Positions 1-64,000 of a DNA stretch of 64,000 nt are shown in pieces. The stretch is from Streptomyces sp. SLBN-31 (GTDB taxonomy: Bacteria; Actinomycetota; Actinomycetes; Streptomycetales; Streptomycetaceae). Position 1 is the first letter of the stretch, and each line of letters begins with the position of its first letter. The position numbers and the translations under genes were made by a program. The notes below the pieces were generated by a model. It worked only from the letters and a program-made list of their open reading frames with translations. It did not search any database and was not told the origin of the DNA. Where the stretch lies: positions 2,542,001-2,606,000 of the forward strand of contig NZ_VFNC01000001.1 in assembly GCF_006715395.1 (NCBI RefSeq), written 5' to 3'.

Positions 1-571
1 CGAGTTCGGACTCGGTCACGCCCGGGGAGACGAGAGTGACCCGGATGTCCCCGGTGGCCTCCTGGCGCAGTCCTTCGGAGACAGCGCGGACGGCGAACTT
101 CGTCGCGCAGTAGACGGCTGCGGTGGGAGAGACCTCGTATGCGCCGACGGAGGCGATGTTCACGAAGTGCCCGCCGCCCTGAGCGCGCATCGTGGGCAGG
201 GCGGCGGCGATGCCGTGCAGGACTCCCCGCACGTTCACGTCGATCATCCGGTCCCACTCATCGGTCTTCAGCGCTTCCAGCGGCGAGAGAGGCATCACTC
301 CGGCGTTGTTGACCACCACGTCCACTCGGCCGTAGCGCTCTCGGGCGGCGGACATGAAGGCCCGGACATCGGCGGCATCCGTGACATCCAGCCGCCGGAA
401 CGCCGCAGTGCCGCCCGCGGTGGTGATCTCCTTGGTCAACGCATCGAGACGATCGGCGCGTCGTGCCCCGAGGAACAAGTTGTGGCCATCGGCGGCAAGC
501 CGACGGGCGGTCGCCTCTCCGATCCCGCTGCTCGCTCCGGTGACCGCCACGACCTTGGCTGCGTCTGTCAT
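1..571 (-). CDS. SDR family NAD(P)-dependent oxidoreductase (3' end cut by window edge)
   Basis: About 190 codons are visible, and the C-terminus lies before base 1. The start is an ATG at 569-571 that overlaps the stop of the upstream Atu4866-domain gene by 4 bp (ATGA), so the two genes are translationally coupled. The N-terminus has the classical Rossmann cofactor motif TGASSGIG, followed by NNAG and the catalytic YCATK (Tyr-x3-Lys), with a Ser in the preceding strand. These are all the elements of an active classical short-chain dehydrogenase. The substrate cannot be read from sequence. The divergent XRE regulator at 976 probably controls this two-gene operon. Confidence 0.9.
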   Translation of the reverse strand, partial: MTDAAKVVAVTGASSGIGEATARRLAADGHNLFLGARRADRLDALTKEITTAGGTAAFRRLDVTDAADVRAFMSAARERYGRVDVVVNNAGVMPLSPLEALKTDEWDRMIDVNVRGVLHGIAAALPTMRAQGGGHFVNIASVGAYEVSPTAAVYCATKFAVRAVSEGLRQEATGDIRVTLVSPGVTESEL

Positions 572-834
572 ACCTGCGTTTCCTCTCGGTGGAGCACGAG
601 GTGCTCGTGGTAGAGCACCCCGTCGCGGATGTCGCCCGTCGCGGTGAACCCGGAGTCGTCGACGTAATCGATGTGGTTGCCGGTCACCGTGTAGCGGCCC
701 GTGTACGCGCTGCTTCGGTTGCCGCGGGCCTCGTCGTACCGGCCGTCCGGCAGCAACTCCTGGCGGATGTGACCGTCCGCGGTCACCCACATGCCGACCA
801 CGTCGGTGTGGCCCTCCTCCGTGTTCCCTGTCAT
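568..834 (-). CDS. Atu4866-domain protein
   Basis: This is a small 88-residue protein. It has the sequence features of the Atu4866 family (a compact beta-rich domain): a central VVGMWVTADGHIRQEL stretch, then an R-Y-D-E-A-R-G-N segment and a C-terminal GDIRDGVLYHEHLVL stretch. The biochemical role of the family is not established as far as I know. It is the first gene of a two-gene operon with the SDR, with a 4-bp stop/start overlap. The start at 832-834 was chosen because an SD-like GGGGAG lies just upstream and the family begins here. The longer reading frame toward 1392 is antisense to the XRE gene. Confidence 0.85.
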   Translation of the reverse strand: MTGNTEEGHTDVVGMWVTADGHIRQELLPDGRYDEARGNRSSAYTGRYTVTGNHIDYVDDSGFTATGDIRDGVLYHEHLVLHREETQV

Positions 835-913
835 GACGGACTCCCCTCGTCCATGGGTGTGGATCTGTCCTGCCCGGCCGAGTCTGGACAGGTCGAAGTC
901 CGCCGACCAGGAC

Positions 914-950
914 GTGTGCTGCCTGGGTGCGGTGCACCCAGGCAGCACAC
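914..950. promoter_or_regulatory. Perfect 17-bp inverted repeat, probable operator of the XRE regulator
   Basis: GTGTGCTGCCTGGGTGC at 914-930 is repeated in perfect inverted form at 934-950 with a 3-bp spacer. It lies between the divergent Atu4866/SDR operon and the XRE regulator gene, 25 bp before the latter. A long exact palindrome in this position is most simply an autoregulatory operator. A transcript hairpin is also possible. Confidence 0.7.
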
Positions 951-975
951 CGCCCCTGCGGCCTAGCCTGAGGAC

Positions 976-1809
976 ATGACCGACAACCACCTGGGAGAGT
1001 TCCTGCGCGCATGCAGGGCGGCCCTGCGGCCGCAGGACGTCGGCATGGCGAGCTACGGCGTGCGCAGAGTCGCCGGACTGCGCCGTGAGGAGGTCGCCGT
1101 CCTGGCCGGGGTGAACGCGGATTACTACACCCGCCTGGAACAGGGGCGCGAACGCCACCCCTCGGCCCAGGTGCTCGACGCGCTCGGCCGAGCCCTGCGA
1201 CTGGGCCCCGACGCCCACGCGCACCTGCACCAGCTGGCCGGGACAGCGCCGACCAACCAGTTCACCCACACAACGGACCGGGTCAGTCCCGCCCTTCGCC
1301 AGTTGATGGACGGCTACCCGGGCGCCCCGGCGTTCGTCATCAACCGGACCCTGGACGTCCTGGCAGCCAACGCCCTGGCCGAGGCCCTGCACTCACCCTT
1401 CGAGCAGGCGGACAATCTGGCCCGCATGACCTTCCTCGACCCGGCGGGCCGACAGTTCTACACCCGGTGGAGTCGCACGGCGCAGGCCACCGTGGGCCAC
1501 CTGCGCCAGGCGGCCGGCCTCGACCCGGACAACCCGCGGCTGCGGGAACTCGTCCACGCCCTCACCGAGCACAGCGCGGACTTCACCCGCCTGTGGAACA
1601 CCCACGCCGTGCGAGGCAAGACCCAGGACGCCAAGCACTTCCTCCACCCGAACGTCGGCCCCCTGACCCTCACCTACCAGGCCTTCGACGTACGCGACGC
1701 TCCGGGCCAGCAACTCGTCATCTACCAGGCCGAACCCGGCAGCCCCAGCGCCCAGGTCCTCAACCTGCTCGGCTCCCTCCACGCCACCTCGAACCAGACC
1801 GCCATGTAG
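976..1809 (+). CDS. XRE-family transcriptional regulator, MmyB type
   Basis: The protein has 277 residues. An N-terminal helix-turn-helix of the XRE type covers about residues 12-80 (VAGLRREEVAVLAGVNADYY then TRLEQGRE). The rest matches the MmyB-like ligand-binding region, with PAFVINRTLDVLAANALAEAL followed by an FTRLWNTHAV segment. This class usually represses or activates a divergently encoded oxidoreductase operon, and here it faces the Atu4866/SDR pair. The inducing ligand is unknown. The start is an ATG 12 bp after the right end of a GC-rich leader, and no strong SD is visible. Confidence 0.9.
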   Translation: MTDNHLGEFLRACRAALRPQDVGMASYGVRRVAGLRREEVAVLAGVNADYYTRLEQGRERHPSAQVLDALGRALRLGPDAHAHLHQLAGTAPTNQFTHTTDRVSPALRQLMDGYPGAPAFVINRTLDVLAANALAEALHSPFEQADNLARMTFLDPAGRQFYTRWSRTAQATVGHLRQAAGLDPDNPRLRELVHALTEHSADFTRLWNTHAVRGKTQDAKHFLHPNVGPLTLTYQAFDVRDAPGQQLVIYQAEPGSPSAQVLNLLGSLHATSNQTAM

Positions 1810-2009
1810 CCGGAACGACGGCCTGGACCTGCTGGACAATCGCCTCAGCCGGTGCTTGTTTTCGGACACCAGCTTGAGTGAATCCCGCAGGCGGCTGTCG
1901 GATCCCGCCCGATCACGATCGGACGGGATCTCGTCAACCACCCGGTGACCGGAGCTCTGAACCAACGCGGCTGAGTCGGCCCCGGTCGACCGCCAGCACC
2001 GTTCACGAG

Positions 2010-2252
2010 GCCGGGGTCCCGGTTGGCCTGCCGCGCGGCATCCAGGTCGGACCGGACTTCCTCCAGCGCGCCGGTCAGTTCGACGTTTCGCTGCTCCAGC
2101 CTGGCGATCTTCCGCTGGAGTTCGTCGATGTCCGCTGGGGCTCCGAGTCCCGATTCGTGCCATGCCCGCGTTCCCAGCGCCTGCGACAGCCGCTTCTCCA
2201 GCTGCTGGACGCGCGCGGCCAAGGGGGTGTCGCGAGCCTGGGCGATGCGGGC
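2010..2252 (-). pseudogene. DUF6262-like fragment (remnant of a site-specific recombinase-associated protein)
   Basis: In a gene-poor stretch (1810-2391) one minus-strand frame reads about 80 residues with a coiled-coil and a GLGAPADIDELQ motif followed by repeated E-L-x-x-x-L heptads. This resembles the C-terminal half of DUF6262 proteins, which I know as neighbours of phage-type integrases on actinobacterial mobile elements. The N-terminal helix-turn-helix part is absent and the frame has no suitable start. Downstream the characteristic tail is lost. I see no integrase or terminal repeats here, so this is a decayed remnant. The remaining 1810-2009 and 2253-2391 hold nothing I can assign. 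Confidence 0.55.
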
Positions 2253-2391
2253 GGGGAACGTGGAAGGCGTCTGGGGCGGTACGACGGAGGGCGAAGGCCA
2301 TGCGATGCGCCGAGGCACGGCGTTGCAGACGTCGAGGGCGGAGCAGGGAGTGGTGGGGGCCCTCGCCGGCAGGCGAGGGCCCCCAGCGGGC

Positions 2392-3138
2392 TCACTTCCG
2401 CCGCGCGAGCCAGTCGGCGAAGCGGGTCTCGGCGAGGTGCGCGTGCGGGCCCGGCAGAAGCGTGTCGTCCCGCAACTCGGCACCCCAGTAGCGGGCCTGC
2501 GGGTCCGTGACGACCTCGCGGGAGTCGTTCTGCGCGGCCAGTCCCATACGGATGAACTCCTCGAGCCGGAAGACCTCGGGGCCGCCGGTCTCCACCACGC
2601 CGCCCACCGGGTCGCCGACCGCGGTACGGCCGACGGCCGCGGCGACGTCGTCGGAGACCATGGGCTGGATCTTCGCGTCGGGCAGGCGGACGGTGTCGCC
2701 CTCGGTCATCCCGTCGGCGAGTCCCTTCACGAACTCGAAGAACTGGGTGGCGTGCACGATCGACCAGGGGACGTTCGACGCCCTGATCAGGTCCTCCTGG
2801 ACCTGCTTGGCCCGGAAGTACCCGCTCTCCAGCAGGCGTTCGGTGCCGACGACGGACAGGGCGACATGGTGCGCCACACCGGCCTCGGCCTCCGCCTTGA
2901 GGAGGTTGGTCGTGGACGTGCGGAAGAAGTCCATGACGTCCTCGTCCTTGAACGAGGGGGAGTTGGAGACGTCGACCACGACCGACGCGTCCCGCAGGAC
3001 CTCGGCCAGTCCCGCACCGGTCAGCGTGTCGACGCCCGTGCCGGGCGCTGCCGCGACCGCCTCGTGCCCGTGTTCGCCGAGCCGTGCGACCACCTTCGAG
3101 CCGATGAGCCCGGTGCCACCGATCACTACAACCTTCAT
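2392..3138 (-). CDS. NmrA/NAD(P)H-binding SDR-like oxidoreductase (ECF41 partner)
   Basis: The protein has 248 residues and begins with the atypical-SDR nucleotide-binding motif GGTGLIGSKV. There is no classical YxxxK active site, as in NmrA-like and epimerase-like proteins. It follows an ECF41 sigma factor gene on the same strand. ECF41 sigma factors are typically encoded next to a carboxymuconolactone decarboxylase, oxidoreductase or epimerase gene. A near-perfect ECF41 promoter (TGTCACA-N16-TGTC) lies 45-71 bp upstream, so it is very likely a direct target of that sigma factor. Physiological substrate unknown. Confidence 0.85.
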   Translation of the reverse strand: MKVVVIGGTGLIGSKVVARLGEHGHEAVAAAPGTGVDTLTGAGLAEVLRDASVVVDVSNSPSFKDEDVMDFFRTSTTNLLKAEAEAGVAHHVALSVVGTERLLESGYFRAKQVQEDLIRASNVPWSIVHATQFFEFVKGLADGMTEGDTVRLPDAKIQPMVSDDVAAAVGRTAVGDPVGGVVETGGPEVFRLEEFIRMGLAAQNDSREVVTDPQARYWGAELRDDTLLPGPHAHLAETRFADWLARRK

Positions 3139-3182
3139 GTCGGATTCCCTTTCGGAGTCTTTCTGGTCCCTGCATGAGGACA

Positions 3183-3209
3183 GACAGGGCAGGGCGGTGA
3201 CTTGTGACA
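3183..3209 (-). promoter_or_regulatory. ECF41-type promoter of the NmrA-like gene
   Basis: On the minus strand, TGTCACA (3203-3209) is followed after exactly 16 bases by TGTC (3183-3186). The published ECF41 consensus is TGTCACA-N16-CGTC. The first base of the -10 element differs. Confidence 0.8.
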
Positions 3210-3250
3210 GGTGACCCGCCCGCGCTCGACAGCACGGGTGGGTCCGGTGC

Positions 3251-4147
3251 TCAGCCGTCCAGGGATGCCACGTAGGGCGCGAGTTTGCGCGGGTTCATGA
3301 CCCACAGGAGGCGCTCGATGCCGCGTTCCGAGGCGTCGAGGTACAGCAGGGCCACGGCCTCCCCGTCGGCCAGGACGAGGACGGCCGGCATGCCGTTGGC
3401 CTCCACCTGCCGGATGTCCTTGCCGGGCCAGAAGCGCGGGGCGAAGGCGGCCAGGTACCGGGAGACACGCGGACGTCCGAAGACCGGGATCCTCGACGCC
3501 CCGCGGACCCCGCCACCGTCGGAGTAGCTGGCCACGTCCTCGGCGAGCAGGCCTTCGAGGACGGCCAGATCGCCGGTCTGCGCCGCGTCCAGGAACACCC
3601 GCATCAGCCGCCGGTGCGCCGCGGGCTCCACCGGCCTGCGGCGGTCCGACGACAGGTGCTTGCGGGCGCGGCTCACCAGTTGACGCGTGTTGGCCTCGCT
3701 CAGCTCCAGCATCTCCGCGATCTGGGGGTACGCGTAGTCGAAGGCCTCTCGCAGCACATAGGCGGCGCGCTCCACGGGATTCAGCTTCTCCAGCAGGAAG
3801 AGCACCGCCATGTCGAGCGCCTCGGCCCGCTCCGCCCCCAACTGCGGGTCGGCACGCGTGTCGACCGGCTCCGGCAGCCAGGGGCCGGTGTACGACTCGC
3901 GTCGCACCCGGGCGGACTGGGCGAGATTGATCGACAGCCGGGCGGTGATGGTGGCGAGGAACGCCGCCGGTTCGCGTACGGCGCCGCGATCGGTGTTGTG
4001 CCACCGCAGCCACGCCTCCTGGACGATGTCCTCGGCCTCCGTGGCACTGCCGAGGACGCGGTAGGCGATGCCGAAGAGCTGGGGGCGGGCCGCCACAAAC
4101 GCCCTCGTGGCCTCGCCGAGGGAAGCCCTGTCGTCCTCGGTGTTCAT
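3251..4147 (-). CDS. sigJ: ECF41-type RNA polymerase sigma factor (SigJ-like)
   Basis: The protein has 298 residues from the ATG at 4147; an ATG at 4174 is also possible. Regions sigma2 (RPQLFGIAYRVLGSATEAED) and sigma4 are followed by a SnoaL-like C-terminal extension instead of a separate anti-sigma factor. ECF41 hallmarks are visible: WLPEP between sigma2 and sigma4, DGGG in the extension, and NPRKL near the C-terminus (usually NPDKL). The extension is known to modulate activity in this group. Its own upstream region carries TGTCACA-N16-GGTC, suggesting autoregulation, and the partner gene downstream has the same element. Confidence 0.9.
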   Translation of the reverse strand: MNTEDDRASLGEATRAFVAARPQLFGIAYRVLGSATEAEDIVQEAWLRWHNTDRGAVREPAAFLATITARLSINLAQSARVRRESYTGPWLPEPVDTRADPQLGAERAEALDMAVLFLLEKLNPVERAAYVLREAFDYAYPQIAEMLELSEANTRQLVSRARKHLSSDRRRPVEPAAHRRLMRVFLDAAQTGDLAVLEGLLAEDVASYSDGGGVRGASRIPVFGRPRVSRYLAAFAPRFWPGKDIRQVEANGMPAVLVLADGEAVALLYLDASERGIERLLWVMNPRKLAPYVASLDG

Positions 4148-4251
4148 CCCTGCTCCCGGTTCCGCGTCCGCCATGCCAGAGCCGTACCCCGCCGGTTCCG
4201 CGGTCACCTCCGCCTGTCGGGTGGTGCTGGTGTCGGTCCTCACAGAACCAG

Positions 4252-4278
4252 GACCGGACAGGGGGCGATTCTGTGACA
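4252..4278 (-). promoter_or_regulatory. ECF41-type promoter of the sigma factor gene
   Basis: On the minus strand TGTCACA (4272-4278) is followed after 16 bases by GGTC (4252-4255), one base off CGTC. It lies 105 bp before the chosen ATG at 4147 and 78 bp before the alternative ATG at 4174. Confidence 0.65.
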
Positions 4279-4506
4279 GCCCCGGTCTGTCGGCCGCTCG
4301 TGACGTGCGTCCCGCGCGCCGCGGGCGCACCTCCCGGCGGGCGGAAAACGCGTGGACCGGGCGGGGGCCTTCGCGGGACACTCCCATTTCTGGCCTGCAC
4401 GTACTCGCGCGAGGGCGTCGCCGCGAGCTGTGCGAGGGCGCTCACGCGAACGACGTTCTCCGCCGAACCACGCGCAGGACCACCGCCGTACGACGACGGG
4501 ATCGGG

Positions 4507-6366
4507 ATGGGATCAGCTGACGCACGCGCGGGTTCGCCGCGCAGGGGCTCCGTGCTCCTCGCACTTCGTTACTACGGACGACAACTGGCCCGGTTACGGC
4601 GGCTGACGGCACCCGCCATGCTGCTGCCGGCCCTCGGAAACATCGGCCTCAACTACATCGCGCCGCTCATCGTGGCCAAGCTCGTCGCCCGCATCGCCGG
4701 CGACGACGGCGTCGGCCTCGGCGCGACACTGCCGTACGTCATCGGCTTCGCCGGCGTCATGCTGCTGGCGGAGGGCCTCTGGCGCATCGGCCTGCACTGT
4801 CTGAACCGTCTCGACGCCCTCGGCGTCGAGCACCTGTACGTCCTGGGCATGGACGAGCTGTTCGCCAAGGACGCCGCGTTCTTCCACGACAACTTCGCCG
4901 GATCGCTGACCAAGCGGGTGCTGAGCTTCGCCTCCCGCTTCGAGGACTTCATCGACACCCTCACCTTCAACGTCGTGGGCAGCCTCGTGCCGCTGATCTT
5001 CGGATCGGTTGTGCTGTGGCGCTACGAACCGCTGCTGGTCGTCGGCCTGCTGGCGATGATCGCGCTGACGGCCCTGCTGGTGGCCCCGCTCATCCGGCGC
5101 CGCCAGGCCCTCGTCGACCAGCGCGAGGAGGCGATCGCCCGGGTGTCGGGCCATGTCGCCGACAGCCTGATGAACATGGACACGGTCCGGGCGTTCGCCG
5201 CCGAGGAACGAGAGGCCGCCGAACACCGCTCGCGGGTCGCGCACTCACGTCGTCTGATGCTGCGGTCGTGGGACTACGGCAACCTCCGCATCGACACGCT
5301 GGTCGCGCCGATGTCCGTGCTGACCAACGTCCTCGGGCTGCTGCTCGCGGTCACTCTCACCGGCGGCGGGCACGGGGTGGAGGCGATCGTCGTCGCCTTC
5401 ACCTACTACACCAACGCCACCAAGATCATGTTCGACTTCAACCAGATCTACCGTCGCCTGGAGAGCTCGATGACGGAGGCCGCGCAGTTCACCGAGCTGC
5501 TGCTGGTGCCGCCGACCGTGCTCGACCCGACGGCCCCGGAGCCGCTGCGCGAGGGCCCCGCCGATGTCCGCTTCGAGCGGGTGACCTTCGCCCACGGGGG
5601 AGGGGAGCCGCTCTTCGACGGACTCGACCTGACCGTCCCCAGTGGCACGAAGATCGGCCTCGTCGGCCGGTCCGGCGGGGGCAAGACCACGCTGACGCGG
5701 CTGCTGCTGCGGATGACGGACATCGACGGCGGCCGGATCCTCGTCGGCGGCCAGGACATCAGCCGGATGCGCCAGGCCGACCTGCGCGGCCTCATCGCGT
5801 ACGTGCCGCAGGACCCGGCCATGTTCCACCGCACCCTGCGCGACAACATCGCCTTCGCCCGGCCGGACGCCACCGAAGCCGAGATCCGCCGGGCGGCGGA
5901 GGCGGCGCACGTCACGGAGTTCGCCGACGCGCTGCCGCACGGCTTCGACACCATGGTCGGCGAGCGGGGCATCAAGCTGTCCGGCGGACAGCGCCAACGC
6001 GTCGCCCTGGCCCGGGCGATCCTGCGCGACGCGCCGATCCTGCTGCTCGACGAGGCGACCAGCGCACTGGACTCCGAGAGCGAGATCCTCGTGCAGGAAG
6101 CGCTGTGGCGGCTGATGGAGGGGCGCACGGCCCTGGTGGTGGCGCACCGGCTGAGCACGGTCGCCGGCATGGACCGGCTCGTCGTCCTCGACCGCGGCCG
6201 GATCCTCGAACAGGGCACGCACCAGGAACTGCTCGCGGCCGGGGGCGCCTACGCGAAGCTGTGGTCGCACCAGTCGGGCGGCTTCCTCGACGACAACGCG
6301 CCCGCCGACTCCCCGCTGACGGACGGCCGGGTCACCGGCAGCGTCGCCGGCGCCGACCTGCACTGA
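4507..6366 (+). CDS. ABC transporter, fused permease and ATPase (exporter type)
   Basis: The protein has 619 residues. The N-terminal half has about six membrane segments (residues 30-320) of the type-IV exporter fold. The C-terminal ATPase has Walker A GRSGGGKTT near residue 390, the signature LSGGQRQR, Walker B ILLLDEATS and an H-loop VVAHRLS. It is a half-transporter that must dimerise. The ATG at 4507 was chosen because upstream reading overlaps the divergent sigma factor leader. Substrate unknown. It stands alone, facing the LAXTG protein gene across a shared terminator. Confidence 0.9.
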   Translation: MGSADARAGSPRRGSVLLALRYYGRQLARLRRLTAPAMLLPALGNIGLNYIAPLIVAKLVARIAGDDGVGLGATLPYVIGFAGVMLLAEGLWRIGLHCLNRLDALGVEHLYVLGMDELFAKDAAFFHDNFAGSLTKRVLSFASRFEDFIDTLTFNVVGSLVPLIFGSVVLWRYEPLLVVGLLAMIALTALLVAPLIRRRQALVDQREEAIARVSGHVADSLMNMDTVRAFAAEEREAAEHRSRVAHSRRLMLRSWDYGNLRIDTLVAPMSVLTNVLGLLLAVTLTGGGHGVEAIVVAFTYYTNATKIMFDFNQIYRRLESSMTEAAQFTELLLVPPTVLDPTAPEPLREGPADVRFERVTFAHGGGEPLFDGLDLTVPSGTKIGLVGRSGGGKTTLTRLLLRMTDIDGGRILVGGQDISRMRQADLRGLIAYVPQDPAMFHRTLRDNIAFARPDATEAEIRRAAEAAHVTEFADALPHGFDTMVGERGIKLSGGQRQRVALARAILRDAPILLLDEATSALDSESEILVQEALWRLMEGRTALVVAHRLSTVAGMDRLVVLDRGRILEQGTHQELLAAGGAYAKLWSHQSGGFLDDNAPADSPLTDGRVTGSVAGADLH

Positions 6367-6371
6367 CACCC

Positions 6372-6402
6372 GCACCTCGTGGGCGGACCCCCCACGAGGT
6401 GC
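6372..6402. terminator. Bidirectional hairpin terminator
   Basis: A perfect 12-bp stem (GCACCTCGTGGG and its complement) with a 7-base loop lies between the convergent ABC exporter and LAXTG protein genes. Confidence 0.75.
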
Positions 6403-6419
6403 CGTGCACGGGTCGTGCC

Positions 6420-7685
6420 CTAGCCGCGGGAGGCGCGGCGGCGGCGTGCCACCACGACGGCGCCCGCGCCCACGGCGACGGCCGCGGCGGCCGCGCCGGC
6501 GACGGGCAGGACCGCGCCGGAACCGGTGCTCGCCAGATCGCCGCCGGAGCCGGACTGCGCGGAGGCGCCGCTCGTGGACGAGCCGCCCCCGGTGGCGGAA
6601 CCGCCGCCCGTGGAGGTGGAACCGCCGGTGAACGAGGCGCCCGAACCGCCGCCGGACGTCGACGAGCCGGAACCGCCCGTGGAGCCGCCGCTGCCGGCGA
6701 CGTCGAGCGTGATGTCGGCCTTGTCGTTCGCCTTGTGGTCGTCGAACGGCCGGGACGCCCCGGCGAGCGACACCGAGCCCTTGGCGCCGGGCACCGCCTT
6801 GTCGATGCGCAGCTTGAAGGTGTAGGTCTCGCCCCCGCCCTCGTTCTCCCAGGCCTGGCTGGTGCCGCACTCGTAGCTTCCGGTGGCCACCTTGTCGCAG
6901 AAGTCGTGGGCCTTGGTGACCGTCGTACCGGCCGGCACCCTGATCTTCACCTTGGTGACCGGGATGTCCCCGTCCCGCAGCACCCAGGCCGGACCGGCGT
7001 TGGTGAACCTCACCGTCAGACCGACCCTGTCGCCCACCCGCCCCTTGAGATCGGCGCCGGTGACCTGGAAGTCGGCGGTGTTCTCGGTCGTGACCTCGAC
7101 GTCGACCGCGTCCCAGTCGGGGTGCTGGCTGTAACCGGGGTGCGCCGGCTCGTCGTCGGGCCGCTCGACCAGCTTGACGGCGGGGCCGGTGCCGCGGACG
7201 GGCTCGTAGGCGCCGTCGGTGGGAGCGGGGTCGTCGGTGGCGACGACCACCCGCAGCCGGTCGTACAGGGCGCGGTCGAGGGCCTTGAGCGTCAGCGACT
7301 TCTCCGGCGCGTAGACGACACCGGGCTTCACCGTCTGGTCGAACTCGCAGACGGCCTCGGACTTGCTGGGCGCCTCGTCGAACGAGGCCACCTCGTAACG
7401 CAGGCAGTTGGAGGGCAACTCGGTGTGGCTCAGGCCGCGGGTGACGGAGTACGACAGATAGACCTTGCCGATGGAGGCGCTGCCGCTGCTGGTGAACGAG
7501 GCCGGCACGTCGAAGCCGTCGCCCGGCTTCACACCGCTGATCGGGGCGATGGGGCTCAGAGTCAGTACCGCCCCGGAGTCGTCGTCGGCGGCGGCCGGCG
7601 TGACGCTCAAGGCTGTCAGGGCGACGGCGCCGAGGGCGCCGGCGGCCAGTCGGAGCGGGCGGAGGCCGGGGGAGCTCTGGAGCAT
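6420..7685 (-). CDS. Secreted LAXTG-anchored cell-wall surface protein
   Basis: The protein has 421 residues. An N-terminal signal peptide ends near SVTPAAA-DDDSG (about residue 33). A folded region follows, with paired cysteines and an Ig-like strand pattern. Residues about 320-385 form a long Gly/Ser/Thr-rich linker. The C-terminus is a sorting signal: LASTG, a hydrophobic Ala/Val segment and a basic tail RRRRASRG. LAXTG is the type read by actinobacterial class E sortases. The ATG at 7685 has GAGGA upstream; an earlier in-frame start at 7784 would put the signal peptide too deep. The gene is divergent from the TetR gene. Confidence 0.85.
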   Translation of the reverse strand: MLQSSPGLRPLRLAAGALGAVALTALSVTPAAADDDSGAVLTLSPIAPISGVKPGDGFDVPASFTSSGSASIGKVYLSYSVTRGLSHTELPSNCLRYEVASFDEAPSKSEAVCEFDQTVKPGVVYAPEKSLTLKALDRALYDRLRVVVATDDPAPTDGAYEPVRGTGPAVKLVERPDDEPAHPGYSQHPDWDAVDVEVTTENTADFQVTGADLKGRVGDRVGLTVRFTNAGPAWVLRDGDIPVTKVKIRVPAGTTVTKAHDFCDKVATGSYECGTSQAWENEGGGETYTFKLRIDKAVPGAKGSVSLAGASRPFDDHKANDKADITLDVAGSGGSTGGSGSSTSGGGSGASFTGGSTSTGGGSATGGGSSTSGASAQSGSGGDLASTGSGAVLPVAGAAAAAVAVGAGAVVVARRRRASRG

Positions 7686-7804
7686 GGGGGGTCCTCGGGG
7701 TGAAGCATCGGCGACAGGCGAACGAACGCTGTGGGAACGCGAGTTCCGCAACAACAGACCGCCTCCGCACGCGAATGGTTGCACCGGGAAACCGTATGGA
7801 ATAC

Positions 7805-7824
7805 TAGGTAGACCGACCTACCTA
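7805..7824. promoter_or_regulatory. TetR-type palindromic operator
   Basis: TAGGTAG-N6-CTACCTA is a perfect inverted repeat of 7 bp arms, 21 bp before the TetR ATG and 120 bp before the LAXTG gene start. Position and symmetry fit autorepression by the adjacent TetR protein. Confidence 0.8.
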
Positions 7825-7845
7825 ATCGCTTGACAGGAGGGCCCC

Positions 7846-8454
7846 ATGGACGACACGGCCACCCCGGCAGCACGCCCCGGCAAGCGGCCCGGCAGCGCGC
7901 GCGACCGGCTGCTCGCCGCAGCCGCGCGCCGCTTCTACGCGGACGGCGTCTCGGCGACCGGGATCGACACCATCACCGCCGAGGCCGGCGTGGCCAAGAT
8001 GAGCCTGTACAACAACTTCTCCTCCAAGGCCGACCTGGTGCTGGCCTACCTCGACGAGCGGCACGAGGAGTGGCTCGGCCTGTACCGGCAACGGCTGGCG
8101 GCGGTCCGGGACCCGCGCGGCGGCGTCCTTGCCGTCTTCGACGCGTATGCCGATCACGCCGCCTTCGCCTACGAACGCGGCTTCCGCGGGTGCGGGCTGC
8201 TGAACGCGGCCGCCGAACTGCCCGCCGGCCACGAGGGGCGGGACCTGGTGCGCCGGCACAAGGAGGAGGTCGAGGCCCTGCTCGCCGGACACCTCGGAGA
8301 ACTGCTGCCCGACCGCCCCGAGGAGGCGCGCGCCCTGGCGGAGCAGCTGTCCTTCCTGCTGGAGGGCGCCATGGCGCGCGCCGGCCTGGAGGGTGCCGCC
8401 ACCCGGGTGGCGCGTGCGCGGGCCATGACGGCCGACCTGCTGGACGGGCTGTGA
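7846..8454 (+). CDS. TetR/AcrR-family transcriptional regulator
   Basis: The protein has 202 residues. The N-terminal helix-turn-helix (about residues 15-65: ARDRLLAAAARRFYADGVSATG, then VAKMSLYNNFSSKADLV) is canonical TetR. The C-terminal ligand domain is of the TetR_C type seen near transporters. The SD is AGGAGGGCCCC before ATG 7846. Its stop overlaps the GTG start of the downstream DMT transporter (GTGA), so the two are co-transcribed and coupled. The operator at 7805-7824 suggests it represses its own operon until an exported compound binds. Confidence 0.9.
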   Translation: MDDTATPAARPGKRPGSARDRLLAAAARRFYADGVSATGIDTITAEAGVAKMSLYNNFSSKADLVLAYLDERHEEWLGLYRQRLAAVRDPRGGVLAVFDAYADHAAFAYERGFRGCGLLNAAAELPAGHEGRDLVRRHKEEVEALLAGHLGELLPDRPEEARALAEQLSFLLEGAMARAGLEGAATRVARARAMTADLLDGL

Positions 8455-9491
8455 CGCGGCCGGCCGTGCGCGGGCCCGCTTCGGCGGGCACGGGCGCGGT
8501 GTGCGTGCTCATGGCGTCGGTCCTGTGGGGGACCACCGGTACGGCGGCGACCTTCGCCCCGGGCGTGGGGCCGCTCGCCATCGGGGCCGCGGCCATGGGA
8601 CTGGGCGGTCTGCTCCGGGCCCTTCTGGCCGCCCCGCGCATCGCCGGGGAAGCGGCGCGCCTGCGCGCGCACCGCGGTGTGGTCGTGACCGGCGCGCTGT
8701 CGGTGGGCGCCTATCCGCTGGCCTTCTACAGCTCCATGCACCTGGCCGGCGTCGCCGCCGGAACGGTCGTCTCCATCGGCTCGGCGCCGCTCGTCTCGGC
8801 GGTCATCGAACGGGTAGGGGACGGCCGCCGCCTCACCCGCCGCTGGACGGCCGGAGCCGGCCTGGGCCTGTCCGGCACCGTGCTGCTCTGCCTGGCCGAA
8901 GCGGCCCGGCCGGAATCCGGTACGGCGGGCCACTCCGCGTGGGCGACCGTACTCGGCGTGGCACTCGGCCTGGTCGCCGGCTTCACCTACGCCCTGTACT
9001 CCTGGGCCGCCCACCGCCTGATCAGCCGCGGCATCCCGTCGGGCGCCGCCATGGGCACGGTCTTCGGCCTGGGCGGTCTGCTGCTCCTGCCCGTGCTGCT
9101 GGTCACCGGCGCCCCGCTGCTGGCCTCTTGGTCCAACGCGGCCGTCGGTGCCTACATGGCCCTGATCCCGATGTTCCTCGGGTACCTGCTGTTCGGCTGG
9201 GGCCTGGCGCACGTCCCGGCGAGCACCGCCACCACGCTCTCGTTGCTGGAACCCGCCGTCGCGGCCGTGCTCGCCGTACTGGTCGTCGGCGAGCGCCTGC
9301 CCCTGCTCGGCTGGGTCGGCATCGCCCTGGTCGTCGGCTGCCTCGCCGTCCTCACCACACCCTCCCGCCGCCCCGCACCAAGGCTTCGAGTCACCGCCAC
9401 CCCCACGACGGACCGGAACAGGCATACCCGACCTGACCCCGGGGCACCGCCGCGGCCCGAACCGGACCCCTTGGGTAAGAGCTCGGCATGA
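8451..9491 (+). CDS. EamA/DMT-family exporter
   Basis: The protein has 346 residues from a GTG that overlaps the TetR stop codon. It has about ten hydrophobic segments arranged as two EamA repeats, with the typical end LVVGERLPLLGWVGIALVVGCLAVL, then a hydrophilic Pro/Arg-rich tail of about 45 residues. DMT carriers of this type export amino acids or small metabolites. The tight coupling to the TetR regulator suggests inducible efflux of the TetR ligand. Confidence 0.88.
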   Translation: MTRPAVRGPASAGTGAVCVLMASVLWGTTGTAATFAPGVGPLAIGAAAMGLGGLLRALLAAPRIAGEAARLRAHRGVVVTGALSVGAYPLAFYSSMHLAGVAAGTVVSIGSAPLVSAVIERVGDGRRLTRRWTAGAGLGLSGTVLLCLAEAARPESGTAGHSAWATVLGVALGLVAGFTYALYSWAAHRLISRGIPSGAAMGTVFGLGGLLLLPVLLVTGAPLLASWSNAAVGAYMALIPMFLGYLLFGWGLAHVPASTATTLSLLEPAVAAVLAVLVVGERLPLLGWVGIALVVGCLAVLTTPSRRPAPRLRVTATPTTDRNRHTRPDPGAPPRPEPDPLGKSSA

Positions 9492-9611
9492 GCAAGGTAT
9501 GACGGCGGGCGATCGCCTGGCGTGATGCGTTCGGGCAGGTCACCGGCGGCGTAAAGTGCCTCGGCGAGTCCGGTCGTCGCCAGGCCGGCCTGCCGTGGAG
9601 AGAGGGGCGTC

Positions 9612-10589
9612 ATGGGGAGTCCGCCGGAACTGACCCCGGGACGCCTGTTCACCTCGTGGCAGTGGGACGTGCCCGCGCTGCTGCTCGTCGCCCTCCTCGC
9701 CGGGCTCTACGGCTGGGGCGTCCTGCGGTTGCGGCGCCGGGGCGAGCTCTGGCCCGTGGCGCGCGGCGCCGCCTTCGGGCTGCTCGGCCTGGGCGCCCTC
9801 GTCGTGGCCACCATGTCGGCCCTCGCCGTCTACGACCACGTGCTGTTCTGGCCGGCTGCGGTGCAGAACATCCTCCTCGACCTGATCGCACCGCTCGGCC
9901 TGGCGCTGGGCGACCCGCTGCGGCTCGCCCTGCGCGCCCTGCCCGAGCCCGCCGCCGGACGCCTGCGGCGGGCCATGACCGGACGTCCGCTACGGCTGCT
10001 CACCTTCCCGCTGGTCAGCACGGTCCTGGTACTGGCCACCGAGCTGACCGTGTACTTCACGCCGTACTTCGAGACCGCGCTGCGCGTGGGCTGGCTGCAC
10101 CAGGTGATGTATCTGCACCTGCTGCTCGCCGGCTGCCTGTTCGTCGTACCGGTGCTCACCCGCGAGGAGGCGCTGCCGCGCTGGTGCACCCACCCCGTGC
10201 GGGGGGCGCTGGTCTTCCTCGACGGCATCGTCGACGCCGTACCGGGCATCGTGGTCATGACCCACGGCACCCTGATCGCCGGCGCCTGGTACCTGCACCA
10301 CGCCCCGGCCTGGTCGCCGGACGTCCGGCACGATCAGCAGGTCGGCGGCGGCGCGATGATCGGCATCGCCGAGCTGGTGGCGCTGCCCTTCCTGCTCGCG
10401 ATCCTGGTCCAGTGGGCCCGCGCCGAACGCGCGGAGACGGTCGCGCTGGACCGCCGCTTGGCGACGGAACTGGTCCCGGCCGGCCCGGTGGAAGGGGCGG
10501 CGCAGGGGCCGGATCTGGTGCGCCCGTGGTGGGAGACGGAGAACAGCGCCGTCGCCCAGCGCATCCGGCAGCAGCGACCGGGCTCCTGA
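9612..10589 (+). CDS. Cytochrome c oxidase assembly protein, caa3 CtaG type
   Basis: The protein has 325 residues and is polytopic. The family markers are W-D in the first loop (FTSWQWDVPALLLV), a conserved H in YDHVLFWPAAVQNILLDLIAPLGLALG, and HQVMYLHLLLAGCLFVVP. CtaG proteins help deliver copper to the CuA/CuB centres of caa3-type oxidases in Bacillus; actinobacterial paralogues are less studied. GAGAGAGGGG precedes the ATG. It ends 5 bp from the convergent VOC gene. No oxidase genes are nearby, so this is an orphan copy. Confidence 0.85.
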   Translation: MGSPPELTPGRLFTSWQWDVPALLLVALLAGLYGWGVLRLRRRGELWPVARGAAFGLLGLGALVVATMSALAVYDHVLFWPAAVQNILLDLIAPLGLALGDPLRLALRALPEPAAGRLRRAMTGRPLRLLTFPLVSTVLVLATELTVYFTPYFETALRVGWLHQVMYLHLLLAGCLFVVPVLTREEALPRWCTHPVRGALVFLDGIVDAVPGIVVMTHGTLIAGAWYLHHAPAWSPDVRHDQQVGGGAMIGIAELVALPFLLAILVQWARAERAETVALDRRLATELVPAGPVEGAAQGPDLVRPWWETENSAVAQRIRQQRPGS

Positions 10590-10594
10590 CCGAC

Positions 10595-11020
10595 TCAGCG
10601 CGGCTCGCCGCGATAGGTGCCGAAGTACCAGCGGTTGCCCTCGGGATCACGGGCGGCGAAGTCGCGGGAGCCGTAGTCCGTGACGTGCAGGTCGGTGATG
10701 ATGTCGGCGCCGGCGGCCTTGGCGCGGGCGTGCACGGCGTCCGGGTCGGCGGTGACGACGTAGGCACTGAAGTGACCGGGCGGGGTCGGGCCCTCGCCCT
10801 CGCCCCGGCCCTCGCGCACGGAGCCCAGCATCACGCCGCCGCCCTCGGGCCAGCTGACCTGTGCGTGCTCCACCAGTTCGCCGTCGCCGTACACCACCGT
10901 CTCCTCGAAGCCGAACGCGTCGACGAGGAACCGGATCAGGGCGCGGGCGTCACGGGCGCGCAGGGTGGGCCAGACCTGCGGGGCGGGGGATCGCTCGGCG
11001 GGGCCGGGAGTGCTGGTCAT
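10595..11020 (-). CDS. VOC-family (glyoxalase/bleomycin-resistance-like) protein
   Basis: The protein has 141 residues with the paired beta-alpha-beta-beta-beta modules of the VOC superfamily (PTLRARDARALIRFLVDAFGFEE and the C-terminal DFAARDPEGNRWYFGTY). The latter is the PhnB/YdeM-like signature. Metal ligands cannot be assigned safely. It lies 45 bp downstream of the AraC regulator on the same strand, so the two are probably one transcription unit. Confidence 0.85.
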   Translation of the reverse strand: MTSTPGPAERSPAPQVWPTLRARDARALIRFLVDAFGFEETVVYGDGELVEHAQVSWPEGGGVMLGSVREGRGEGEGPTPPGHFSAYVVTADPDAVHARAKAAGADIITDLHVTDYGSRDFAARDPEGNRWYFGTYRGEPR

Positions 11021-11065
11021 GGGATACGCCTCTTTCGTGGGGAGGGTGGGTGGACTCCCTCAGCG

Positions 11066-11914
11066 TCACGCGGGCGGATGGTGCCCGGCTTGGATGTTTC
11101 GGAACTCCTGCGCCAGCCACGCGCTGGGGGTGCAGGAGGCCAGCGCGGCGAACTCCCGGTCCAGGTGGGACTGGTCCGCGTAACCGCAGTCGGCGGCCAG
11201 ACCCGCCAGATCGGGTGGGCCCGGCCGGGCGGCCAGACGGCGCCGGGCCAGGTCGAAGCGGACGACCCGGGCGGCGGCCTTCGGCGTGAGGCCGATCTCG
11301 GTGCGGAAGAGCGTGCGCAGATGGCGGTCGCTGAAGCCGGTCCCGGCGGCGAGCTCGTCGACGCGCAGCCGGCCGCCGGCGCCGAGCAGCCGCCGCCAGG
11401 CCTCCGCGACCGCGGCGCCGGCCCGGACGTCCCGGCCGCGGGCGAGCCGGCCGAGCAGCCAGCCGTCGACGACCCGGAAACGGGCCGGCCAGTCGGGGGC
11501 CTCGCGCAGCCGGTCGTGGACCTCGCGCACGTCCGCGCCCAGCACGTCGTCCGCGTGCGCGTCGATCCCGGCCAGCGCCCCGGCGGGCAGCCCCAGCAGG
11601 ACGCGGGCGCCGAGCGGGCTGATCGCCACCTGGATGCCGGACTGCCGGCCGGGGACGTCGATCAGCGCGGGCGTGACGTGCAGACCGCCCAGCAGGGTGG
11701 GGTAGTCGCCGGCGGACGCGGCCGGGTCGGGGTGGGCGGCCATGCTGAGCGGTTCGTCGAGGGTGAGGATCAGCGTCAGCCACGGGGACGGCAGACCGCG
11801 GTGCCGGGTGGCGGGAAGGCCGCGCTGGCGATAGCCGGAGTACCAGCCGACCAGCCCGCGCAACGGCGGCGCGGGACCCACCCGCACCGCCTCGTCCACG
11901 ACCTCGACGACCAT
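11066..11914 (-). CDS. AraC-family transcriptional regulator
   Basis: The protein has 282 residues from ATG 11914. The C-terminal AraC DNA-binding domain (about residues 175-275) has two helix-turn-helix motifs: LRVDELAAGTGFSDRHLRTLF and the GYADQSHLDREF signature. The N-terminus matches the DUF6597-like/AraC sensory region (PPLRGLVGWYSGYRQRG). It is followed by the VOC gene, which it may regulate. The longer frame to 12304 runs into a hairpin and has no coding character. Confidence 0.88.
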   Translation of the reverse strand: MVVEVVDEAVRVGPAPPLRGLVGWYSGYRQRGLPATRHRGLPSPWLTLILTLDEPLSMAAHPDPAASAGDYPTLLGGLHVTPALIDVPGRQSGIQVAISPLGARVLLGLPAGALAGIDAHADDVLGADVREVHDRLREAPDWPARFRVVDGWLLGRLARGRDVRAGAAVAEAWRRLLGAGGRLRVDELAAGTGFSDRHLRTLFRTEIGLTPKAAARVVRFDLARRRLAARPGPPDLAGLAADCGYADQSHLDREFAALASCTPSAWLAQEFRNIQAGHHPPA

Positions 11915-12017
11915 ACGGCCATCCTCCCGCGCCCGCCCGCCGCCGGCAGCACGAATGTCATTCCTGCCGTCGCGGGCGCGGCGCGAACTCGTCGCCCACC
12001 TGGGGACCTCGGACATG

Positions 12018-12063
12018 GGTCGGAGGCACATCTCCCTCCCCCGAAGGTGATGTGCCTCCGACC
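12018..12063. terminator. 15-bp perfect hairpin between protease and AraC genes
   Basis: GGTCGGAGGCACATC at 12018-12032 pairs perfectly with 12049-12063, with a 16-base loop. It lies downstream of the metalloprotease gene and upstream of araC on the minus strand. It is probably the protease terminator. There is no U-tract, as is common in Streptomyces. Confidence 0.55.
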
Positions 12064-12116
12064 TTCCCCCGGCGCCGGACTGTGGGTCCAGCCGACCGCG
12101 TGGGCGGTCCGTGCCG

Positions 12117-13208
12117 TCACCAGCACATGACCGCTGTCTCCCCCGAACCCCACGCGGAGTACTGACGCACTCGGACGAAGTAGCGGCGGCCCCTGACGAG
12201 CCGCGCCCGGACGGTCGCGTTGTGCGGCGCGCCGCCGTCGTCGTGGCCGGCGAGGTAGCGGGGTTCCCCGTCCCGCTCCTCGAAGACCACCACCACGCTG
12301 TCACTCGCCCCGAAGGTGCCCACCGTGTACTCGCGGGTCTGCGGCGGCTCGATCGTGAAGTCGGCCTGTTCCCCCGGGCCGAGACCGAGCGGCACGGACC
12401 GGAAGGGCACGAGCGCCGGCGGCCGCCCCCGCTCGGCCGGCGGATACCAGCGCAGGACGAACTCCTTGTCGGCCACGGAGAGCGTGCCCGGCGGGTTGAG
12501 CCCCCCGCGGAACTGCTCGGGCTCCAGGATCAGCCCGCCCGGGAACGGATACTCCATGATCGAATGCGGGTCCCAGACGGTGCCGTTGACCTCGTCCGGG
12601 TCGAGCTTGCGCAGGATGTTGTGGAACGTCGTGTCCCGGCCCCAGAAGTTCGGCGGACCGGCCAGGTCGGCATAGACGGCCTCGTCGTCCCAGGTGATCC
12701 CCGCGTACGGGCTCTGGTGTTCGTGCAGCATGCCCAGCGCGTGCCCGATCTGGTGCAGGGCCGTCCCGCGCTCCCCGGGCGCGGTCAGGTCCCAGCCGAA
12801 GTTCATCGTGCGTTCGTTCTGCCCGGCCCGCAGCGCGTCCCGGCCCACCGCCGACCAGGACCCGTCGCCCGGCTGGAAACCGATCCGCAGCTCTGCCTCA
12901 TAGCGGTCGCCGACCTCGACGAAGGACACACCGATGCCCAGGTCCCGCCACTCCCGGAAGCAGTCGCGCACCACGTCCCGCTGCTCCTGGCCGCCGCCCC
13001 ACGACACCCGCCGCATCGAGCCGGTTCCGGGCACGGCGATGACCGAGGCGTCGGTGTCGCCGTCGAAGAACCAGTAGTGCAGCACCGTGCCGTTCACCCA
13101 GATCCGGTTGCCCGCGACCAGCGCACCGCGCCGCTCGGCGGTCAGCCCCGGCGCCGGAGCGGGGGCCGACTGCTGCGCGAGGCTGCAGTAGCGTCCGGTC
13201 ATGCGCAC
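12117..13208 (-). CDS. M12/astacin-like metalloprotease homologue with HQxxH in place of HExxH
   Basis: The protein has 363 residues. The central domain (about residues 45-245) is a metzincin-like protease: the zinc motif reads HQIGHALGMLHEH at residue 152 and is followed by SIMEYPF, the Met-turn region. The two or three His ligands are present, but the catalytic Glu of HExxHxxGxxH is Gln here (codon CAG at 12750-12752). The C-terminal 100 residues form a beta-rich domain (FTIEPPQTREYTVGTFG). No signal peptide is evident, so it appears cytosolic. With Gln, zinc binding is likely but proteolysis should be poor. It is divergent from the LuxR-type gene, 65 bp away. Confidence 0.85.
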   Translation of the reverse strand: MRMTGRYCSLAQQSAPAPAPGLTAERRGALVAGNRIWVNGTVLHYWFFDGDTDASVIAVPGTGSMRRVSWGGGQEQRDVVRDCFREWRDLGIGVSFVEVGDRYEAELRIGFQPGDGSWSAVGRDALRAGQNERTMNFGWDLTAPGERGTALHQIGHALGMLHEHQSPYAGITWDDEAVYADLAGPPNFWGRDTTFHNILRKLDPDEVNGTVWDPHSIMEYPFPGGLILEPEQFRGGLNPPGTLSVADKEFVLRWYPPAERGRPPALVPFRSVPLGLGPGEQADFTIEPPQTREYTVGTFGASDSVVVVFEERDGEPRYLAGHDDGGAPHNATVRARLVRGRRYFVRVRQYSAWGSGETAVMCW

Positions 13209-13262
13209 AGCCTGCCGTGAGCGGGGTCACAGGCGCCTGAGTCGGGGGCTACTCAAGTCGCC

Positions 13263-13272
13263 CTGTATCAGG
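13263..13272 (+). promoter_or_regulatory. CTGTATCAGG motif, copy 1 (LuxR gene leader)
   Basis: This 10-mer directly precedes the GTG at 13274. The identical 10-mer occurs 56 bp before the S8 protease gene (19074-19083). It contains CCTG-N3-CAGG symmetry here. It is either a shared regulator site or a -10 region. Confidence 0.4.
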
Positions 13273-13273
13273 C

Positions 13274-13297
13274 GTGAGTACTCGCACTCGTACTCAC
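13274..13297. promoter_or_regulatory. Inverted repeat GTGAGTAC-N8-GTACTCAC at the LuxR gene start
   Basis: Perfect 8-bp arms with an 8-bp spacer. If translation starts at GTG 13298 rather than GTG 13274, this palindrome is fully upstream and would be an operator. The repetitive STRTRTH that it encodes looks unlike protein, which favours that view. Confidence 0.5.
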
Positions 13298-15133
13298 GTG
13301 ACGACTTTCGAACGGGACGCGAAAACCCTTGAACTGCCCTGGCGGTTCACCGGCCGTGAGGACGAACTGGACCTGATCCGCCGGTCCCTCACCGCGGGTC
13401 ACCACGGCATCGTGGTCACCGGCCCGGCCGGCTGCGGCAAGACCCGGCTGGTGACCGAGGCCGTGCGCGGCGGCGACCGCGCCCGCGCGGCCGGTACGCC
13501 CGAGACCCGGCACATCCCGTTCGCCGCGTTCGCGCACCTGCTGCCCGAGTCGGTCTCCCTGCACCGCGCCGTCCAACTGCTCTCCGGGGTGCGCCTGTTG
13601 CTGGTCGACGACGCCCATCTGCTCGACGACGCCTCGGCCGCCCTCGTCCACCAGCTGGCCGTGCACGGCCGCACCCGCCTCATCGTCGTCGCGGCGGACG
13701 GCGCACCGTGCCCCGCCGCCGTCGCCCGGCTGTGGACCGGCGAACTGCTGCCGCGCCTGGCCCTGGAGCCGCTGCCCCGCGAGGACATGGAACAGCTCCT
13801 CGCGGCCGGCGTCGGCGGCCCCGTGGAGCCGCTCACCCTGCGCCGGCTGCTCCACCTCGCCCAGGGCGATCTGCGGCTGCTGCGCGACCTGGTGGACGCG
13901 GTGCGCGAGCGGGCACCGCACACACGCGGGAAGGACACCGACGCCTGGACATGGCGCGGCCCGGTCCCGGTGACGGCGGCGATCCGCGAACGCACCGCCG
14001 AGGCCCTGGCCCGTCCCTGCCGCGAGGAGCGCGCGACGCTCGAACGGCTCGCCTTCTCAGAGCCCTTGCCGCTGCCCATGGACGACCTCGACCTGCGGGC
14101 CCTGGAAGCCCTGGAGGCCGACGGCCTGGTCACGGCCGACGACCCCGGCGGCGCCCGCCTCGCCCACCCCCTGCACGGCCCGGTGCTGCGGGCCGCGGCC
14201 GGCAGGCTGCGGGCGAGGCGGCTGGCCCGCACCCCCGACCAGTGCGGACCGGCGCTCGCCGCCGAGACGGCCGCTCTGACCGCGCGGATCGAACAGACCG
14301 ACGTACGCGTGCTGCCGGCCCCGGTGGGGGAGTGGCTGGCGCACGAGGGCGCGCCCGTACCGGCCGCAGACGCGGCCGTGCGCGCCCGGTTCTCGCGGCT
14401 TCGGGGGGAGCTGCGGGAGGCGGCGGCCTGGGCGGGGGAGGGACTGCGGAACGCGCCGGGGGACGCGTCCTGCCGCAGCGAACTCGCCCTGGCCGCCGCG
14501 CAGTCGGGGGACGCGGCCACCGCCCAGGAGGCGGTCGCGGGGCGGCCGGAGCTCCAGGAGCCGGCCGCATGGCTGGCGGCGGCCCGCGGGGACGTGGAAG
14601 GGGCGGCGCTGGAGGCCTTCGACGGGCGGGACGCGTACGCCCTCTACGACGCCGTACGCCTCGGCGCCCCCGACAAGGTCGCCGGACGCCTCCCCGAGGG
14701 CGGTGTGTTCGCGCGGCACGCCGACGCGCTCGCCCGGGGCGACGGGCCGGAGCTGGTCCGGGTGGCCGAGGCGCTGGAGGAGCGCGGCTTCGAGCTGTTC
14801 GCGGCCGAGGCGCACGCGCAGGCCGTACGGGCGCACCGCGACCCGAGCGCCGCCCGCGTCGCACGCACGCGTGCCGCCGCCCTCGCCCGCCGTTGCCAGG
14901 GCGCCCGCACCCCGGCCCTGTCCGGGCTGGTCCTCGGTGAACTCACCGCCCGCCAGCGGCAGATCGTCACTCTCGCCGCCGCCGGTCTGAGCAACCGGCA
15001 GATCGCCGAACAGCTCACGCTGTCCATCCGGACCGTGGGCAACCACCTCTACAGCGCCTACGCCCGCCTCGGCGCGAACGACCGGGCGGCGCTGGTGTGG
15101 CTCGTGGACCTGCCGGACGCCCGATCGGCCTGA
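13274..15133 (+). CDS. LuxR-family regulator with N-terminal AAA/STAND-type ATPase
   Basis: The protein has 619 residues from GTG 13274 (611 from GTG 13298). An ATPase module starts near residue 25 with FTGREDELDLI, Walker A GPAGCGKTR (about residue 52) and Walker B LLLVDDAHLL. The middle is Ala/Arg-rich helical repeats. The C-terminus is a LuxR helix-turn-helix, LTARQRQIVTLAAAGLSNRQ and SIRTVGNHL. It is shorter than classical LAL regulators (about 900 residues) because the repeat region is reduced. It is divergent from the HQxxH metalloprotease. Its leader shares a 10-mer with the S8 protease operon, which may tie it to that cluster. Confidence 0.88.
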   Translation: MSTRTRTHVTTFERDAKTLELPWRFTGREDELDLIRRSLTAGHHGIVVTGPAGCGKTRLVTEAVRGGDRARAAGTPETRHIPFAAFAHLLPESVSLHRAVQLLSGVRLLLVDDAHLLDDASAALVHQLAVHGRTRLIVVAADGAPCPAAVARLWTGELLPRLALEPLPREDMEQLLAAGVGGPVEPLTLRRLLHLAQGDLRLLRDLVDAVRERAPHTRGKDTDAWTWRGPVPVTAAIRERTAEALARPCREERATLERLAFSEPLPLPMDDLDLRALEALEADGLVTADDPGGARLAHPLHGPVLRAAAGRLRARRLARTPDQCGPALAAETAALTARIEQTDVRVLPAPVGEWLAHEGAPVPAADAAVRARFSRLRGELREAAAWAGEGLRNAPGDASCRSELALAAAQSGDAATAQEAVAGRPELQEPAAWLAAARGDVEGAALEAFDGRDAYALYDAVRLGAPDKVAGRLPEGGVFARHADALARGDGPELVRVAEALEERGFELFAAEAHAQAVRAHRDPSAARVARTRAAALARRCQGARTPALSGLVLGELTARQRQIVTLAAAGLSNRQIAEQLTLSIRTVGNHLYSAYARLGANDRAALVWLVDLPDARSA

Positions 15134-15148
15134 GCCACCTCATGGACC

Positions 15149-15190
15149 GGCGGTCTGACCCCCAGGATTCGGGGGAGGGGTCAGGCCGCC
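15149..15190 (+). terminator. Terminator hairpin after the LuxR-type gene
   Basis: A 14-bp stem with one non-Watson-Crick position (GGCGGTCTGACCCC with GGGGTCAGGCCGCC), loop 14 bases, just after the stop at 15133. Confidence 0.65.
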
Positions 15191-15222
15191 ACCCCATGCC
15201 CGCACCTCGGGTGCCTCGCGGA

Positions 15223-15249
15223 TGTCACAGGCGGACGCGCCGTCTCGTC
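15223..15249 (+). promoter_or_regulatory. Perfect ECF41 promoter of the second ECF41 sigma gene
   Basis: TGTCACA (15223-15229), 16 bases, CGTC (15246-15249): an exact match to the ECF41 consensus. The ATG lies about 40 bp downstream with a good SD between, so this is an autoregulatory promoter or a target of the other ECF41 at 3251. Confidence 0.85.
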
Positions 15250-15289
15250 GTAGAGGATGCCCACGACGTCGTCCCGAGGAGAGGCAGGC

Positions 15290-16207
15290 ATGACCAGGAC
15301 CGAGGAGTTCCAGGAGCTGCGGCCGCTGCTGTTCTCGATCGCCTACCGCATCCTGGGCAGCGTGAGCGAAGCGGAGGACGCCGTCCAGGAGGCCTGGCTG
15401 CGCTTCGAGGGCGCGCCGGCCGAGCCACGGTCCGTGAAGGCCTACCTGTCGGCCACGGTCACCCGGATCTCCATCGACGTGCTGCGCTCAGCTCGCGTGC
15501 GGCGGGAGCACTACGTCGGCCCGTGGTTCCCGGAGCCGCTGCTCGCCGACCCCTACGAGGACCCGGAGCGTGCGGCGGAGCTGGCCGACTCCGTGTCGAT
15601 GGCCGCCCTGCTGTTGCTGGAGCGGCTCAGCCCGCTGGAGCGGGCGGTGTTCGTCCTGCGCGAGGTGTTCGACTTCGGCCACCCCGAGATCGCGTCGGCG
15701 GTGGGCCGCTCGGAGGCCGCCTGCCGCCAGCTCGTGGTGCGGGCCCGGCGCCACATGGCCGCAGGCCGGCCCCGCTTCGACGCCGACCGCAAGGAGCGTC
15801 AGGAGCTGGCGTCGCGGTTCTTCGACGCCCTGCGCGAGGGCGACGTCGCCGGCCTGCGCGACCTGCTCGCCGCCGACGTGTCGATGGTCGGCGACGGCGG
15901 CGGCAAGGCCCCGCAGCTGGCCCGCGCGGTCATGGGCGCCGACAACGTCTCCCGGCTGCTCGCCTCCGTCCTGCCCCGGATGGCCCGTATCGACGTGACG
16001 TTCGAGCCGCACGAGCTCAACGGCCAGCCGGGCGCGGTCTTCCGCGACCGGGACGGCAGGGTGCTGCACACCCTGGCCCTCGACGTCCTCGACGGCCGGA
16101 TCCAGGCCATCCGCCTGGTGATCAACCCCGACAAACTCGCCCACCTGGGCCCGGTGGCAGACGCCTGGGCGATCTCCGCCGAGCTCAAGCGAGCACCGCG
16201 GGGGTGA
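15290..16207 (+). CDS. ECF41-type RNA polymerase sigma factor, second copy
   Basis: The protein has 305 residues. It has sigma2 (LLFSIAYRILGSVSEAED), the linker motif WFPEP (WLPEP in the consensus), sigma4 (FGHPEIASAVGRSEAACRQL), and the SnoaL-like extension with DGGGK and NPDKL, both intact. GAGGAGAGGCAGGC precedes the ATG at 15290. Unlike the first copy it has no carboxymuconolactone decarboxylase, oxidoreductase or epimerase gene beside it, so its targets must be elsewhere or shared with the copy at 3251. The perfect ECF41 promoter in front suggests positive autoregulation. Confidence 0.9.
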   Translation: MTRTEEFQELRPLLFSIAYRILGSVSEAEDAVQEAWLRFEGAPAEPRSVKAYLSATVTRISIDVLRSARVRREHYVGPWFPEPLLADPYEDPERAAELADSVSMAALLLLERLSPLERAVFVLREVFDFGHPEIASAVGRSEAACRQLVVRARRHMAAGRPRFDADRKERQELASRFFDALREGDVAGLRDLLAADVSMVGDGGGKAPQLARAVMGADNVSRLLASVLPRMARIDVTFEPHELNGQPGAVFRDRDGRVLHTLALDVLDGRIQAIRLVINPDKLAHLGPVADAWAISAELKRAPRG

Positions 16208-16228
16208 CGCACGGGCGGGGTTCTCTAC

Positions 16229-16378
16229 GCCGGTGACGGACGCCTCGGGGGATCGCCGTGAGCCGAGGGGTGAACGTGCGTAGGCGGGGCCCGCGCGCCG
16301 GTGGCGGGCGCCTCAGGGGATTCGGCACGGGCGGGTCCTGTCGGGCCGGCGGCGGATGCCTACGGGATTCACCGTGAG
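16229..16378. repeat. Three imperfect 35-bp direct repeats between convergent genes
   Basis: Related cores begin at 16229, 16296 and 16344, each reading CGCCGGTG(A/G)CGG(A/G)CGCCT or a variant, then GGGGATTC. They fill most of the 216-bp gap between the ECF41 gene and the CHAT gene. No gene or clear terminator is visible there. They are probably degenerated duplications. Confidence 0.5.
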
Positions 16379-16423
16379 TTCAACGTGTGCCGAGGGGGTG
16401 GGTGACCCGCGCGGGCGGCGTCT

Positions 16424-19027
16424 TCAGGCCGCGCCGAAGGCCGTGAAGGCCCAGCCCGTTGCCTGGTGGAGGGCGTCGTCCGGCAGTGCGGTCCGTGCGT
16501 CGCGCAGTGACTCCGCCAGGGACAGGCCCGCGCTGAGCCCCTTGTGCAGCGCCAGCATCAGGGGCACCACGGCGTGGTCGTTGACGGGCGCGCTGCTCGC
16601 CACGACCCCCGCCGTGCCCAGCGGCAGCAGCGCGGTGACCAGACCCAGCAGCTCGTCCGCGCCGACCGAGGCGAAACGAGCGGTGTCGCAGCTGGAGAGG
16701 ATGATCCGGTACGGGCTGCGGTCCAGGCGCTCGAAGTCGTGCACGATGAGCGGCCCGTCCGCCATCCGCAGCGAGGAGAACAGGGGACTGTCCGCGCGGA
16801 AGGTGCCGTGCGCGGCGAGGTGGACGAGCGTGGCCCCGTCGAGTTCCTCCAGCACCCGCGGCACGCGCGCGTGCTCGTGCTCCAACAGCACCGGTCTGCC
16901 GTACCGGCCGACGAGTTCGGGCACCTCCGCACCACCGGTGGCCAGGCCCGGACCGCGCACCAGCACATGGCGGCCACCCGGCGGCGGCTCGGTCTCACGC
17001 GCCCGCAGCCAGCTGCCCGCCGACGGCGACACGCTCAGCACCCGCTCGCGCAGCGCCGGCAGCAACGCCCACGGCACCCGGTGCAGCCGCCCCGGCGGTA
17101 CGACGACCACGGGCCCGGAACCCAGGTGCGCTACGGCCGGCCCCAGCAGCAGCTCCTCAAGGCGGCGGCCCATCTCCTCCACCAGCGGAAGGCGGGCCTC
17201 CGCCCCGGGGTGGGCCAGACGCCGCAGCCCGGCCTGCACATGCTCGGCCTCCACCTCGGCGTCGGCCAGCAGCCCCGCCTCGAACCGGCGCACCCGCCCG
17301 TCCCCGCACAGCAGCACCTGCACCCGCCCGTCCAGCACGGCCAGCTCCACCAGCCGCGTGCCGCCCAGCCCGGCCAGGAGCCGGGCGGGGTCGAAGCGGC
17401 GCTCGTCGCCGGCCGCGTCACCGCGCATGTGCAGGGTGCGGGAGCGGATCTCCCGCTCCAGGCGCCGCTGCTCACGCTCCAGGGCGGGGATGGGGCGGCC
17501 GTCGCTGCGGGCCTCCTCCGCGCGGGCCGCGATCTCCCGGAAGGCGGTCAGGCTGCCGAGCAGCGCCTGATCGGCCGGGGGCCGGGTGGGCGGCGTGGAC
17601 AGCACGGTCGCCCGCCAGCGTTCGCTCCACGTCAGCAGCCGCCGCGGCGCGCCCGAGTCGAGGCTGACCCGCTGGGCGAGCGCGGCGAGTTCCGCACCCT
17701 GCGCGGTGGCGCGGGCCCGCAGCTCCGAGGCACCCAGGGTCGTGCGATGGTCGTCGAGCACGTCCAGCCCGCGCCGGCACGCCTCCAGCACGCCCCGGCC
17801 CGAACCCGCGGCCCGGGCCCGCAGCGCCTGCGCCGCCCAGCCCGTCATCCGGGCCAGCGGAGGCCCGCTGTGCCGGCTGCGGGCCGCGACGGCCAGATGC
17901 CGCTCCGCGTCCGCCCGCCAGCCCAGCCCCAACGCGATCCGGCCCGCCAGCAGCGAGGCCTCCGGTGCGGCCGGCGCGCCGAAGGCGGCGAGCCGGTCGG
18001 CGACCGCGGCCGCGTCCGCGACCAGCCGCCCCGAGCCGCGCCCGGCGGCCAGCCGCGCCTCGATGAGCACCAGCCTGGCGTGCGTCTCCCACCAGGTGCG
18101 CCGCTGCCCGGCGAACAGCCGTACCGCCAACGCGGCGCGGGCGATCGCGGTGTGCGCGTCCCCCGCCAGCCGGGCCGCCCGCGCCGCGACCAGCAGCAGC
18201 TCCGCCTTGCGCGTCGACTGGCCGCCGATCCGGTCCAGCGCCCCGATCGCCGCGTCCGCCTCGGCCAGCGCCTCCGGCACCAGGCCCGCGGCCATCAGCA
18301 CCTCGCAGCGCCGGATGTACAGCATGAACGACGGCGTGCCGAGCTTGAGGTAGCGCTCCTCGGCCTCGTCCAGCAGCCGCAGCGCGGCCGGCACGTCCCC
18401 CTGCCGGAACGCGGCCAGCCCCCGGCTCTCGACGACGTCCGCCTTGTCGTGGTCCTGCCCGGTGGTGTCCCACAGCGCCTCCGCCGACGCGAAGTCGGCG
18501 TCCGCCCGCTCCACCGCGCCGAGCGCCAGATGCACGGTCGCCCGCAGGGTCAGCGCCCGCGCCGTCCAGATGACGTCGTCGGCCTGCCGCAGCACGGGTA
18601 TCGCCCGCCGCACGTCCTCCAGGGCCTCACGGTGCCGGCCCAGCACCCAGGAGGCGTACGCCCGCCGGAACAGCACGCGCGCGCGGGCGTGCCCGCTGCT
18701 GACGGCGACACCCCGCTCCAGGGCCTCCAGGCCCTGCCGGGTGCGCCCCGCGTGGATCAGGGCCACGCCCAGCGCGGCCAGCACGTCCGCCTCACGCTCG
18801 GGGTCCTGGGCGCGCGCGGCAAGATCACGGGCGCGGCGCAGATGGCGCAGCGCGATCCTGAGGTCGCCCCAGTCCCGCTGCCAGATGCCGATCGCCTGGT
18901 GCGCCACGGAGGCGCTCCACGGTGACGGATCGGACTCCAGCACGTCCTGAGCCCGCGCCAGAGCCTCGTTCGGGGCGGCGAACACCATCGGCAGCAGTTC
19001 GAGCACCGAGTCGCTTCCCGCTGTCAC
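16424..19027 (-). CDS. TPR-CHAT protein (caspase-like protease)
   Basis: The protein has 867 residues from GTG 19027 (GTG 19063 would add 12). Residues 1 to about 500 are Ala-rich helical repeats of TPR type. The C-terminal CHAT domain (about 590-865) has the caspase-like His in LVHLAAHGTF (His740) and Cys in IILSSCDTA (Cys780), so the dyad is intact. A TACCAT -10-like hexamer ends 7 bases before GTG 19027, suggesting a leaderless mRNA. It is divergent from an operon encoding an S8 protease, a sigma factor and a small protein. CHAT proteases are processing or death effectors in several bacterial conflict systems, including the TPR-CHAT of type III-E CRISPR. Its role here is inferred from the neighbours. 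Confidence 0.88.
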   Translation of the reverse strand: MTAGSDSVLELLPMVFAAPNEALARAQDVLESDPSPWSASVAHQAIGIWQRDWGDLRIALRHLRRARDLAARAQDPEREADVLAALGVALIHAGRTRQGLEALERGVAVSSGHARARVLFRRAYASWVLGRHREALEDVRRAIPVLRQADDVIWTARALTLRATVHLALGAVERADADFASAEALWDTTGQDHDKADVVESRGLAAFRQGDVPAALRLLDEAEERYLKLGTPSFMLYIRRCEVLMAAGLVPEALAEADAAIGALDRIGGQSTRKAELLLVAARAARLAGDAHTAIARAALAVRLFAGQRRTWWETHARLVLIEARLAAGRGSGRLVADAAAVADRLAAFGAPAAPEASLLAGRIALGLGWRADAERHLAVAARSRHSGPPLARMTGWAAQALRARAAGSGRGVLEACRRGLDVLDDHRTTLGASELRARATAQGAELAALAQRVSLDSGAPRRLLTWSERWRATVLSTPPTRPPADQALLGSLTAFREIAARAEEARSDGRPIPALEREQRRLEREIRSRTLHMRGDAAGDERRFDPARLLAGLGGTRLVELAVLDGRVQVLLCGDGRVRRFEAGLLADAEVEAEHVQAGLRRLAHPGAEARLPLVEEMGRRLEELLLGPAVAHLGSGPVVVVPPGRLHRVPWALLPALRERVLSVSPSAGSWLRARETEPPPGGRHVLVRGPGLATGGAEVPELVGRYGRPVLLEHEHARVPRVLEELDGATLVHLAAHGTFRADSPLFSSLRMADGPLIVHDFERLDRSPYRIILSSCDTARFASVGADELLGLVTALLPLGTAGVVASSAPVNDHAVVPLMLALHKGLSAGLSLAESLRDARTALPDDALHQATGWAFTAFGAA

Positions 19028-19073
19028 CCTGAGGATGGTAACGGCCCTGGTGGCGCCCCACACCCGTTTGGCG

Positions 19074-19083
19074 CTGTATCAGG
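19074..19083 (+). promoter_or_regulatory. CTGTATCAGG motif, copy 2 (S8 protease operon leader)
   Basis: Identical 10-mer to that at 13263-13272, 55 bp before the S8 protease ATG and followed in both places by a CACGTGAC sequence at a different spacing. Confidence 0.4.
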
Positions 19084-19138
19084 TGACGCCCACGTGACTC
19101 TGAACTGACGACAGCTGCCTCGAGGGGGAGGACACGCC

Positions 19139-20575
19139 ATGGCACCACAGCGATTCCACGAGCAGTTCGACCAGATCCAGCGCTCCATGCCCGCCGTACC
19201 GCTGGCCCTGGGACCCGACGACTCCGCGGAGTTCGTCTACGAGAAAGGCGTGGTCCTCGCCCGTGACGGCGAGGAGGCCCGGCTCGTCGAGGACACCGTG
19301 CGCACGCACTTCACCGAGGCGACCGGCCTGAGCGGCGACCAGGTGCGCCGGGGGAGCCCGGAGACCAACCGTTCGGGAATCACCCGCATCCAGGTCGGCG
19401 ACCCCGGCCACGGCGACCGGCGCGGCGACCGGGCCGTCGCCCACGCGCTGCGCGCCCTGCGCGGGCACGAGTCCCGCGCCGGCCGCCGCCTGGTCAGCCG
19501 CAACCACGTGGTGTCGCTCGCCGTGAACTCCTGTCCCGGTGACGAGCCCGTGCCCGCCCCGCTCACCCAGGGCACCAATCCCGCCGCGGCGGAGGGCGGC
19601 CACGACGCCGACACGGCGGTCGACGTCCTCGTCGTCGACAACGGACTCACCCACGACTACTCCCTGGTGCCGCTGCTCGCCCACGTCCAGGGCGACCTGC
19701 ACGGCACCGAGACCGACGCCCAGGGGAACCTCCTGCAGTACGTCGGGCACGGCACGTTCATCGCCGGGCTCGTCGCGGCCGTCGCCCCCAACACGAACAT
19801 CACCGTCCGCAACACCCTCAACGACGCGGGCGCCGTCCTGGAGGACGAGTTCGGCCAGCGGCTCTTCGACGCGGTCGACCGCAACGGCTGGCCGGCGATC
19901 CTCAGCCTCTCCGCGGGCACCTCCAACGGCCGTGACGACGGCCTGCTCGGCGTCGCCGCCTTCATGGAGGAACTGCGCGAGCAGAACACCCTGCTGGTCG
20001 CGGCGGCCGGCAACAACTCCAGCGCCAGTCCCTTCTGGCCCGCCGCCTACGCCGGCCTGCCCGAGTACGCGCACGCGGTGCTGTCGGTCGGCGCGCTGCG
20101 CACCGACGGCGAGTACGGCGCCTGCTTCTCCAACTACGGCCCCTGGGTGAAGGCCTACGCCCCCGGGGAGCGCCTCACCAGCACGCTGACCGGCTTCGAC
20201 GTGCCCGTGCCGTACCTCTACCAGCACAGCACCTACGACGCCTGCAGGTACAACTTCACCTACGCGTGCACGTGCCAGTCGCCGCGCCACACCGGTGTGC
20301 TGAGCGAGGCGGGCACGCCCACCTCGGGCAAGGCCGATCAGGTGATGTTCGAGGGCTACGCGCACTGGAGCGGCACCTCCTTCGCCACCCCGGTGGCGGC
20401 CGGGATGATCGCCGCCTTCATGACGGCCGACAAGGAGGGCGACGCGCGCGCCGCCCGCAAGCAGCTGCTCGCCGGGGACACGGCGTACGCGGAGGTGCGC
20501 GGGGCACACGTGCCGGCGCTGCTCCCGGCAGGCTGGCGTCCGTCGCCGGTCACGCAGCTGGTGCCTCCCGCATGA
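19139..20575 (+). CDS. S8-family serine protease, apparently cytosolic
   Basis: The protein has 478 residues. The subtilisin triad is complete: Asp167 in VVDNG, His204 in GHGTFIAG, Ser414 in GTSFATPVAAG, with the oxyanion Asn292 in AAGNNS. The N-terminal ~150 residues are an unassigned pro-region or interaction domain with no signal peptide or membrane segment. Several Cys lie in a loop before the Ser (residues about 368-382). GGGGGAGGACACGCC precedes the ATG. The sigma gene follows after 59 bp. Divergent pairing with the TPR-CHAT gene suggests that the two proteases act in one pathway, one perhaps activating or restraining the other. Confidence 0.9.
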   Translation: MAPQRFHEQFDQIQRSMPAVPLALGPDDSAEFVYEKGVVLARDGEEARLVEDTVRTHFTEATGLSGDQVRRGSPETNRSGITRIQVGDPGHGDRRGDRAVAHALRALRGHESRAGRRLVSRNHVVSLAVNSCPGDEPVPAPLTQGTNPAAAEGGHDADTAVDVLVVDNGLTHDYSLVPLLAHVQGDLHGTETDAQGNLLQYVGHGTFIAGLVAAVAPNTNITVRNTLNDAGAVLEDEFGQRLFDAVDRNGWPAILSLSAGTSNGRDDGLLGVAAFMEELREQNTLLVAAAGNNSSASPFWPAAYAGLPEYAHAVLSVGALRTDGEYGACFSNYGPWVKAYAPGERLTSTLTGFDVPVPYLYQHSTYDACRYNFTYACTCQSPRHTGVLSEAGTPTSGKADQVMFEGYAHWSGTSFATPVAAGMIAAFMTADKEGDARAARKQLLAGDTAYAEVRGAHVPALLPAGWRPSPVTQLVPPA

Positions 20576-20634
20576 GGTGCGGAACGGTCCCGTCCACGGC
20601 GTACGATGACAGGCCGTACACGAGGAGTGGGACC

Positions 20635-21210
20635 GTGGACCGAGCACATGTCGGCGCGCTGGTCCGGACCGCCGTCGACGGCGACGCGGCGGCCTGGAAG
20701 GCGCTCGTGGAGGGGCTGAGCCCACTGGTGTGGTCGGTCGTGCGCGCACACCGGCTCTCCGACGCCGACGCGCACGAGGTCTACCAGACGGTGTGGTTCC
20801 GCTTCGCCCAGCACCTGGGGCGCATCCGCGAACCCGACAAGGCCGGCTCGTGGCTGGCCAGCACCGCACGGCACGAGTGCCTCAAGGTGCTCAAAAGCCT
20901 CAAGCGGCTGACTCCGACGGACGATCCGCAGCTGCTGGACCGGATCAGCGAGGACCGTACGCCGGAGCAGTCCTTCCTCGACCTGGAGGAGGCCGCCGCC
21001 GAGTCGGAGCGGATCAGGCACCTGTGGCAGGAGTTCGAGGAACTGGGCGAGCGGTGCAGGCAGTTGCTGCGCGTCCTGATGGCCACGCCGCCGCCCAGCT
21101 ACCAAGAGGTGTCCGTTGCCCTCGGGATCGCCGTGGGCAGCATCGGACCGCTGCGCCAGCGCTGTCTTCGGCGTCTGCGGGCGCGGCTCGAGGCACGGGG
21201 AGCGGTGTGA
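20635..21210 (+). CDS. RNA polymerase sigma-70-like factor (ECF type)
   Basis: The protein has 191 residues from GTG 20635, which has CGAGGAGTGG upstream. Sigma2 covers about residues 12-85 (LVRTAVDGDAAAWKALVEGL, then YQTVWFRFAQHL and SWLASTARHECL). Sigma4 covers about 125-185 (PPPSYQEVSVALGIAVGSIG, then RQRCLRRLRARL). It sits between the S8 protease gene and a small gene 4 bp downstream. It is probably expressed from the S8 operon and could activate the divergent CHAT gene. No zinc-binding anti-sigma factor is adjacent, so a protease or the small partner may control it. Confidence 0.88.
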   Translation: MDRAHVGALVRTAVDGDAAAWKALVEGLSPLVWSVVRAHRLSDADAHEVYQTVWFRFAQHLGRIREPDKAGSWLASTARHECLKVLKSLKRLTPTDDPQLLDRISEDRTPEQSFLDLEEAAAESERIRHLWQEFEELGERCRQLLRVLMATPPPSYQEVSVALGIAVGSIGPLRQRCLRRLRARLEARGAV

Positions 21211-21214
21211 GGGC

Positions 21215-21709
21215 ATGGACGACGACATGAACGGCATGGACGACATGGACGGCGAAGAGCCCCTCGACGGCGAGGACTTCGGCCTCGACCTGCTGGAGGA
21301 GGAGCTCCGCCGGGCCGCGGCCGTCCTCGACCCCGTCCCGGCCGAGCTGCGGCAGATGGCCGTGGAGGCGTTCGCCCTGCACGACCTCGAGGCGCGGCTC
21401 GCCGAGCTGACCTTCGACTCGGTGGTCGACGCCATCCCTGTCCGGGGAGCCGCCGACCCGCCGCGGATGCTGACGTTCCACGCGGGCGGCGTGACCGTCG
21501 ACGTGGAACTGACCGCGCACGGGCTGATGGGCCAGGTGCTGCCCCCGCAGTCGGCCCGGATCGAGGTGCTGACCGGCCCGCACCCGGGCGCCCCGCTGAC
21601 GACCGACGAGATGGGACGCTTCACCCACGACCGGCCCCCTGCCGGCCCCTTCGCCCTGCGGCTGCGGACCGGCGAGGGAGTGCTCGTCACCGACTGGCTG
21701 ACGGTGTGA
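21215..21709 (+). CDS. Small acidic accessory protein of the sigma/S8/CHAT cluster
   Basis: The protein has 164 residues. The first 35 residues are very acidic with repeated Asp/Met (DDDMNGMDDMDGEE). Residues 40-85 form amphipathic helices (LLEEELRRAAAVLDPVPAEL, then ARLAELTFDSVVD). The C-terminal half is beta-rich and ends VLVTDWLTV. I recognise this only as a type that follows sigma factors in actinobacteria, and no function is established. Start ATG 21215 lies 4 bp after the sigma stop, so the genes are tightly coupled. A regulator of the sigma factor or a substrate of one of the two proteases are the natural hypotheses. Confidence 0.75.
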   Translation: MDDDMNGMDDMDGEEPLDGEDFGLDLLEEELRRAAAVLDPVPAELRQMAVEAFALHDLEARLAELTFDSVVDAIPVRGAADPPRMLTFHAGGVTVDVELTAHGLMGQVLPPQSARIEVLTGPHPGAPLTTDEMGRFTHDRPPAGPFALRLRTGEGVLVTDWLTV

Positions 21710-21718
21710 CCAGGGGCT

Positions 21719-21747
21719 CCGCCGGCCGGCCCGAGGTCAGCCGGCGG
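21719..21747. terminator. Possible bidirectional terminator stem
   Basis: An 8-bp GC stem (CCGCCGGC/GCCGGCGG) spans the 27-bp gap between convergent genes and overlaps the stop of the amidohydrolase gene. Confidence 0.4.
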
Positions 21748-22546
21748 GGCCGGTGACGGCGTCGACGAGGGTCGCCAGCGCCGCCGCCAGCCGGCCGAGC
21801 CCCGGTCCGGCGGGGCCGCCCGGTTCGGTCATGTAGGTGTCCCGCCGGATCTCCACCATCAGCGCGCCGACCCGCGCGTCCGCGCCGTGGAACCGAAGCG
21901 GCACGTACGTCCCGGCGAACGGGCTGTCCAGTCCGGTCTCCCCGCAGGACGCGAACGCCTCCCGTGCCGCCCGCAGCAGTGCCGGTGGCGTGTGGAAGGA
22001 GTCGGTGCCCAGGCAAACCGGCGGACGCGGGCCTTCGCCGTGCAGTTCGTAGGGCAGGGCCGCGGTCGGGTAGGAGTGCACGTCGACGATCACGGCGCGC
22101 CCCGTCGCGGCGAGCCGGTCGGCCACCGCGTCCGTCATGGCCCGCGCGTACGGCCGGAAGTACCGCTCGATCAGCGGATTCGGGTCGGTGTCCGCGGGCC
22201 GCAGCGCCTGACCATGCGTCGTCCGCGTGTACACCGCGCCCATCCCGACGGCGAGCATCTCCTCCCGCTCGTCGGGGAACCGCTCGGGGTCGACGACCAG
22301 GCGCGACAACCGGTTGACGAACCGCCACGGCGTGACGCCGGCCGAGCGCGCCGCCGCCTCGGCGAGCTCGGCCGTGTGGGCGTCGGTGATGTGGTCCAGC
22401 TCCCGTTCCAGCGCCGCCTCGTCCAGCACGATGCCCGTACGCACCTCGGCGGGGATCCTCCGCGCCGAGTGCGGCACATGGAGGATCACGGGGGAGCCGG
22501 GCGCGCCGGGCAGGAGCTCGAAGGACGGCGCGTCGGCGTGCGGCAT
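21737..22546 (-). CDS. N-formylglutamate amidohydrolase
   Basis: The protein has 269 residues. The family motif HVPHSARRIP is near the N-terminus, then LSRLVVDPERFPDE, DVHSYPTAALPYE, and EIRRDTYMTE near the end. These carry the His/Glu/Asp ligands of the zinc-dependent FGase family (HutG-like, the last step of one histidine-degradation route). No hut genes are nearby, so the precise substrate is open. Start ATG 22546 follows GGGAGCAGCC. It is 38 bp downstream of the YciI gene on the same strand. Confidence 0.88.
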   Translation of the reverse strand: MPHADAPSFELLPGAPGSPVILHVPHSARRIPAEVRTGIVLDEAALERELDHITDAHTAELAEAAARSAGVTPWRFVNRLSRLVVDPERFPDEREEMLAVGMGAVYTRTTHGQALRPADTDPNPLIERYFRPYARAMTDAVADRLAATGRAVIVDVHSYPTAALPYELHGEGPRPPVCLGTDSFHTPPALLRAAREAFASCGETGLDSPFAGTYVPLRFHGADARVGALMVEIRRDTYMTEPGGPAGPGLGRLAAALATLVDAVTGPAG

Positions 22547-22583
22547 GGGCTGCTCCCTGCGGTTCGGCGTCACGTACGAGGAG

Positions 22584-23132
22584 CTATCGTCGCCCGCCGA
22601 ACTCCCATTCGTGGACCTCGACGTCGGCGTACCGGTCCACGGTGAGGACGGCACGGGCGGTTTCCGGGTCCGGGGCCCGCAGCAGGGCCGCCGTCCCCAG
22701 CCAGGTCTTGCCGTCGTCGGACAGCAGCGGCCCGTACGCCACCAACTCGTCCCTGTCGGACGGCGGTTCGAGGTCGACGGCCTCTCCCGCACCGAGGCCG
22801 AGCACCAGGTACCGGTTGCCTCCGCTGCGCCCGCCGGGGAACTCCCACATGGTGCGTCCCAGCAGATTCCGCCACCGGCGCAGCAGCACGTCCCGGTACA
22901 CGCCGGCCTGGTGGTTGGGTTCGTCGAAGGCGAACGCCCGGGCGGCGGTCGCGTCCGGCAGATCCACGATGTGCACGCTGCCGGTCGGCGTGTCACCGCC
23001 TGCCGCGAAGGTCGGACCGCGGGCGATCAGCTCGGCCGCGTAACGGTCCATGTAGGACCAGTGCGCCTCCAGCAACTCGTCCCGCAGGGTGGCGGAGCCG
23101 GGCCGGTCACGGTGATAGCAGAAGAACTCCAT
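22584..23132 (-). CDS. YciI-family protein with duplicated domain
   Basis: The protein has 182 residues. The first half is a YciI-type ferredoxin-like domain (MEFFCYHRDRPGS with R-D-E-L-L-E-A-H-W-S-Y-M and the HIVDLPDATAARAFAFDEPN motif). The second half repeats the same pattern less clearly (LLRAPDPETARAVLTVDRYADVEVHEWEFGGRR). YciI proteins are small, possibly with a His-Asp active site (H25 region), of mostly unknown function. Confidence 0.8.
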   Translation of the reverse strand: MEFFCYHRDRPGSATLRDELLEAHWSYMDRYAAELIARGPTFAAGGDTPTGSVHIVDLPDATAARAFAFDEPNHQAGVYRDVLLRRWRNLLGRTMWEFPGGRSGGNRYLVLGLGAGEAVDLEPPSDRDELVAYGPLLSDDGKTWLGTAALLRAPDPETARAVLTVDRYADVEVHEWEFGGRR

Positions 23133-23218
23133 GAGGGCAGAGTCTGCCCAGGCCCGCGGGCCGCCGCCACGCGATATCCGGGGCCACTGTCGGACCCCTT
23201 GCCCGCTCTCCGCGAAAG

Positions 23219-23255
23219 CCGACGTCCCGGCGGCGGGTGCCTGCCGGGACGTCGG
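23219..23255 (-). terminator. Terminator hairpin of the isocitrate dehydrogenase gene
   Basis: A perfect 13-bp stem (CCGACGTCCCGGC and complement) with an 11-base loop lies 26 bp beyond the idh stop on the minus strand. Confidence 0.75.
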
Positions 23256-23280
23256 CTCGAAAGGTGACGGGGACCTGGCG

Positions 23281-28363
<5,083 letters not shown>

Positions 28364-28460
28364 CGGTTACCTCCAATTTCGGGATGTGCAACCGCTCATC
28401 CTGCCGCATCCGCACAGGGGTTCGTGCCCGCCGCCCGTGCAGCCTGGCGCGTTCCGTTCG

Positions 28461-29225
28461 TCATACGTCCGTGAAGGACCCGTGCCGCCCCGCACCGGAG
28501 GCGAACCGCGCCGCACCCTCCACACCTTGCGCCAACACGTCCATCCCGTAACGCAGTTCGCCGCGCATCGCCTCCTCCTCGGTCAGCCCCTCCTGCTCCA
28601 GCGCCGACGCCCGGTCGCCGCGCAGGCACGCCTGCGGGAAACGGGCGACCTCCGCGGCCAGTTCCTCGGCCGCGGTGCGGGCCGTGCCGGTGGGGACGAG
28701 GCGGTTGGCCAGCCCCATCCCGTACGCCTCCCGCGCCTGCACCGGACGCCCCGTCAGGATCATGTCCAACGCCCGGCTCTGCCCGATCAGCCGGGGCAGC
28801 CGCACCGTGCCCCCGTCGATCAGCGGTACACCCCAGCGGCGGCAGAACACGCCGAAGACCGCGTCCTCCTCGGCGACCCGCAGATCGCACCACAGGGCCA
28901 GTTCCAGGCCGCCCGCCACGGCGTGCCCGGCGACCGCGGCGATCACCGGCTTGGACAGCCGCAGCCGCGTCGGGCCCATCGGGCCGTCGCCGTCCTCCGC
29001 GACCCGGTTCCCCCGCTGCGTGCCGACGGCCTTGAGGTCGGCGCCCGCGCAGAACGTCCCGCCCTCGCCCCACAACACCGCCACCCGCGCCTCCTCGTCC
29101 GCCTCGAAGTCGCGGAACGCGGCGACCAGTTCGGCGGCCGTCGGACCGTCGACCGCGTTACGGGCCTCGGGGCGGACGAGGACGACCGTGGTGACGTGTC
29201 CCTGGCGCTCGATCCGGACCGGCAT
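28461..29225 (-). CDS. Enoyl-CoA hydratase/isomerase (crotonase) family protein
   Basis: The protein has 254 residues. It has the crotonase fold signatures GTFCAGADLKAV (oxyanion hole 1) and VAGGLELALWCDLRVAEEDAVFG, followed by WGVPLIDGGTVRLPRLIG. One catalytic acidic residue of true enoyl-CoA hydratases is replaced by the V-P-L-I-D-G-G-T pattern, which has an Asp. This fits hydratases or isomerases of beta-oxidation, but the reaction cannot be fixed. SD GGGGGACCAGC precedes ATG 29225. It is divergent from the SDR gene at 29283. Confidence 0.88.
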   Translation of the reverse strand: MPVRIERQGHVTTVVLVRPEARNAVDGPTAAELVAAFRDFEADEEARVAVLWGEGGTFCAGADLKAVGTQRGNRVAEDGDGPMGPTRLRLSKPVIAAVAGHAVAGGLELALWCDLRVAEEDAVFGVFCRRWGVPLIDGGTVRLPRLIGQSRALDMILTGRPVQAREAYGMGLANRLVPTGTARTAAEELAAEVARFPQACLRGDRASALEQEGLTEEEAMRGELRYGMDVLAQGVEGAARFASGAGRHGSFTDV

Positions 29226-29282
29226 GCTGGTCCCCCTTTTCCTGTGCGAGGCTGATGTCGCGTACTCAAGGGAGTGTTCCTG

Positions 29283-29996
29283 ATGGCAGGCGAAGGCGCG
29301 GACCTCCCGGTCGCCGTCGTGACCGGGGCCAACCGCGGTATCGGGTACGAAGTGGTACGACAGCTCGCCGACCGGCGCCACCGCGTAGTCCTCGGCTCGC
29401 GCGACCTCGACAAGGGGCGCGCCGCCGCGGCCCGTCTCGACCCGGGCGGCGAGCGGGTGACCGCCGTCCGGCTCGACGTCGCCGACGCGGCGAGCGTGGC
29501 CGCGATGGCCGACCGGGTGACCCGCGAGCAGGGCCGCGTGGACGTGGTCGTCAACAACGCGGCGATCCTCTACGACACCTGGGCGCAGGCCCGGTCCGCC
29601 GACCTGGCCGAGGTGCAACAGGCCCTGGACACCAATCTGTTCGGTGCCTGGAGGGTCACCCAGGCGCTGCTTCCGCTGTTGCGGCGCGGCCCGCACGCCC
29701 GGGTGGTCATGGTGAGCAGCGAGGGCGGCTCCCTGCACGCAATGAGCGGCGGCACCCCGGCCTACAGCGTCTCCAAGGCCGCCCTGAACGCCCTCACCCG
29801 TCTGCTGGCCGGGGAACTCGGCCGGGACGGGGTGCTGGTCAACGCGGTCTGCCCGGGCTGGGTCGCCACCGACATGGGCGGCCGGGGCGGCCGGCCAGTG
29901 GCCGAGGGCGCGGCAGGTGTGGTGTGGGCGGCCACGCTGCCCGACGGGGGCCCGACCGGCGGCTTCTTCCGGGACGGCGAGCCGCTCGCCTGGTGA
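29283..29996 (+). CDS. SDR-family oxidoreductase
   Basis: The protein has 237 residues. It has cofactor motif TGANRGIGYEV, NNAAIL, catalytic Ser in VVMVSSEGGS and YSVSK (Tyr-x3-Lys), then PGWVATDMGG. This is the arrangement of carbonyl reductase-like and plant-like SDRs (CBR1 type). GGGAG lies 9 bp before ATG 29283; the upstream GTG 29274 has no SD at proper spacing. It is divergent from the crotonase gene. Confidence 0.88.
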   Translation: MAGEGADLPVAVVTGANRGIGYEVVRQLADRRHRVVLGSRDLDKGRAAAARLDPGGERVTAVRLDVADAASVAAMADRVTREQGRVDVVVNNAAILYDTWAQARSADLAEVQQALDTNLFGAWRVTQALLPLLRRGPHARVVMVSSEGGSLHAMSGGTPAYSVSKAALNALTRLLAGELGRDGVLVNAVCPGWVATDMGGRGGRPVAEGAAGVVWAATLPDGGPTGGFFRDGEPLAW

Positions 29997-30047
29997 GGCG
30001 TCCGCCCCGGGTGAGGGGTGTGGCTCCCGATGGCCTTCGGCGCGGCC

Positions 30048-31121
30048 TCAGATCACCTTCAGCCGCACCAGCGCCCCCAGCGTCAGCGCCCCCGGCACCA
30101 GCGGCAGCCACACCGTGATGATCCGGTAGGCGAGCACCACTGCCGTCGCCACGGCCGCCGGGCCGCCCGCCGCCACCAACGCCACGACCAGCGCCGCCTC
30201 CACCGAGCCGAGCCCGCCGGGCGTCGGCACCAGCGCGACCGCGACGGTCGCGGCGAGATACGCCACGGCCATGTGCACCGGAGGCACCGGCAGCCCCAGC
30301 GACATGCCGACCAGGACGAGCCCCGCCGCCTGCAACGCGGGGAAGGCGAGCGAGCCGCCCCACAGGGCGAGGGCGCGGGACGGGCGCGCGTGCACCGAGC
30401 GCAGCTCGCCCAGCGCCGTCCGCAGGAAGGACAGCACGGCCGTCCGCAGCCGTCGCACCAGGACCAGGGCCGTGACGGCGAGGACCGCGACCACCGCGAC
30501 CGTGAGCAGCAGCGGGTCTGTCGCGTCCGGCGGTACCAGGTTGCCGAAGCGCAGCGCGCCGGGGAACGCGAGCAGCAGCACGACCAGCAGGGCCACCCGG
30601 GTGACCGACTCCGCCAGCAGGTACAGGGCGAGGGCGGCCGAGGAACGGGCCAGCGGAATGCCGCACACGGTCATGAACCGCAGGTTGACCGCCCCGGCGC
30701 CCAGGCCGGTGGGCAGCAGGTGGTTGGCGGAGCCCGCGGCGAACTGGGTGGCCAGCAGCCGCCGCCTCGGCAGCCGGTCGACGACCGCGCCCTGCCGGGT
30801 GAAGGCGGCCGCCACCCAGGTCAGACAGGTGGCGGCGACCGCCGCCAGCAGCCACGGCCAGTGGGCCGAGCGCAGATGACCGAATCCCTCGGCCAGGACG
30901 TCACGGTGCCGCACGGCGACGACGGCGACCAGCAGGAGCGGAAGCAGGCACAGGACCTGGCGGACCGGGACGCGACGGGGGAACCGTCCCGGAGGGAGGG
31001 AGCCGTGGGGAACTTCGACCGCAGTCACACCGGAAGAGGGTTTCCGCGCCGCGCCAACTGCGGGTTGCGGCATCGCGGACAGCGGCTTACGGACGGGAAG
31101 CGGGTGGGGAGGCAGGGCCAT
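30048..31121 (-). CDS. Lysylphosphatidylglycerol synthase TM-region/flippase-like membrane protein
   Basis: The protein has 357 residues. After a ~40-residue Pro/basic tail there are about eight to nine membrane segments. The family markers are LPTGLGAGAVNLRFM and the Pro-Gly motif ATVAVALVPTPGGLGSVEAAL. This is the MprF membrane domain (UPF0104/GtrA-like flippases); the soluble lysyl transferase domain is missing. Such proteins are thought to move lipids or polyprenyl sugars across the membrane. GAAGGACCTC precedes ATG 31121. It is divergent from the ABC exporter, 75 bp apart. Confidence 0.85.
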   Translation of the reverse strand: MALPPHPLPVRKPLSAMPQPAVGAARKPSSGVTAVEVPHGSLPPGRFPRRVPVRQVLCLLPLLLVAVVAVRHRDVLAEGFGHLRSAHWPWLLAAVAATCLTWVAAAFTRQGAVVDRLPRRRLLATQFAAGSANHLLPTGLGAGAVNLRFMTVCGIPLARSSAALALYLLAESVTRVALLVVLLLAFPGALRFGNLVPPDATDPLLLTVAVVAVLAVTALVLVRRLRTAVLSFLRTALGELRSVHARPSRALALWGGSLAFPALQAAGLVLVGMSLGLPVPPVHMAVAYLAATVAVALVPTPGGLGSVEAALVVALVAAGGPAAVATAVVLAYRIITVWLPLVPGALTLGALVRLKVI

Positions 31122-31158
31122 GAGGTCCTTCGGGGCAGAGGACGAAGCGGCGGGAGTG

Positions 31159-31189
31159 TTGACCTCAATGACGCTTAAGGTTCTACGTT
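31159..31189 (+). promoter_or_regulatory. SoxR/MerR-type promoter with 19-bp spacer
   Basis: TTGACC (31159-31164), 19 bases, TACGTT (31184-31189). The overlong spacer holds the dyad ACCTCAA-N6-TTAAGGT (one mismatch). This is the classical MerR-family arrangement and closely resembles SoxR sites (CCTCAA...TTGAGG). The -10 ends 7 bases before the ATG, so the mRNA is probably leaderless. Confidence 0.8.
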
Positions 31190-31196
31190 CTCTCCC

Positions 31197-33098
31197 ATGA
31201 GCATGGAAACCACAGCGTGGACACAGCTGCACAGTGTCATGACCGCCCAGCAGGAGCGCCGACCCGTGGCGCGTGCCACGCTGCGCCGTATCGGCGCGTT
31301 CGCCCGTCCGCACCGCGCCCGCATCGCACAGTTCGTGCTCCTCGGGGTGGTGACCGCGCTGCTCGCCGTGGCGACCCCCGTGCTCGCCGGACATGTCGTG
31401 AACGCGATCGTGTCGCACGGTGACCAGGGCACCGTCGTACGCCTCGCCCTGCTCATCGCGCTCATCGCGGTCGCGGAGGCGGTGCTCGGGATCCTCGGCC
31501 GGAGGCTCTCGGCGTCGCTCGGGGAGGGCCTCATCCTCGATCTGCGGACGGCTGTGTTCGATCATGTGCAGCGGATGCCGGTCGCGTTCTTCACACGCAC
31601 ACGTACGGGAGCGCTGGTCTCCCGACTCAACAACGACGTCATCGGCGCCCAGCGCGCCTTCAGCAACACCCTGTCCGGAGTGGTCAGCAACCTGGTCACC
31701 CTCGTGCTCACCCTCGTCGTCATGCTCACCCTGTCCTGGCAGATCACGCTGCTGGCGCTGCTGCTCCTGCCGGCGTTCGTGGTCCCGGCCAGGCGCATGG
31801 GCAGCCGCATGGCCCGTATGCAGCGCGAGGCGGCCACCCTGAACGCGGCCATGGGCACCCGTATGACCGAGCGTTTCTCCGCTCCCGGCGCCACCCTGGT
31901 CAAGCTCTTCGGACGCCCGGAGCAGGAGTCGGAGGAGTTCGCGGCGCGCGCCCGCCGGGTCGCCGAGATCGGTGTGCGCACCGCCACGGCCCAGTCGGTG
32001 TTCATCACCGCCCTCACCCTGGTGTCCTCCCTCGCGCTGGCCCTCGTCTACGGCCTGGGCGGCTGGTTCGCCCTGCGCGGCAGCCTGGAGCCGGGCGCCG
32101 TCGTCTCGCTCGCTCTGCTGCTGACCCGCATGTACGCGCCGCTCACCGCGCTCGCCGGGGCCCGTGTCGAGGTGATGAGCGCGCTGGTCAGCTTCGAGCG
32201 CGTCTTCGAGGTGCTCGACCTGAAGCCGCTCATCGTGGAGAAGCCGGGGGCGCGGGCCGTCCCCGAGGGCCCGGTCTCCGTCGAGTTCGACGCGGTCCGC
32301 TTCGCCTACCCGTCCGCCGACAAGGTCTCCCTGGCCTCGCTGGAGGAGGTCGCGTCCCTGGACACCAGGGGCGGCGCCGAGGTCCTGCACGGCATCTCCT
32401 TCCGCGCCGAACCCGGCCGGACCGTGGCGCTCGTCGGGTCCTCCGGCGCCGGCAAGTCGACCATCGCGCAGCTGCTGCCGCGCCTGTACGACGTCGACGA
32501 GGGCGCCGTGCGCATCGGCGGCGTGGACGTCCGCGATCTGAGCGCCGGTTCGCTGCGCGCCACCCTCGGCATGGTCACCCAGGACGGTCACCTCTTCCAC
32601 GACACGGTCCGTGCCAACCTGCTGCTGGCCCGCCCCGAGGCGGCCGAGGCCGAGCTGTGGGACGCCCTGCGCCGCTCCCGCCTCGACGACCTCGTCCGCT
32701 CGCTGCCCGACGGTCTGGACACGGTCGTCGGTGAACGCGGCTACCGGCTGTCCGGCGGCGAGCGCCAGCGCATGACCATCGCCCGCCTGCTGCTGGCCCG
32801 TCAGCGCGTCGTCATCCTCGACGAGGCCACCGCCCACCTCGACAACACCTCCGAGGCCGCCGTCCAGGAGGCGCTGGCCGAGGCGCTGGAGGGCCGCACC
32901 GCGGTCGTGATCGCGCACCGGCTGTCCACGGTGCGGGCCGCGGACCTGATCCTGGTGATCGAGGACGGGCGGGTCGTGGAGCGCGGCACCCACGAGGAAC
33001 TGCTGCTGGCCGGCGGCCGGTACGCCGAGCTGTACCGCACCCAGTTCGCGGAGCCCGACGGGGAGGACGGCGCGCCGGAGGTCGAGGTGGTGGCGTGA
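31197..33098 (+). CDS. ABC exporter, fused permease-ATPase, probable SoxR-regulated (SCO7008-like)
   Basis: The protein has 633 residues. Six membrane segments fill residues 45-320. The ATPase has Walker A GSSGAGKST, the signature LSGGERQR, Walker B VVILDEATAH and H-loop VIAHRLS. An insertion of about 15 residues (LASLEEVASLDTRGGA) sits before the ATPase core. The start at ATG 31197 is leaderless or nearly so, 7 bases from a -10 box. In S. coelicolor the SoxR regulon includes an ABC transporter, SCO7008 as I recall; the gene order here fits that locus. Such exporters are thought to deal with redox-active metabolites. Confidence 0.9.
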   Translation: MSMETTAWTQLHSVMTAQQERRPVARATLRRIGAFARPHRARIAQFVLLGVVTALLAVATPVLAGHVVNAIVSHGDQGTVVRLALLIALIAVAEAVLGILGRRLSASLGEGLILDLRTAVFDHVQRMPVAFFTRTRTGALVSRLNNDVIGAQRAFSNTLSGVVSNLVTLVLTLVVMLTLSWQITLLALLLLPAFVVPARRMGSRMARMQREAATLNAAMGTRMTERFSAPGATLVKLFGRPEQESEEFAARARRVAEIGVRTATAQSVFITALTLVSSLALALVYGLGGWFALRGSLEPGAVVSLALLLTRMYAPLTALAGARVEVMSALVSFERVFEVLDLKPLIVEKPGARAVPEGPVSVEFDAVRFAYPSADKVSLASLEEVASLDTRGGAEVLHGISFRAEPGRTVALVGSSGAGKSTIAQLLPRLYDVDEGAVRIGGVDVRDLSAGSLRATLGMVTQDGHLFHDTVRANLLLARPEAAEAELWDALRRSRLDDLVRSLPDGLDTVVGERGYRLSGGERQRMTIARLLLARQRVVILDEATAHLDNTSEAAVQEALAEALEGRTAVVIAHRLSTVRAADLILVIEDGRVVERGTHEELLLAGGRYAELYRTQFAEPDGEDGAPEVEVVA

Positions 33099-33107
33099 CG
33101 ACGACCC

Positions 33108-33144
33108 ACGGCCCCGGGGACGGCATCGCCGCCCCCGGGGCCGT
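33108..33144 (+). terminator. Terminator after the ABC exporter
   Basis: A perfect 12-bp stem (ACGGCCCCGGGG and complement) with a 13-base loop, between the exporter and the convergent permease gene. Confidence 0.75.
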
Positions 33145-33158
33145 ACGTCGTGAAGTCG

Positions 33159-34592
33159 CTACGACTGCAGGGCCGGCTCGTCCCGCCTGCCGCGCACCCG
33201 CTGGCGGACCAGGGCGAAGACCACCACAGCCAGCGCCACCAGCGTGGACAGGACCACCTGGTCGCGGCCGCCGCCGTCGGCGGTGTCGGTCAGCATGTAG
33301 CCCAGCACGAAGGTGATCAGGGCGATCGTGGCCCAGGTCAGGTAGGGGTAGAGCCACATCCGCACGACGAGCTTCTCCGGCGACTCCCGCTGGATGATCT
33401 TGCGCATCCGCAGCTGGGAGAAGCAGATCACCAGCCAGACGAAGAGGGCGATCGCACCGGAGGCGTTGAGCAGGAACTGGAAGACGGTGTCCGGCCACAG
33501 GTAGTTGAAGGCGACCGCGACGAAGCCGAAGACCACCGAGGCCAGGATCGCCGTGCGCGGCACACCGCGCTGCGTGGTGCGGGCGAAGGAGGCCGGGGCG
33601 TCGTTGCGGCCGCCCAGCGAGAACGCCATGCGCGAGGCGGTGTAAAGGCCGGAGTTGAGACAGGACAGCACCGAGGTGAGCACGATCGCGTTCATGATCT
33701 GCGCGGCGTGCGGGATGCCGATGGAGCTGAGCGCGGCGACGTAGGAACCGTCCTTGAGGATCGCCGGGTCGTCCCAGCGCAGCAGCGACACCACGATCAG
33801 GATCGAGCCCAGGTAGAACACCGCGATCCGCCAGATCACGCTGTTGGTGGCCTTGGTGACCGCACCCCGCGGGTCCTGCGACTCACCGGCCGCGAGCGTG
33901 ACGATCTCGCTGCCCATGAAGGAGAAGACCACCATCAGCACGCCGGTGAGGATCGCGCCGGGTCCGTGCGGCAGGAATCCGCCGTGCGCGGTGAGATACG
34001 AGAAGCCGGACGCCGGGTGGTCCGAGCCGGGCAGCAGACCGAAGATCGCGAGGCCGCCCAGCACGATGAACGCGGCGATGGCGACGACCTTGATGCCCGC
34101 GAACCAGAACTCGAACTCGCCGTAGGAGCTGACCGAGGCGAGGTTGGAGGCGGTCAGGACCACCATGACGATCAGGGCCCAGCCCCACTGCGGGACCGCG
34201 GGCACCCAGCCCGCCAGGATCTTGGCGCCGGCGGTCGCCTCGACGGCGAGCACCACGACCCAGAAGAACCAGTACAGCCAGCCGATGGTGAAGCCGGCCC
34301 AGCGGCCCAGCGCCCGGTCGGCGTAGGCGGAGAAGGAGCCGGACGTCGGGTTGGCCGCGGCCATCTCGCCCAGCATGCGCATCACGAGGACGACGAGGAC
34401 GCCGACGAGCGCGTACGAGACGAGGATGCCGGGCCCGGCGGCGGCGATGCCGGAGCCGGAGCCGACGAACAGGCCGGCACCGATGACACCGCCGATGGCG
34501 ATCATCGACAGATGGCGGTTCTTGAGCCCCGGCTTCAGGCCGGGCTCGGAGGGCGGACTCTGGGTGAGCGTTGAGGTCATCGCGACATCCAT
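33159..34592 (-). CDS. APC-family amino-acid permease (GabP-like)
   Basis: The protein has 477 residues. It has the AAT-type signature IGGVIGAGLFVGSGSGIA followed by PTSGSFSAYADRALGRWAGF and a further ten membrane segments, twelve in all. The motif NPTSGSF and EFWFAGIKV are typical of GABA/amino-acid permeases of the AnsP/GabP type. The start is ambiguous: ATG 34592 or ATG 34580, neither with a good SD. The AT-rich 34600-34780 gap between this gene and the divergent GntR-type gene holds the promoters. Confidence 0.88.
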   Translation of the reverse strand: MDVAMTSTLTQSPPSEPGLKPGLKNRHLSMIAIGGVIGAGLFVGSGSGIAAAGPGILVSYALVGVLVVLVMRMLGEMAAANPTSGSFSAYADRALGRWAGFTIGWLYWFFWVVVLAVEATAGAKILAGWVPAVPQWGWALIVMVVLTASNLASVSSYGEFEFWFAGIKVVAIAAFIVLGGLAIFGLLPGSDHPASGFSYLTAHGGFLPHGPGAILTGVLMVVFSFMGSEIVTLAAGESQDPRGAVTKATNSVIWRIAVFYLGSILIVVSLLRWDDPAILKDGSYVAALSSIGIPHAAQIMNAIVLTSVLSCLNSGLYTASRMAFSLGGRNDAPASFARTTQRGVPRTAILASVVFGFVAVAFNYLWPDTVFQFLLNASGAIALFVWLVICFSQLRMRKIIQRESPEKLVVRMWLYPYLTWATIALITFVLGYMLTDTADGGGRDQVVLSTLVALAVVVFALVRQRVRGRRDEPALQS

Positions 34593-34780
34593 GAGAGGAG
34601 TGAGGACGGAGGGGACGGTGACCCGGAAATTAGTTCAGTACGATCCAAAAGAACAAGACTTGTTTAACTGTTCATCGTGCTCTATTTTGCGTGCAACGCG
34701 GAGCCGCTACGTCCGTAGGAGCCCCCATGCACATCTCACGCGGGCCGTGACCCCGCTCAGCAGGCGGTTAAGGTGACGTC

Positions 34781-35476
34781 GTGGCCAAGGCAGCGGGCAA
34801 GTTCGTCTCCGGGGTGCTCGACGTCCGCGTCCTGCCCGGCAGGGGGCAGACCGGATCGGAACTCGTCCGCTCACGGATCGCCCTGCGGGTGCGCCTGAGG
34901 TCCGAGGCGCCGGGGGACCGGCTGCCGGACGTCGGCGTCCTGGCCGAGGAACTCGGCATCGGCGAGATCACCGTACGCCGGGCCCTGGAGGGCATGTGCC
35001 AGGACGGTCTGCTCGACCGCCGGCGCGGCCGGGCCGGCGGAACGTTCGTCGCCCAGGACTGGGACACCGTCGCGGCCGTGATGCACGACCCCGACGAGGC
35101 GGCCTCGCTGGACGCCGTGCACGCGCTCCTGGAGTGCGGGCTCGTCTCCCACGCCGTCGGCGAGGTGCCGCAGGACCGGCTCGACGGACTGCGGGCGCTG
35201 ACCGACGAACTGGACCGCACCGACGTACCGGACCGGCTGCTCGAACTGGAGACCCGCTTCCACCTCGACCTCGCCGAGGCGCTCGGCGGCCCCGGCATCC
35301 GCGAGTTCGCCGCCGACCTGCTCGGCCGCCAGTGCCTGCTGCTGCCCGCCCCGACCCCCGAGGTCGTACAGGCACGCAACCGCCACCACACCGACCTGCT
35401 CGACGAACTCGCCCGCGGCGCCATGGCCCCCGCGGTGGCCGCGGTCAAGGCCCACCGCGACGCCGGAACGGCCTGA
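34781..35476 (+). CDS. GntR/FadR-family transcriptional regulator
   Basis: The protein has 231 residues from GTG 34781, with AAGGTGA 8 bases upstream. An N-terminal winged helix-turn-helix (RLPDVGVLAEELGIGEITV, then RRALEGMCQDGLLDRRRGRA) and a C-terminal FCD-like helical domain (about residues 110-230) mark a FadR-subfamily regulator, which senses small organic acids. It lies between two APC permease genes: divergent from the one at 33159 and co-directional with the one at 35530, 53 bp away. It likely controls one or both. Confidence 0.88.
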   Translation: MAKAAGKFVSGVLDVRVLPGRGQTGSELVRSRIALRVRLRSEAPGDRLPDVGVLAEELGIGEITVRRALEGMCQDGLLDRRRGRAGGTFVAQDWDTVAAVMHDPDEAASLDAVHALLECGLVSHAVGEVPQDRLDGLRALTDELDRTDVPDRLLELETRFHLDLAEALGGPGIREFAADLLGRQCLLLPAPTPEVVQARNRHHTDLLDELARGAMAPAVAAVKAHRDAGTA

Positions 35477-35529
35477 GCCCCGCCCACGACCCCGCCCCCC
35501 GCACCGACCCCGCACAAGGAGCCGCCGTC

Positions 35530-36972
35530 ATGCCCGACCGGAGAACCGCCGGCCCGCCCCAGCGGCTGCGCGGCGGCGTCCTCGGCATGGCGGACATCGC
35601 CGCCGCCACCATGGCCAACGTCGGCCCGGCCATGAGCTTCTTCTTCGGCTTCGCCTTCCTCGCCACCACCGCGGGCGTCGCCTCCCCGCTGACCATCCTC
35701 GCCGCCGGCGTGGCCGTCGCGCTGCTCGGCAACACCCTCGCCCAGTTCTCCCGGGCCCACCCCTCCGCGGGCAGCTTCATCACCTTCGTCGGCAAGACCT
35801 TCGGCCCGGTCAGCGCCGTGACCACCGCCCTGCTGGCCGGCCTCGGCTACATCATCGCGATGGCCTCCGTCATCGCCATCTCGGGCGGCTTCGTGCAGAT
35901 CACCCTGCACCACTACACCGGCGTCGACATCCCCTGGATCATCTGGACCCTGCTGCTGACCGGCGCCTCGGTGGTGCTGATGCTGCGCGGCATCGTCGTC
36001 TCCACCAAGTGGGCCGGCTACTTCTTCGCCGTGGAGATGCTCGTCCTCGTCGTGGTCTCCGTCGCCGCGCTCGTCGAACACCGCGGCAACCTGTCCGCCG
36101 CGCCCTTCCTGCCCGACCACATCCACCACGGCCTCAGGGGCCTGGCCGCCGGCTTCCCGCTCGCCGTGTACCTCTTCGTCGGCTGGGAGAACTCCGCCGC
36201 CCTCGCCGAGGAGACGGAGAACCCGCGGCGCAACGTCGGACGCGCCGTCTTCTCCTCGGTGGGCATCATGACGGCGAGCTACATCCTCTTCTCCTACGCC
36301 ACCGTCACCGGCTTCGACTACGACGTCCAGAGCCTCGGCGACTCGGCCATCCCCTTCATCGACGTCGCCCACGACACCCTTGGCGCACTGGCCTTCCTCG
36401 CCTACGTCGGCGGCCTCACCTCGACCCTCGGCGTGCTCATCGCCGGCATCAACTCCCAGGCCCGGCTGGTCTTCAACGCCGGACGCGAGGGACTGCTGCC
36501 GTCCTTCTTCGGCTACGTCCACCCCGTGCGCCGTACGCCGAACAACGCCATCGTCACCTTCGCCGTCACCGCCCTGCTCATCATCGGCGGCTGGGGCCTC
36601 GGCCACCTGATCGGGGCGGACGGCGGCCCGATGGACCCGGTCGTCTTCTTCACCGAGTCCTCGACCCTGGGCACCATCCTGATCCTGGTGGTCTACCTGG
36701 CCTCCAACATCGCCCTGCCCTTCTACTACCGGCGCTACCGGCCGCAGGAGTTCCGCACGGTCCGCCACCTGGTGCTGCCCGCGCTCGGCGTCCTGGCGAT
36801 CCTGGTGCCGCTGTACTACCTGGCCAAGCCCGGCCAGCCCGCGCCGTACAACTGGTTCCCGGTCGCGGCGCTCGCGGCCCTGCTGCTGGCCGTCGGCTAC
36901 GCGGCCCTCCTGGTCCGCCGCGACCCGGGTCTGGCGGAAAGGGTCGGCTCCGTCGTCGCCGACGTGGAGTGA
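35530..36972 (+). CDS. APC-family permease
   Basis: The protein has 480 residues with twelve membrane segments. The N-terminus MADIAAATMANVGPAMSFFF, and PSAGSFITFVGKTFGP and WENSAALAEETENPRR (the APC TM6 motif), place it in the APC superfamily, close to amino-acid/polyamine carriers. AAGGAGCCGCCGTC precedes ATG 35530. It follows the GntR regulator, so ligand-controlled uptake of an amino acid or amine is likely. The tail VADVE is hydrophilic. Confidence 0.88.
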   Translation: MPDRRTAGPPQRLRGGVLGMADIAAATMANVGPAMSFFFGFAFLATTAGVASPLTILAAGVAVALLGNTLAQFSRAHPSAGSFITFVGKTFGPVSAVTTALLAGLGYIIAMASVIAISGGFVQITLHHYTGVDIPWIIWTLLLTGASVVLMLRGIVVSTKWAGYFFAVEMLVLVVVSVAALVEHRGNLSAAPFLPDHIHHGLRGLAAGFPLAVYLFVGWENSAALAEETENPRRNVGRAVFSSVGIMTASYILFSYATVTGFDYDVQSLGDSAIPFIDVAHDTLGALAFLAYVGGLTSTLGVLIAGINSQARLVFNAGREGLLPSFFGYVHPVRRTPNNAIVTFAVTALLIIGGWGLGHLIGADGGPMDPVVFFTESSTLGTILILVVYLASNIALPFYYRRYRPQEFRTVRHLVLPALGVLAILVPLYYLAKPGQPAPYNWFPVAALAALLLAVGYAALLVRRDPGLAERVGSVVADVE

Positions 36973-37096
36973 GCCGATGCGGTGTGAGCTGCCCGCACCC
37001 TGATGGTGGAGTGCCCGGAAGGAGCGCGTGAACGGAGGCGTGGGTGAAAAACCCGCAGGTGAGGGCCTTCCCGAGGGGACCGGGGACCGGGGGGCG

Positions 37097-37638
37097 GTGA
37101 GCCGGGCGCCGGACCGGTTGCGAGGCCCGTCGGGGCTTCCCACTGTGCCGTCGTCTGCGCCGCGCTGGTCCTCGGCCCCGCAGGCACCGCCGCCGCCACG
37201 ACCGGCCCTCCGACCGAAGCCACCGCCGTCGCGCAGCCCTCCGTCGCAGGGGCACCGACGACCGACGGGGCGAGGCGGCTGCCCGGCGCCGCTGCACTCC
37301 ACCCCCTGCTCGGTGTGCTGACCGACCTCGACGACAGACGCGGCGAGCGCCTCGGCCCGGACGAGGTGACCGCCTACCGGAAGGCGGTCGAAACGGCGTC
37401 CGCCCCCCTCGTACGGGAGCTGCGGGACCGGTCCGCGACGGCGGGCGTGCGCGCCGCCGACCCGATCTCGGACGCCTTGGCCCAGATCCAGACGGCGATC
37501 TCCGACCTGCTCAAGGCCCTGGGCTCGCTCGACCTGGGCTCCGCCCTCGACTCCGTGACGGGCGCGCTGTCGCCGGTGCTCTCCCTGGTCACGGGCCTCC
37601 TGGGCGGCGGACTGCCCTCCCTGCCGGCCGCCGAGTAG
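37097..37638 (+). pseudogene. Secreted small protein, apparent frameshift in the signal peptide
   Basis: The frame used at 37315-37638 (107 codons to the stop) extends upstream to about 37063 without a usable start, and its 37141-37200 part reads a clear signal-peptide core (CAVVCAALVLGPAGTAAA). The expected basic N-terminus (VSRAPDRLRGPSG, GTG 37097) is in another frame. A single indel near 37135-37142 would join them into a protein of about 180 residues. The mature part has a hydrophobic C-terminal segment (ALSPVLSLVTGLLGG, then LPSLPAAE) like small secreted Streptomyces proteins. It may be a sequencing indel, a real frameshift or an internal start. Confidence 0.5.
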
Positions 37639-37660
37639 CCGGTCCAGGACGGAGCGAAGA

Positions 37661-37693
37661 AGGGGCGGACCGCTCACGACGCGGTCCGCCCCT
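37661..37693 (+). terminator. Terminator hairpin upstream of the DEAD-box gene
   Basis: AGGGGCGGACCG pairs with CGGTCCGCCCCT (37682-37693), with a 9-base loop, extendable by one C-G pair. Confidence 0.7.
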
Positions 37694-37818
37694 CGTGGTA
37701 CCGTCGTGCGTTTGCGTGGTCCTCGCGCCGGTCGCTCCAGCGCGTCCGGTTCCACCTGTGCGGGGGCTCTCGATCCTGCCGGGCCTTCCTCGGTACGTTC
37801 CTCTACGGAAGGCTGTTC

Positions 37819-39165
37819 ATGACGCGCCCCGACGACTCCTTCGCCGGTCTCGGACTGCCGGTGGAGGTGCTGCGGACCCTCAGCGCACTCGGGCTGCGCG
37901 ACCCCTTCCCCATCCAGGCCGCCACGTTGCCCGACGCACTCAAAGGGCGACACGTCCTGGGACGCGGGCGCACCGGATCGGGCAAGACGCTGGCCTTCGG
38001 CCTGCCGCTGCTGACCCGTACGGCCGGACGGCGCGCCGAACCGAAGCAGCCCCTCGCCCTCGTCCTCGTGCCCACCCGCGAGCTGGCCCAGCAGGTCACC
38101 GAGGCGCTGACGCCGTACGCCGAGGCACTGCGGCTGCGGATGGCCACGGTCGTCGGCGGCATGTCGATCGGCCGGCAGATCGCCGCGCTGCGCCAGGGAG
38201 CCGACGTGGTCGTCGCCACCCCCGGACGCCTGCACGACCTGATCGAGCGCAACGCCTGCCGACTGGGACGGGTGAGGATCACCGTGCTCGACGAGGCCGA
38301 CCAGATGTGCGACCTGGGATTCCTGCCGCAGGTCGTAGACCTGCTCGACCAGGTGCACCCCGACGGTCAGCGGATGCTGTTCTCGGCCACTTTGGATCAC
38401 GACGTCGATCAGCTGGTCCACCGCTACCTCCACGACCCCGTCGTCCACTCGGTCGACCCGCCGGCGGGCACGGTCACGACGATGGAGCACCACGTCCTGG
38501 TCGTCCACGGACCCGACCGCTACGCCGTCACCACGGAGATCGCCGCCCGCGACGGCCGCGTACTGCTGTTCCTCGACACCAAGCACTCCGTCGACCTGCT
38601 CACCCGCCATCTGCGGGCCAACGGGGTGCAGGCCGGGGCCCTGCACAGCGGCAAGTCCCAGCCCCAGCGCACCCGGACACTGGCGCAGTTCAGGGACGGC
38701 CGGCTCAGCGTGCTGGTGGCGACCGACGTGGCGGCCCGTGGCCTGCACGTCGACGACCTCGATCTCGTGGTCAACGTCGACCCGCCCACCGACCCCAAGG
38801 ACTACGTGCACCGGGCCGGCCGCACCGCCCGCGCCGGTGAGTCCGGCAGCGTGGTCACGCTCGTGCTGTCGGCCCAGCGCCGCGAGACGAGCCGCATGCT
38901 GGCCGAGGCCGGCGTCGAGGCGACCGTCACCAAGGTGCGCTCGGGCGAGGCGGAACTGAGCCGGATCACCGGCGCCAAGGCCCCCTCCGGGACCCCGCTC
39001 GACGGGGCCGCCGTCCCCCGGCCCAAGAACACCAACCTGCCCTTCCGCGGCATCGGCACCAGCAAGGACAACTCCCGCGGCGCCGGCGGCAAGTCCCGGA
39101 AGGCCGGCGAGGCCCGCAAGCTGGCCGAGGCTCGCAGGGCCGCCCTAGTGCGCCGCAACGGCTGA
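37819..39165 (+). CDS. DEAD-box RNA helicase
   Basis: The protein has 448 residues. Motifs in order: Q motif FPIQAATLP, Walker A GRGRTGSGKT, motif Ia PTRELAQQ, DEAD in VLDEADQM, SAT in FSAT, VAARGLHVDDLDLVV and HRAGRTARAG. It unwinds RNA duplexes with ATP, in RNA processing or cold adaptation. After residue ~365 comes a basic, low-complexity tail (KAPSGTPLDGAAVPRPKNTN, then SRKAGEARKLAEARRAALVRRNG), probably for RNA binding. The ATG follows TACGGAAGGC, a moderate SD. The preceding 37694-37818 gap shows nothing else. Confidence 0.92.
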   Translation: MTRPDDSFAGLGLPVEVLRTLSALGLRDPFPIQAATLPDALKGRHVLGRGRTGSGKTLAFGLPLLTRTAGRRAEPKQPLALVLVPTRELAQQVTEALTPYAEALRLRMATVVGGMSIGRQIAALRQGADVVVATPGRLHDLIERNACRLGRVRITVLDEADQMCDLGFLPQVVDLLDQVHPDGQRMLFSATLDHDVDQLVHRYLHDPVVHSVDPPAGTVTTMEHHVLVVHGPDRYAVTTEIAARDGRVLLFLDTKHSVDLLTRHLRANGVQAGALHSGKSQPQRTRTLAQFRDGRLSVLVATDVAARGLHVDDLDLVVNVDPPTDPKDYVHRAGRTARAGESGSVVTLVLSAQRRETSRMLAEAGVEATVTKVRSGEAELSRITGAKAPSGTPLDGAAVPRPKNTNLPFRGIGTSKDNSRGAGGKSRKAGEARKLAEARRAALVRRNG

Positions 39166-39286
39166 GACGCGTCACCCTGGTGGTGAACTTCCGGCCACCG
39201 GATCGCCACGCCCCGGCCCGGCCCGCCCCGGCGCCGTGCAGCCATGACAAGCTGTGGTCGCACATCCCCGAACCCAGGAGGTCACC

Positions 39287-39529
39287 ATGACCGCAGAGCC
39301 CGTTTCCACGGAAGGTTCGGAGCCGGCCGCCGCCGAGCCGTCCCCTCTCGCGCCGGACAGCGACGGCAACTACGACCTCAAGCGCAAGTTCCGCGAAGCC
39401 CTCGCCCGCAAGCGCGGCGCGCAGGCGGACGCGGCCGATGCCGCGTCCAACCCCGACGCGTCGAAGGTGCGGGCGGCGCACGGCCCGGCCGCGAGCCAGC
39501 GGTCGTTCCGGCGCAAGAGCGGCGGCTGA
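39287..39529 (+). CDS. DUF5302-domain protein
   Basis: The protein has 80 residues. It has the DUF5302 pattern: an acidic/Pro start, LKRKFREALARKRGAQAD, and a C-terminal SKVRAAHGPA-x-SQRSFRRKSGG. Function unknown; the family is common in Streptomyces. ATG 39287 has AGGAGGTCACC in front. Confidence 0.85.
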   Translation: MTAEPVSTEGSEPAAAEPSPLAPDSDGNYDLKRKFREALARKRGAQADAADAASNPDASKVRAAHGPAASQRSFRRKSGG

Positions 39530-39610
39530 GCCGATCGGTCCCGCGGCCCGAGCGCTCCACCGGCACTGTGCGCGCCCTCCACGCGCGCCCGGTGCGGTGG
39601 CCCGCGAGGC

Positions 39611-39667
39611 GCAGGCCCAAGCGGGTTGCGGGCAGGGCCGCAGGTCCAAGCGGGTTGCGGGGCAGGG
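39611..39667. repeat. Two tandem 29-bp repeats
   Basis: GCAGG(C/T)CCAAGCGGGTTGCGGG followed by (G)CAGGG occurs at 39611-39639 and 39640-39667, with two differences. It is noncoding in the 365-bp gap between DUF5302 and the GNAT gene. Confidence 0.6.
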
Positions 39668-39702
39668 ACGTGGTCGGCGGTCTCCTGCGCGGCGATGAGA
39701 GC

Positions 39703-39833
39703 CCCCGTACGAGCGGTCGACTGAGGCGATGCGCGATCCCCGTACGAGCGGTCGACTGCGGTGACGCGCGATCCCCGTACGAGCGGTCGACTGCGGTGAC
39801 GCGCGATCCGCCGTACGAGCGGCGTTGTGCGAT
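39703..39833. repeat. Tandem 35-bp repeat array (3 full and one partial copy)
   Basis: Units at 39703-39737, 39738-39772 and 39773-39807, then a 26-bp partial copy. Units 2 and 3 are identical; unit 1 differs at three bases. Each unit carries CGTACG and GTCGAC palindromes (CCCGTACGAGCGGTCGAC...). It sits in the same gap as the 29-bp repeats. No spacers are present, so this is not a CRISPR array. The rest of 39530-39894 holds nothing else I can assign. Confidence 0.8.
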
Positions 39834-39894
39834 CCCCCGCGCGAGCGGCCGACCCACCGCGCGACGGTGTTCCCCGGTGCGAAATACTCGCCAG

Positions 39895-40383
39895 ATGAGT
39901 TCACGCCCCACCCCGCTCAGCCGGCCGGTCACGATCCGGAGGGCTGTCGCGCGGGACGCCAGGCGGCTCACGCGGCTCGTGCGGGGCTCGGGCGCCTACC
40001 AGGGCAAGTACGCGGCCGCGGTCGCGGGCTACCGGGTGGGTCCCGACTACATCGAGGCCCACCGCACCTTCGTGGCCGTCGACGCCGACGAGCCCTCAGG
40101 TCGGGTCCTCGGGTTCTACGCGCTCGTCCTCGAGCCACCGGAGCTCGACCTGCTGTTCGTCGCCGACGACGTGCAGGGACGGGGCATAGGACGGCAGCTC
40201 GTCGACCACATGCGGGCCGAGGCCCGCGCCGCGGGGATCGACCGACTCAAGGTCGTGTCGCACCTTCCCGCCGAGGACTTCTACCACCGCGTCGGTGCGG
40301 TGCGCACCGGAACCGCGCTCGCGAACCCGCCCGCCGTGCCGTGGGACCGTCCCGAATTCGAGTTCCGCATTCCCTCGCGATGA
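39895..40383 (+). CDS. GNAT-family N-acetyltransferase
   Basis: The protein has 162 residues. It has the acetyl-CoA motif [14 protein letters not shown] (Q/RxxGxG/A), preceded by LDLLFVADD and followed by [19 protein letters not shown]. Its N-terminus is [17 protein letters not shown] 39895 follows a repeat-rich leader with no clear SD. Substrate unknown. It precedes panD by 272 bp. Confidence 0.85.
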
Positions 40384-40526
40384 CGCCGTGTGCGCCGGTC
40401 GACGGGGCACGGTCCAGACGATCCCTTGCAGCGCACCGCGCAGATCTCACCCCGGCCATGCAGCCGATCTCCACCCCCGAGCGGGTCGAGACCCACCTGG
40501 GCACTCTGGAATTCCCGCTGGGTGTA

Positions 40527-40570
40527 GCACGATGTTCCGTCAGGCCTCCGCACGATGTTCCGGCAGGCCT
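40527..40570 (+). repeat. Two 21-bp direct repeats before the panD promoter
   Basis: GCACGATGTTCCG(T/G)CAGGCCT occurs at 40527-40547 and 40550-40570 (one mismatch, 23-bp period), abutting a -35-like hexamer. Activator sites often look like this. Confidence 0.6.
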
Positions 40571-40598
40571 TCGATCGAAAGGCATGCCCATGTACAGT
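40570..40598 (+). promoter_or_regulatory. Candidate panD promoter
   Basis: TTCGAT (40570-40575), 17 bases, TACAGT (40593-40598) with an upstream TG (TGTACAGT). It lies 58 bp before the panD ATG. Confidence 0.5.
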
Positions 40599-40655
40599 GA
40601 TGGACGCCCTCGACCTGCAGAAAGTTGGCGGGGAGCCGTCTTCCAGGAGTCCAAC

Positions 40656-41075
40656 ATGCTGCGCACCATGTTCAAGTCCAAGATCCACCGGGCCACCGTC
40701 ACCCAGGCCGACCTGCACTACGTGGGATCGGTGACCATCGACGCCGACCTGCTCGACGCCGCCGACCTGCTGCCCGGCGAGCTCGTGCACATCGTGGACA
40801 TCACCAACGGCTCGCGCCTGGAGACATATGTCATCGAGGGCGAGCGCGGCTCCGGCGTGATCGGCATCAACGGTGCCGCCGCCCATCTCGTCCACCCCGG
40901 CGACCTGGTGATCATCATCAGTTACGCTCAGGTGACCGACGCCGAGGCCCGGGCACTGCGGCCTCGGGTCGTGCACGTGGACCGCGACAACCGCATCGTG
41001 GCCCAAGGCGCCGACCCCTCCGAGCCGGTACCGGGTTCGGACCAGCAGCGCAGCCCGCAGGCCGTATCGGCCTGA
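40656..41075 (+). CDS. panD: Aspartate 1-decarboxylase (proenzyme)
   Basis: The protein has 139 residues. The self-cleavage site Gly-Ser in HYVGSVTID (residues 24-25) makes the pyruvoyl cofactor; the preceding [19 protein letters not shown] is the family start. It converts aspartate to beta-alanine for pantothenate and CoA. AGGAGTCCAAC precedes ATG 40656. The C-terminal 25 residues are a variable acidic tail. Directly downstream (35 bp) is a small GNAT gene. Confidence 0.95.
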
Positions 41076-41110
41076 GCCCGGACCGCGTTCTTCGACCAGG
41101 AGCGTGCCTC

Positions 41111-41464
41111 ATGAGTGACATCGAGATCCGCGACGACCGGGCGGCGGGCCGCCTGGAGGCCCTCGGTGGCGGCGCGGACGGCGAAGTCGTCGGCCACATC
41201 GAGTACTTCGTCCTCGAATCGCCCCGGCGCGCCCTGGTCCCGGTCCACACGATCGTGGAGCCGGCGCACGAGGGGAAGGGCATCGCGGGGTCCCTGGCAC
41301 GGGAGTTGTACGCCATCGCCGAGCGCGAGGGCGTCGTCGTCGCGCCGTTGTGCCCGTACGTCGTGAAGTGGGCCGAGCGCCACCCGGACGTGGCCGGGAC
41401 GGCCGATCCCGAACTGCTGCGCGCGGCGAAGCAGTGGCTGGCGGCGCACCCCGGACGGTTCTGA
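41111..41464 (+). CDS. Small GNAT-fold protein (COG2388-like), downstream of panD
   Basis: The protein has 117 residues. It has the short GNAT core of YjdJ/COG2388 proteins: the central EVVGHIEYFVL, VPVHTIVEPAHEGKGIAGSL (EGKGIAGSL is the acetyl-CoA loop) and CPYVVKWAERHPD near the end. ATG 41111 follows AGGAGCGTGCCTC. The panD position recalls PanM/PanZ, a small GNAT that activates PanD maturation in enterobacteria; whether this one does so is unproven. Confidence 0.82.
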   Translation: MSDIEIRDDRAAGRLEALGGGADGEVVGHIEYFVLESPRRALVPVHTIVEPAHEGKGIAGSLARELYAIAEREGVVVAPLCPYVVKWAERHPDVAGTADPELLRAAKQWLAAHPGRF

Positions 41465-41475
41465 GCCGACGTCAT

Positions 41476-41530
41476 ACGGCGCCGCCCCGGCCGCCCGTGC
41501 CGTAAGGACGGCAGGCCGGGGCGGCGCCGT
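41476..41530 (+). terminator. Strong terminator after panD-GNAT operon
   Basis: A 17-bp perfect stem (41476-41492 with 41514-41530) encloses an inner TGCCGT/ACGGCA hairpin. It lies 12 bp after the GNAT stop. Confidence 0.8.
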
Positions 41531-41684
41531 GTTCTCCCGCACCCGATGTCGTCCGGCACCGGCGCTCGCCGGGCGGGGCCGACCGGACCCAGGTCGTCAT
41601 ACGGGCGGGTGAGTGGGGAAACGGCGCCCGGGTACGCGGGGGAGTAGTCCAGAGCCGACGTCGACCGACTGGCCGGAGGACCTG

Positions 41685-41960
41685 ATGACCGACCCGTACC
41701 CCGACCCCGTACCGCCGGGCCCCGACCCGGGCCCGGACCCCGTACCGCCCGCGCCCGAGCCCGGCCCGGGCCCCCAGCCGCCGGACCCGTACCCGTCTCC
41801 GGTCCCCAACCCCCAGCCGCCTCCCGGGCCGGAGCCGACCCCACCGCCGCAGCCCCCGTCGCCCCCGACGCCGACCCCCGCCCCGCCCCCGGGCCCGTCC
41901 CCGATCCCGCCGGGACCGGAACCGGTGCCGAACCCGGAGCCGGGCCCGCCCCTGAGCTGA
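41685..41960 (+). CDS. Small Pro-rich protein of unknown function
   Basis: The protein has 91 residues, mostly Pro (about half) with Asp/Glu and Gly repeats (PDPVPPGPDPGPDPVPPAPE). GGCCGGAGGACCTG is a good SD before ATG 41685. It has no signal peptide, Cys or membrane segment. Proline-rich acidic ORFs like this are frequent in Streptomyces. It could be translated or merely permissive GC sequence; the opposite strand has an equally open Gly-rich frame. Confidence 0.55.
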   Translation: MTDPYPDPVPPGPDPGPDPVPPAPEPGPGPQPPDPYPSPVPNPQPPPGPEPTPPPQPPSPPTPTPAPPPGPSPIPPGPEPVPNPEPGPPLS

Positions 41961-41990
41961 CGCGCAGGGCCGATGCCCGTGGCAGGCACG

Positions 41991-42035
41991 AAAAAGGCAA
42001 AAAAAGCGACGGACGGCCGCTCGGCCGTCCGTCGC
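41991..42035 (-). terminator. Intrinsic terminator of gnd with U-tract
   Basis: 13-bp stem GCGACGGACGGCC (42006-42018) with 42023-42035 and a 4-base loop. On the minus strand it is followed by the T-rich run TTTTTTTGCCTTTTT (41991-42005), so it is a textbook Rho-independent terminator. Confidence 0.9.
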
Positions 42036-42065
42036 CCCGTGCTTCCCGTCGGGAAAGTGGCCCGA

Positions 42066-43505
42066 CTACGCGGTCACCTCCGACCGGTCGCCGCCCCACA
42101 GGGTGTGGAACGACCCGTCGCGGTCCGTGCGCCGGTAGGTGTGGGCGCCGAAGAAGTCCCGCTGCCCCTGCGTCAGCGCCGCCGGCAGCCGCTCCGCGCG
42201 CAGGGCGTCGTAGTAGGCGAGGGCCGCGGCGAAGCCGGGGGTCGGCACGCCCTGACGGGTCGCGGCGACCAGGACCTCGCGCCAGTCGTCCTGGGCGTCC
42301 GCGATCTCCTGGGCGAACGTCTCGTCCGACAGCAGGCTCGGCAGGTCGGGGCGGGCGTCGTACGCGGCGCGGATGCGGTCCAGGAACGCCGCGCGGATGA
42401 TGCAGCCGCCCCGCCAGATCGCCGAGACCGCGCCCAGGTCGATGTCCCAGTCGTACTCCTCGCGGGCCGCCGCGATCTCGTGGAAGCCCTGCGTGTAGGA
42501 GACGATCTTGGACGCGTACAGGGCCTGCTCCACCCGGTCCGCGAAGGCCCCCGCCTCGGACTCCGACAGCGGGGACGCCTTCGGGCCCTTCAGGCCGCGG
42601 GAGGCCTCGCGCAGCGCCGCGTGGCCCGACAGGGAGCGGGCGAAGACCGCCTCCGCGATGCCCGACACCGGGACCCCGAGGTCAAGGGCGATCTGGACCG
42701 TCCAGCGGCCCGTGCCCTTCTGCTCCGCCTGGTCCACCACCACGTCCACGAACGGCTCGCCCGTCGCCGCGTCAACGTGGGACAGCACCTCGGCCGTGAT
42801 CTCGATGAGGTACGAGTCCAGCCGGCCCGTGTTCCAGGTGCGGAAGATCTCGGCGATCTGCGCGGGGGAGTAGCCGGCGACGTCCCGCAGCAGCTGGTAG
42901 GCCTCGCCGATCAGCTGCATGTCGGCGTACTCGATGCCGTTGTGGACCATCTTCACGAAGTGCCCGGCGCCGTCGGGGCCGACGTGCGTCACACAGGGCG
43001 CCCCGTCCTTCGCCTTCGCCGAGATCTTCTCCAGCATCGGACCGAGCGAGTCGTACGACTCCTTCGGGCCGCCCGGCATGATGCTCGGCCCGTTCAGCGC
43101 GCCCTCCTCGCCGCCGGAGACGCCCATGCCGACGAAGTGGATGCCCTGCTCGCGCAGCGCGGCCTCGCGGCGGCGGGTGTCCGCGAAGTGCGCGTTGCCA
43201 CCATCGATGATCATGTCGCCGGGCTCCAGGAGCGGCGCGAACTCGTCGATCACCGCGTCCGTCGGGCCGCCCGCCTTGACCATGATGACCAGCCGCCGCG
43301 GCCGCTCCAACGCCGCCACGAACTCCTTGGCGGTCTCCGTCGCGATGAAGTCGCCCTCGTCCCCGAACTCCTCGACGAGGGCGTGCGTACGCGCCGACGT
43401 CCGGTTGTGCAAGGCGACCGTGTAGCCGTTGCGCGCGAAGTTCCGGGCGAGATTGCGGCCCATGACCGCGAGTCCCGTGACGCCGATCTGGGCTGTCTTG
43501 CTCAT
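42066..43505 (-). CDS. gnd: 6-phosphogluconate dehydrogenase, decarboxylating (NADP)
   Basis: The protein has 479 residues, the long form. The N-terminus IGVTGLAVMGRNLARNFARNGY gives GxxxxG, followed by HNRTSARTHAL. The catalytic signatures VKMVHNGIEYADMQ and IWRGGCIIRAAFLDRI are intact. It oxidises 6-phosphogluconate to ribulose-5-phosphate in the pentose phosphate pathway. AAGGAGCCAACCG precedes ATG 43505. Confidence 0.95.
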   Translation of the reverse strand: MSKTAQIGVTGLAVMGRNLARNFARNGYTVALHNRTSARTHALVEEFGDEGDFIATETAKEFVAALERPRRLVIMVKAGGPTDAVIDEFAPLLEPGDMIIDGGNAHFADTRRREAALREQGIHFVGMGVSGGEEGALNGPSIMPGGPKESYDSLGPMLEKISAKAKDGAPCVTHVGPDGAGHFVKMVHNGIEYADMQLIGEAYQLLRDVAGYSPAQIAEIFRTWNTGRLDSYLIEITAEVLSHVDAATGEPFVDVVVDQAEQKGTGRWTVQIALDLGVPVSGIAEAVFARSLSGHAALREASRGLKGPKASPLSESEAGAFADRVEQALYASKIVSYTQGFHEIAAAREEYDWDIDLGAVSAIWRGGCIIRAAFLDRIRAAYDARPDLPSLLSDETFAQEIADAQDDWREVLVAATRQGVPTPGFAAALAYYDALRAERLPAALTQGQRDFFGAHTYRRTDRDGSFHTLWGGDRSEVTA

Positions 43506-43762
43506 TCGGTTGGCTCCTTGAGGATCCGGTATCGGTGGTGCCGGTCGTGCCCGTCAGTATCGCCCCACCGACCATCCTGACTTGCCGGTACGCCCGGCGC
43601 ATGTCCGGGTTGTCCGGCGTGGCGTACGCAAGTACGGACCACGGACCCCACCTGCCTCAGCCGATCCGCAACTGCGGCGTATTCCTGCTGCCTTGAGATG
43701 CAGGGCGGCCGATTGCCGTCTTGTCATGGCCTGTTCGCGGCGCTTACTTTTGGCCCTCCTGA

Positions 43763-46007
<2,245 letters not shown>

Positions 46008-46235
46008 CGGTTGCTCCTCTGCGTGTGGCGGGGGCGGTTACCCCTGCGCGGCGAACGGTCGGCCTTCATAGCCAACACGATGCCCTGTCGATCTGTTCCC
46101 GTCGTCGTCCCTGAGCACGCAATGGGTCCTACTGCCGATGGAGTACGAATCGGGCACCGTCATCCCCAGGGTGGGCGACACGGGGTGGACACCCCTGGAA
46201 GCCGCCCCCTAGGGGCCTTGGTACTACTGCTCTTC

Positions 46236-46937
46236 GTGGACCTCGACCCCGAACTCGCCGCTCTGAGACCGCTCGGCGGCTTCTTCGTACTGAACACGGG
46301 CGGAGCGCTGCCTTCCGCTCTGCCCACACTAGCTCGGACATACGAGAACCGACCGACGGAGACCTACGGCAATCCACTCACCTTCCGGGTCGAGAAGGTC
46401 GCGGCCGCGCTGCGCGCCCCGGAGCCTCGGGTGGCGGCCTCCGTGTTCCAGCAGGGACTCGCGGCCCGGCTGTGGTCGGTGACGCTCGGCTGCGCCCTCG
46501 CGTACGGCGCCGTCCCGGACCTGGACCCCGCGCTGCTGCGCTGGGACCCCGACGCGAGTGCCCCCGACGACCTGTGGCTGTCCGAGGTCCGCCCACTGCC
46601 CGCCGACCCGGAGACCGCCGCCGGCGTCGTCCTGCACGGCCACCTCGAACCCCTGGCCGAGGCGCTGCGCTCCCACTACCGCGTCGCCCCGGGCCTGCTG
46701 TGGGGCAACGCCGCCTCCGCCCTCGTCGGCACCGCCCGGCAGCTGGGCCCCGCGGCCCGCCCCCTCACCGCCGCACTCCTCGCCCACCCCCTCCTGTCGG
46801 GCACCGGCACCCTCACCGGCGCCGCCTTCCGCCGCCGCAGCTGCTGCCTGTACTACCGGGTGCCCGGCGGGGGCGTGTGCGGTGACTGTTGCTTCACACG
46901 ACCGCCGCGCCCTTCCGCGCGCGGCGCATCTGGGTGA
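46236..46937 (+). CDS. FhuF-like (2Fe-2S) iron-reductase-type protein
   Basis: The protein has 233 residues from GTG 46236 (GTG 46183 is an alternative). The C-terminus has CC-x10-C-x2-C (SCCLYYRVPGGGVCGDCC), exactly the [2Fe-2S] motif of the FhuF ferric-siderophore reductases. The middle matches the FhuF helical fold (VFQQGLAARLWSVTLGCALA). I see no IdeR/DmdR iron box in 46010-46235, so regulation is not clear. It ends 38 bp before glgA. Confidence 0.82.
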   Translation: MDLDPELAALRPLGGFFVLNTGGALPSALPTLARTYENRPTETYGNPLTFRVEKVAAALRAPEPRVAASVFQQGLAARLWSVTLGCALAYGAVPDLDPALLRWDPDASAPDDLWLSEVRPLPADPETAAGVVLHGHLEPLAEALRSHYRVAPGLLWGNAASALVGTARQLGPAARPLTAALLAHPLLSGTGTLTGAAFRRRSCCLYYRVPGGGVCGDCCFTRPPRPSARGASG

Positions 46938-46974
46938 CCATGAAGGAACTGGTCGCCGAGGCAAGGGGTATCGG

Positions 46975-48126
46975 GTGCGTGTGGGACTGCTGACCCGGGA
47001 GTTCCCCCCGGACGTGTACGGCGGCGCGGGCGTCCATGTGGAGTTCCTCGCCCGGGAGCTGACCCCCCTGGTCGACCTGGAGGTGCACTGCTGGGGAGAG
47101 GGCCGCGGAGTGGGCGTCGTACGCCACCGCCCCTGGGCCGCCCTGGACACCGCCAACGACGCGCTGCGCACCTTCTCCGTGGACCTCGCCATGGCCGCCG
47201 GCCTGGAGGGCCGCGAGCTGGTGCACTCCCACACCTGGTACGCCAACCTCGGCGGCCACCTCGCGAAGATGCTCCACGGCGTGCCCCACGTCATGACTGC
47301 GCACTCGCTGGAGCCCCTGCGCCCCTGGAAGGCCGAGCAGCTCGGCGGCGGATACGCCCTGTCCAGCTGGGCCGAGCGCACCGCGATCGAGTCCGCCGAC
47401 GCCGTGATCGCCGTCTCCGGCGCCATGCGGGAGGACATCCTCGGCTGCTATCCGGCGCTGGATCCGGCCAAGGTCCACATCGTGCACAACGGCATCGACA
47501 CCACGCTGTACCGCCCCGACCACGGCACCGACGTGCTGAGCCGCATCGGCCTGGACACCGGGCGCCCGTACATCCTCTTCGTCGGCCGCATCACCCGCCA
47601 GAAGGGCGTGCCGCACCTGCTGCGGGCCGTGCGGGACATCGACCCGGGCGTGCAGGTCGTGCTGTGCGCGGGGGCGCCGGACACCCCGGAGATCGACCGT
47701 GAGTTCCGTGAGCTGTACGAGGAGCTGAGCCGGGTCCGCGACCATGTGCACTGGATTCCGCAGATGCTGCCGCGTCCCGACGTGATCCAGCTCCTCACCC
47801 ATGCGGCCGCCTTCGTGTGCCCCTCGGTGTACGAGCCCCTCGGCATCGTGAACCTGGAGGCGATGGCCTGCGGCACCCCCGTCGTGGCCTCCCGGGTCGG
47901 CGGCATCCCCGAGGTCGTGGACGACGGCCGGACGGGGGTACTCGTCACCGTGGACGACGATTTCGAGGCCTCTCTCGCGCGGGCCCTGGATTCGGTGGTC
48001 GGCGACCCGGAGGCGGCACGGCGGATGGGCGAGGCGGGGCGCGAGCGTGCGGTGGTCGAGTTCGGCTGGGACGCCGTCGCCCGCCGTACGGTCCGCCTCT
48101 ATGAGGAGATCCTGAAACAGGAATAG
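46975..48126 (+). CDS. glgA: Glycogen synthase/alpha-maltose-1-phosphate synthase (actinobacterial GlgA/GlgM)
   Basis: The protein has 383 residues, shorter than Escherichia GlgA (477) and of the GT4 type seen in Mycobacterium Rv1212c. The N-terminal VGLLTREFPPDVYGGAGVHV has the ADP-glucose-binding motif; the E-x7-E motif is in EPLGIVNLEAMACGTPVV. Mycobacterial relatives make maltose-1-phosphate from ADP-glucose and glucose-1-phosphate for the GlgE route, so it may do this rather than elongate glycogen. Start GTG 46975 follows AAGGGG. glgC lies downstream, 82 bp away. Confidence 0.9.
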   Translation: MRVGLLTREFPPDVYGGAGVHVEFLARELTPLVDLEVHCWGEGRGVGVVRHRPWAALDTANDALRTFSVDLAMAAGLEGRELVHSHTWYANLGGHLAKMLHGVPHVMTAHSLEPLRPWKAEQLGGGYALSSWAERTAIESADAVIAVSGAMREDILGCYPALDPAKVHIVHNGIDTTLYRPDHGTDVLSRIGLDTGRPYILFVGRITRQKGVPHLLRAVRDIDPGVQVVLCAGAPDTPEIDREFRELYEELSRVRDHVHWIPQMLPRPDVIQLLTHAAAFVCPSVYEPLGIVNLEAMACGTPVVASRVGGIPEVVDDGRTGVLVTVDDDFEASLARALDSVVGDPEAARRMGEAGRERAVVEFGWDAVARRTVRLYEEILKQE

Positions 48127-48207
48127 AACGAACGGGATCTCCTCGAGCAGGCTTACTCCGCCCTGGGCAGGGGCAGGGATGGATCAACCACGGTGAGGGG
48201 AGCGACC

Positions 48208-49428
48208 ATGCGTCGTGGCGGACCTTCGGTGCTCGGGATCGTGCTGGCGGGCGGAGAAGGCAAGCGCCTTATGCCCCTGACGGCGGATCGCGCGAAACCA
48301 GCGGTCACCTTCGGCGGTACGTACCGCCTTGTCGACTTCGTGCTGTCCAATCTCGTCAACGGCGACATCCTGCGCGTCTGTGTGCTGACGCAGTACAAGT
48401 CGCACTCGCTGGACCGGCACATCACCACCACGTGGCGGATGTCGAGCCTGCTCGGCAACTACGTCACGCCGGTCCCGGCCCAGCAGCGGCTGGGCCCGCA
48501 CTGGTACCTGGGCAGCGCGGACGCCATCCTTCAGTCGCTGAACCTGGTGCACGACGAGAGCCCCGAGTACGTGGTGGTCTTCGGCGCCGACCACGTGTAC
48601 CGCATGGACCCGCGCCAGATGCTCGCCCAGCACATCGAGTCCGGGGCGGGTGTGACGGTGGCCGGCATCCGGGTGCCGCGCTCGGAGTCCTCGCAGTTCG
48701 GCGTGATCACGCCCGGCTCGGACGGGCTGACGGTGGAGAGATTCCTGGAGAAGCCCGCCGACCCGCCCGGCCTCGCCGACGACCCGGAGTGCGTCTTCGC
48801 CTCCATGGGCAACTACATCTTCACCACCAAGGCCCTGATCGAGGCCCTGCAGCGGGACGCCGAGGACGAGAACTCGGTGCACGACATGGGCGGCTCGATC
48901 CTGCCCCAGCTCACCGAGAGGGGCGAGGCCCAGCTCTACGACTTCAGCGCCAACCACGTGCCCGGCGAGACCACCCGCGACCGCGGCTACTGGCGCGACG
49001 TGGGCACCCTCGACGCGTACTACGACGCCCACATGGACCTCATCGCCGAGCGCCCCGCCTTCAACCTCTACAACCGGCAGTGGCCCATCTACACCCACTC
49101 CAACCAGCTCTCCCCGGCTCGCTTCAACGCGGGCGGCATGGCCAGTGAGTCGATCATCAGCGCCGGCTGCCTGATCCGCGGCCAGGTCACCCGTTCCGTG
49201 CTGTCGCCGGGCGTCCTGGTGGACCCGGGCGCGGTCGTCCAGGGCTCGATCCTGCACGACAACGTCCACATCGGGCGCGGCGCGGTGGTGCGCGGGGCGG
49301 TGCTGGACAAGAACGTCGAGGTGCCCCCGGGCGCGACCATCGGCGTCAACCCGGAGCGGGACGCGGAACTGTACACGGTCTCCAAGGGCGGCGTGATCGC
49401 GCTCGGCAAGGGACAGGTGGTGTCGTAG
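48208..49428 (+). CDS. glgC: Glucose-1-phosphate adenylyltransferase
   Basis: The protein has 406 residues. The N-terminus [20 protein letters not shown] is the nucleotidyltransferase signature, then [29 protein letters not shown] and EKPADPP. The C-terminal left-handed beta-helix has [19 protein letters not shown]. It makes ADP-glucose for glgA. GAGGGGAGCGACC precedes ATG 48208. A terminator follows at 49458. Confidence 0.95.
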
Positions 49429-49457
49429 CCGAGCAGGTCTCCCGCAGGCGCTCGGAT

Positions 49458-49488
49458 CAGCCCCGGCCCACATCGACGGCCGGGGCTG
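49458..49488 (+). terminator. Terminator of glgC
   Basis: CAGCCCCGGCC pairs with GGCCGGGGCTG (49478-49488), 9-base loop, followed by TTGTC. It abuts the first operator-like copy for the GH2 gene. Confidence 0.75.
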
Positions 49489-49566
49489 TTGTCATGTCGG
49501 CTGTTGTCATGTCCCTGGACGCAAAGCGGAATCCGTGTTGTCATGCCAACTGCTGTCCATGACAAC
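49487..49566 (+). promoter_or_regulatory. Four copies of TGTTGTCATG upstream of the GH2 gene
   Basis: Direct copies at 49487-49496, 49502-49511 and 49536-49545; an inverted copy CATGACAAC at 49558-49566. The last two form GTTGTCATG-N12-CATGACAAC. Located 20-100 bp before the start, so a repressor or activator of the secreted glycosidases is likely. Confidence 0.7.
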
Positions 49567-49585
49567 GTTGTTATGGGAGGGTTCC

Positions 49586-52201
49586 GTGCACGCCAGACGC
49601 CTCAGAGACAGGCTCGCGTTACTGCTCGCCGCGGTACTCGGCGCGGTCGGCCTCGTCGCCGCCCCCACCGCCACCGCCGCCGCCGCCGAGGACCCGGTCG
49701 AGGTCCACGGTCTGAAGGGCGAGTACTACACCCAGTCCGCCCCCGGCGCCTTCGACTTCCACGAGCTCAAGGCCACCGGCTTCGATCCGAACCTCGACTT
49801 CGACAACCTCGAACCACGCCTCGCCTTCACCACCGGTCGGTCCGACGACGTGAGCGTCCGCTGGACCGGAAAGATCGTCCCGGAGAAGACCGGACCGCAC
49901 ACCTTCTCGATCACCGGCGACAACGGCTTCCGCCTCTGGATCGACGGCGCTCTCGTCGTCGACCACTGGGTCGACGACTGGGACCGCGAACAGACCTCGC
50001 AGCCCGTCGAGTTGACCGCAGGCAGGGCCTACGACATCAAGCTCGAGTACTTCGAGCACTACGGCGGCTCCAACCTCCACGTGCGCTGGACCGAGCCCGG
50101 CAGTGTGAAGGAGGCCGTCCCGCAGTCGGCGTTCCGGCTGCCCGACGGCTGGGACTACGACGGCGCCGTGGCGGCCACCGTCACCGGCACCGGCCGCACC
50201 CTCCGGCTGGACTTCGCCCAGCGCCTCGCCGCGCCCCCGGCCGGCCTCACCGACCACCTGACAGCGGTGATCGGCGGTGCCAAGTGGCCTTTGGGGAAAG
50301 CGCAGTTGGATCCGGCCGACCCCCGGTCCCTGCTGGTCGCGCTGGAGCAGCCCGTCGTCGGCAACAAGACCGGCACCGCCAGCGGTACCGCGGACGTCCG
50401 CTACGACGGCGACGGCGGCCTCACCGACCCCGACGGCAACGTTGTCAAGGCGTTCTGGAGCAGCGGCCCAAACCGCTCGGCGTACGAGCTGCGCACGAAG
50501 TGGGCCGACCGGGTCGGCCCCGGCAACGCCCACCCCGAGTACCCGCGTCCTCAGCTGACCCGCACCGACTGGCGCAACCTGAACGGCCGGTGGCAGTTCG
50601 CCGCGGCGTCGGCGGGCGAGCGGCCGCCGGTCGGCAGGAACCTCGCCGAGCGGATCCTCGTCCCCTACCCCGTCGAGTCCCAGCTCTCCGGCCTCGAACG
50701 GCACGAGGACCGCATGTGGTACCGGCGCACCTTCACCGTGCCGGCCGGCTGGAGGATCGGCTCGGGCAAGCGGCTGATGCTCAACTTCGGTGCCGTCGAC
50801 TGGCGCGCCGAGGTGTACGTCAACGGCGTCAAGGTGACCGAACACCAGGGCGGCTACGACAAGTTCGGCGCCGACGTCACCGACGCGCTGAAGCCCGGCC
50901 GCACCCAGGAGCTCATCGTCGGCGTCTACGACCCGACCGACGCGGCCTCCGGCGAGAACCCGCCGCTCGGCAAGCAGCGCCTGGATCCGAGCGGCATCTG
51001 GTACACGCCCACCTCGGGCATCTGGCAGACGGTGTGGATGGAGCCCGTCGCGCGCGACCACGTGGACGCGCTGAAGCTCACCCCGGACGTCGCGAACGGC
51101 CGGCTCACCGTCGAGGCGCAGGGGGTCCGCGACGGCGTACCCGTCACGGCGACCGCGTACGCCGGACACCGCAAGGTCGCCACGGCCCGCGGCCGCACCG
51201 GAGGCCCGCTCACCCTGACCGTCCACGACCCGCACCTGTGGTCCCCCGACGACCCCTTCCTGTACGACCTGAAGGTCACCGTCGGCACCGACCGCGTCGG
51301 CAGCTACTTCGGGATGCGCTCGATCTCCGTCGAGAAGGTGAACGGCGTCCCGCGCACCCTCCTCAACGGCAAGCCCGTCTTCATGATGGCCACCCTCGAC
51401 CAGGGCTTCTGGCCCGACGGCCTCTACACCGCCCCGACCGATGAGGCGCTCGCGTACGACCTGAAGGCGCACAAGCGGCTCGGCTTCAACGCCGTGCGCA
51501 AGCACATCAAGGTCGAGCCCGACCGCTGGTTCTACTGGGCCGACCGCCTCGGCCTGCTGGTGTGGCAGGACATGCCCGCGATGACCGCCGGTGTCGATCC
51601 GAGCCCGGCCGCCCGCGCCGAGTTCGAGCGCGAGATGAAACAGGTGATCGACGAGCACGTCAGCAGCCCGTCGGTCGTCATGTGGGTCACCTTCAACGAG
51701 GGCTGGGGCCAGTACGACATGGCCCGCGTCGCCGACCAGGCCAAGGACTGGGACCCCACCCGCCTGGTCAACTCCATGTCCGGGCTCAACCTCGGGGCCG
51801 ACGGCGGCACCGGCGACATCATGGACGAGCACGGCTATCCCAGCCCCGCCCTGCCACCCAACCCCGACGGCCGGCGCGCCCTGGTCAGCGGCGAGTACGG
51901 CGGCCTGGGCCTCGCGGTGCCCGGACACGCCTGGTCGGTTCAGCAGTCGTACGTCGACGTCGACCCGGCGGCCTACACCGACGACTACCTGGCGAAGCTC
52001 GCCGAGGTGCGTGCCCTTGCCTGCCGGGGGAGCAACGGAGCCGTCTACACGCAGATCTCCGACGTCGAGGGCGAGCTGAACGGTCTGCTCACCTACGACC
52101 GCCGGGTGCTCAAGCCGGACGCCCAGCGCGTGCGGGCCGCCCAGCAGGCGCTGATCCGCGACGCGTCGCAGCCGAACCCCGCGGGTTGCGCGGCTGACTG
52201 A
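49586..52201 (+). CDS. Secreted GH2-family glycoside hydrolase with N-terminal PA14 domain
   Basis: The protein has 871 residues. The signal peptide ends near TATAAAA-EDP (residue ~33). Residues ~40-175 are a PA14 carbohydrate-binding domain (VEVHGLKGEYYTQSAPGAF, DNGFRLWIDGALVV). Residues ~330-870 are GH2: a jelly-roll sugar-binding part, an Ig part, and the TIM barrel with the acid/base in FNEGWGQYD and the nucleophile in SGEYGG. Substrates in this family are beta-galactosides, -mannosides or -glucuronides. Start GTG 49586 follows GGGAGGG. It is followed by the GH92 gene after 57 bp. Confidence 0.9.
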   Translation: MHARRLRDRLALLLAAVLGAVGLVAAPTATAAAAEDPVEVHGLKGEYYTQSAPGAFDFHELKATGFDPNLDFDNLEPRLAFTTGRSDDVSVRWTGKIVPEKTGPHTFSITGDNGFRLWIDGALVVDHWVDDWDREQTSQPVELTAGRAYDIKLEYFEHYGGSNLHVRWTEPGSVKEAVPQSAFRLPDGWDYDGAVAATVTGTGRTLRLDFAQRLAAPPAGLTDHLTAVIGGAKWPLGKAQLDPADPRSLLVALEQPVVGNKTGTASGTADVRYDGDGGLTDPDGNVVKAFWSSGPNRSAYELRTKWADRVGPGNAHPEYPRPQLTRTDWRNLNGRWQFAAASAGERPPVGRNLAERILVPYPVESQLSGLERHEDRMWYRRTFTVPAGWRIGSGKRLMLNFGAVDWRAEVYVNGVKVTEHQGGYDKFGADVTDALKPGRTQELIVGVYDPTDAASGENPPLGKQRLDPSGIWYTPTSGIWQTVWMEPVARDHVDALKLTPDVANGRLTVEAQGVRDGVPVTATAYAGHRKVATARGRTGGPLTLTVHDPHLWSPDDPFLYDLKVTVGTDRVGSYFGMRSISVEKVNGVPRTLLNGKPVFMMATLDQGFWPDGLYTAPTDEALAYDLKAHKRLGFNAVRKHIKVEPDRWFYWADRLGLLVWQDMPAMTAGVDPSPAARAEFEREMKQVIDEHVSSPSVVMWVTFNEGWGQYDMARVADQAKDWDPTRLVNSMSGLNLGADGGTGDIMDEHGYPSPALPPNPDGRRALVSGEYGGLGLAVPGHAWSVQQSYVDVDPAAYTDDYLAKLAEVRALACRGSNGAVYTQISDVEGELNGLLTYDRRVLKPDAQRVRAAQQALIRDASQPNPAGCAAD

Positions 52202-52220
52202 CCCGCGGACCCGATCATGC

Positions 52221-52234
52221 AGACAACGCTGTCT
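52221..52234 (+). promoter_or_regulatory. Palindrome AGACAACGCTGTCT between GH2 and GH92
   Basis: 5-bp arms AGACA/TGTCT around a 4-bp centre, 25 bp before the GH92 ATG. Its meaning is uncertain; it may be an operator for the second gene. Confidence 0.35.
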
Positions 52235-52258
52235 CACGCCCGACGGAGGCTCTACGAC

Positions 52259-54577
52259 ATGAGATGGACCCGGCGCCTGCGCCTGTGCACGGCGGGGGTG
52301 GTGGCAGCGTCCGCGCTGCTCGCCGCCCCCGCCGCCCGGGCCGCCGAGCCGAGGGACGCCAGGCTCACCGACCTGGTGAACCCGTTCATCGGCACCGAGA
52401 ACGAAGGCAACACCTTTCCCGGCGCCGCCGTGCCCTTCGGCATGGTGCAACTCTCGCCGGACACCGGGCACAACACCGGCTACGACTACTCCTGGGCCCA
52501 CATCCGGGGCTTCTCCCTGGTCCACCTGTCAGGCGTCGGCTGCGGCATCGGCGGCGACCTGCCCGTCCTGCCGACCACGGGCGAGGTCACGCAGACGGAC
52601 TACGCCAAGTACGCCGCCGGCTTCAGCCACGATCACGAGGCGGCGAGCCCCGGCTACTACCGGGTCGGTCTGGACACCGGCATCGACGCGGAACTGACCG
52701 CGACCGCGCGCACCGGAGTGCAGCGCTACACCTTCCCCGCCACCGACAAGGCCAACGTCCTGCTGAACGCGGGCCAGTCGCTGCACAAGAAGGGCGCGAG
52801 CAAGGTCGAGATCCTCGACGACCACACGGTGCGCACCGCCATCACCGGCAGCGGCTTCTGCCAGGGCACCCGGCCCTACACCGTGTACACCGTCACCCGC
52901 TTCGACCGCCCCTTCACCGCCTACGGCACCTGGGACGGCGGCACGGTCACGGCCGGTTCGACCACCGGGGCGGACGGCGCCTACGTCCGCTTCGACACCA
53001 CCAAGGACCGCACCGTCGAGGCCACCACGGCCCTGTCGTACGTCGACGCGGCCGGCGCGGCGGGCAACCTCCGCGCCGAGGGCGGGCGTTCCTTCGACGC
53101 CGTGCGCGAGGCGGCCCGGCGGTCGTGGGAGAACCGGCTGGCGAAGGTGCGGGTGCGGGGCGGCGACGAGACGCTGCGCCGCACCTTCTACTCCTCGCTG
53201 TACCGGTCCTTCCTGGCGCCCAACGTCGGCAGCGACGCCGACCGCCGCTACCGGGGCTGGGACCAAGAGGTCCACCGCGCGGAGGGGTTCACGTACTACC
53301 AGAACTGGTCGCTGTGGGACACCTACCGCACCCAGTCCCAGCTGCTGTCGCTGCTCGCGCCACGCGAGGCAAGGGACATGGCGATCTCGGTCGTCAAGGT
53401 CTCCGAGGACGGCGGCTGGCTGCCCAAGTGGGGCTACGGCACGGTCGAGACGAACATCATGACCGGCGACCCGGTCACCCCGTTCCTGACCAACGCCTAC
53501 CAGCAGGGGCTGCTCGCCGGGTACGAGGAGCGGGCCTACCGGGCGCTGAGGAAGAACGCCGACGGGGTGCCGCCCGCGGACTCGCCGTCGCTGGGCAGGG
53601 AGGCCAACCAGGAGTACATCGCGAACGGCTTCGCCCCGTACGTCAAGGACCGCCCGAAGGCGAAGCCCGGTGACTCGGACTACCACCAGGGCGCCTCGGC
53701 CACGCTGGAGTACGCCCTCGCGGACGCGGTGCTCGCCGAGATGGCGCGCGACCTCGGGCACGACGCCGACGCGGCGCGCTACGCGGCCCGCGCCCAGAAC
53801 TACCGCACCATCTTCGACCCCTCGACCGGCTTCTTCCGCGCCCGGGACGCCTCCGGCGCCTTCACCGGCCCCGCCGACCCGGCGCAGAGCGTGGGCTTCC
53901 ACGAGGGCACGTCCTGGCAGTACCAGTGGCTGGTGCCGCAGGACCTGCCCGGCATGGTGGACCTGATCGGTGGCGCCCAGGCGGCCGACGAACGCCTCGA
54001 CTCCTTCTTCGCCTACGACCAGCTGCTGAAGGACCCGGCGAAGACGGCGCGCGAGGTATGGGTCAACGGCCCGTACGACTACTACAACGCCGACAAGTAC
54101 AACCCGCAGAACGAACCCGATCTCATCGCCCCGTACACCTACCTCTCGACCGGCCGGCCCTGGAAGACCACCGACGTCGTGCACGCGGCGCTGACCCTGT
54201 TCACGGACGGCCCGACCGGCATGACCGGAAACGACGACCTCGGCACCATGTCCGCCTGGATGGTCCTGTCGTCGATCGGGATCTTCCCGGTCCAGCCCGG
54301 TTACGACACCTGGGGTCTGTCCACGCCGGTCTTCGACCGCGTCGACCTGACCCTGGACCGCCGCTACTACCCGCGCGGCGCCCTGAGCATCACCGCTCCC
54401 GGCACCTCCGCCACCGACCGCTACACCCAGTCGGTGCGCACGGACGGAAAGCCGCACGACAGCGCGTACCTGACCACCGGCGATCTGCGCTCGATGCGCA
54501 GGCTCTCCTTCACGGTCGGCCCGCGCCCGTCCGAGTGGGGTACGTCACCCCAGGCGGCGCCGCCCGCCCTGAAGTGA
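52259..54577 (+). CDS. Secreted GH92-family alpha-mannosidase
   Basis: The protein has 772 residues. The signal peptide ends near PAARA-AEP. The GH92 signatures are DLVNPFIGTENEGNTFPGAA at the mature start, PFGMVQLSPDTG, DTYRTQSQLL, GFHEGTSWQYQW and GNDDLGTMSAWMVLSSIGIF. GH92 enzymes are calcium-dependent exo-alpha-mannosidases acting on N-glycan or fungal mannan. The tandem with GH2 suggests joint degradation of a mannose-containing polymer. GGAGG lies 10 bp before ATG 52259; an upstream ATG at 52217 has no SD. Confidence 0.92.
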   Translation: MRWTRRLRLCTAGVVAASALLAAPAARAAEPRDARLTDLVNPFIGTENEGNTFPGAAVPFGMVQLSPDTGHNTGYDYSWAHIRGFSLVHLSGVGCGIGGDLPVLPTTGEVTQTDYAKYAAGFSHDHEAASPGYYRVGLDTGIDAELTATARTGVQRYTFPATDKANVLLNAGQSLHKKGASKVEILDDHTVRTAITGSGFCQGTRPYTVYTVTRFDRPFTAYGTWDGGTVTAGSTTGADGAYVRFDTTKDRTVEATTALSYVDAAGAAGNLRAEGGRSFDAVREAARRSWENRLAKVRVRGGDETLRRTFYSSLYRSFLAPNVGSDADRRYRGWDQEVHRAEGFTYYQNWSLWDTYRTQSQLLSLLAPREARDMAISVVKVSEDGGWLPKWGYGTVETNIMTGDPVTPFLTNAYQQGLLAGYEERAYRALRKNADGVPPADSPSLGREANQEYIANGFAPYVKDRPKAKPGDSDYHQGASATLEYALADAVLAEMARDLGHDADAARYAARAQNYRTIFDPSTGFFRARDASGAFTGPADPAQSVGFHEGTSWQYQWLVPQDLPGMVDLIGGAQAADERLDSFFAYDQLLKDPAKTAREVWVNGPYDYYNADKYNPQNEPDLIAPYTYLSTGRPWKTTDVVHAALTLFTDGPTGMTGNDDLGTMSAWMVLSSIGIFPVQPGYDTWGLSTPVFDRVDLTLDRRYYPRGALSITAPGTSATDRYTQSVRTDGKPHDSAYLTTGDLRSMRRLSFTVGPRPSEWGTSPQAAPPALK

Positions 54578-54594
54578 CCCCAGGCGCCACATGA

Positions 54595-54621
54595 GTCCCG
54601 CCCCTGTCGTGGGGGCGGGAC
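54595..54621 (+). terminator. Terminator after GH92
   Basis: GTCCCGCCCC pairs with GGGGCGGGAC (54612-54621), loop 7 bases, 18 bp after the stop. An AT-rich tract (54630-54700) with promoter-like hexamers follows. Confidence 0.75.
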
Positions 54622-54733
54622 GAGTGGGGGTACTTAATCTGCTGTTAACTGTATGTAGCTTGATTGTACTTGACCGTAATCGCCTGAGGGCGGTTGACTG
54701 CTTGCTCACCCGTCGTCGACGCGAGGCAAGCCA

Positions 54734-56071
54734 TTGACATCTGACCTGCTCGCTCCTCTCGACCTGGCGTTCTGGAACATCGAGTCCGCCGAGCACCCCA
54801 TGCACCTGGGCGCCCTCGGTGTCTTCTCGGCCCACTCGCCCACCGCCGGCGCCCACGCGGCCGACCTGCTCGCGGCCCGCGCCGCCGCGGTGCCCCGGCT
54901 GCGCATGCGGATCCGGGACGTGTGGCAGCCGCTGTCCTTCCGGCCACTGGCCTTCGGCGGTGCCACCCGCGAGCCGGACCCCGACTTCGACCCGCTCCAC
55001 CACGTCAGGCTGCACGCCCCCACCGCCGACTTCCACGCGGCCGCGGGCCGGCTCATGGAGCGCCCGCTGGAGCGCGGCAGGCCACCGTGGGAGGCACACG
55101 TGCTGCCCGGCGAGGACGGCGTGTCCTTCGCCGTGCTGTTCAAGTTCCACCACGCCCTGGCCGACGGGCTGCGCGCACTGACCCTCGCCGCCGCCGTGCT
55201 GGACCCCATGGACCTGCCCGAGCGCAGGCCGCGGGCCGCGGAGCCCAAGGGCGGCGGCCTGCTGCCCGACGTGCGCCGGCTTCCGGACCTGGTCAGGGGC
55301 GCGGTGTCCGACGTGGGCCGGGCCCTGGACATCGGCGCCTCCGTGGCCCTGTCCAGCCTCGCCGCGCGCTCGTCGTCGGCGTTCACCTCCGAGGCCACCG
55401 GCACCCGCCGCACCGCGGGCGTCGTCGTCGACCTCGACGACGTGCACCGCATCCGCAAGTCCGAGGGCGGCACCGTCAACGACGTCCTGATCGCGGTCGT
55501 CGCCGGCGCACTGCGCCGCTGGCTGGACGAGCGCGGCGACGGCAGCGAGGGCGTGGCGCCGCGCGCCCTGATCCCGGTCTCCAGGCGCCGCCCGCGCACC
55601 GCCACCCCCCAGGGCAACCGCCTCTCCGGCTACCTGATACGGCTTCCGGTCGACGACCCCGACCCGCTCGGCCGCCTCGCCACGGTCCGTACCGCCATGG
55701 ACCGCAACAAGAACGCCGGCCCCAACCGGGGCGCGGGCGCCGTCGCCCTGCTCGCCGACCACGTGCCCCCGCTCGCCCACCGGCTCGGCGGCCCGCTGGT
55801 CAGCCAGGCGGCCCGGCTCTGGTTCGACATCCTGGTCACCAGCGTGCCCCTGCCCAGCTTCGGCCTGAAGCTCGGCGGCAACCCGGTCACCGAGGTCTAC
55901 CCGCTGGCCCCGCTGGCCCGCGGCCAGGCCCTCGCGGTCGCCGTCTCCACCTACCGCGGCCAGGTCCACTACGGCCTCGTCGCCGACGCGGAGGCCGTAC
56001 CGGACCTGGACCGTCTGGCCGCGGCCCTGACGGCGGAGGTGGAGACACTCATCACTGCCTGCGGGTCCTGA
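54734..56071 (+). CDS. Wax ester synthase/diacylglycerol acyltransferase (WS/DGAT) family protein
   Basis: The protein has 445 residues from a TTG (54734), 9 bp after a GAGG SD. The catalytic HHxxxDG motif is HHALADG at residues 139-145; the second motif NDVLIAVVAGALRRWL and the PLPSFGLKLGGNPVTEVYP end are typical. It makes wax esters or triacylglycerol from acyl-CoA, the storage lipids of Streptomyces. There is no membrane segment; it probably associates with lipid droplets. Confidence 0.9.
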   Translation: MTSDLLAPLDLAFWNIESAEHPMHLGALGVFSAHSPTAGAHAADLLAARAAAVPRLRMRIRDVWQPLSFRPLAFGGATREPDPDFDPLHHVRLHAPTADFHAAAGRLMERPLERGRPPWEAHVLPGEDGVSFAVLFKFHHALADGLRALTLAAAVLDPMDLPERRPRAAEPKGGGLLPDVRRLPDLVRGAVSDVGRALDIGASVALSSLAARSSSAFTSEATGTRRTAGVVVDLDDVHRIRKSEGGTVNDVLIAVVAGALRRWLDERGDGSEGVAPRALIPVSRRRPRTATPQGNRLSGYLIRLPVDDPDPLGRLATVRTAMDRNKNAGPNRGAGAVALLADHVPPLAHRLGGPLVSQAARLWFDILVTSVPLPSFGLKLGGNPVTEVYPLAPLARGQALAVAVSTYRGQVHYGLVADAEAVPDLDRLAAALTAEVETLITACGS

Positions 56072-56175
56072 GAGCCTCACGTTTGGAGGACCGGCCCGGC
56101 GCTCCGTAAAATCCATCCCTCGACAGGCGGGTGCGATCGGAGCGCCGCTCGGGTGATCAGGGAAACGGCAGCGCG

Positions 56176-57669
56176 ATGACGGTGACAGAGGAAGGTCCGG
56201 CGACCACGGACGAGGTCGTGTACGGGCCCGGCATCGACCCGGAGCGGCTCGCCGTCTGCCTGAGCGTGCTGGAGGAACTCGACAAGCTGGAGGTCGACCA
56301 CCCGGACGCGATCGCCGTGCGCCGCGCCACCGCCGGCGTGTACCGGACGGTCAAGCAGCGCCGCCGCCAGGAGCGCCGGGCCGCCAAGACCGCCCACGAC
56401 AAGGCGGTCACCGAGGCCACGGCGACCGGCTCCGCCCAGCGCATCGACGACGAGACCGAGGGCCTGCTGCCGTCCTCGCGGACCGAGGAGGGCCGGGTCG
56501 CGGGGATACTCCAGCGCCCGCGCTCCTGCTACACCTGCAAGACCCGGTACGTGGAAGTCGACTACTTCTACCACCAGCTCTGTCCCGAGTGCGCTCACCT
56601 GAACCGCGACAAGCGCGACGCCCGCGCCGACCTCACCGGCAAGCGCGCCCTGCTCACCGGCGGCCGCGCCAAGATCGGCATGTACATCGCGCTCAGGCTG
56701 CTGCGCGACGGCGCCCACACCACGATCACCACGCGCTTCCCCAAGGACGCCATCCGCCGCTTCAAGGCGATGGACGACTCCGCCCAGTGGATGCACCGGC
56801 TGGAGGTCGTCGGCATCGACCTGCGCGACCCGGCGCAGGCCGTCGCGCTCGCCGAGCAGGTCGCCGAGGCGGGCCCGCTGGACATCCTCGTCAACAACGC
56901 CACGCAGACCGTACGCCGCCTGCCCTCCGCCTACGCCGCCCTGGTCGAGGGGGAGAGCGCCCCGCTGCCCGCCGGCGAGCTGCCCGCCCACCACGTCATC
57001 GGCGCCTTCAACTCCGGAGCGGTCGACGGCCTGGCCGCGCTGCCGCTCGGCACCAGCGGCCTCGACGCCCAGCAGGTCGCCGACCTCGCCCTGGTCGCGG
57101 GCAACGCCAGCGTCGCCCGGCACCTGGACGGCACCGCCATCGACGCCGGCGGCCTGGTCCCCGACGTCGTCGACAGCAACACCTGGGTGCAGACCATCGA
57201 GCAGATCTCGCCGGTGGAGCTGCTGGAGACCCAGCTGTGCAACTACACCGCACCGTTCATCCTGATCAGCAGGTTGCGGCCGACGATGGCCGAGGCCGCG
57301 CGCAAGGCGTCCAGCGGGCGGGCGTACGTCGTGAACGTGTCGGCGATGGAGGGCGTCTTCGGCCGCGGCTACAAGGGAGCGGGGCACCCGAACACCAACG
57401 CCGCCAAGGCCGCGATGAACATGGTGACGCGGACCAGCGCCCAGGAGATGTTCCAGACCGACGGCATCCTCATGACCTCGGTCGACACCGGCTGGATCAC
57501 CGACGAACGTCCCCACTTCGACAAGCTGCGCCTGGCCGAGGAGGGCTTCCACGCCCCGCTCGACCTGGTCGACGGGGCTGCGCGGGTCTACGATCCGATT
57601 GTGCGCGGCGAGCAGGGCGAGGACCTGTACGGCGTCTTCCTGAAGGACTACGCGCCCGGTAAGTGGTGA
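56176..57669 (+). CDS. SDR-type protein with N-terminal zinc ribbon
   Basis: The protein has 497 residues. Residues 1-100 are a charged helical region. C118-x2-C121 ... C136-x2-C139 form a zinc ribbon (CYTCKTRYVEV, LCPECAHLN). Then comes a Rossmann fold with TGGRAKIGMYIAL in place of TGxxxGIG, followed by NNATQT and a catalytic-like Ser in VNVSAMEG. The Tyr of YxxxK is Thr here (TNAAK). A ~60-residue insertion sits between beta4 and beta5. It is an unusual SDR whose substrate is unknown. ATG 56176 has only a weak SD. Confidence 0.8.
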   Translation: MTVTEEGPATTDEVVYGPGIDPERLAVCLSVLEELDKLEVDHPDAIAVRRATAGVYRTVKQRRRQERRAAKTAHDKAVTEATATGSAQRIDDETEGLLPSSRTEEGRVAGILQRPRSCYTCKTRYVEVDYFYHQLCPECAHLNRDKRDARADLTGKRALLTGGRAKIGMYIALRLLRDGAHTTITTRFPKDAIRRFKAMDDSAQWMHRLEVVGIDLRDPAQAVALAEQVAEAGPLDILVNNATQTVRRLPSAYAALVEGESAPLPAGELPAHHVIGAFNSGAVDGLAALPLGTSGLDAQQVADLALVAGNASVARHLDGTAIDAGGLVPDVVDSNTWVQTIEQISPVELLETQLCNYTAPFILISRLRPTMAEAARKASSGRAYVVNVSAMEGVFGRGYKGAGHPNTNAAKAAMNMVTRTSAQEMFQTDGILMTSVDTGWITDERPHFDKLRLAEEGFHAPLDLVDGAARVYDPIVRGEQGEDLYGVFLKDYAPGKW

Positions 57670-57743
57670 TCCGCGGATCGAGCGTGTGGCCCGGCGCCAC
57701 CCGGGAACCCGGACCCTGGTGAACACCGCGCCAGGGAGTGACC

Positions 57744-57977
57744 ATGAGCAGTCCACACGGTATCGATCCGCGAGCGCAGAACGACCCGCGCAACCGCTAC
57801 CCGACCGATGAGCAGTTCTACGGCAGCGACCGCCCCGAGCACGCTCAACTGCCGGAGGACCGGCCGCGCGGCGGTGGCGAGACGACTCCTATGAAGCACC
57901 GCGGCCCGTGGGCGACGGCCGCGCTGATCGCCTGCATCATCCTGCTGATCCTCGTCGGCATCGCACTGTTCCCCTGA
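57744..57977 (+). CDS. Small single-span membrane protein
   Basis: The protein has 77 residues from ATG 57744, preceded by AGGGAGTGACC. It has a hydrophilic, Pro/Asp-rich N-terminal half (NDPRNRYPTDEQFYGSDRPE) and a C-terminal membrane segment (ATAALIACIILLILVGIALF). No known family was recognised. It is flanked by the zinc-ribbon SDR and a convergent SDR. Confidence 0.75.
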   Translation: MSSPHGIDPRAQNDPRNRYPTDEQFYGSDRPEHAQLPEDRPRGGGETTPMKHRGPWATAALIACIILLILVGIALFP

Positions 57978-57994
57978 GGGAGCCCCCGCCACCG

Positions 57995-58810
57995 TCATGA
58001 GCGAGGTGGTGCGTATGAGCGAAGCATGTCGTGGACGGCGTACTCCCGTGCGGAGTGCGCCGTCCGTACGCGTGTGCCGCCGTCCACCAGCAGATCCGCG
58101 CCCGTGATCCACCCGGCCGCGTCGGAGGCCAGCCACACCACGGCCCGCGCGATGTCGTCGGGCTCGCCGATCCGCCCGAGCGGCAGACCGGCGGCCACCC
58201 GCTCCTCCTCGGGCTCCCACACGAACCGGGCCATCTCGGTGCGCACCAGCCCGGGGGAGACCGAGTTCACCCGCACCCTCGGCGCCAGCTCGCCCGCGAG
58301 CTGCCGGGTCAGGTGCAGCAGGGCCGCCTTGCTGGTGCCGTAGGCGCCGACGTTCGGTCCGGCGTGTCCGGCGCCCTCGGTGCAGATGTTGACGACCGAG
58401 CCGCCGTGCTCCCGCATCCACGCCCGCCACGCGCCCTGCACCAGCCGCAGCGGTGCCTCGACGTTCACGGTGAAGGTCGTCCGCCACGCCTCGGGGTCGG
58501 CGTCCATGAGCGGGCCGTAGGGCTGGTTGGTCGCCGCGTTGTTGACCACGACGTCGAGCCGCCCGAACGCCCGCACGGCGGTGTCGACGACCTCCCGCAG
58601 ATGGTCCGGGTCGCCGACGTCGCCGCTGACGCCCACCCCGTCCAGCTCGGCCGCCGTCCGCCGCACCTCCCGCGCGTCCCGGGCGGTCACGCACACCCGT
58701 GCGCCCGCCGCGGCCAGATGCCCGGCGACCGCGCGCCCGATGCCCCGGGTCCCGCCGGTCACCACGGCGGCCCGGCCCCGCAGCCCGTCCTGCGCGTACG
58801 ACGACGTCAT
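57995..58810 (-). CDS. SDR-family oxidoreductase
   Basis: The protein has 271 residues. It has TGGTRGIGRAV, NNAA, NICTEGAGH with the active-site region, YGTSK (Tyr-x3-Lys) and PGLVRTEM, then an active C-terminus WITGADLLVDGG. It is a classical FabG-like dehydrogenase with complete catalytic residues. Start ATG 58810. It is 25 bp downstream of the HD-domain gene on the same strand. Confidence 0.9.
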   Translation of the reverse strand: MTSSYAQDGLRGRAAVVTGGTRGIGRAVAGHLAAAGARVCVTARDAREVRRTAAELDGVGVSGDVGDPDHLREVVDTAVRAFGRLDVVVNNAATNQPYGPLMDADPEAWRTTFTVNVEAPLRLVQGAWRAWMREHGGSVVNICTEGAGHAGPNVGAYGTSKAALLHLTRQLAGELAPRVRVNSVSPGLVRTEMARFVWEPEEERVAAGLPLGRIGEPDDIARAVVWLASDAAGWITGADLLVDGGTRVRTAHSAREYAVHDMLRSYAPPRS

Positions 58811-58835
58811 CGCCGTACCGTCTCATGACGGGCCG

Positions 58836-59231
58836 TCAGTCAACAGCCCCCAGGCGGGAGTTGCGGGCGGCGACAAGTTCCAGGACGGTACGCCAGTCCT
58901 CCAGGACGCCGGCGTCGAACCCGGCGGTCCGGCTCTCCTCGTCAGCAAGGATCAGGCGCGTCAAGTCGTCCTCGCGGGCGCGTCCGTCACGGCGCACGAG
59001 GCGGTAGACGCGCTCGCCGAGCAGGGACCTCACGGCCGCGGCGGCGTGCTCGGCCCCGCGGGACTCGTCGCCGGGGCACAGCAACCGTCCGATGTCGTGC
59101 ACCAGCCCCGCCAGCTGGAGCTCCTTGTCGGCGGGGCGGCTGCGGCGCAGCAGGGCGGCGGTGCGCAGCGCGTGCCGACTCCGGCAGGCGTACAGCAGAT
59201 CCATCAGCTCCTCGACACTGCGCAGCTCCAT
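58836..59231 (-). CDS. HD-domain protein
   Basis: The protein has 131 residues. The conserved His-Asp pair is in LAGLVHDIGRLL, with an upstream His in ACRSRHALR and a downstream H in GAEHAAAAV, giving the metal-binding pattern of HD phosphohydrolases. It is close to the myo-inositol oxygenase-like/HD group of short proteins. Substrate unknown. GGGAGGACTGACGC precedes ATG 59231. Confidence 0.82.
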   Translation of the reverse strand: MELRSVEELMDLLYACRSRHALRTAALLRRSRPADKELQLAGLVHDIGRLLCPGDESRGAEHAAAAVRSLLGERVYRLVRRDGRAREDDLTRLILADEESRTAGFDAGVLEDWRTVLELVAARNSRLGAVD

Positions 59232-59326
59232 GCGTCAGTCCTCCCGCCGGACGGGCCGTTGCCGTCCGTCAGCAGATCATGGCCGTGTTTCGAACCGGCC
59301 AACGGGACTTGAACTGCGCGGCCCCT

Positions 59327-60514
59327 TCAGTGCTGCGCGTGCGGGTCGTGGTGCGCGTGCCCGGCGTGTTCGTGGCCCTCCTCGGACGGCGCTCCGCCCA
59401 TCATGCGCAGCATCGCGGGCCCTCCGCTGCGCCAGAACCGCCACATGAGCACCGCGGCGAGCAGCAGGAAGGCGATGTTGAGCCAGGTGGTGTAGTTCCA
59501 CGACACGCCCTCGTCGGGGATCTTCGCCGCGCCCTGGTCGGGGACGAGTCCGAGGGCGCCGAAGACCAGTTCCACCGCGTAGCCGGCGAGGACCGTCGCC
59601 GCGTAGAAGGTGACCAGCAGGAAGACGGTCATCCGTGGGCCGTAGTACTTCCGGTAGATGTTCAGGATCGGCAGGATCAGCAGGTCCGCGAAGATGAACG
59701 CGACCACGCCGCCGAAGCTGATGCCCCCCTTCCACAGCACCACCGCCAGCGGCACGTTGCCGATGGAGCAGACGAACGAGGCGATCGCCACCAGGGGACC
59801 GATGAGCGGGCCGACCAGCTTCGCGGCGAGCGGGTGCCCCTCCAGGAAGAGGGACTGCCAGAAGGAGTCGGGCACCCAGGCGGCGATCGCGCCCGCGATC
59901 AGCAGGCCGACCACCAGGTCGCGCAGGATCGCCGCCCACTCCATGACGAACACGTGGGAGACGGAGGTGAAGCCGTCGCGGGACAGGAGCCGCCGTACGA
60001 ACGACCCCTCGCCGCCGACCGACATGTCCATCGCGGCATGGCCCTCCATGGAGCCGGCGAGCCCGCGCCCGGCCTGTTCGCGGGCCTCGCGCAGCAGGCG
60101 CTGCCGCAGGAAGATCCGGAACAGCACCGCCAGCACCACGATCATGATCGGACCGCCGGTGAACTCGGCGAGGGTGAACTGCCAGCCCATCAACAGGGCG
60201 AGGATGATGCCCAGTTCGACGACGAGGTTGGTGGAGGCGATCTCGAAGGCCATGGCGGCGGTGAAGTCCGCGCCCTTGCGGAACAGCGAGCGGGCCAGCG
60301 CCACGGCCGCGTAGGAGCAGGACGAGGAGGCGGCGCCGAGGCCGGCCGCCAGGGTGAGGGTGCGGGGGCGGTCGTCGCCGAGCAGCCGTACGACCGTCGA
60401 CCTGCGAACCACCGCCTGCACGACGGCCGACAGCGCGAAGCCGAGCACCAGGGCCCAGGTGATCTCCCAGGTCATCGATCCGGTGAGGGAGAGCGCGTGG
60501 AGGATCGCGTCCAT
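59327..60514 (-). CDS. Predicted permease with His-rich C-terminus (DUF318/ArsP-like)
   Basis: The protein has 395 residues and about eight to ten membrane segments (LGAASSSCSYAAVALARSLF, FVCSIGNVPLAVVLWKGGIS with CSIGNVP). The Cys/Ser-rich motifs SSCSYA and CSIGN fit the DUF318 permease family, some of which carry arsenicals or metals. The C-terminus is HEHAGHAHHDPHAQH, a probable metal-binding tail. AAGGACCACAGCC precedes ATG 60514. A CsoR-like operator lies 52 bp upstream. Confidence 0.85.
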   Translation of the reverse strand: MDAILHALSLTGSMTWEITWALVLGFALSAVVQAVVRRSTVVRLLGDDRPRTLTLAAGLGAASSSCSYAAVALARSLFRKGADFTAAMAFEIASTNLVVELGIILALLMGWQFTLAEFTGGPIMIVVLAVLFRIFLRQRLLREAREQAGRGLAGSMEGHAAMDMSVGGEGSFVRRLLSRDGFTSVSHVFVMEWAAILRDLVVGLLIAGAIAAWVPDSFWQSLFLEGHPLAAKLVGPLIGPLVAIASFVCSIGNVPLAVVLWKGGISFGGVVAFIFADLLILPILNIYRKYYGPRMTVFLLVTFYAATVLAGYAVELVFGALGLVPDQGAAKIPDEGVSWNYTTWLNIAFLLLAAVLMWRFWRSGGPAMLRMMGGAPSEEGHEHAGHAHHDPHAQH

Positions 60515-60565
60515 GGGGCTGTGGTCCTTCCGGTCCGTCCGGTGTGACACCTCTCCGCGGCACTG

Positions 60566-60580
60566 TACCCCCTAGGGGTA
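60566..60580. promoter_or_regulatory. CsoR-like operator (TACCCC-N3-GGGGTA)
   Basis: TACCCCCTAGGGGTA lies 52 bp before the permease start, overlapping the end of the MsiK-like gene. CsoR-family (DUF156) operators are short G/C tracts of this symmetry. Directly next to it the minus strand reads TACAGT, a possible -10. Confidence 0.65.
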
Positions 60581-61678
60581 TGCATAGCGCATGCCGGTCA
60601 CGGCCGAGAAGCAGTGCACGGCGTCGGTGCGGACCGCCACGCGCACCGGTTCCCCCCTGAAGTGCGTGGGACGCCCGGGGAGCCGGACGACGACGTCACC
60701 GAGCCCGGTGGCCGCGGGCGCGGACGTGTGCAGATGGACTACGGCGCCCGTGTCCTCGACCGCCTCGACCACCAGGTCCAGCCCCGGCGTCGTCCGGTCC
60801 TGCGACGGCAGGACGTCGAACTGCTCGGGCCGCACGCCGAGCACGATCTCGGCGGCGCCCTCCGCCGCGGCGGCCCGCAGGACGGAGCGGGGCAGCGGCA
60901 CGTCCAGACCGCCGAGCCCGACGCCGTCCGGGGAGAGCCGCAGCCGGAACAGGTTCATCGCCGGCGAGCCCACGAACCCGCCCACGAAGGCGTTGGCCGG
61001 CCGCGCGAACAGCTCCCGCGGCCGCCCGACTTGCTGCAGCACCCCGTCCCTGAGCACGGCGAGGCGGTCGCCCATGGCCATCGCCTCGGTCTGATCGTGC
61101 GTGACATAAACCGTGGTGATGCCCAGATGGTGCTGCATCCGGACGATCCGCCTGCGAGTCTCCACCCGCAGCCGGGTGTCGAGGTTCGACAGCGGCTCGT
61201 CCATGAGGCAGACCCGCGGATCCCGCACCAGCGTCCGCCCGGTCGCCACCCGCTGCTGTTCGCCGCCCGACAGCGAGCGCGGCCTGCGCCCCAGGTACCG
61301 CTCGATGTCCAGCACGGACGCGGCGAAGCGGACCCGGCCCCGGGCGTGCTGCCGGGGCATGCGCGCGATCCGCAGCGGGAAGCCGATGTTGTCGGCAGCC
61401 GACAAATGCGGGTACAGCGAGTAGTTCTGGAACACCATCGCGACGTCCCGCTCGCGGGGCGGAAGATGGGTGACGTCACGGACGCCGATGTGGATCGACC
61501 CCGCATCGACGTCCTCCAGACCGGCGAGCAGGCGCAGACAGGTCGACTTTCCGCACCCGGAAGGTCCGAGCAGCACCATGAACTCCCCGTCCTCGATCTC
61601 GAGGTCGAGCGAGTCGACGGCCGGCCGGTCGCCCGACGGGAAGCGCCGGGTGACCTTCTCGAAGGTGACGGACGCCAT
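60572..61678 (-). CDS. MsiK/UgpC-like ABC transporter ATPase
   Basis: The protein has 368 residues. The ABC domain has LLGPSGCGKSTCLRLLAG, the signature LSGGEQQR, Walker B VCLMDEPLSNLD and H-loop VTHDQTEAM. The C-terminal TOBE/MalK-like extension has GFVGSPAMNLF and GVRPEQFDV. This is the MsiK type that energises several sugar importers in Streptomyces, but no solute-binding protein or permease genes are nearby, so it is an orphan. GGAGGGGGATGTC precedes ATG 61678. Confidence 0.88.
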   Translation of the reverse strand: MASVTFEKVTRRFPSGDRPAVDSLDLEIEDGEFMVLLGPSGCGKSTCLRLLAGLEDVDAGSIHIGVRDVTHLPPRERDVAMVFQNYSLYPHLSAADNIGFPLRIARMPRQHARGRVRFAASVLDIERYLGRRPRSLSGGEQQRVATGRTLVRDPRVCLMDEPLSNLDTRLRVETRRRIVRMQHHLGITTVYVTHDQTEAMAMGDRLAVLRDGVLQQVGRPRELFARPANAFVGGFVGSPAMNLFRLRLSPDGVGLGGLDVPLPRSVLRAAAAEGAAEIVLGVRPEQFDVLPSQDRTTPGLDLVVEAVEDTGAVVHLHTSAPAATGLGDVVVRLPGRPTHFRGEPVRVAVRTDAVHCFSAVTGMRYAYP

Positions 61679-62052
61679 GACATCCCCCTCCCGGACAGGT
61701 CCTCGCACCCAGAGTGGAACGGGTGTTGCCGTTCGGCACGCTGCTAGACCGAAAGAGTGACGCAAGAGGGGAATGAAACAGGATGAATTACAACAGTAAC
61801 CCCAAGTTTTCAGCCCCATAGAGCAGGGTGCCGCTCATTTGGTTAATCTGGTCCGGACGGACAGCACCACAGGGTCCCACCCACACCCACGTCCGTCCCG
61901 GGGCAAGCCGTTCACAACGGCCTGCTCGTACTCGAGTTACCGGCGCCACCGCGTCCGAGCTGTTTTCGACTCACACCCGAGCGGGCGTCAGGTGCCGGAC
62001 CACACAGTGGCCGGTATGCCCCGAGGGTGACCCGACACATAAGGAGTGCGCG
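61679..62052. other. 374-bp intergenic region with AT-richer core
   Basis: Divergent promoter space between the MsiK-like gene (minus) and the small gene at 62053 (plus). 61760-61860 is AT-richer than its surroundings. I see no gene, tandem repeat or clear palindrome in it, and no reliable promoter assignment. Confidence 0.5.
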
Positions 62053-62226
62053 GTGACACCGGAGAAGACGAATCGCGAACAACGCCCCAAGGAACGCACC
62101 GAGCGCGCCGGCCGCAGGCCCGGCGAGCTCGGCAGCCTGGACGTGTGGGCCCGGTCGGCCCCGATCCGCCTGGCGGGTTACGAGGACGACCTCGCCGAAC
62201 CCCACATCCTGCCCAGCGTCGACTGA
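62053..62226 (+). CDS. Small 57-residue protein of unknown function (possible peptide precursor)
   Basis: GTG 62053 follows a strong AAGGAG SD at 8 bp. The first ~28 residues are highly charged (EKTNREQRPKERTERAGRRP), the rest is aromatic/acidic (GSLDVWARSAPIRLAGYEDD, then a PHILPSVD end). It has no Cys and no signal peptide. The two-part layout and small size are compatible with a RiPP precursor, but no modifying enzyme lies next to it in this window, so this is only a possibility. A terminator follows at 62302. Confidence 0.65.
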   Translation: MTPEKTNREQRPKERTERAGRRPGELGSLDVWARSAPIRLAGYEDDLAEPHILPSVD

Positions 62227-62301
62227 ACCCACGGCAGGATCTTCGCGATCGCCGACCGCGGGGGGCGTACCGCCACACTCACGTCCCCCGCGGAACACAG
62301 C

Positions 62302-62327
62302 AGCCGCGGCCGAGACCGGCCGCGGCT
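62302..62327. terminator. Terminator after the small gene
   Basis: AGCCGCGGCC pairs with GGCCGCGGCT (62318-62327), 6-base loop, between the small gene and the convergent lysE-type gene. Confidence 0.65.
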
Positions 62328-62331
62328 CCGT

Positions 62332-62367
62332 GTGTATCGGTCCGTCTCCGTGTATCGGTCCGTCTCC
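62332..62367. repeat. Perfect 18-bp tandem repeat (2 copies)
   Basis: GTGTATCGGTCCGTCTCC at 62332-62349 and 62350-62367, directly after the terminator stem. Confidence 0.75.
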
Positions 62368-62378
62368 TCGTGACCGTC

Positions 62379-63026
62379 CTAGTCCTTGCGGCCGGTGACG
62401 GCCACGGTCACGCCCAGGGCGATCATGGTCAGGCCGCCGGTCCCGCCCACCAGCGACAGCCGGCGCGGGGAGCGGGCGAACCAGGCGCGGGCGGTGGAGG
62501 CGGCCAGGCCCCACACACTGTCTGAGGCCAGCGCGATGGCGTTGAAGACCAGGCCCAGCACCAGCATCTGCAGCGTGACGTGCCCCCGGTCGCGGTCGAC
62601 GAACTGCGGGAGGACGGCCGCGAAGAACACGATCGTCTTGGGGTTGGTCACGCCGACGGCGAACCCCTCCCAGAACGTGCGCAGCCCGCTGTGCGCCTCC
62701 CCGCCGCCCGCGAACGCCGCCCGCAGCGAACTTCGGGTGCGCCACGCCCGGATCCCCAGGTACACCAGGTAGGCGGCACCGGCCAGCTTCAGCGCGGTGA
62801 AGACCAGGACGGAGCGTTCCACGACGGAACCGATGCCGACCGCCACGGCCACCACCAGCAGATAGGCGCCGAGCGTGTTGCCCACGACAGTGGTCAGCGC
62901 GGCCCGGCGCCCCTGGGCGAGCGCCCGTCCGACGACGAACAGGACGCTGGGGCCCGGGATCACGATCAGCAGGAAGGACAGCGCCGCGAAGGCGAGCAGT
63001 CGGTCGGTGGACATCATGCTCTTCAT
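62379..63026 (-). CDS. LysE-family translocator
   Basis: The protein has 215 residues and six membrane segments. The family motif PGPSVLFVVGRALAQGRRAA is near the start, followed by VGNTLGAYLLV and FAVGVTNPKTIVFFAAVLPQF. RhtB/LysE proteins export amino acids such as homoserine, threonine or lysine. Three candidate ATGs (63026, 63017, 63014) are close together. It lies 47 bp downstream of the amidase gene end. Confidence 0.88.
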   Translation of the reverse strand: MKSMMSTDRLLAFAALSFLLIVIPGPSVLFVVGRALAQGRRAALTTVVGNTLGAYLLVVAVAVGIGSVVERSVLVFTALKLAGAAYLVYLGIRAWRTRSSLRAAFAGGGEAHSGLRTFWEGFAVGVTNPKTIVFFAAVLPQFVDRDRGHVTLQMLVLGLVFNAIALASDSVWGLAASTARAWFARSPRRLSLVGGTGGLTMIALGVTVAVTGRKD

Positions 63027-63073
63027 GCAAGCACGACGAGGCGCCCGGCCTCAGCCCTATTTTCCGCGGCCCC

Positions 63074-64000
63074 TCAGTCCAGCGGCGCCGTGCGCTGCCA
63101 CGGATGCAGCTCCTCCAGCTGCCGTGCCACCTCCAGCAGCAGCGCCTCCGATCCCGGGCGGCCCACCAGCTGGACGGCGGTCGGGGCGCCGGAGGGCAGG
63201 GTGCCGAAGGGCACGGCCATCGCCGGCCAGCCGGTCAGGTTCCAGGGCGGGGTGAGCGGCGAGTAGTTGGTGTTGGCGACGATGTTGGCCAGCCAGCCCC
63301 GCTCGTCCCAGGCCACCGACCTGGGGGAGCGGCGGGCCAGCGCCGGGGTGAGCAGCACGTCGTACTCGTCGAAGAACGGCTCCAGACGGCGGCGCAGCCG
63401 CTCCCGGCTGTCGCCTGCGCGGACGCGGCCGACGAAGCGGCGGCCGACCGCTGCGTGCACGCGCGTGCGCCGGGTCAGCAGGCGCGGGTCGAGGCCCTGG
63501 GCGTCCACCGCCGTGCCCGCCGTCCAGTGCGTGAGGGAGGTCGTGCTCAGTGAGAGCGGGTAGGGCGGGTCCGCGCGGCGGACCTGGTGGCCGGCCTTGA
63601 TCAGGACGCCGGCGGCGTCGCGGGCCGCGGTCGTGTACGGCCGGGTGACGGTCACACCGGCCAGGGGACTGCGCAGCGACACGGCGATCCTGCGGATGGC
63701 CGGCTCGGACGGCGCCGCCTCGGTGTCGGTGTCCGCGAGCACCGCCAGCATCAGGCGGGCGTCCTCGACGGTCGTGGCAAGGGGCCCGTTCTCCGACATG
63801 CCGAACCAGTCGCCGTCGCTGATGCCCGCCGGGACGACCCCGTGGCCCGGCTTGATGGTGACCAGACCGCAGTTGGCGGCCGGGATACGCAGGGACCCCA
63901 TGCCGTCGTTGCCGAGGGCGAGCGGCACGAACCCGGCGGCCACCGCAGCCCCGCTGCCGCCCGAGGAGCCGCCCGCCGTGCGGGTGAGGTCCCACGGGTT
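63074..64000 (-). CDS. Amidase (amidase signature family), N-terminus beyond window
   Basis: About 309 C-terminal residues are visible. The signature [20 protein letters not shown], then [11 protein letters not shown], contains the Ser-cis-Ser region with the nucleophilic Ser in GSLRIPA; the Asp-Gly-Gly of the common D-G-x-G-S motif reads D-G-M-G-S here. The remainder matches amidases ([34 protein letters not shown]). The catalytic Lys should lie in the missing N-terminal part. Substrate unknown. Confidence 0.88.

Follow-up and report, generated by a model that had tools for sequence, protein, structure and literature searches.

Four genes in the window (the whole stretch of 64,000 nucleotides that was analyzed) encode a TPR-CHAT protease, an S8 protease, an ECF sigma factor and a small partner protein, and on balance they probably form a cytosolic protease/anti-sigma/ECF-sigma switch. 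The best-supported model, as a prediction from sequence and structural models, is that proteolysis removes the partner from the sigma factor, as the initial annotation had hypothesized. The set is best read as a CRISPR-free functional analogue of the type III-E CRISPR arm made up of Csx29, Csx30 and CASP-sigma. The four-gene set is real and intact in the window, where its open reading frames are confirmed, and it is accompanied by a regulator gene and by candidate promoter elements:

16424..19027, minus strand: TPR-CHAT cysteine protease, 867 aa (PF12770; the open reading frame extends to 19063)
19139..20575, plus strand: S8 (subtilase) serine protease, 478 aa, without signal peptide (PF00082)
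20635..21210, plus strand: ECF sigma factor of 191 aa with regions 2 and 4 (Pfam and NCBIfam; presumably group ECF54)
21215..21709, plus strand: small partner of 164 aa, a putative anti-sigma factor (sequence, homologue alignment and models)
13298..15133, plus strand: LuxR-type ATPase regulator of 611 aa (Pfam: C-terminal GerE helix-turn-helix and a weak AAA_16 ATPase match)
13264..13289, plus strand: promoter motif TGTATC-N17-CTC, putative sigma-factor target, before the LuxR-type gene (motif conservation)
19075..19100, plus strand: promoter motif TGTATC-N17-CTC before the S8-sigma-partner operon (motif conservation)
19035..19040, minus strand: TACCAT, which may be the -10 box of the CHAT gene (S8-CHAT intergenic alignment)

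Gene content and conservation of the set

The catalytic residues of both proteases are near-invariant among homologues. The CHAT protein combines TPRs with a CHAT domain (PF12770, E 7e-28, Pfam), and its dyad is His740/Cys780 when counted from the GTG start at 19027 or His752/Cys792 from the longer open reading frame start at 19063. Conservation favours the former, and the annotated dyad is indeed intact, its numbering being right if GTG 19027 is the start. Across the CHAT alignment (149 distinct homologues in all), the His is conserved in 146/146 and the Cys in 145/145. The S8 protease contains a subtilase domain (PF00082, E 1.1e-17, Pfam) and the complete triad Asp167/His204/Ser414, just as annotated, with Asp and His each retained in 141/141 homologues and Ser in 140/141. 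The sigma-70-like assignment of the third protein also holds (Sigma70_r2, 2.9e-10, Pfam; sigma70-ECF, 7.9e-19, NCBIfam). A simple hydropathy scan revealed no clear signal-like or membrane segment in the CHAT, S8, sigma or partner proteins, in agreement with the annotated absence of signal peptides on all four.

All four genes occur in a single layout in each of the 34 Streptomyces relatives fetched, among which the CHAT matches of two (L045 and L054) are partial. Other Actinomycetota show at least seven gene orders; outside Streptomyces, 27 of the 55 partner loci have the full set within 9 kb, a count that becomes 27 of 38 when family f19 is left out. Of the 80 named loci found with CHAT, 67 have all four genes, and S8 was not found near 13 sigma-partner-CHAT loci (4/55, 4/80 and 5/20), some of which are cut by contig ends. 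In a Jiangella-type family, the set is divided into two far-apart pairs, sigma-partner and S8-CHAT, both of which are retained. The initial annotation had asked whether the genes are kept together and whether the partner is tied to the sigma factor; both proved to be the case, and the pair of intact proteases, the sigma factor and its dedicated small partner stand as a conserved set. The partner homologues listed include those of S. viridochromogenes and S. antibioticus.

The small partner as a putative anti-sigma factor

What is the role of the small partner? Its description as small and very acidic is borne out by its length and its pI of 4.23, but conservation does not extend to the acidity, which resides mostly in an N-terminal tail of variable sequence (12 acidic residues among the first 26). 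This tail is followed by a mainly helical N-terminal part, a linker with the invariant Arg77 and a C-terminal beta-sandwich, and searches of Pfam, NCBIfam and PADLOC gave no family match for the protein. Zinc anti-sigma domains carry the motif HxxxCxxC. The partner sequence of the window has no cysteine and so lacks this motif, in line with the annotated absence of a zinc anti-sigma factor.

Gene pairing, the invariant Arg77 and a structural model point to the partner as the likely anti-sigma factor of this sigma factor. The partner gene comes after the sigma gene in 53 of 55 loci, in the manner of a cognate anti-sigma gene; the pairing holds even with both proteases elsewhere in the genome. 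Arg77 is identical in 145/145 partner homologues, an invariant residue within a variable linker, and the next residue is usually Ser, Gly or Ala, which is what a cleavage site would show. Gly134 and Phe136 of the beta-sandwich are also identical in 145/145 homologues, and Arg77 can be structural rather than a cut site.

In the fused sigma-partner model (pTM only 0.67, given without inter-domain error), the sigma factor resembles anti-sigma-bound shapes more than polymerase-bound ones, and this model, judged by itself and without a sigma-alone control, is compatible with an anti-sigma-bound sigma factor. Three other anti-sigma-bound sigma factors, 1or7, AlgU-MucA (6in7/8z6g) and BldN-RsbN (6dxo), superpose on one domain only, whereas SigG1 (7qh5), which is listed without an anti-sigma factor, superposes on both (145 residues, rmsd 4.8); the closed sigma shape is therefore not a clean anti-sigma sign. 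Confidence around the invariant Arg is low in the linker of the fused model (block means 55-59) and is 84 for residues 71-80 in the partner-alone model, and residues 61-68 form a strand in one of these models and a helix in the other.

The context match of its neighbourhood suggests that the sigma factor presumably belongs to ECF54. For this group, a 2022 review reports subtilase, CHAT and 'carboxypeptidase' genes near the ECF sigma gene (PMC8999054), a neighbourhood feature that the present set shares; the set is therefore not without a published description, contrary to the initial annotation. The same review traces ECF54 and its conserved neighbourhood to Huang 2015 and Casas-Pastor 2021 and proposes control by proteolysis without an anti-sigma factor (PMC8999054). 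The model protein of the group is SFT86700.1 of Geodermatophilus amargosae. None of the 120 proteins listed, out of 4407, carries this species name, but a Geodermatophilus chilensis locus (L204) has the set. The 'carboxypeptidase' is probably the small partner, since Jiangella homologues of the partner bear that label together with a weak CarboxypepD_reg match below Pfam's cut-off, a match that is absent in the partner of the window (Pfam). CarboxypepD_reg is a beta-sandwich that is not known to be catalytic. Whereas the review assumes no anti-sigma factor (PMC8999054), the 'carboxypeptidase' would here be a regulatory beta-sandwich and probably an anti-sigma factor. This analysis adds a putative promoter, a regulon gene and a candidate cut site to the ECF54 picture; a listed sigma group whose control has apparently only been proposed so far would thereby gain a candidate anti-sigma factor, a one-residue cleavage prediction, that promoter and its first target gene.

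Candidate promoters and the LuxR-type regulator

TGTATC-N17-CTC is likely the promoter of this sigma factor. The motif precedes the S8-sigma-partner operon in 33 of 34 Streptomyces relatives and is found in 53 of 140 distinct non-Streptomyces sigma operons, versus 0 when the pattern is reversed. The other 87 operons, and 8 of the 17 families tallied, lack the strict motif. The GTG start of the LuxR-type gene lies exactly 34 nt after the first base of the motif (leaderless), and the motif precedes this gene in 29 of the 30 Streptomyces genomes that have both the gene and the sigma factor. Sigma promoters at the S8 operon and at the LuxR-type gene are thus strongly supported by motif conservation. 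Of 121 Streptomyces genomes, 31 carry the LuxR-type gene; 30 of these 31 belong to the 36 with a sigma orthologue, and in most Streptomyces that have the gene it counts as the set's fifth member. The annotated switch is not self-contained, because the LuxR-type ATPase gene shares the promoter motif of the S8-sigma-partner operon.

The CHAT gene may be controlled separately. Most of the sequences aligned between the S8 and CHAT genes keep TACCAT, and we infer a housekeeping-type, leaderless promoter of its own with TACCAT as the -10 box. No TGTATC-N17-CTC was seen in the S8-CHAT gap of f19 loci. S8 also lies behind a sigma-type promoter in G147, and phospholipase genes lie behind the motif in only two distant loci, L168 (patatin) and L204 (Tle1-like).

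Proposed mechanism, alternatives and related systems

We propose that the partner holds the sigma factor inactive via its helical N-terminal half, as predicted from the gene pairing and the model. A signal would be sensed by the TPR-CHAT protease or by a protein associated with it, and cleavage would then fall in the linker of the small partner, with the bond after Arg77 as the simplest candidate. Between the two proteases, CHAT would more likely make the cut, since it occurs in stretches where S8 was not found, and S8 may amplify or complete the cleavage. The freed sigma factor would, as its motif suggests, turn to TGTATC-N17-CTC promoters and fire its own operon, which with the gene order seen here would yield more S8, sigma factor and inhibitor. 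In Streptomyces, it would also switch on the LuxR-type ATPase regulator, which would then drive output genes.

Could the proteases act downstream of the switch instead? The sigma-type promoter before S8 in Streptomyces and G147 and the phospholipase genes behind the motif in two distant loci would suit an arrangement, unlikely in our view, in which the sigma/anti-sigma pair answers another signal and CHAT and S8 are weapons on other targets, S8 being made once the sigma factor fires. However, in Streptomyces CHAT is apparently under a separate promoter of another type, and the S8-CHAT pair of f19 loci showed no motif ahead of it, so that the regulon does not include the proteases in every case; such an arrangement also leaves Arg77 unexplained. 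Direct degradation of the sigma factor by the proteases, with no anti-sigma factor and the small protein as an adaptor or an unrelated product, is less probable still. It is stated for ECF54, beside AntA and ClpXP, in the review (PMC8999054), but the partner gene follows the sigma gene (53/55 loci) even with the proteases elsewhere, the invariant residue of the variable linker sits in the partner, and the ECF54 'carboxypeptidase' probably is this partner. A role for the partner other than inhibition, as a positive cofactor or as a sensor subunit (for instance a CHAT specificity factor or an RNA polymerase adaptor), is very improbable. Its beta-sandwich could bind a ligand, cutting could activate as well as inactivate it, and the closed sigma shape is not exclusive to anti-sigma complexes; the modelled sigma factor, albeit without a sigma-alone control, is nevertheless nearer to anti-sigma-bound than to polymerase-bound shapes.

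The preferred protease/anti-sigma/sigma switch has a counterpart in type III-E CRISPR, which comprises the TPR-CHAT protease Csx29, Csx30 and CASP-sigma, with an inhibitor protein that binds an ECF-like sigma factor (PMC10028731). Shared features are a TPR-CHAT protease with a His/Cys dyad, an inhibitor that binds an ECF-like sigma factor (here putative) and a sigma motif inside the own locus, whereas the S8 protease is an extra of the present set. The site at which Csx29, the best-studied relative, cleaves Csx30 is reported not to be conserved (PMC11106740), in contrast to the invariant candidate site Arg77. No CRISPR array was found at positions 1000-40000 of the window, and the partner profile retrieved no Csx30 chain from PDB sequences at E up to 1. 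PDB chains named 'CHAT domain protein', which we take to be Csx29, were matched by the TPR-CHAT protein (E 7e-6 to 9e-6), with the match confined to the CHAT domain. If the analogy is true, the type III-E protease/anti-sigma/sigma arm has a free-standing counterpart with a wide distribution in Actinomycetota, and a natural substrate outside CRISPR is gained for caspase-like CHAT proteases.

In the Calp system, CalpT is a soluble inhibitor and CalpS a sigma factor. The likeness lies in the release of a sigma factor from a soluble inhibitor by a protease, whereas Calp uses another protease family and a cyclic oligoadenylate sensor and is CRISPR-linked. Its protease, CalpL, is described as Lon-type beside CalpT and CalpS (PMC12751052, PMC11417357). 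RseA and RsiW, anti-sigma systems named in PMC10028731, resemble the proposed switch in that an inhibitor of an ECF sigma factor is removed by proteolysis. The partner differs from these membrane/zinc anti-sigma factors in having neither a cysteine nor a clear membrane segment. RsrA is a further example of the membrane/zinc type.

A more far-reaching and doubtful reading is a widespread, CRISPR-free 'Craspase-like' cascade of Actinomycetota. In such a cascade, a caspase-like, Arg-specific TPR-CHAT protease would cut a dedicated anti-sigma factor after the invariant Arg and release an ECF54 sigma factor, and a host-defence/self-killing programme would be built from a positive S8 loop, a LuxR-type ATPase regulator on the second tier and, in certain lineages, phospholipases that attack membranes (patatin in L168, Tle1-like in L204). 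The programmed-death or conflict role considered in the initial annotation is a hypothesis, given that the PADLOC matches are generic and that phospholipase genes behind the motif are confined to these two distant loci. The CHAT, sigma and partner proteins matched no PADLOC protein model, and nine neighbour genes in the window gave helix-turn-helix matches only. The LuxR-type gene likewise matches PADLOC models only in its helix-turn-helix, and the S8 protease matches the models 'subtilase' (4.6e-8) and IetS (6e-5), both generically.

The four-gene set and its conservation

The set consists of a TPR-CHAT gene on the minus strand of the window and, divergent from it on the opposite strand, the genes of an S8 protease, an ECF sigma factor and a small acidic protein (the partner), which is a putative anti-sigma factor. 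A LuxR-type ATPase gene preceded by a putative sigma-factor promoter is considered here as a fifth member.

16424..19027 (-): TPR-CHAT protein
19139..20575 (+): S8 protease
20635..21210 (+): ECF sigma factor
21215..21709 (+): partner, acidic protein of 164 residues, reading frame beginning at 21215
13298..15133 (+): LuxR-type ATPase regulator
13264: motif (TGTATC-N17-CTC) before the LuxR-type ATPase gene; from the motif's first base to the GTG of the gene is exactly 34 nt

GTG 19027 is most likely the CHAT start, because the protein is conserved from that point in Streptomyces and several relatives have no start codon upstream. With this start, the His740/Cys780 dyad in the initial annotation is exact, as is the S8 triad (Asp167, His204 and Ser414). 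By a hydropathy scan, none of the four proteins has a clear membrane segment or signal-like stretch. The interval from the LuxR-type gene to CHAT holds another ECF sigma factor gene (15257-16207, +), presumably ECF41-like, with a weak SnoaL-like C-terminal match; it has no match within the fetched loci of the 34 Streptomyces relatives.

Is the set kept together in other genomes? The sigma protein was searched in a genus sample of 121 Streptomyces genomes and gave matches at 1e-10 in 81 and an orthologue (E below 1e-60) in 36. Five genomes contain a distant copy, two of them in addition to the orthologue; the other genomes have either no match or a weak one to a different ECF factor. Thirty-four of the 36 orthologue loci were fetched with wide flanks, omitting the window's own genome and one contig that was too short. 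All four genes occur in identical arrangement in 34/34, as the initial annotation had observed for the window, although the CHAT match is only partial in two (L045 and L054). Among these relatives, CHAT is approximately 85% identical, S8 74%, sigma 86% and the partner 69%; the sigma and partner genes overlap by four bases in 23/34. An N-formylglutamate amidohydrolase gene lies inside the fetched stretch in 29/34, which suggests a single chromosomal place for the set. Four distant sigma paralogues in Streptomyces (L066-L068 and L070; 38-42% identical) have surroundings of biosynthetic type, judged by eye.

Outside Streptomyces, the partner profile matches 59 of 246 class genomes (31 of 103 genera), and the sigma gene precedes the partner gene in 53 of 55 fetched loci. 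In 27 of the 55, the full set of four fits within 9 kb; 21 have sigma and partner alone, four lack S8 and three show other combinations. Seven gene orders were counted, leaving out split CHAT frames. Family f19, which includes Jiangella, accounts for 17 of the 21 loci with sigma and partner alone. The CHAT locus was fetched for 16 of these 17 genomes, and S8 is divergent next to CHAT in 15, the remaining locus ending at a contig edge; in single-contig f19 genomes (e.g. G176), the sigma-partner and S8-CHAT pairs are megabases apart. Counting genomes as independent, the CHAT family is present in 59/59 partner-positive class genomes versus 34/187 others; with a broader profile, sigma and partner were found beside CHAT in 18 of 20 CHAT loci from those 34. 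A CHAT scan of named genomes, some shared with the class set, gave all four genes at 67 of 80 loci (80 of at least 544 confirmed), including metagenome assemblies of Acidimicrobiia and Egibacteraceae, which we take to be other classes. Two loci (L111 and L141) have the partner gene and S8, with CHAT too in L111, and no sigma gene was found in the fetched stretch.

Over distinct homologues, the S8 residues are retained as Asp in 141/141, His in 141/141 and Ser in 140/141, the exception being Pro at a locus with a second S8 (L246). The CHAT residues are His in 146/146 and Cys in 145/145 of the homologues aligned there, the rest of the 149 being truncated. Both catalytic sites are maintained by selection. 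Five Jiangella-type loci (L236-L238, L246 and L255) carry a tandem pair of S8 matches beside CHAT.

The promoter motif and the LuxR-type ATPase gene

The intergenic gap upstream of S8 in Streptomyces contains CTGTATCA...GGCTCTGA, and TGTATC[A/T]-N15-17-CTC is found at the S8 operon in 33/34 relatives. Of 140 distinct non-Streptomyces sigma operons, 53 have the pattern no more than 500 nt from their start. The reversed pattern gave 0 and the antisense 3, and about 200 permutations of its letters averaged 0.04, with a maximum of 1. The motif is present in 9 of 17 families tallied and in 8 of 17 f19 sigma loci; it was not seen in the S8-CHAT gap of f19 loci. In a genome of family f28 (G147), the gene pairs are likewise separated and the motif precedes S8. 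About a dozen Streptomyces genomes (L287 and part of L289-L303) have a third class of sites, TGTATCAGGG...CTC, at places remote from the set; several share a downstream GTGAAAGGCAACGGGGGA, with no convincing gene there.

The LuxR-type gene is present in 31 of the 121 Streptomyces genomes, 30 of them among the 36 that are sigma-positive (Fisher p 2.5e-21, genomes counted as independent). The motif precedes it in 29 of the 30 genomes with both genes (exception G068; L040 counted by comparison of places), and the gene starts at +34 in 28 and +35 in one. The gene is on a different contig from the set in G011 and G014. In G173, from another family, gene and set share a contig at a distance of 35-40 kb, and the motif and the +34 spacing are retained; the gene's likely start is at +71 in L102. 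The conserved motif, spacing and co-occurrence with sigma are strong evidence from comparative genomics that the LuxR-type ATPase gene belongs to the sigma regulon.

The partner and a candidate cleavage site

The window partner lacks cysteine and has no family match in Pfam, NCBIfam or PADLOC. Its AlphaFold2 model is confident (pLDDT 87.5, pTM 0.68) and shows helices, a single strand at 61-68, a loop at 73-83 and, at the C-terminus, a beta-sandwich. In Jiangella homologues the sandwich matches CarboxypepD_reg weakly, under Pfam's own cut-off. This domain is to our knowledge non-catalytic, and hence the partner is probably the 'carboxypeptidase' of the ECF54 literature.

Arg77 is invariant across 145 distinct homologues, and every other linker position in 70-83 has an entropy above 2 bits. 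The residue after Arg77 is Ser, Gly or Ala in 131/145. Two sandwich residues, Gly134 and Phe136, are just as invariant, so the conservation of Arg77 is not in itself proof of a cut there. In a check independent of the Arg column, Arg followed by Ser, Gly or Ala occurs shortly before the sandwich in 136/145 partners, and in four control stretches in 19, 33, 47 and 69 of 145. Clan CD proteases frequently cleave after Arg, which makes Arg77 a natural candidate cut site, and we predict that the partner would be cleaved after it.

Known systems and possible outputs

The initial annotation knew of no published description of the set. However, the ECF54 entry of a 2022 review (PMC8999054) already contains its carboxypeptidase, subtilase and CHAT context, and on that basis lists the group as controlled by proteolysis without an anti-sigma factor. 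In type III-E CRISPR, according to PMC10028731, Csx30 inhibits CASP-sigma and is cut by Csx29, and the locus contains sigma motifs. The window set would follow the same logic; however, no array was found in window 1000-40000 and no Csx30 relative among PDB sequences, and therefore we do not claim type III-E membership. We infer that the set is a CRISPR-independent switch of protease, putative anti-sigma factor and ECF sigma factor. The initial annotation's observation is confirmed, and its reading as a proteolytic switch is supported in part. The sequences show the linkage, the catalytic conservation, the invariant Arg, the promoter and the fifth gene; the binding and cleavage of the partner, the sequence of steps and the function of the set are presumptive. 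Elsewhere in the window (39703-39809), a 37-nt repeat in three tandem copies with 35-nt spacing was rejected as a CRISPR array, having no spacers.

Motif matches elsewhere are at background level in number. Two single loci hint at membrane-damaging effectors as an output. In L168 (Actinomadura rubrisoli, 4368-15848), two complete four-gene sets stand back to back in inverted orientation, and after them the motif precedes a gene for a patatin phospholipase (PF01734, 1.2e-30; phospholipase models of PADLOC's 'Effector' class, down to 6.5e-15). In L204 (Geodermatophilus chilensis, 4258-11474), the motif at 4258 is followed by a 154-aa gene (+34) and then a Tle1-like phospholipase gene (PF09994, 4e-28), and the set adjoining these motif-led genes carries two partner genes.
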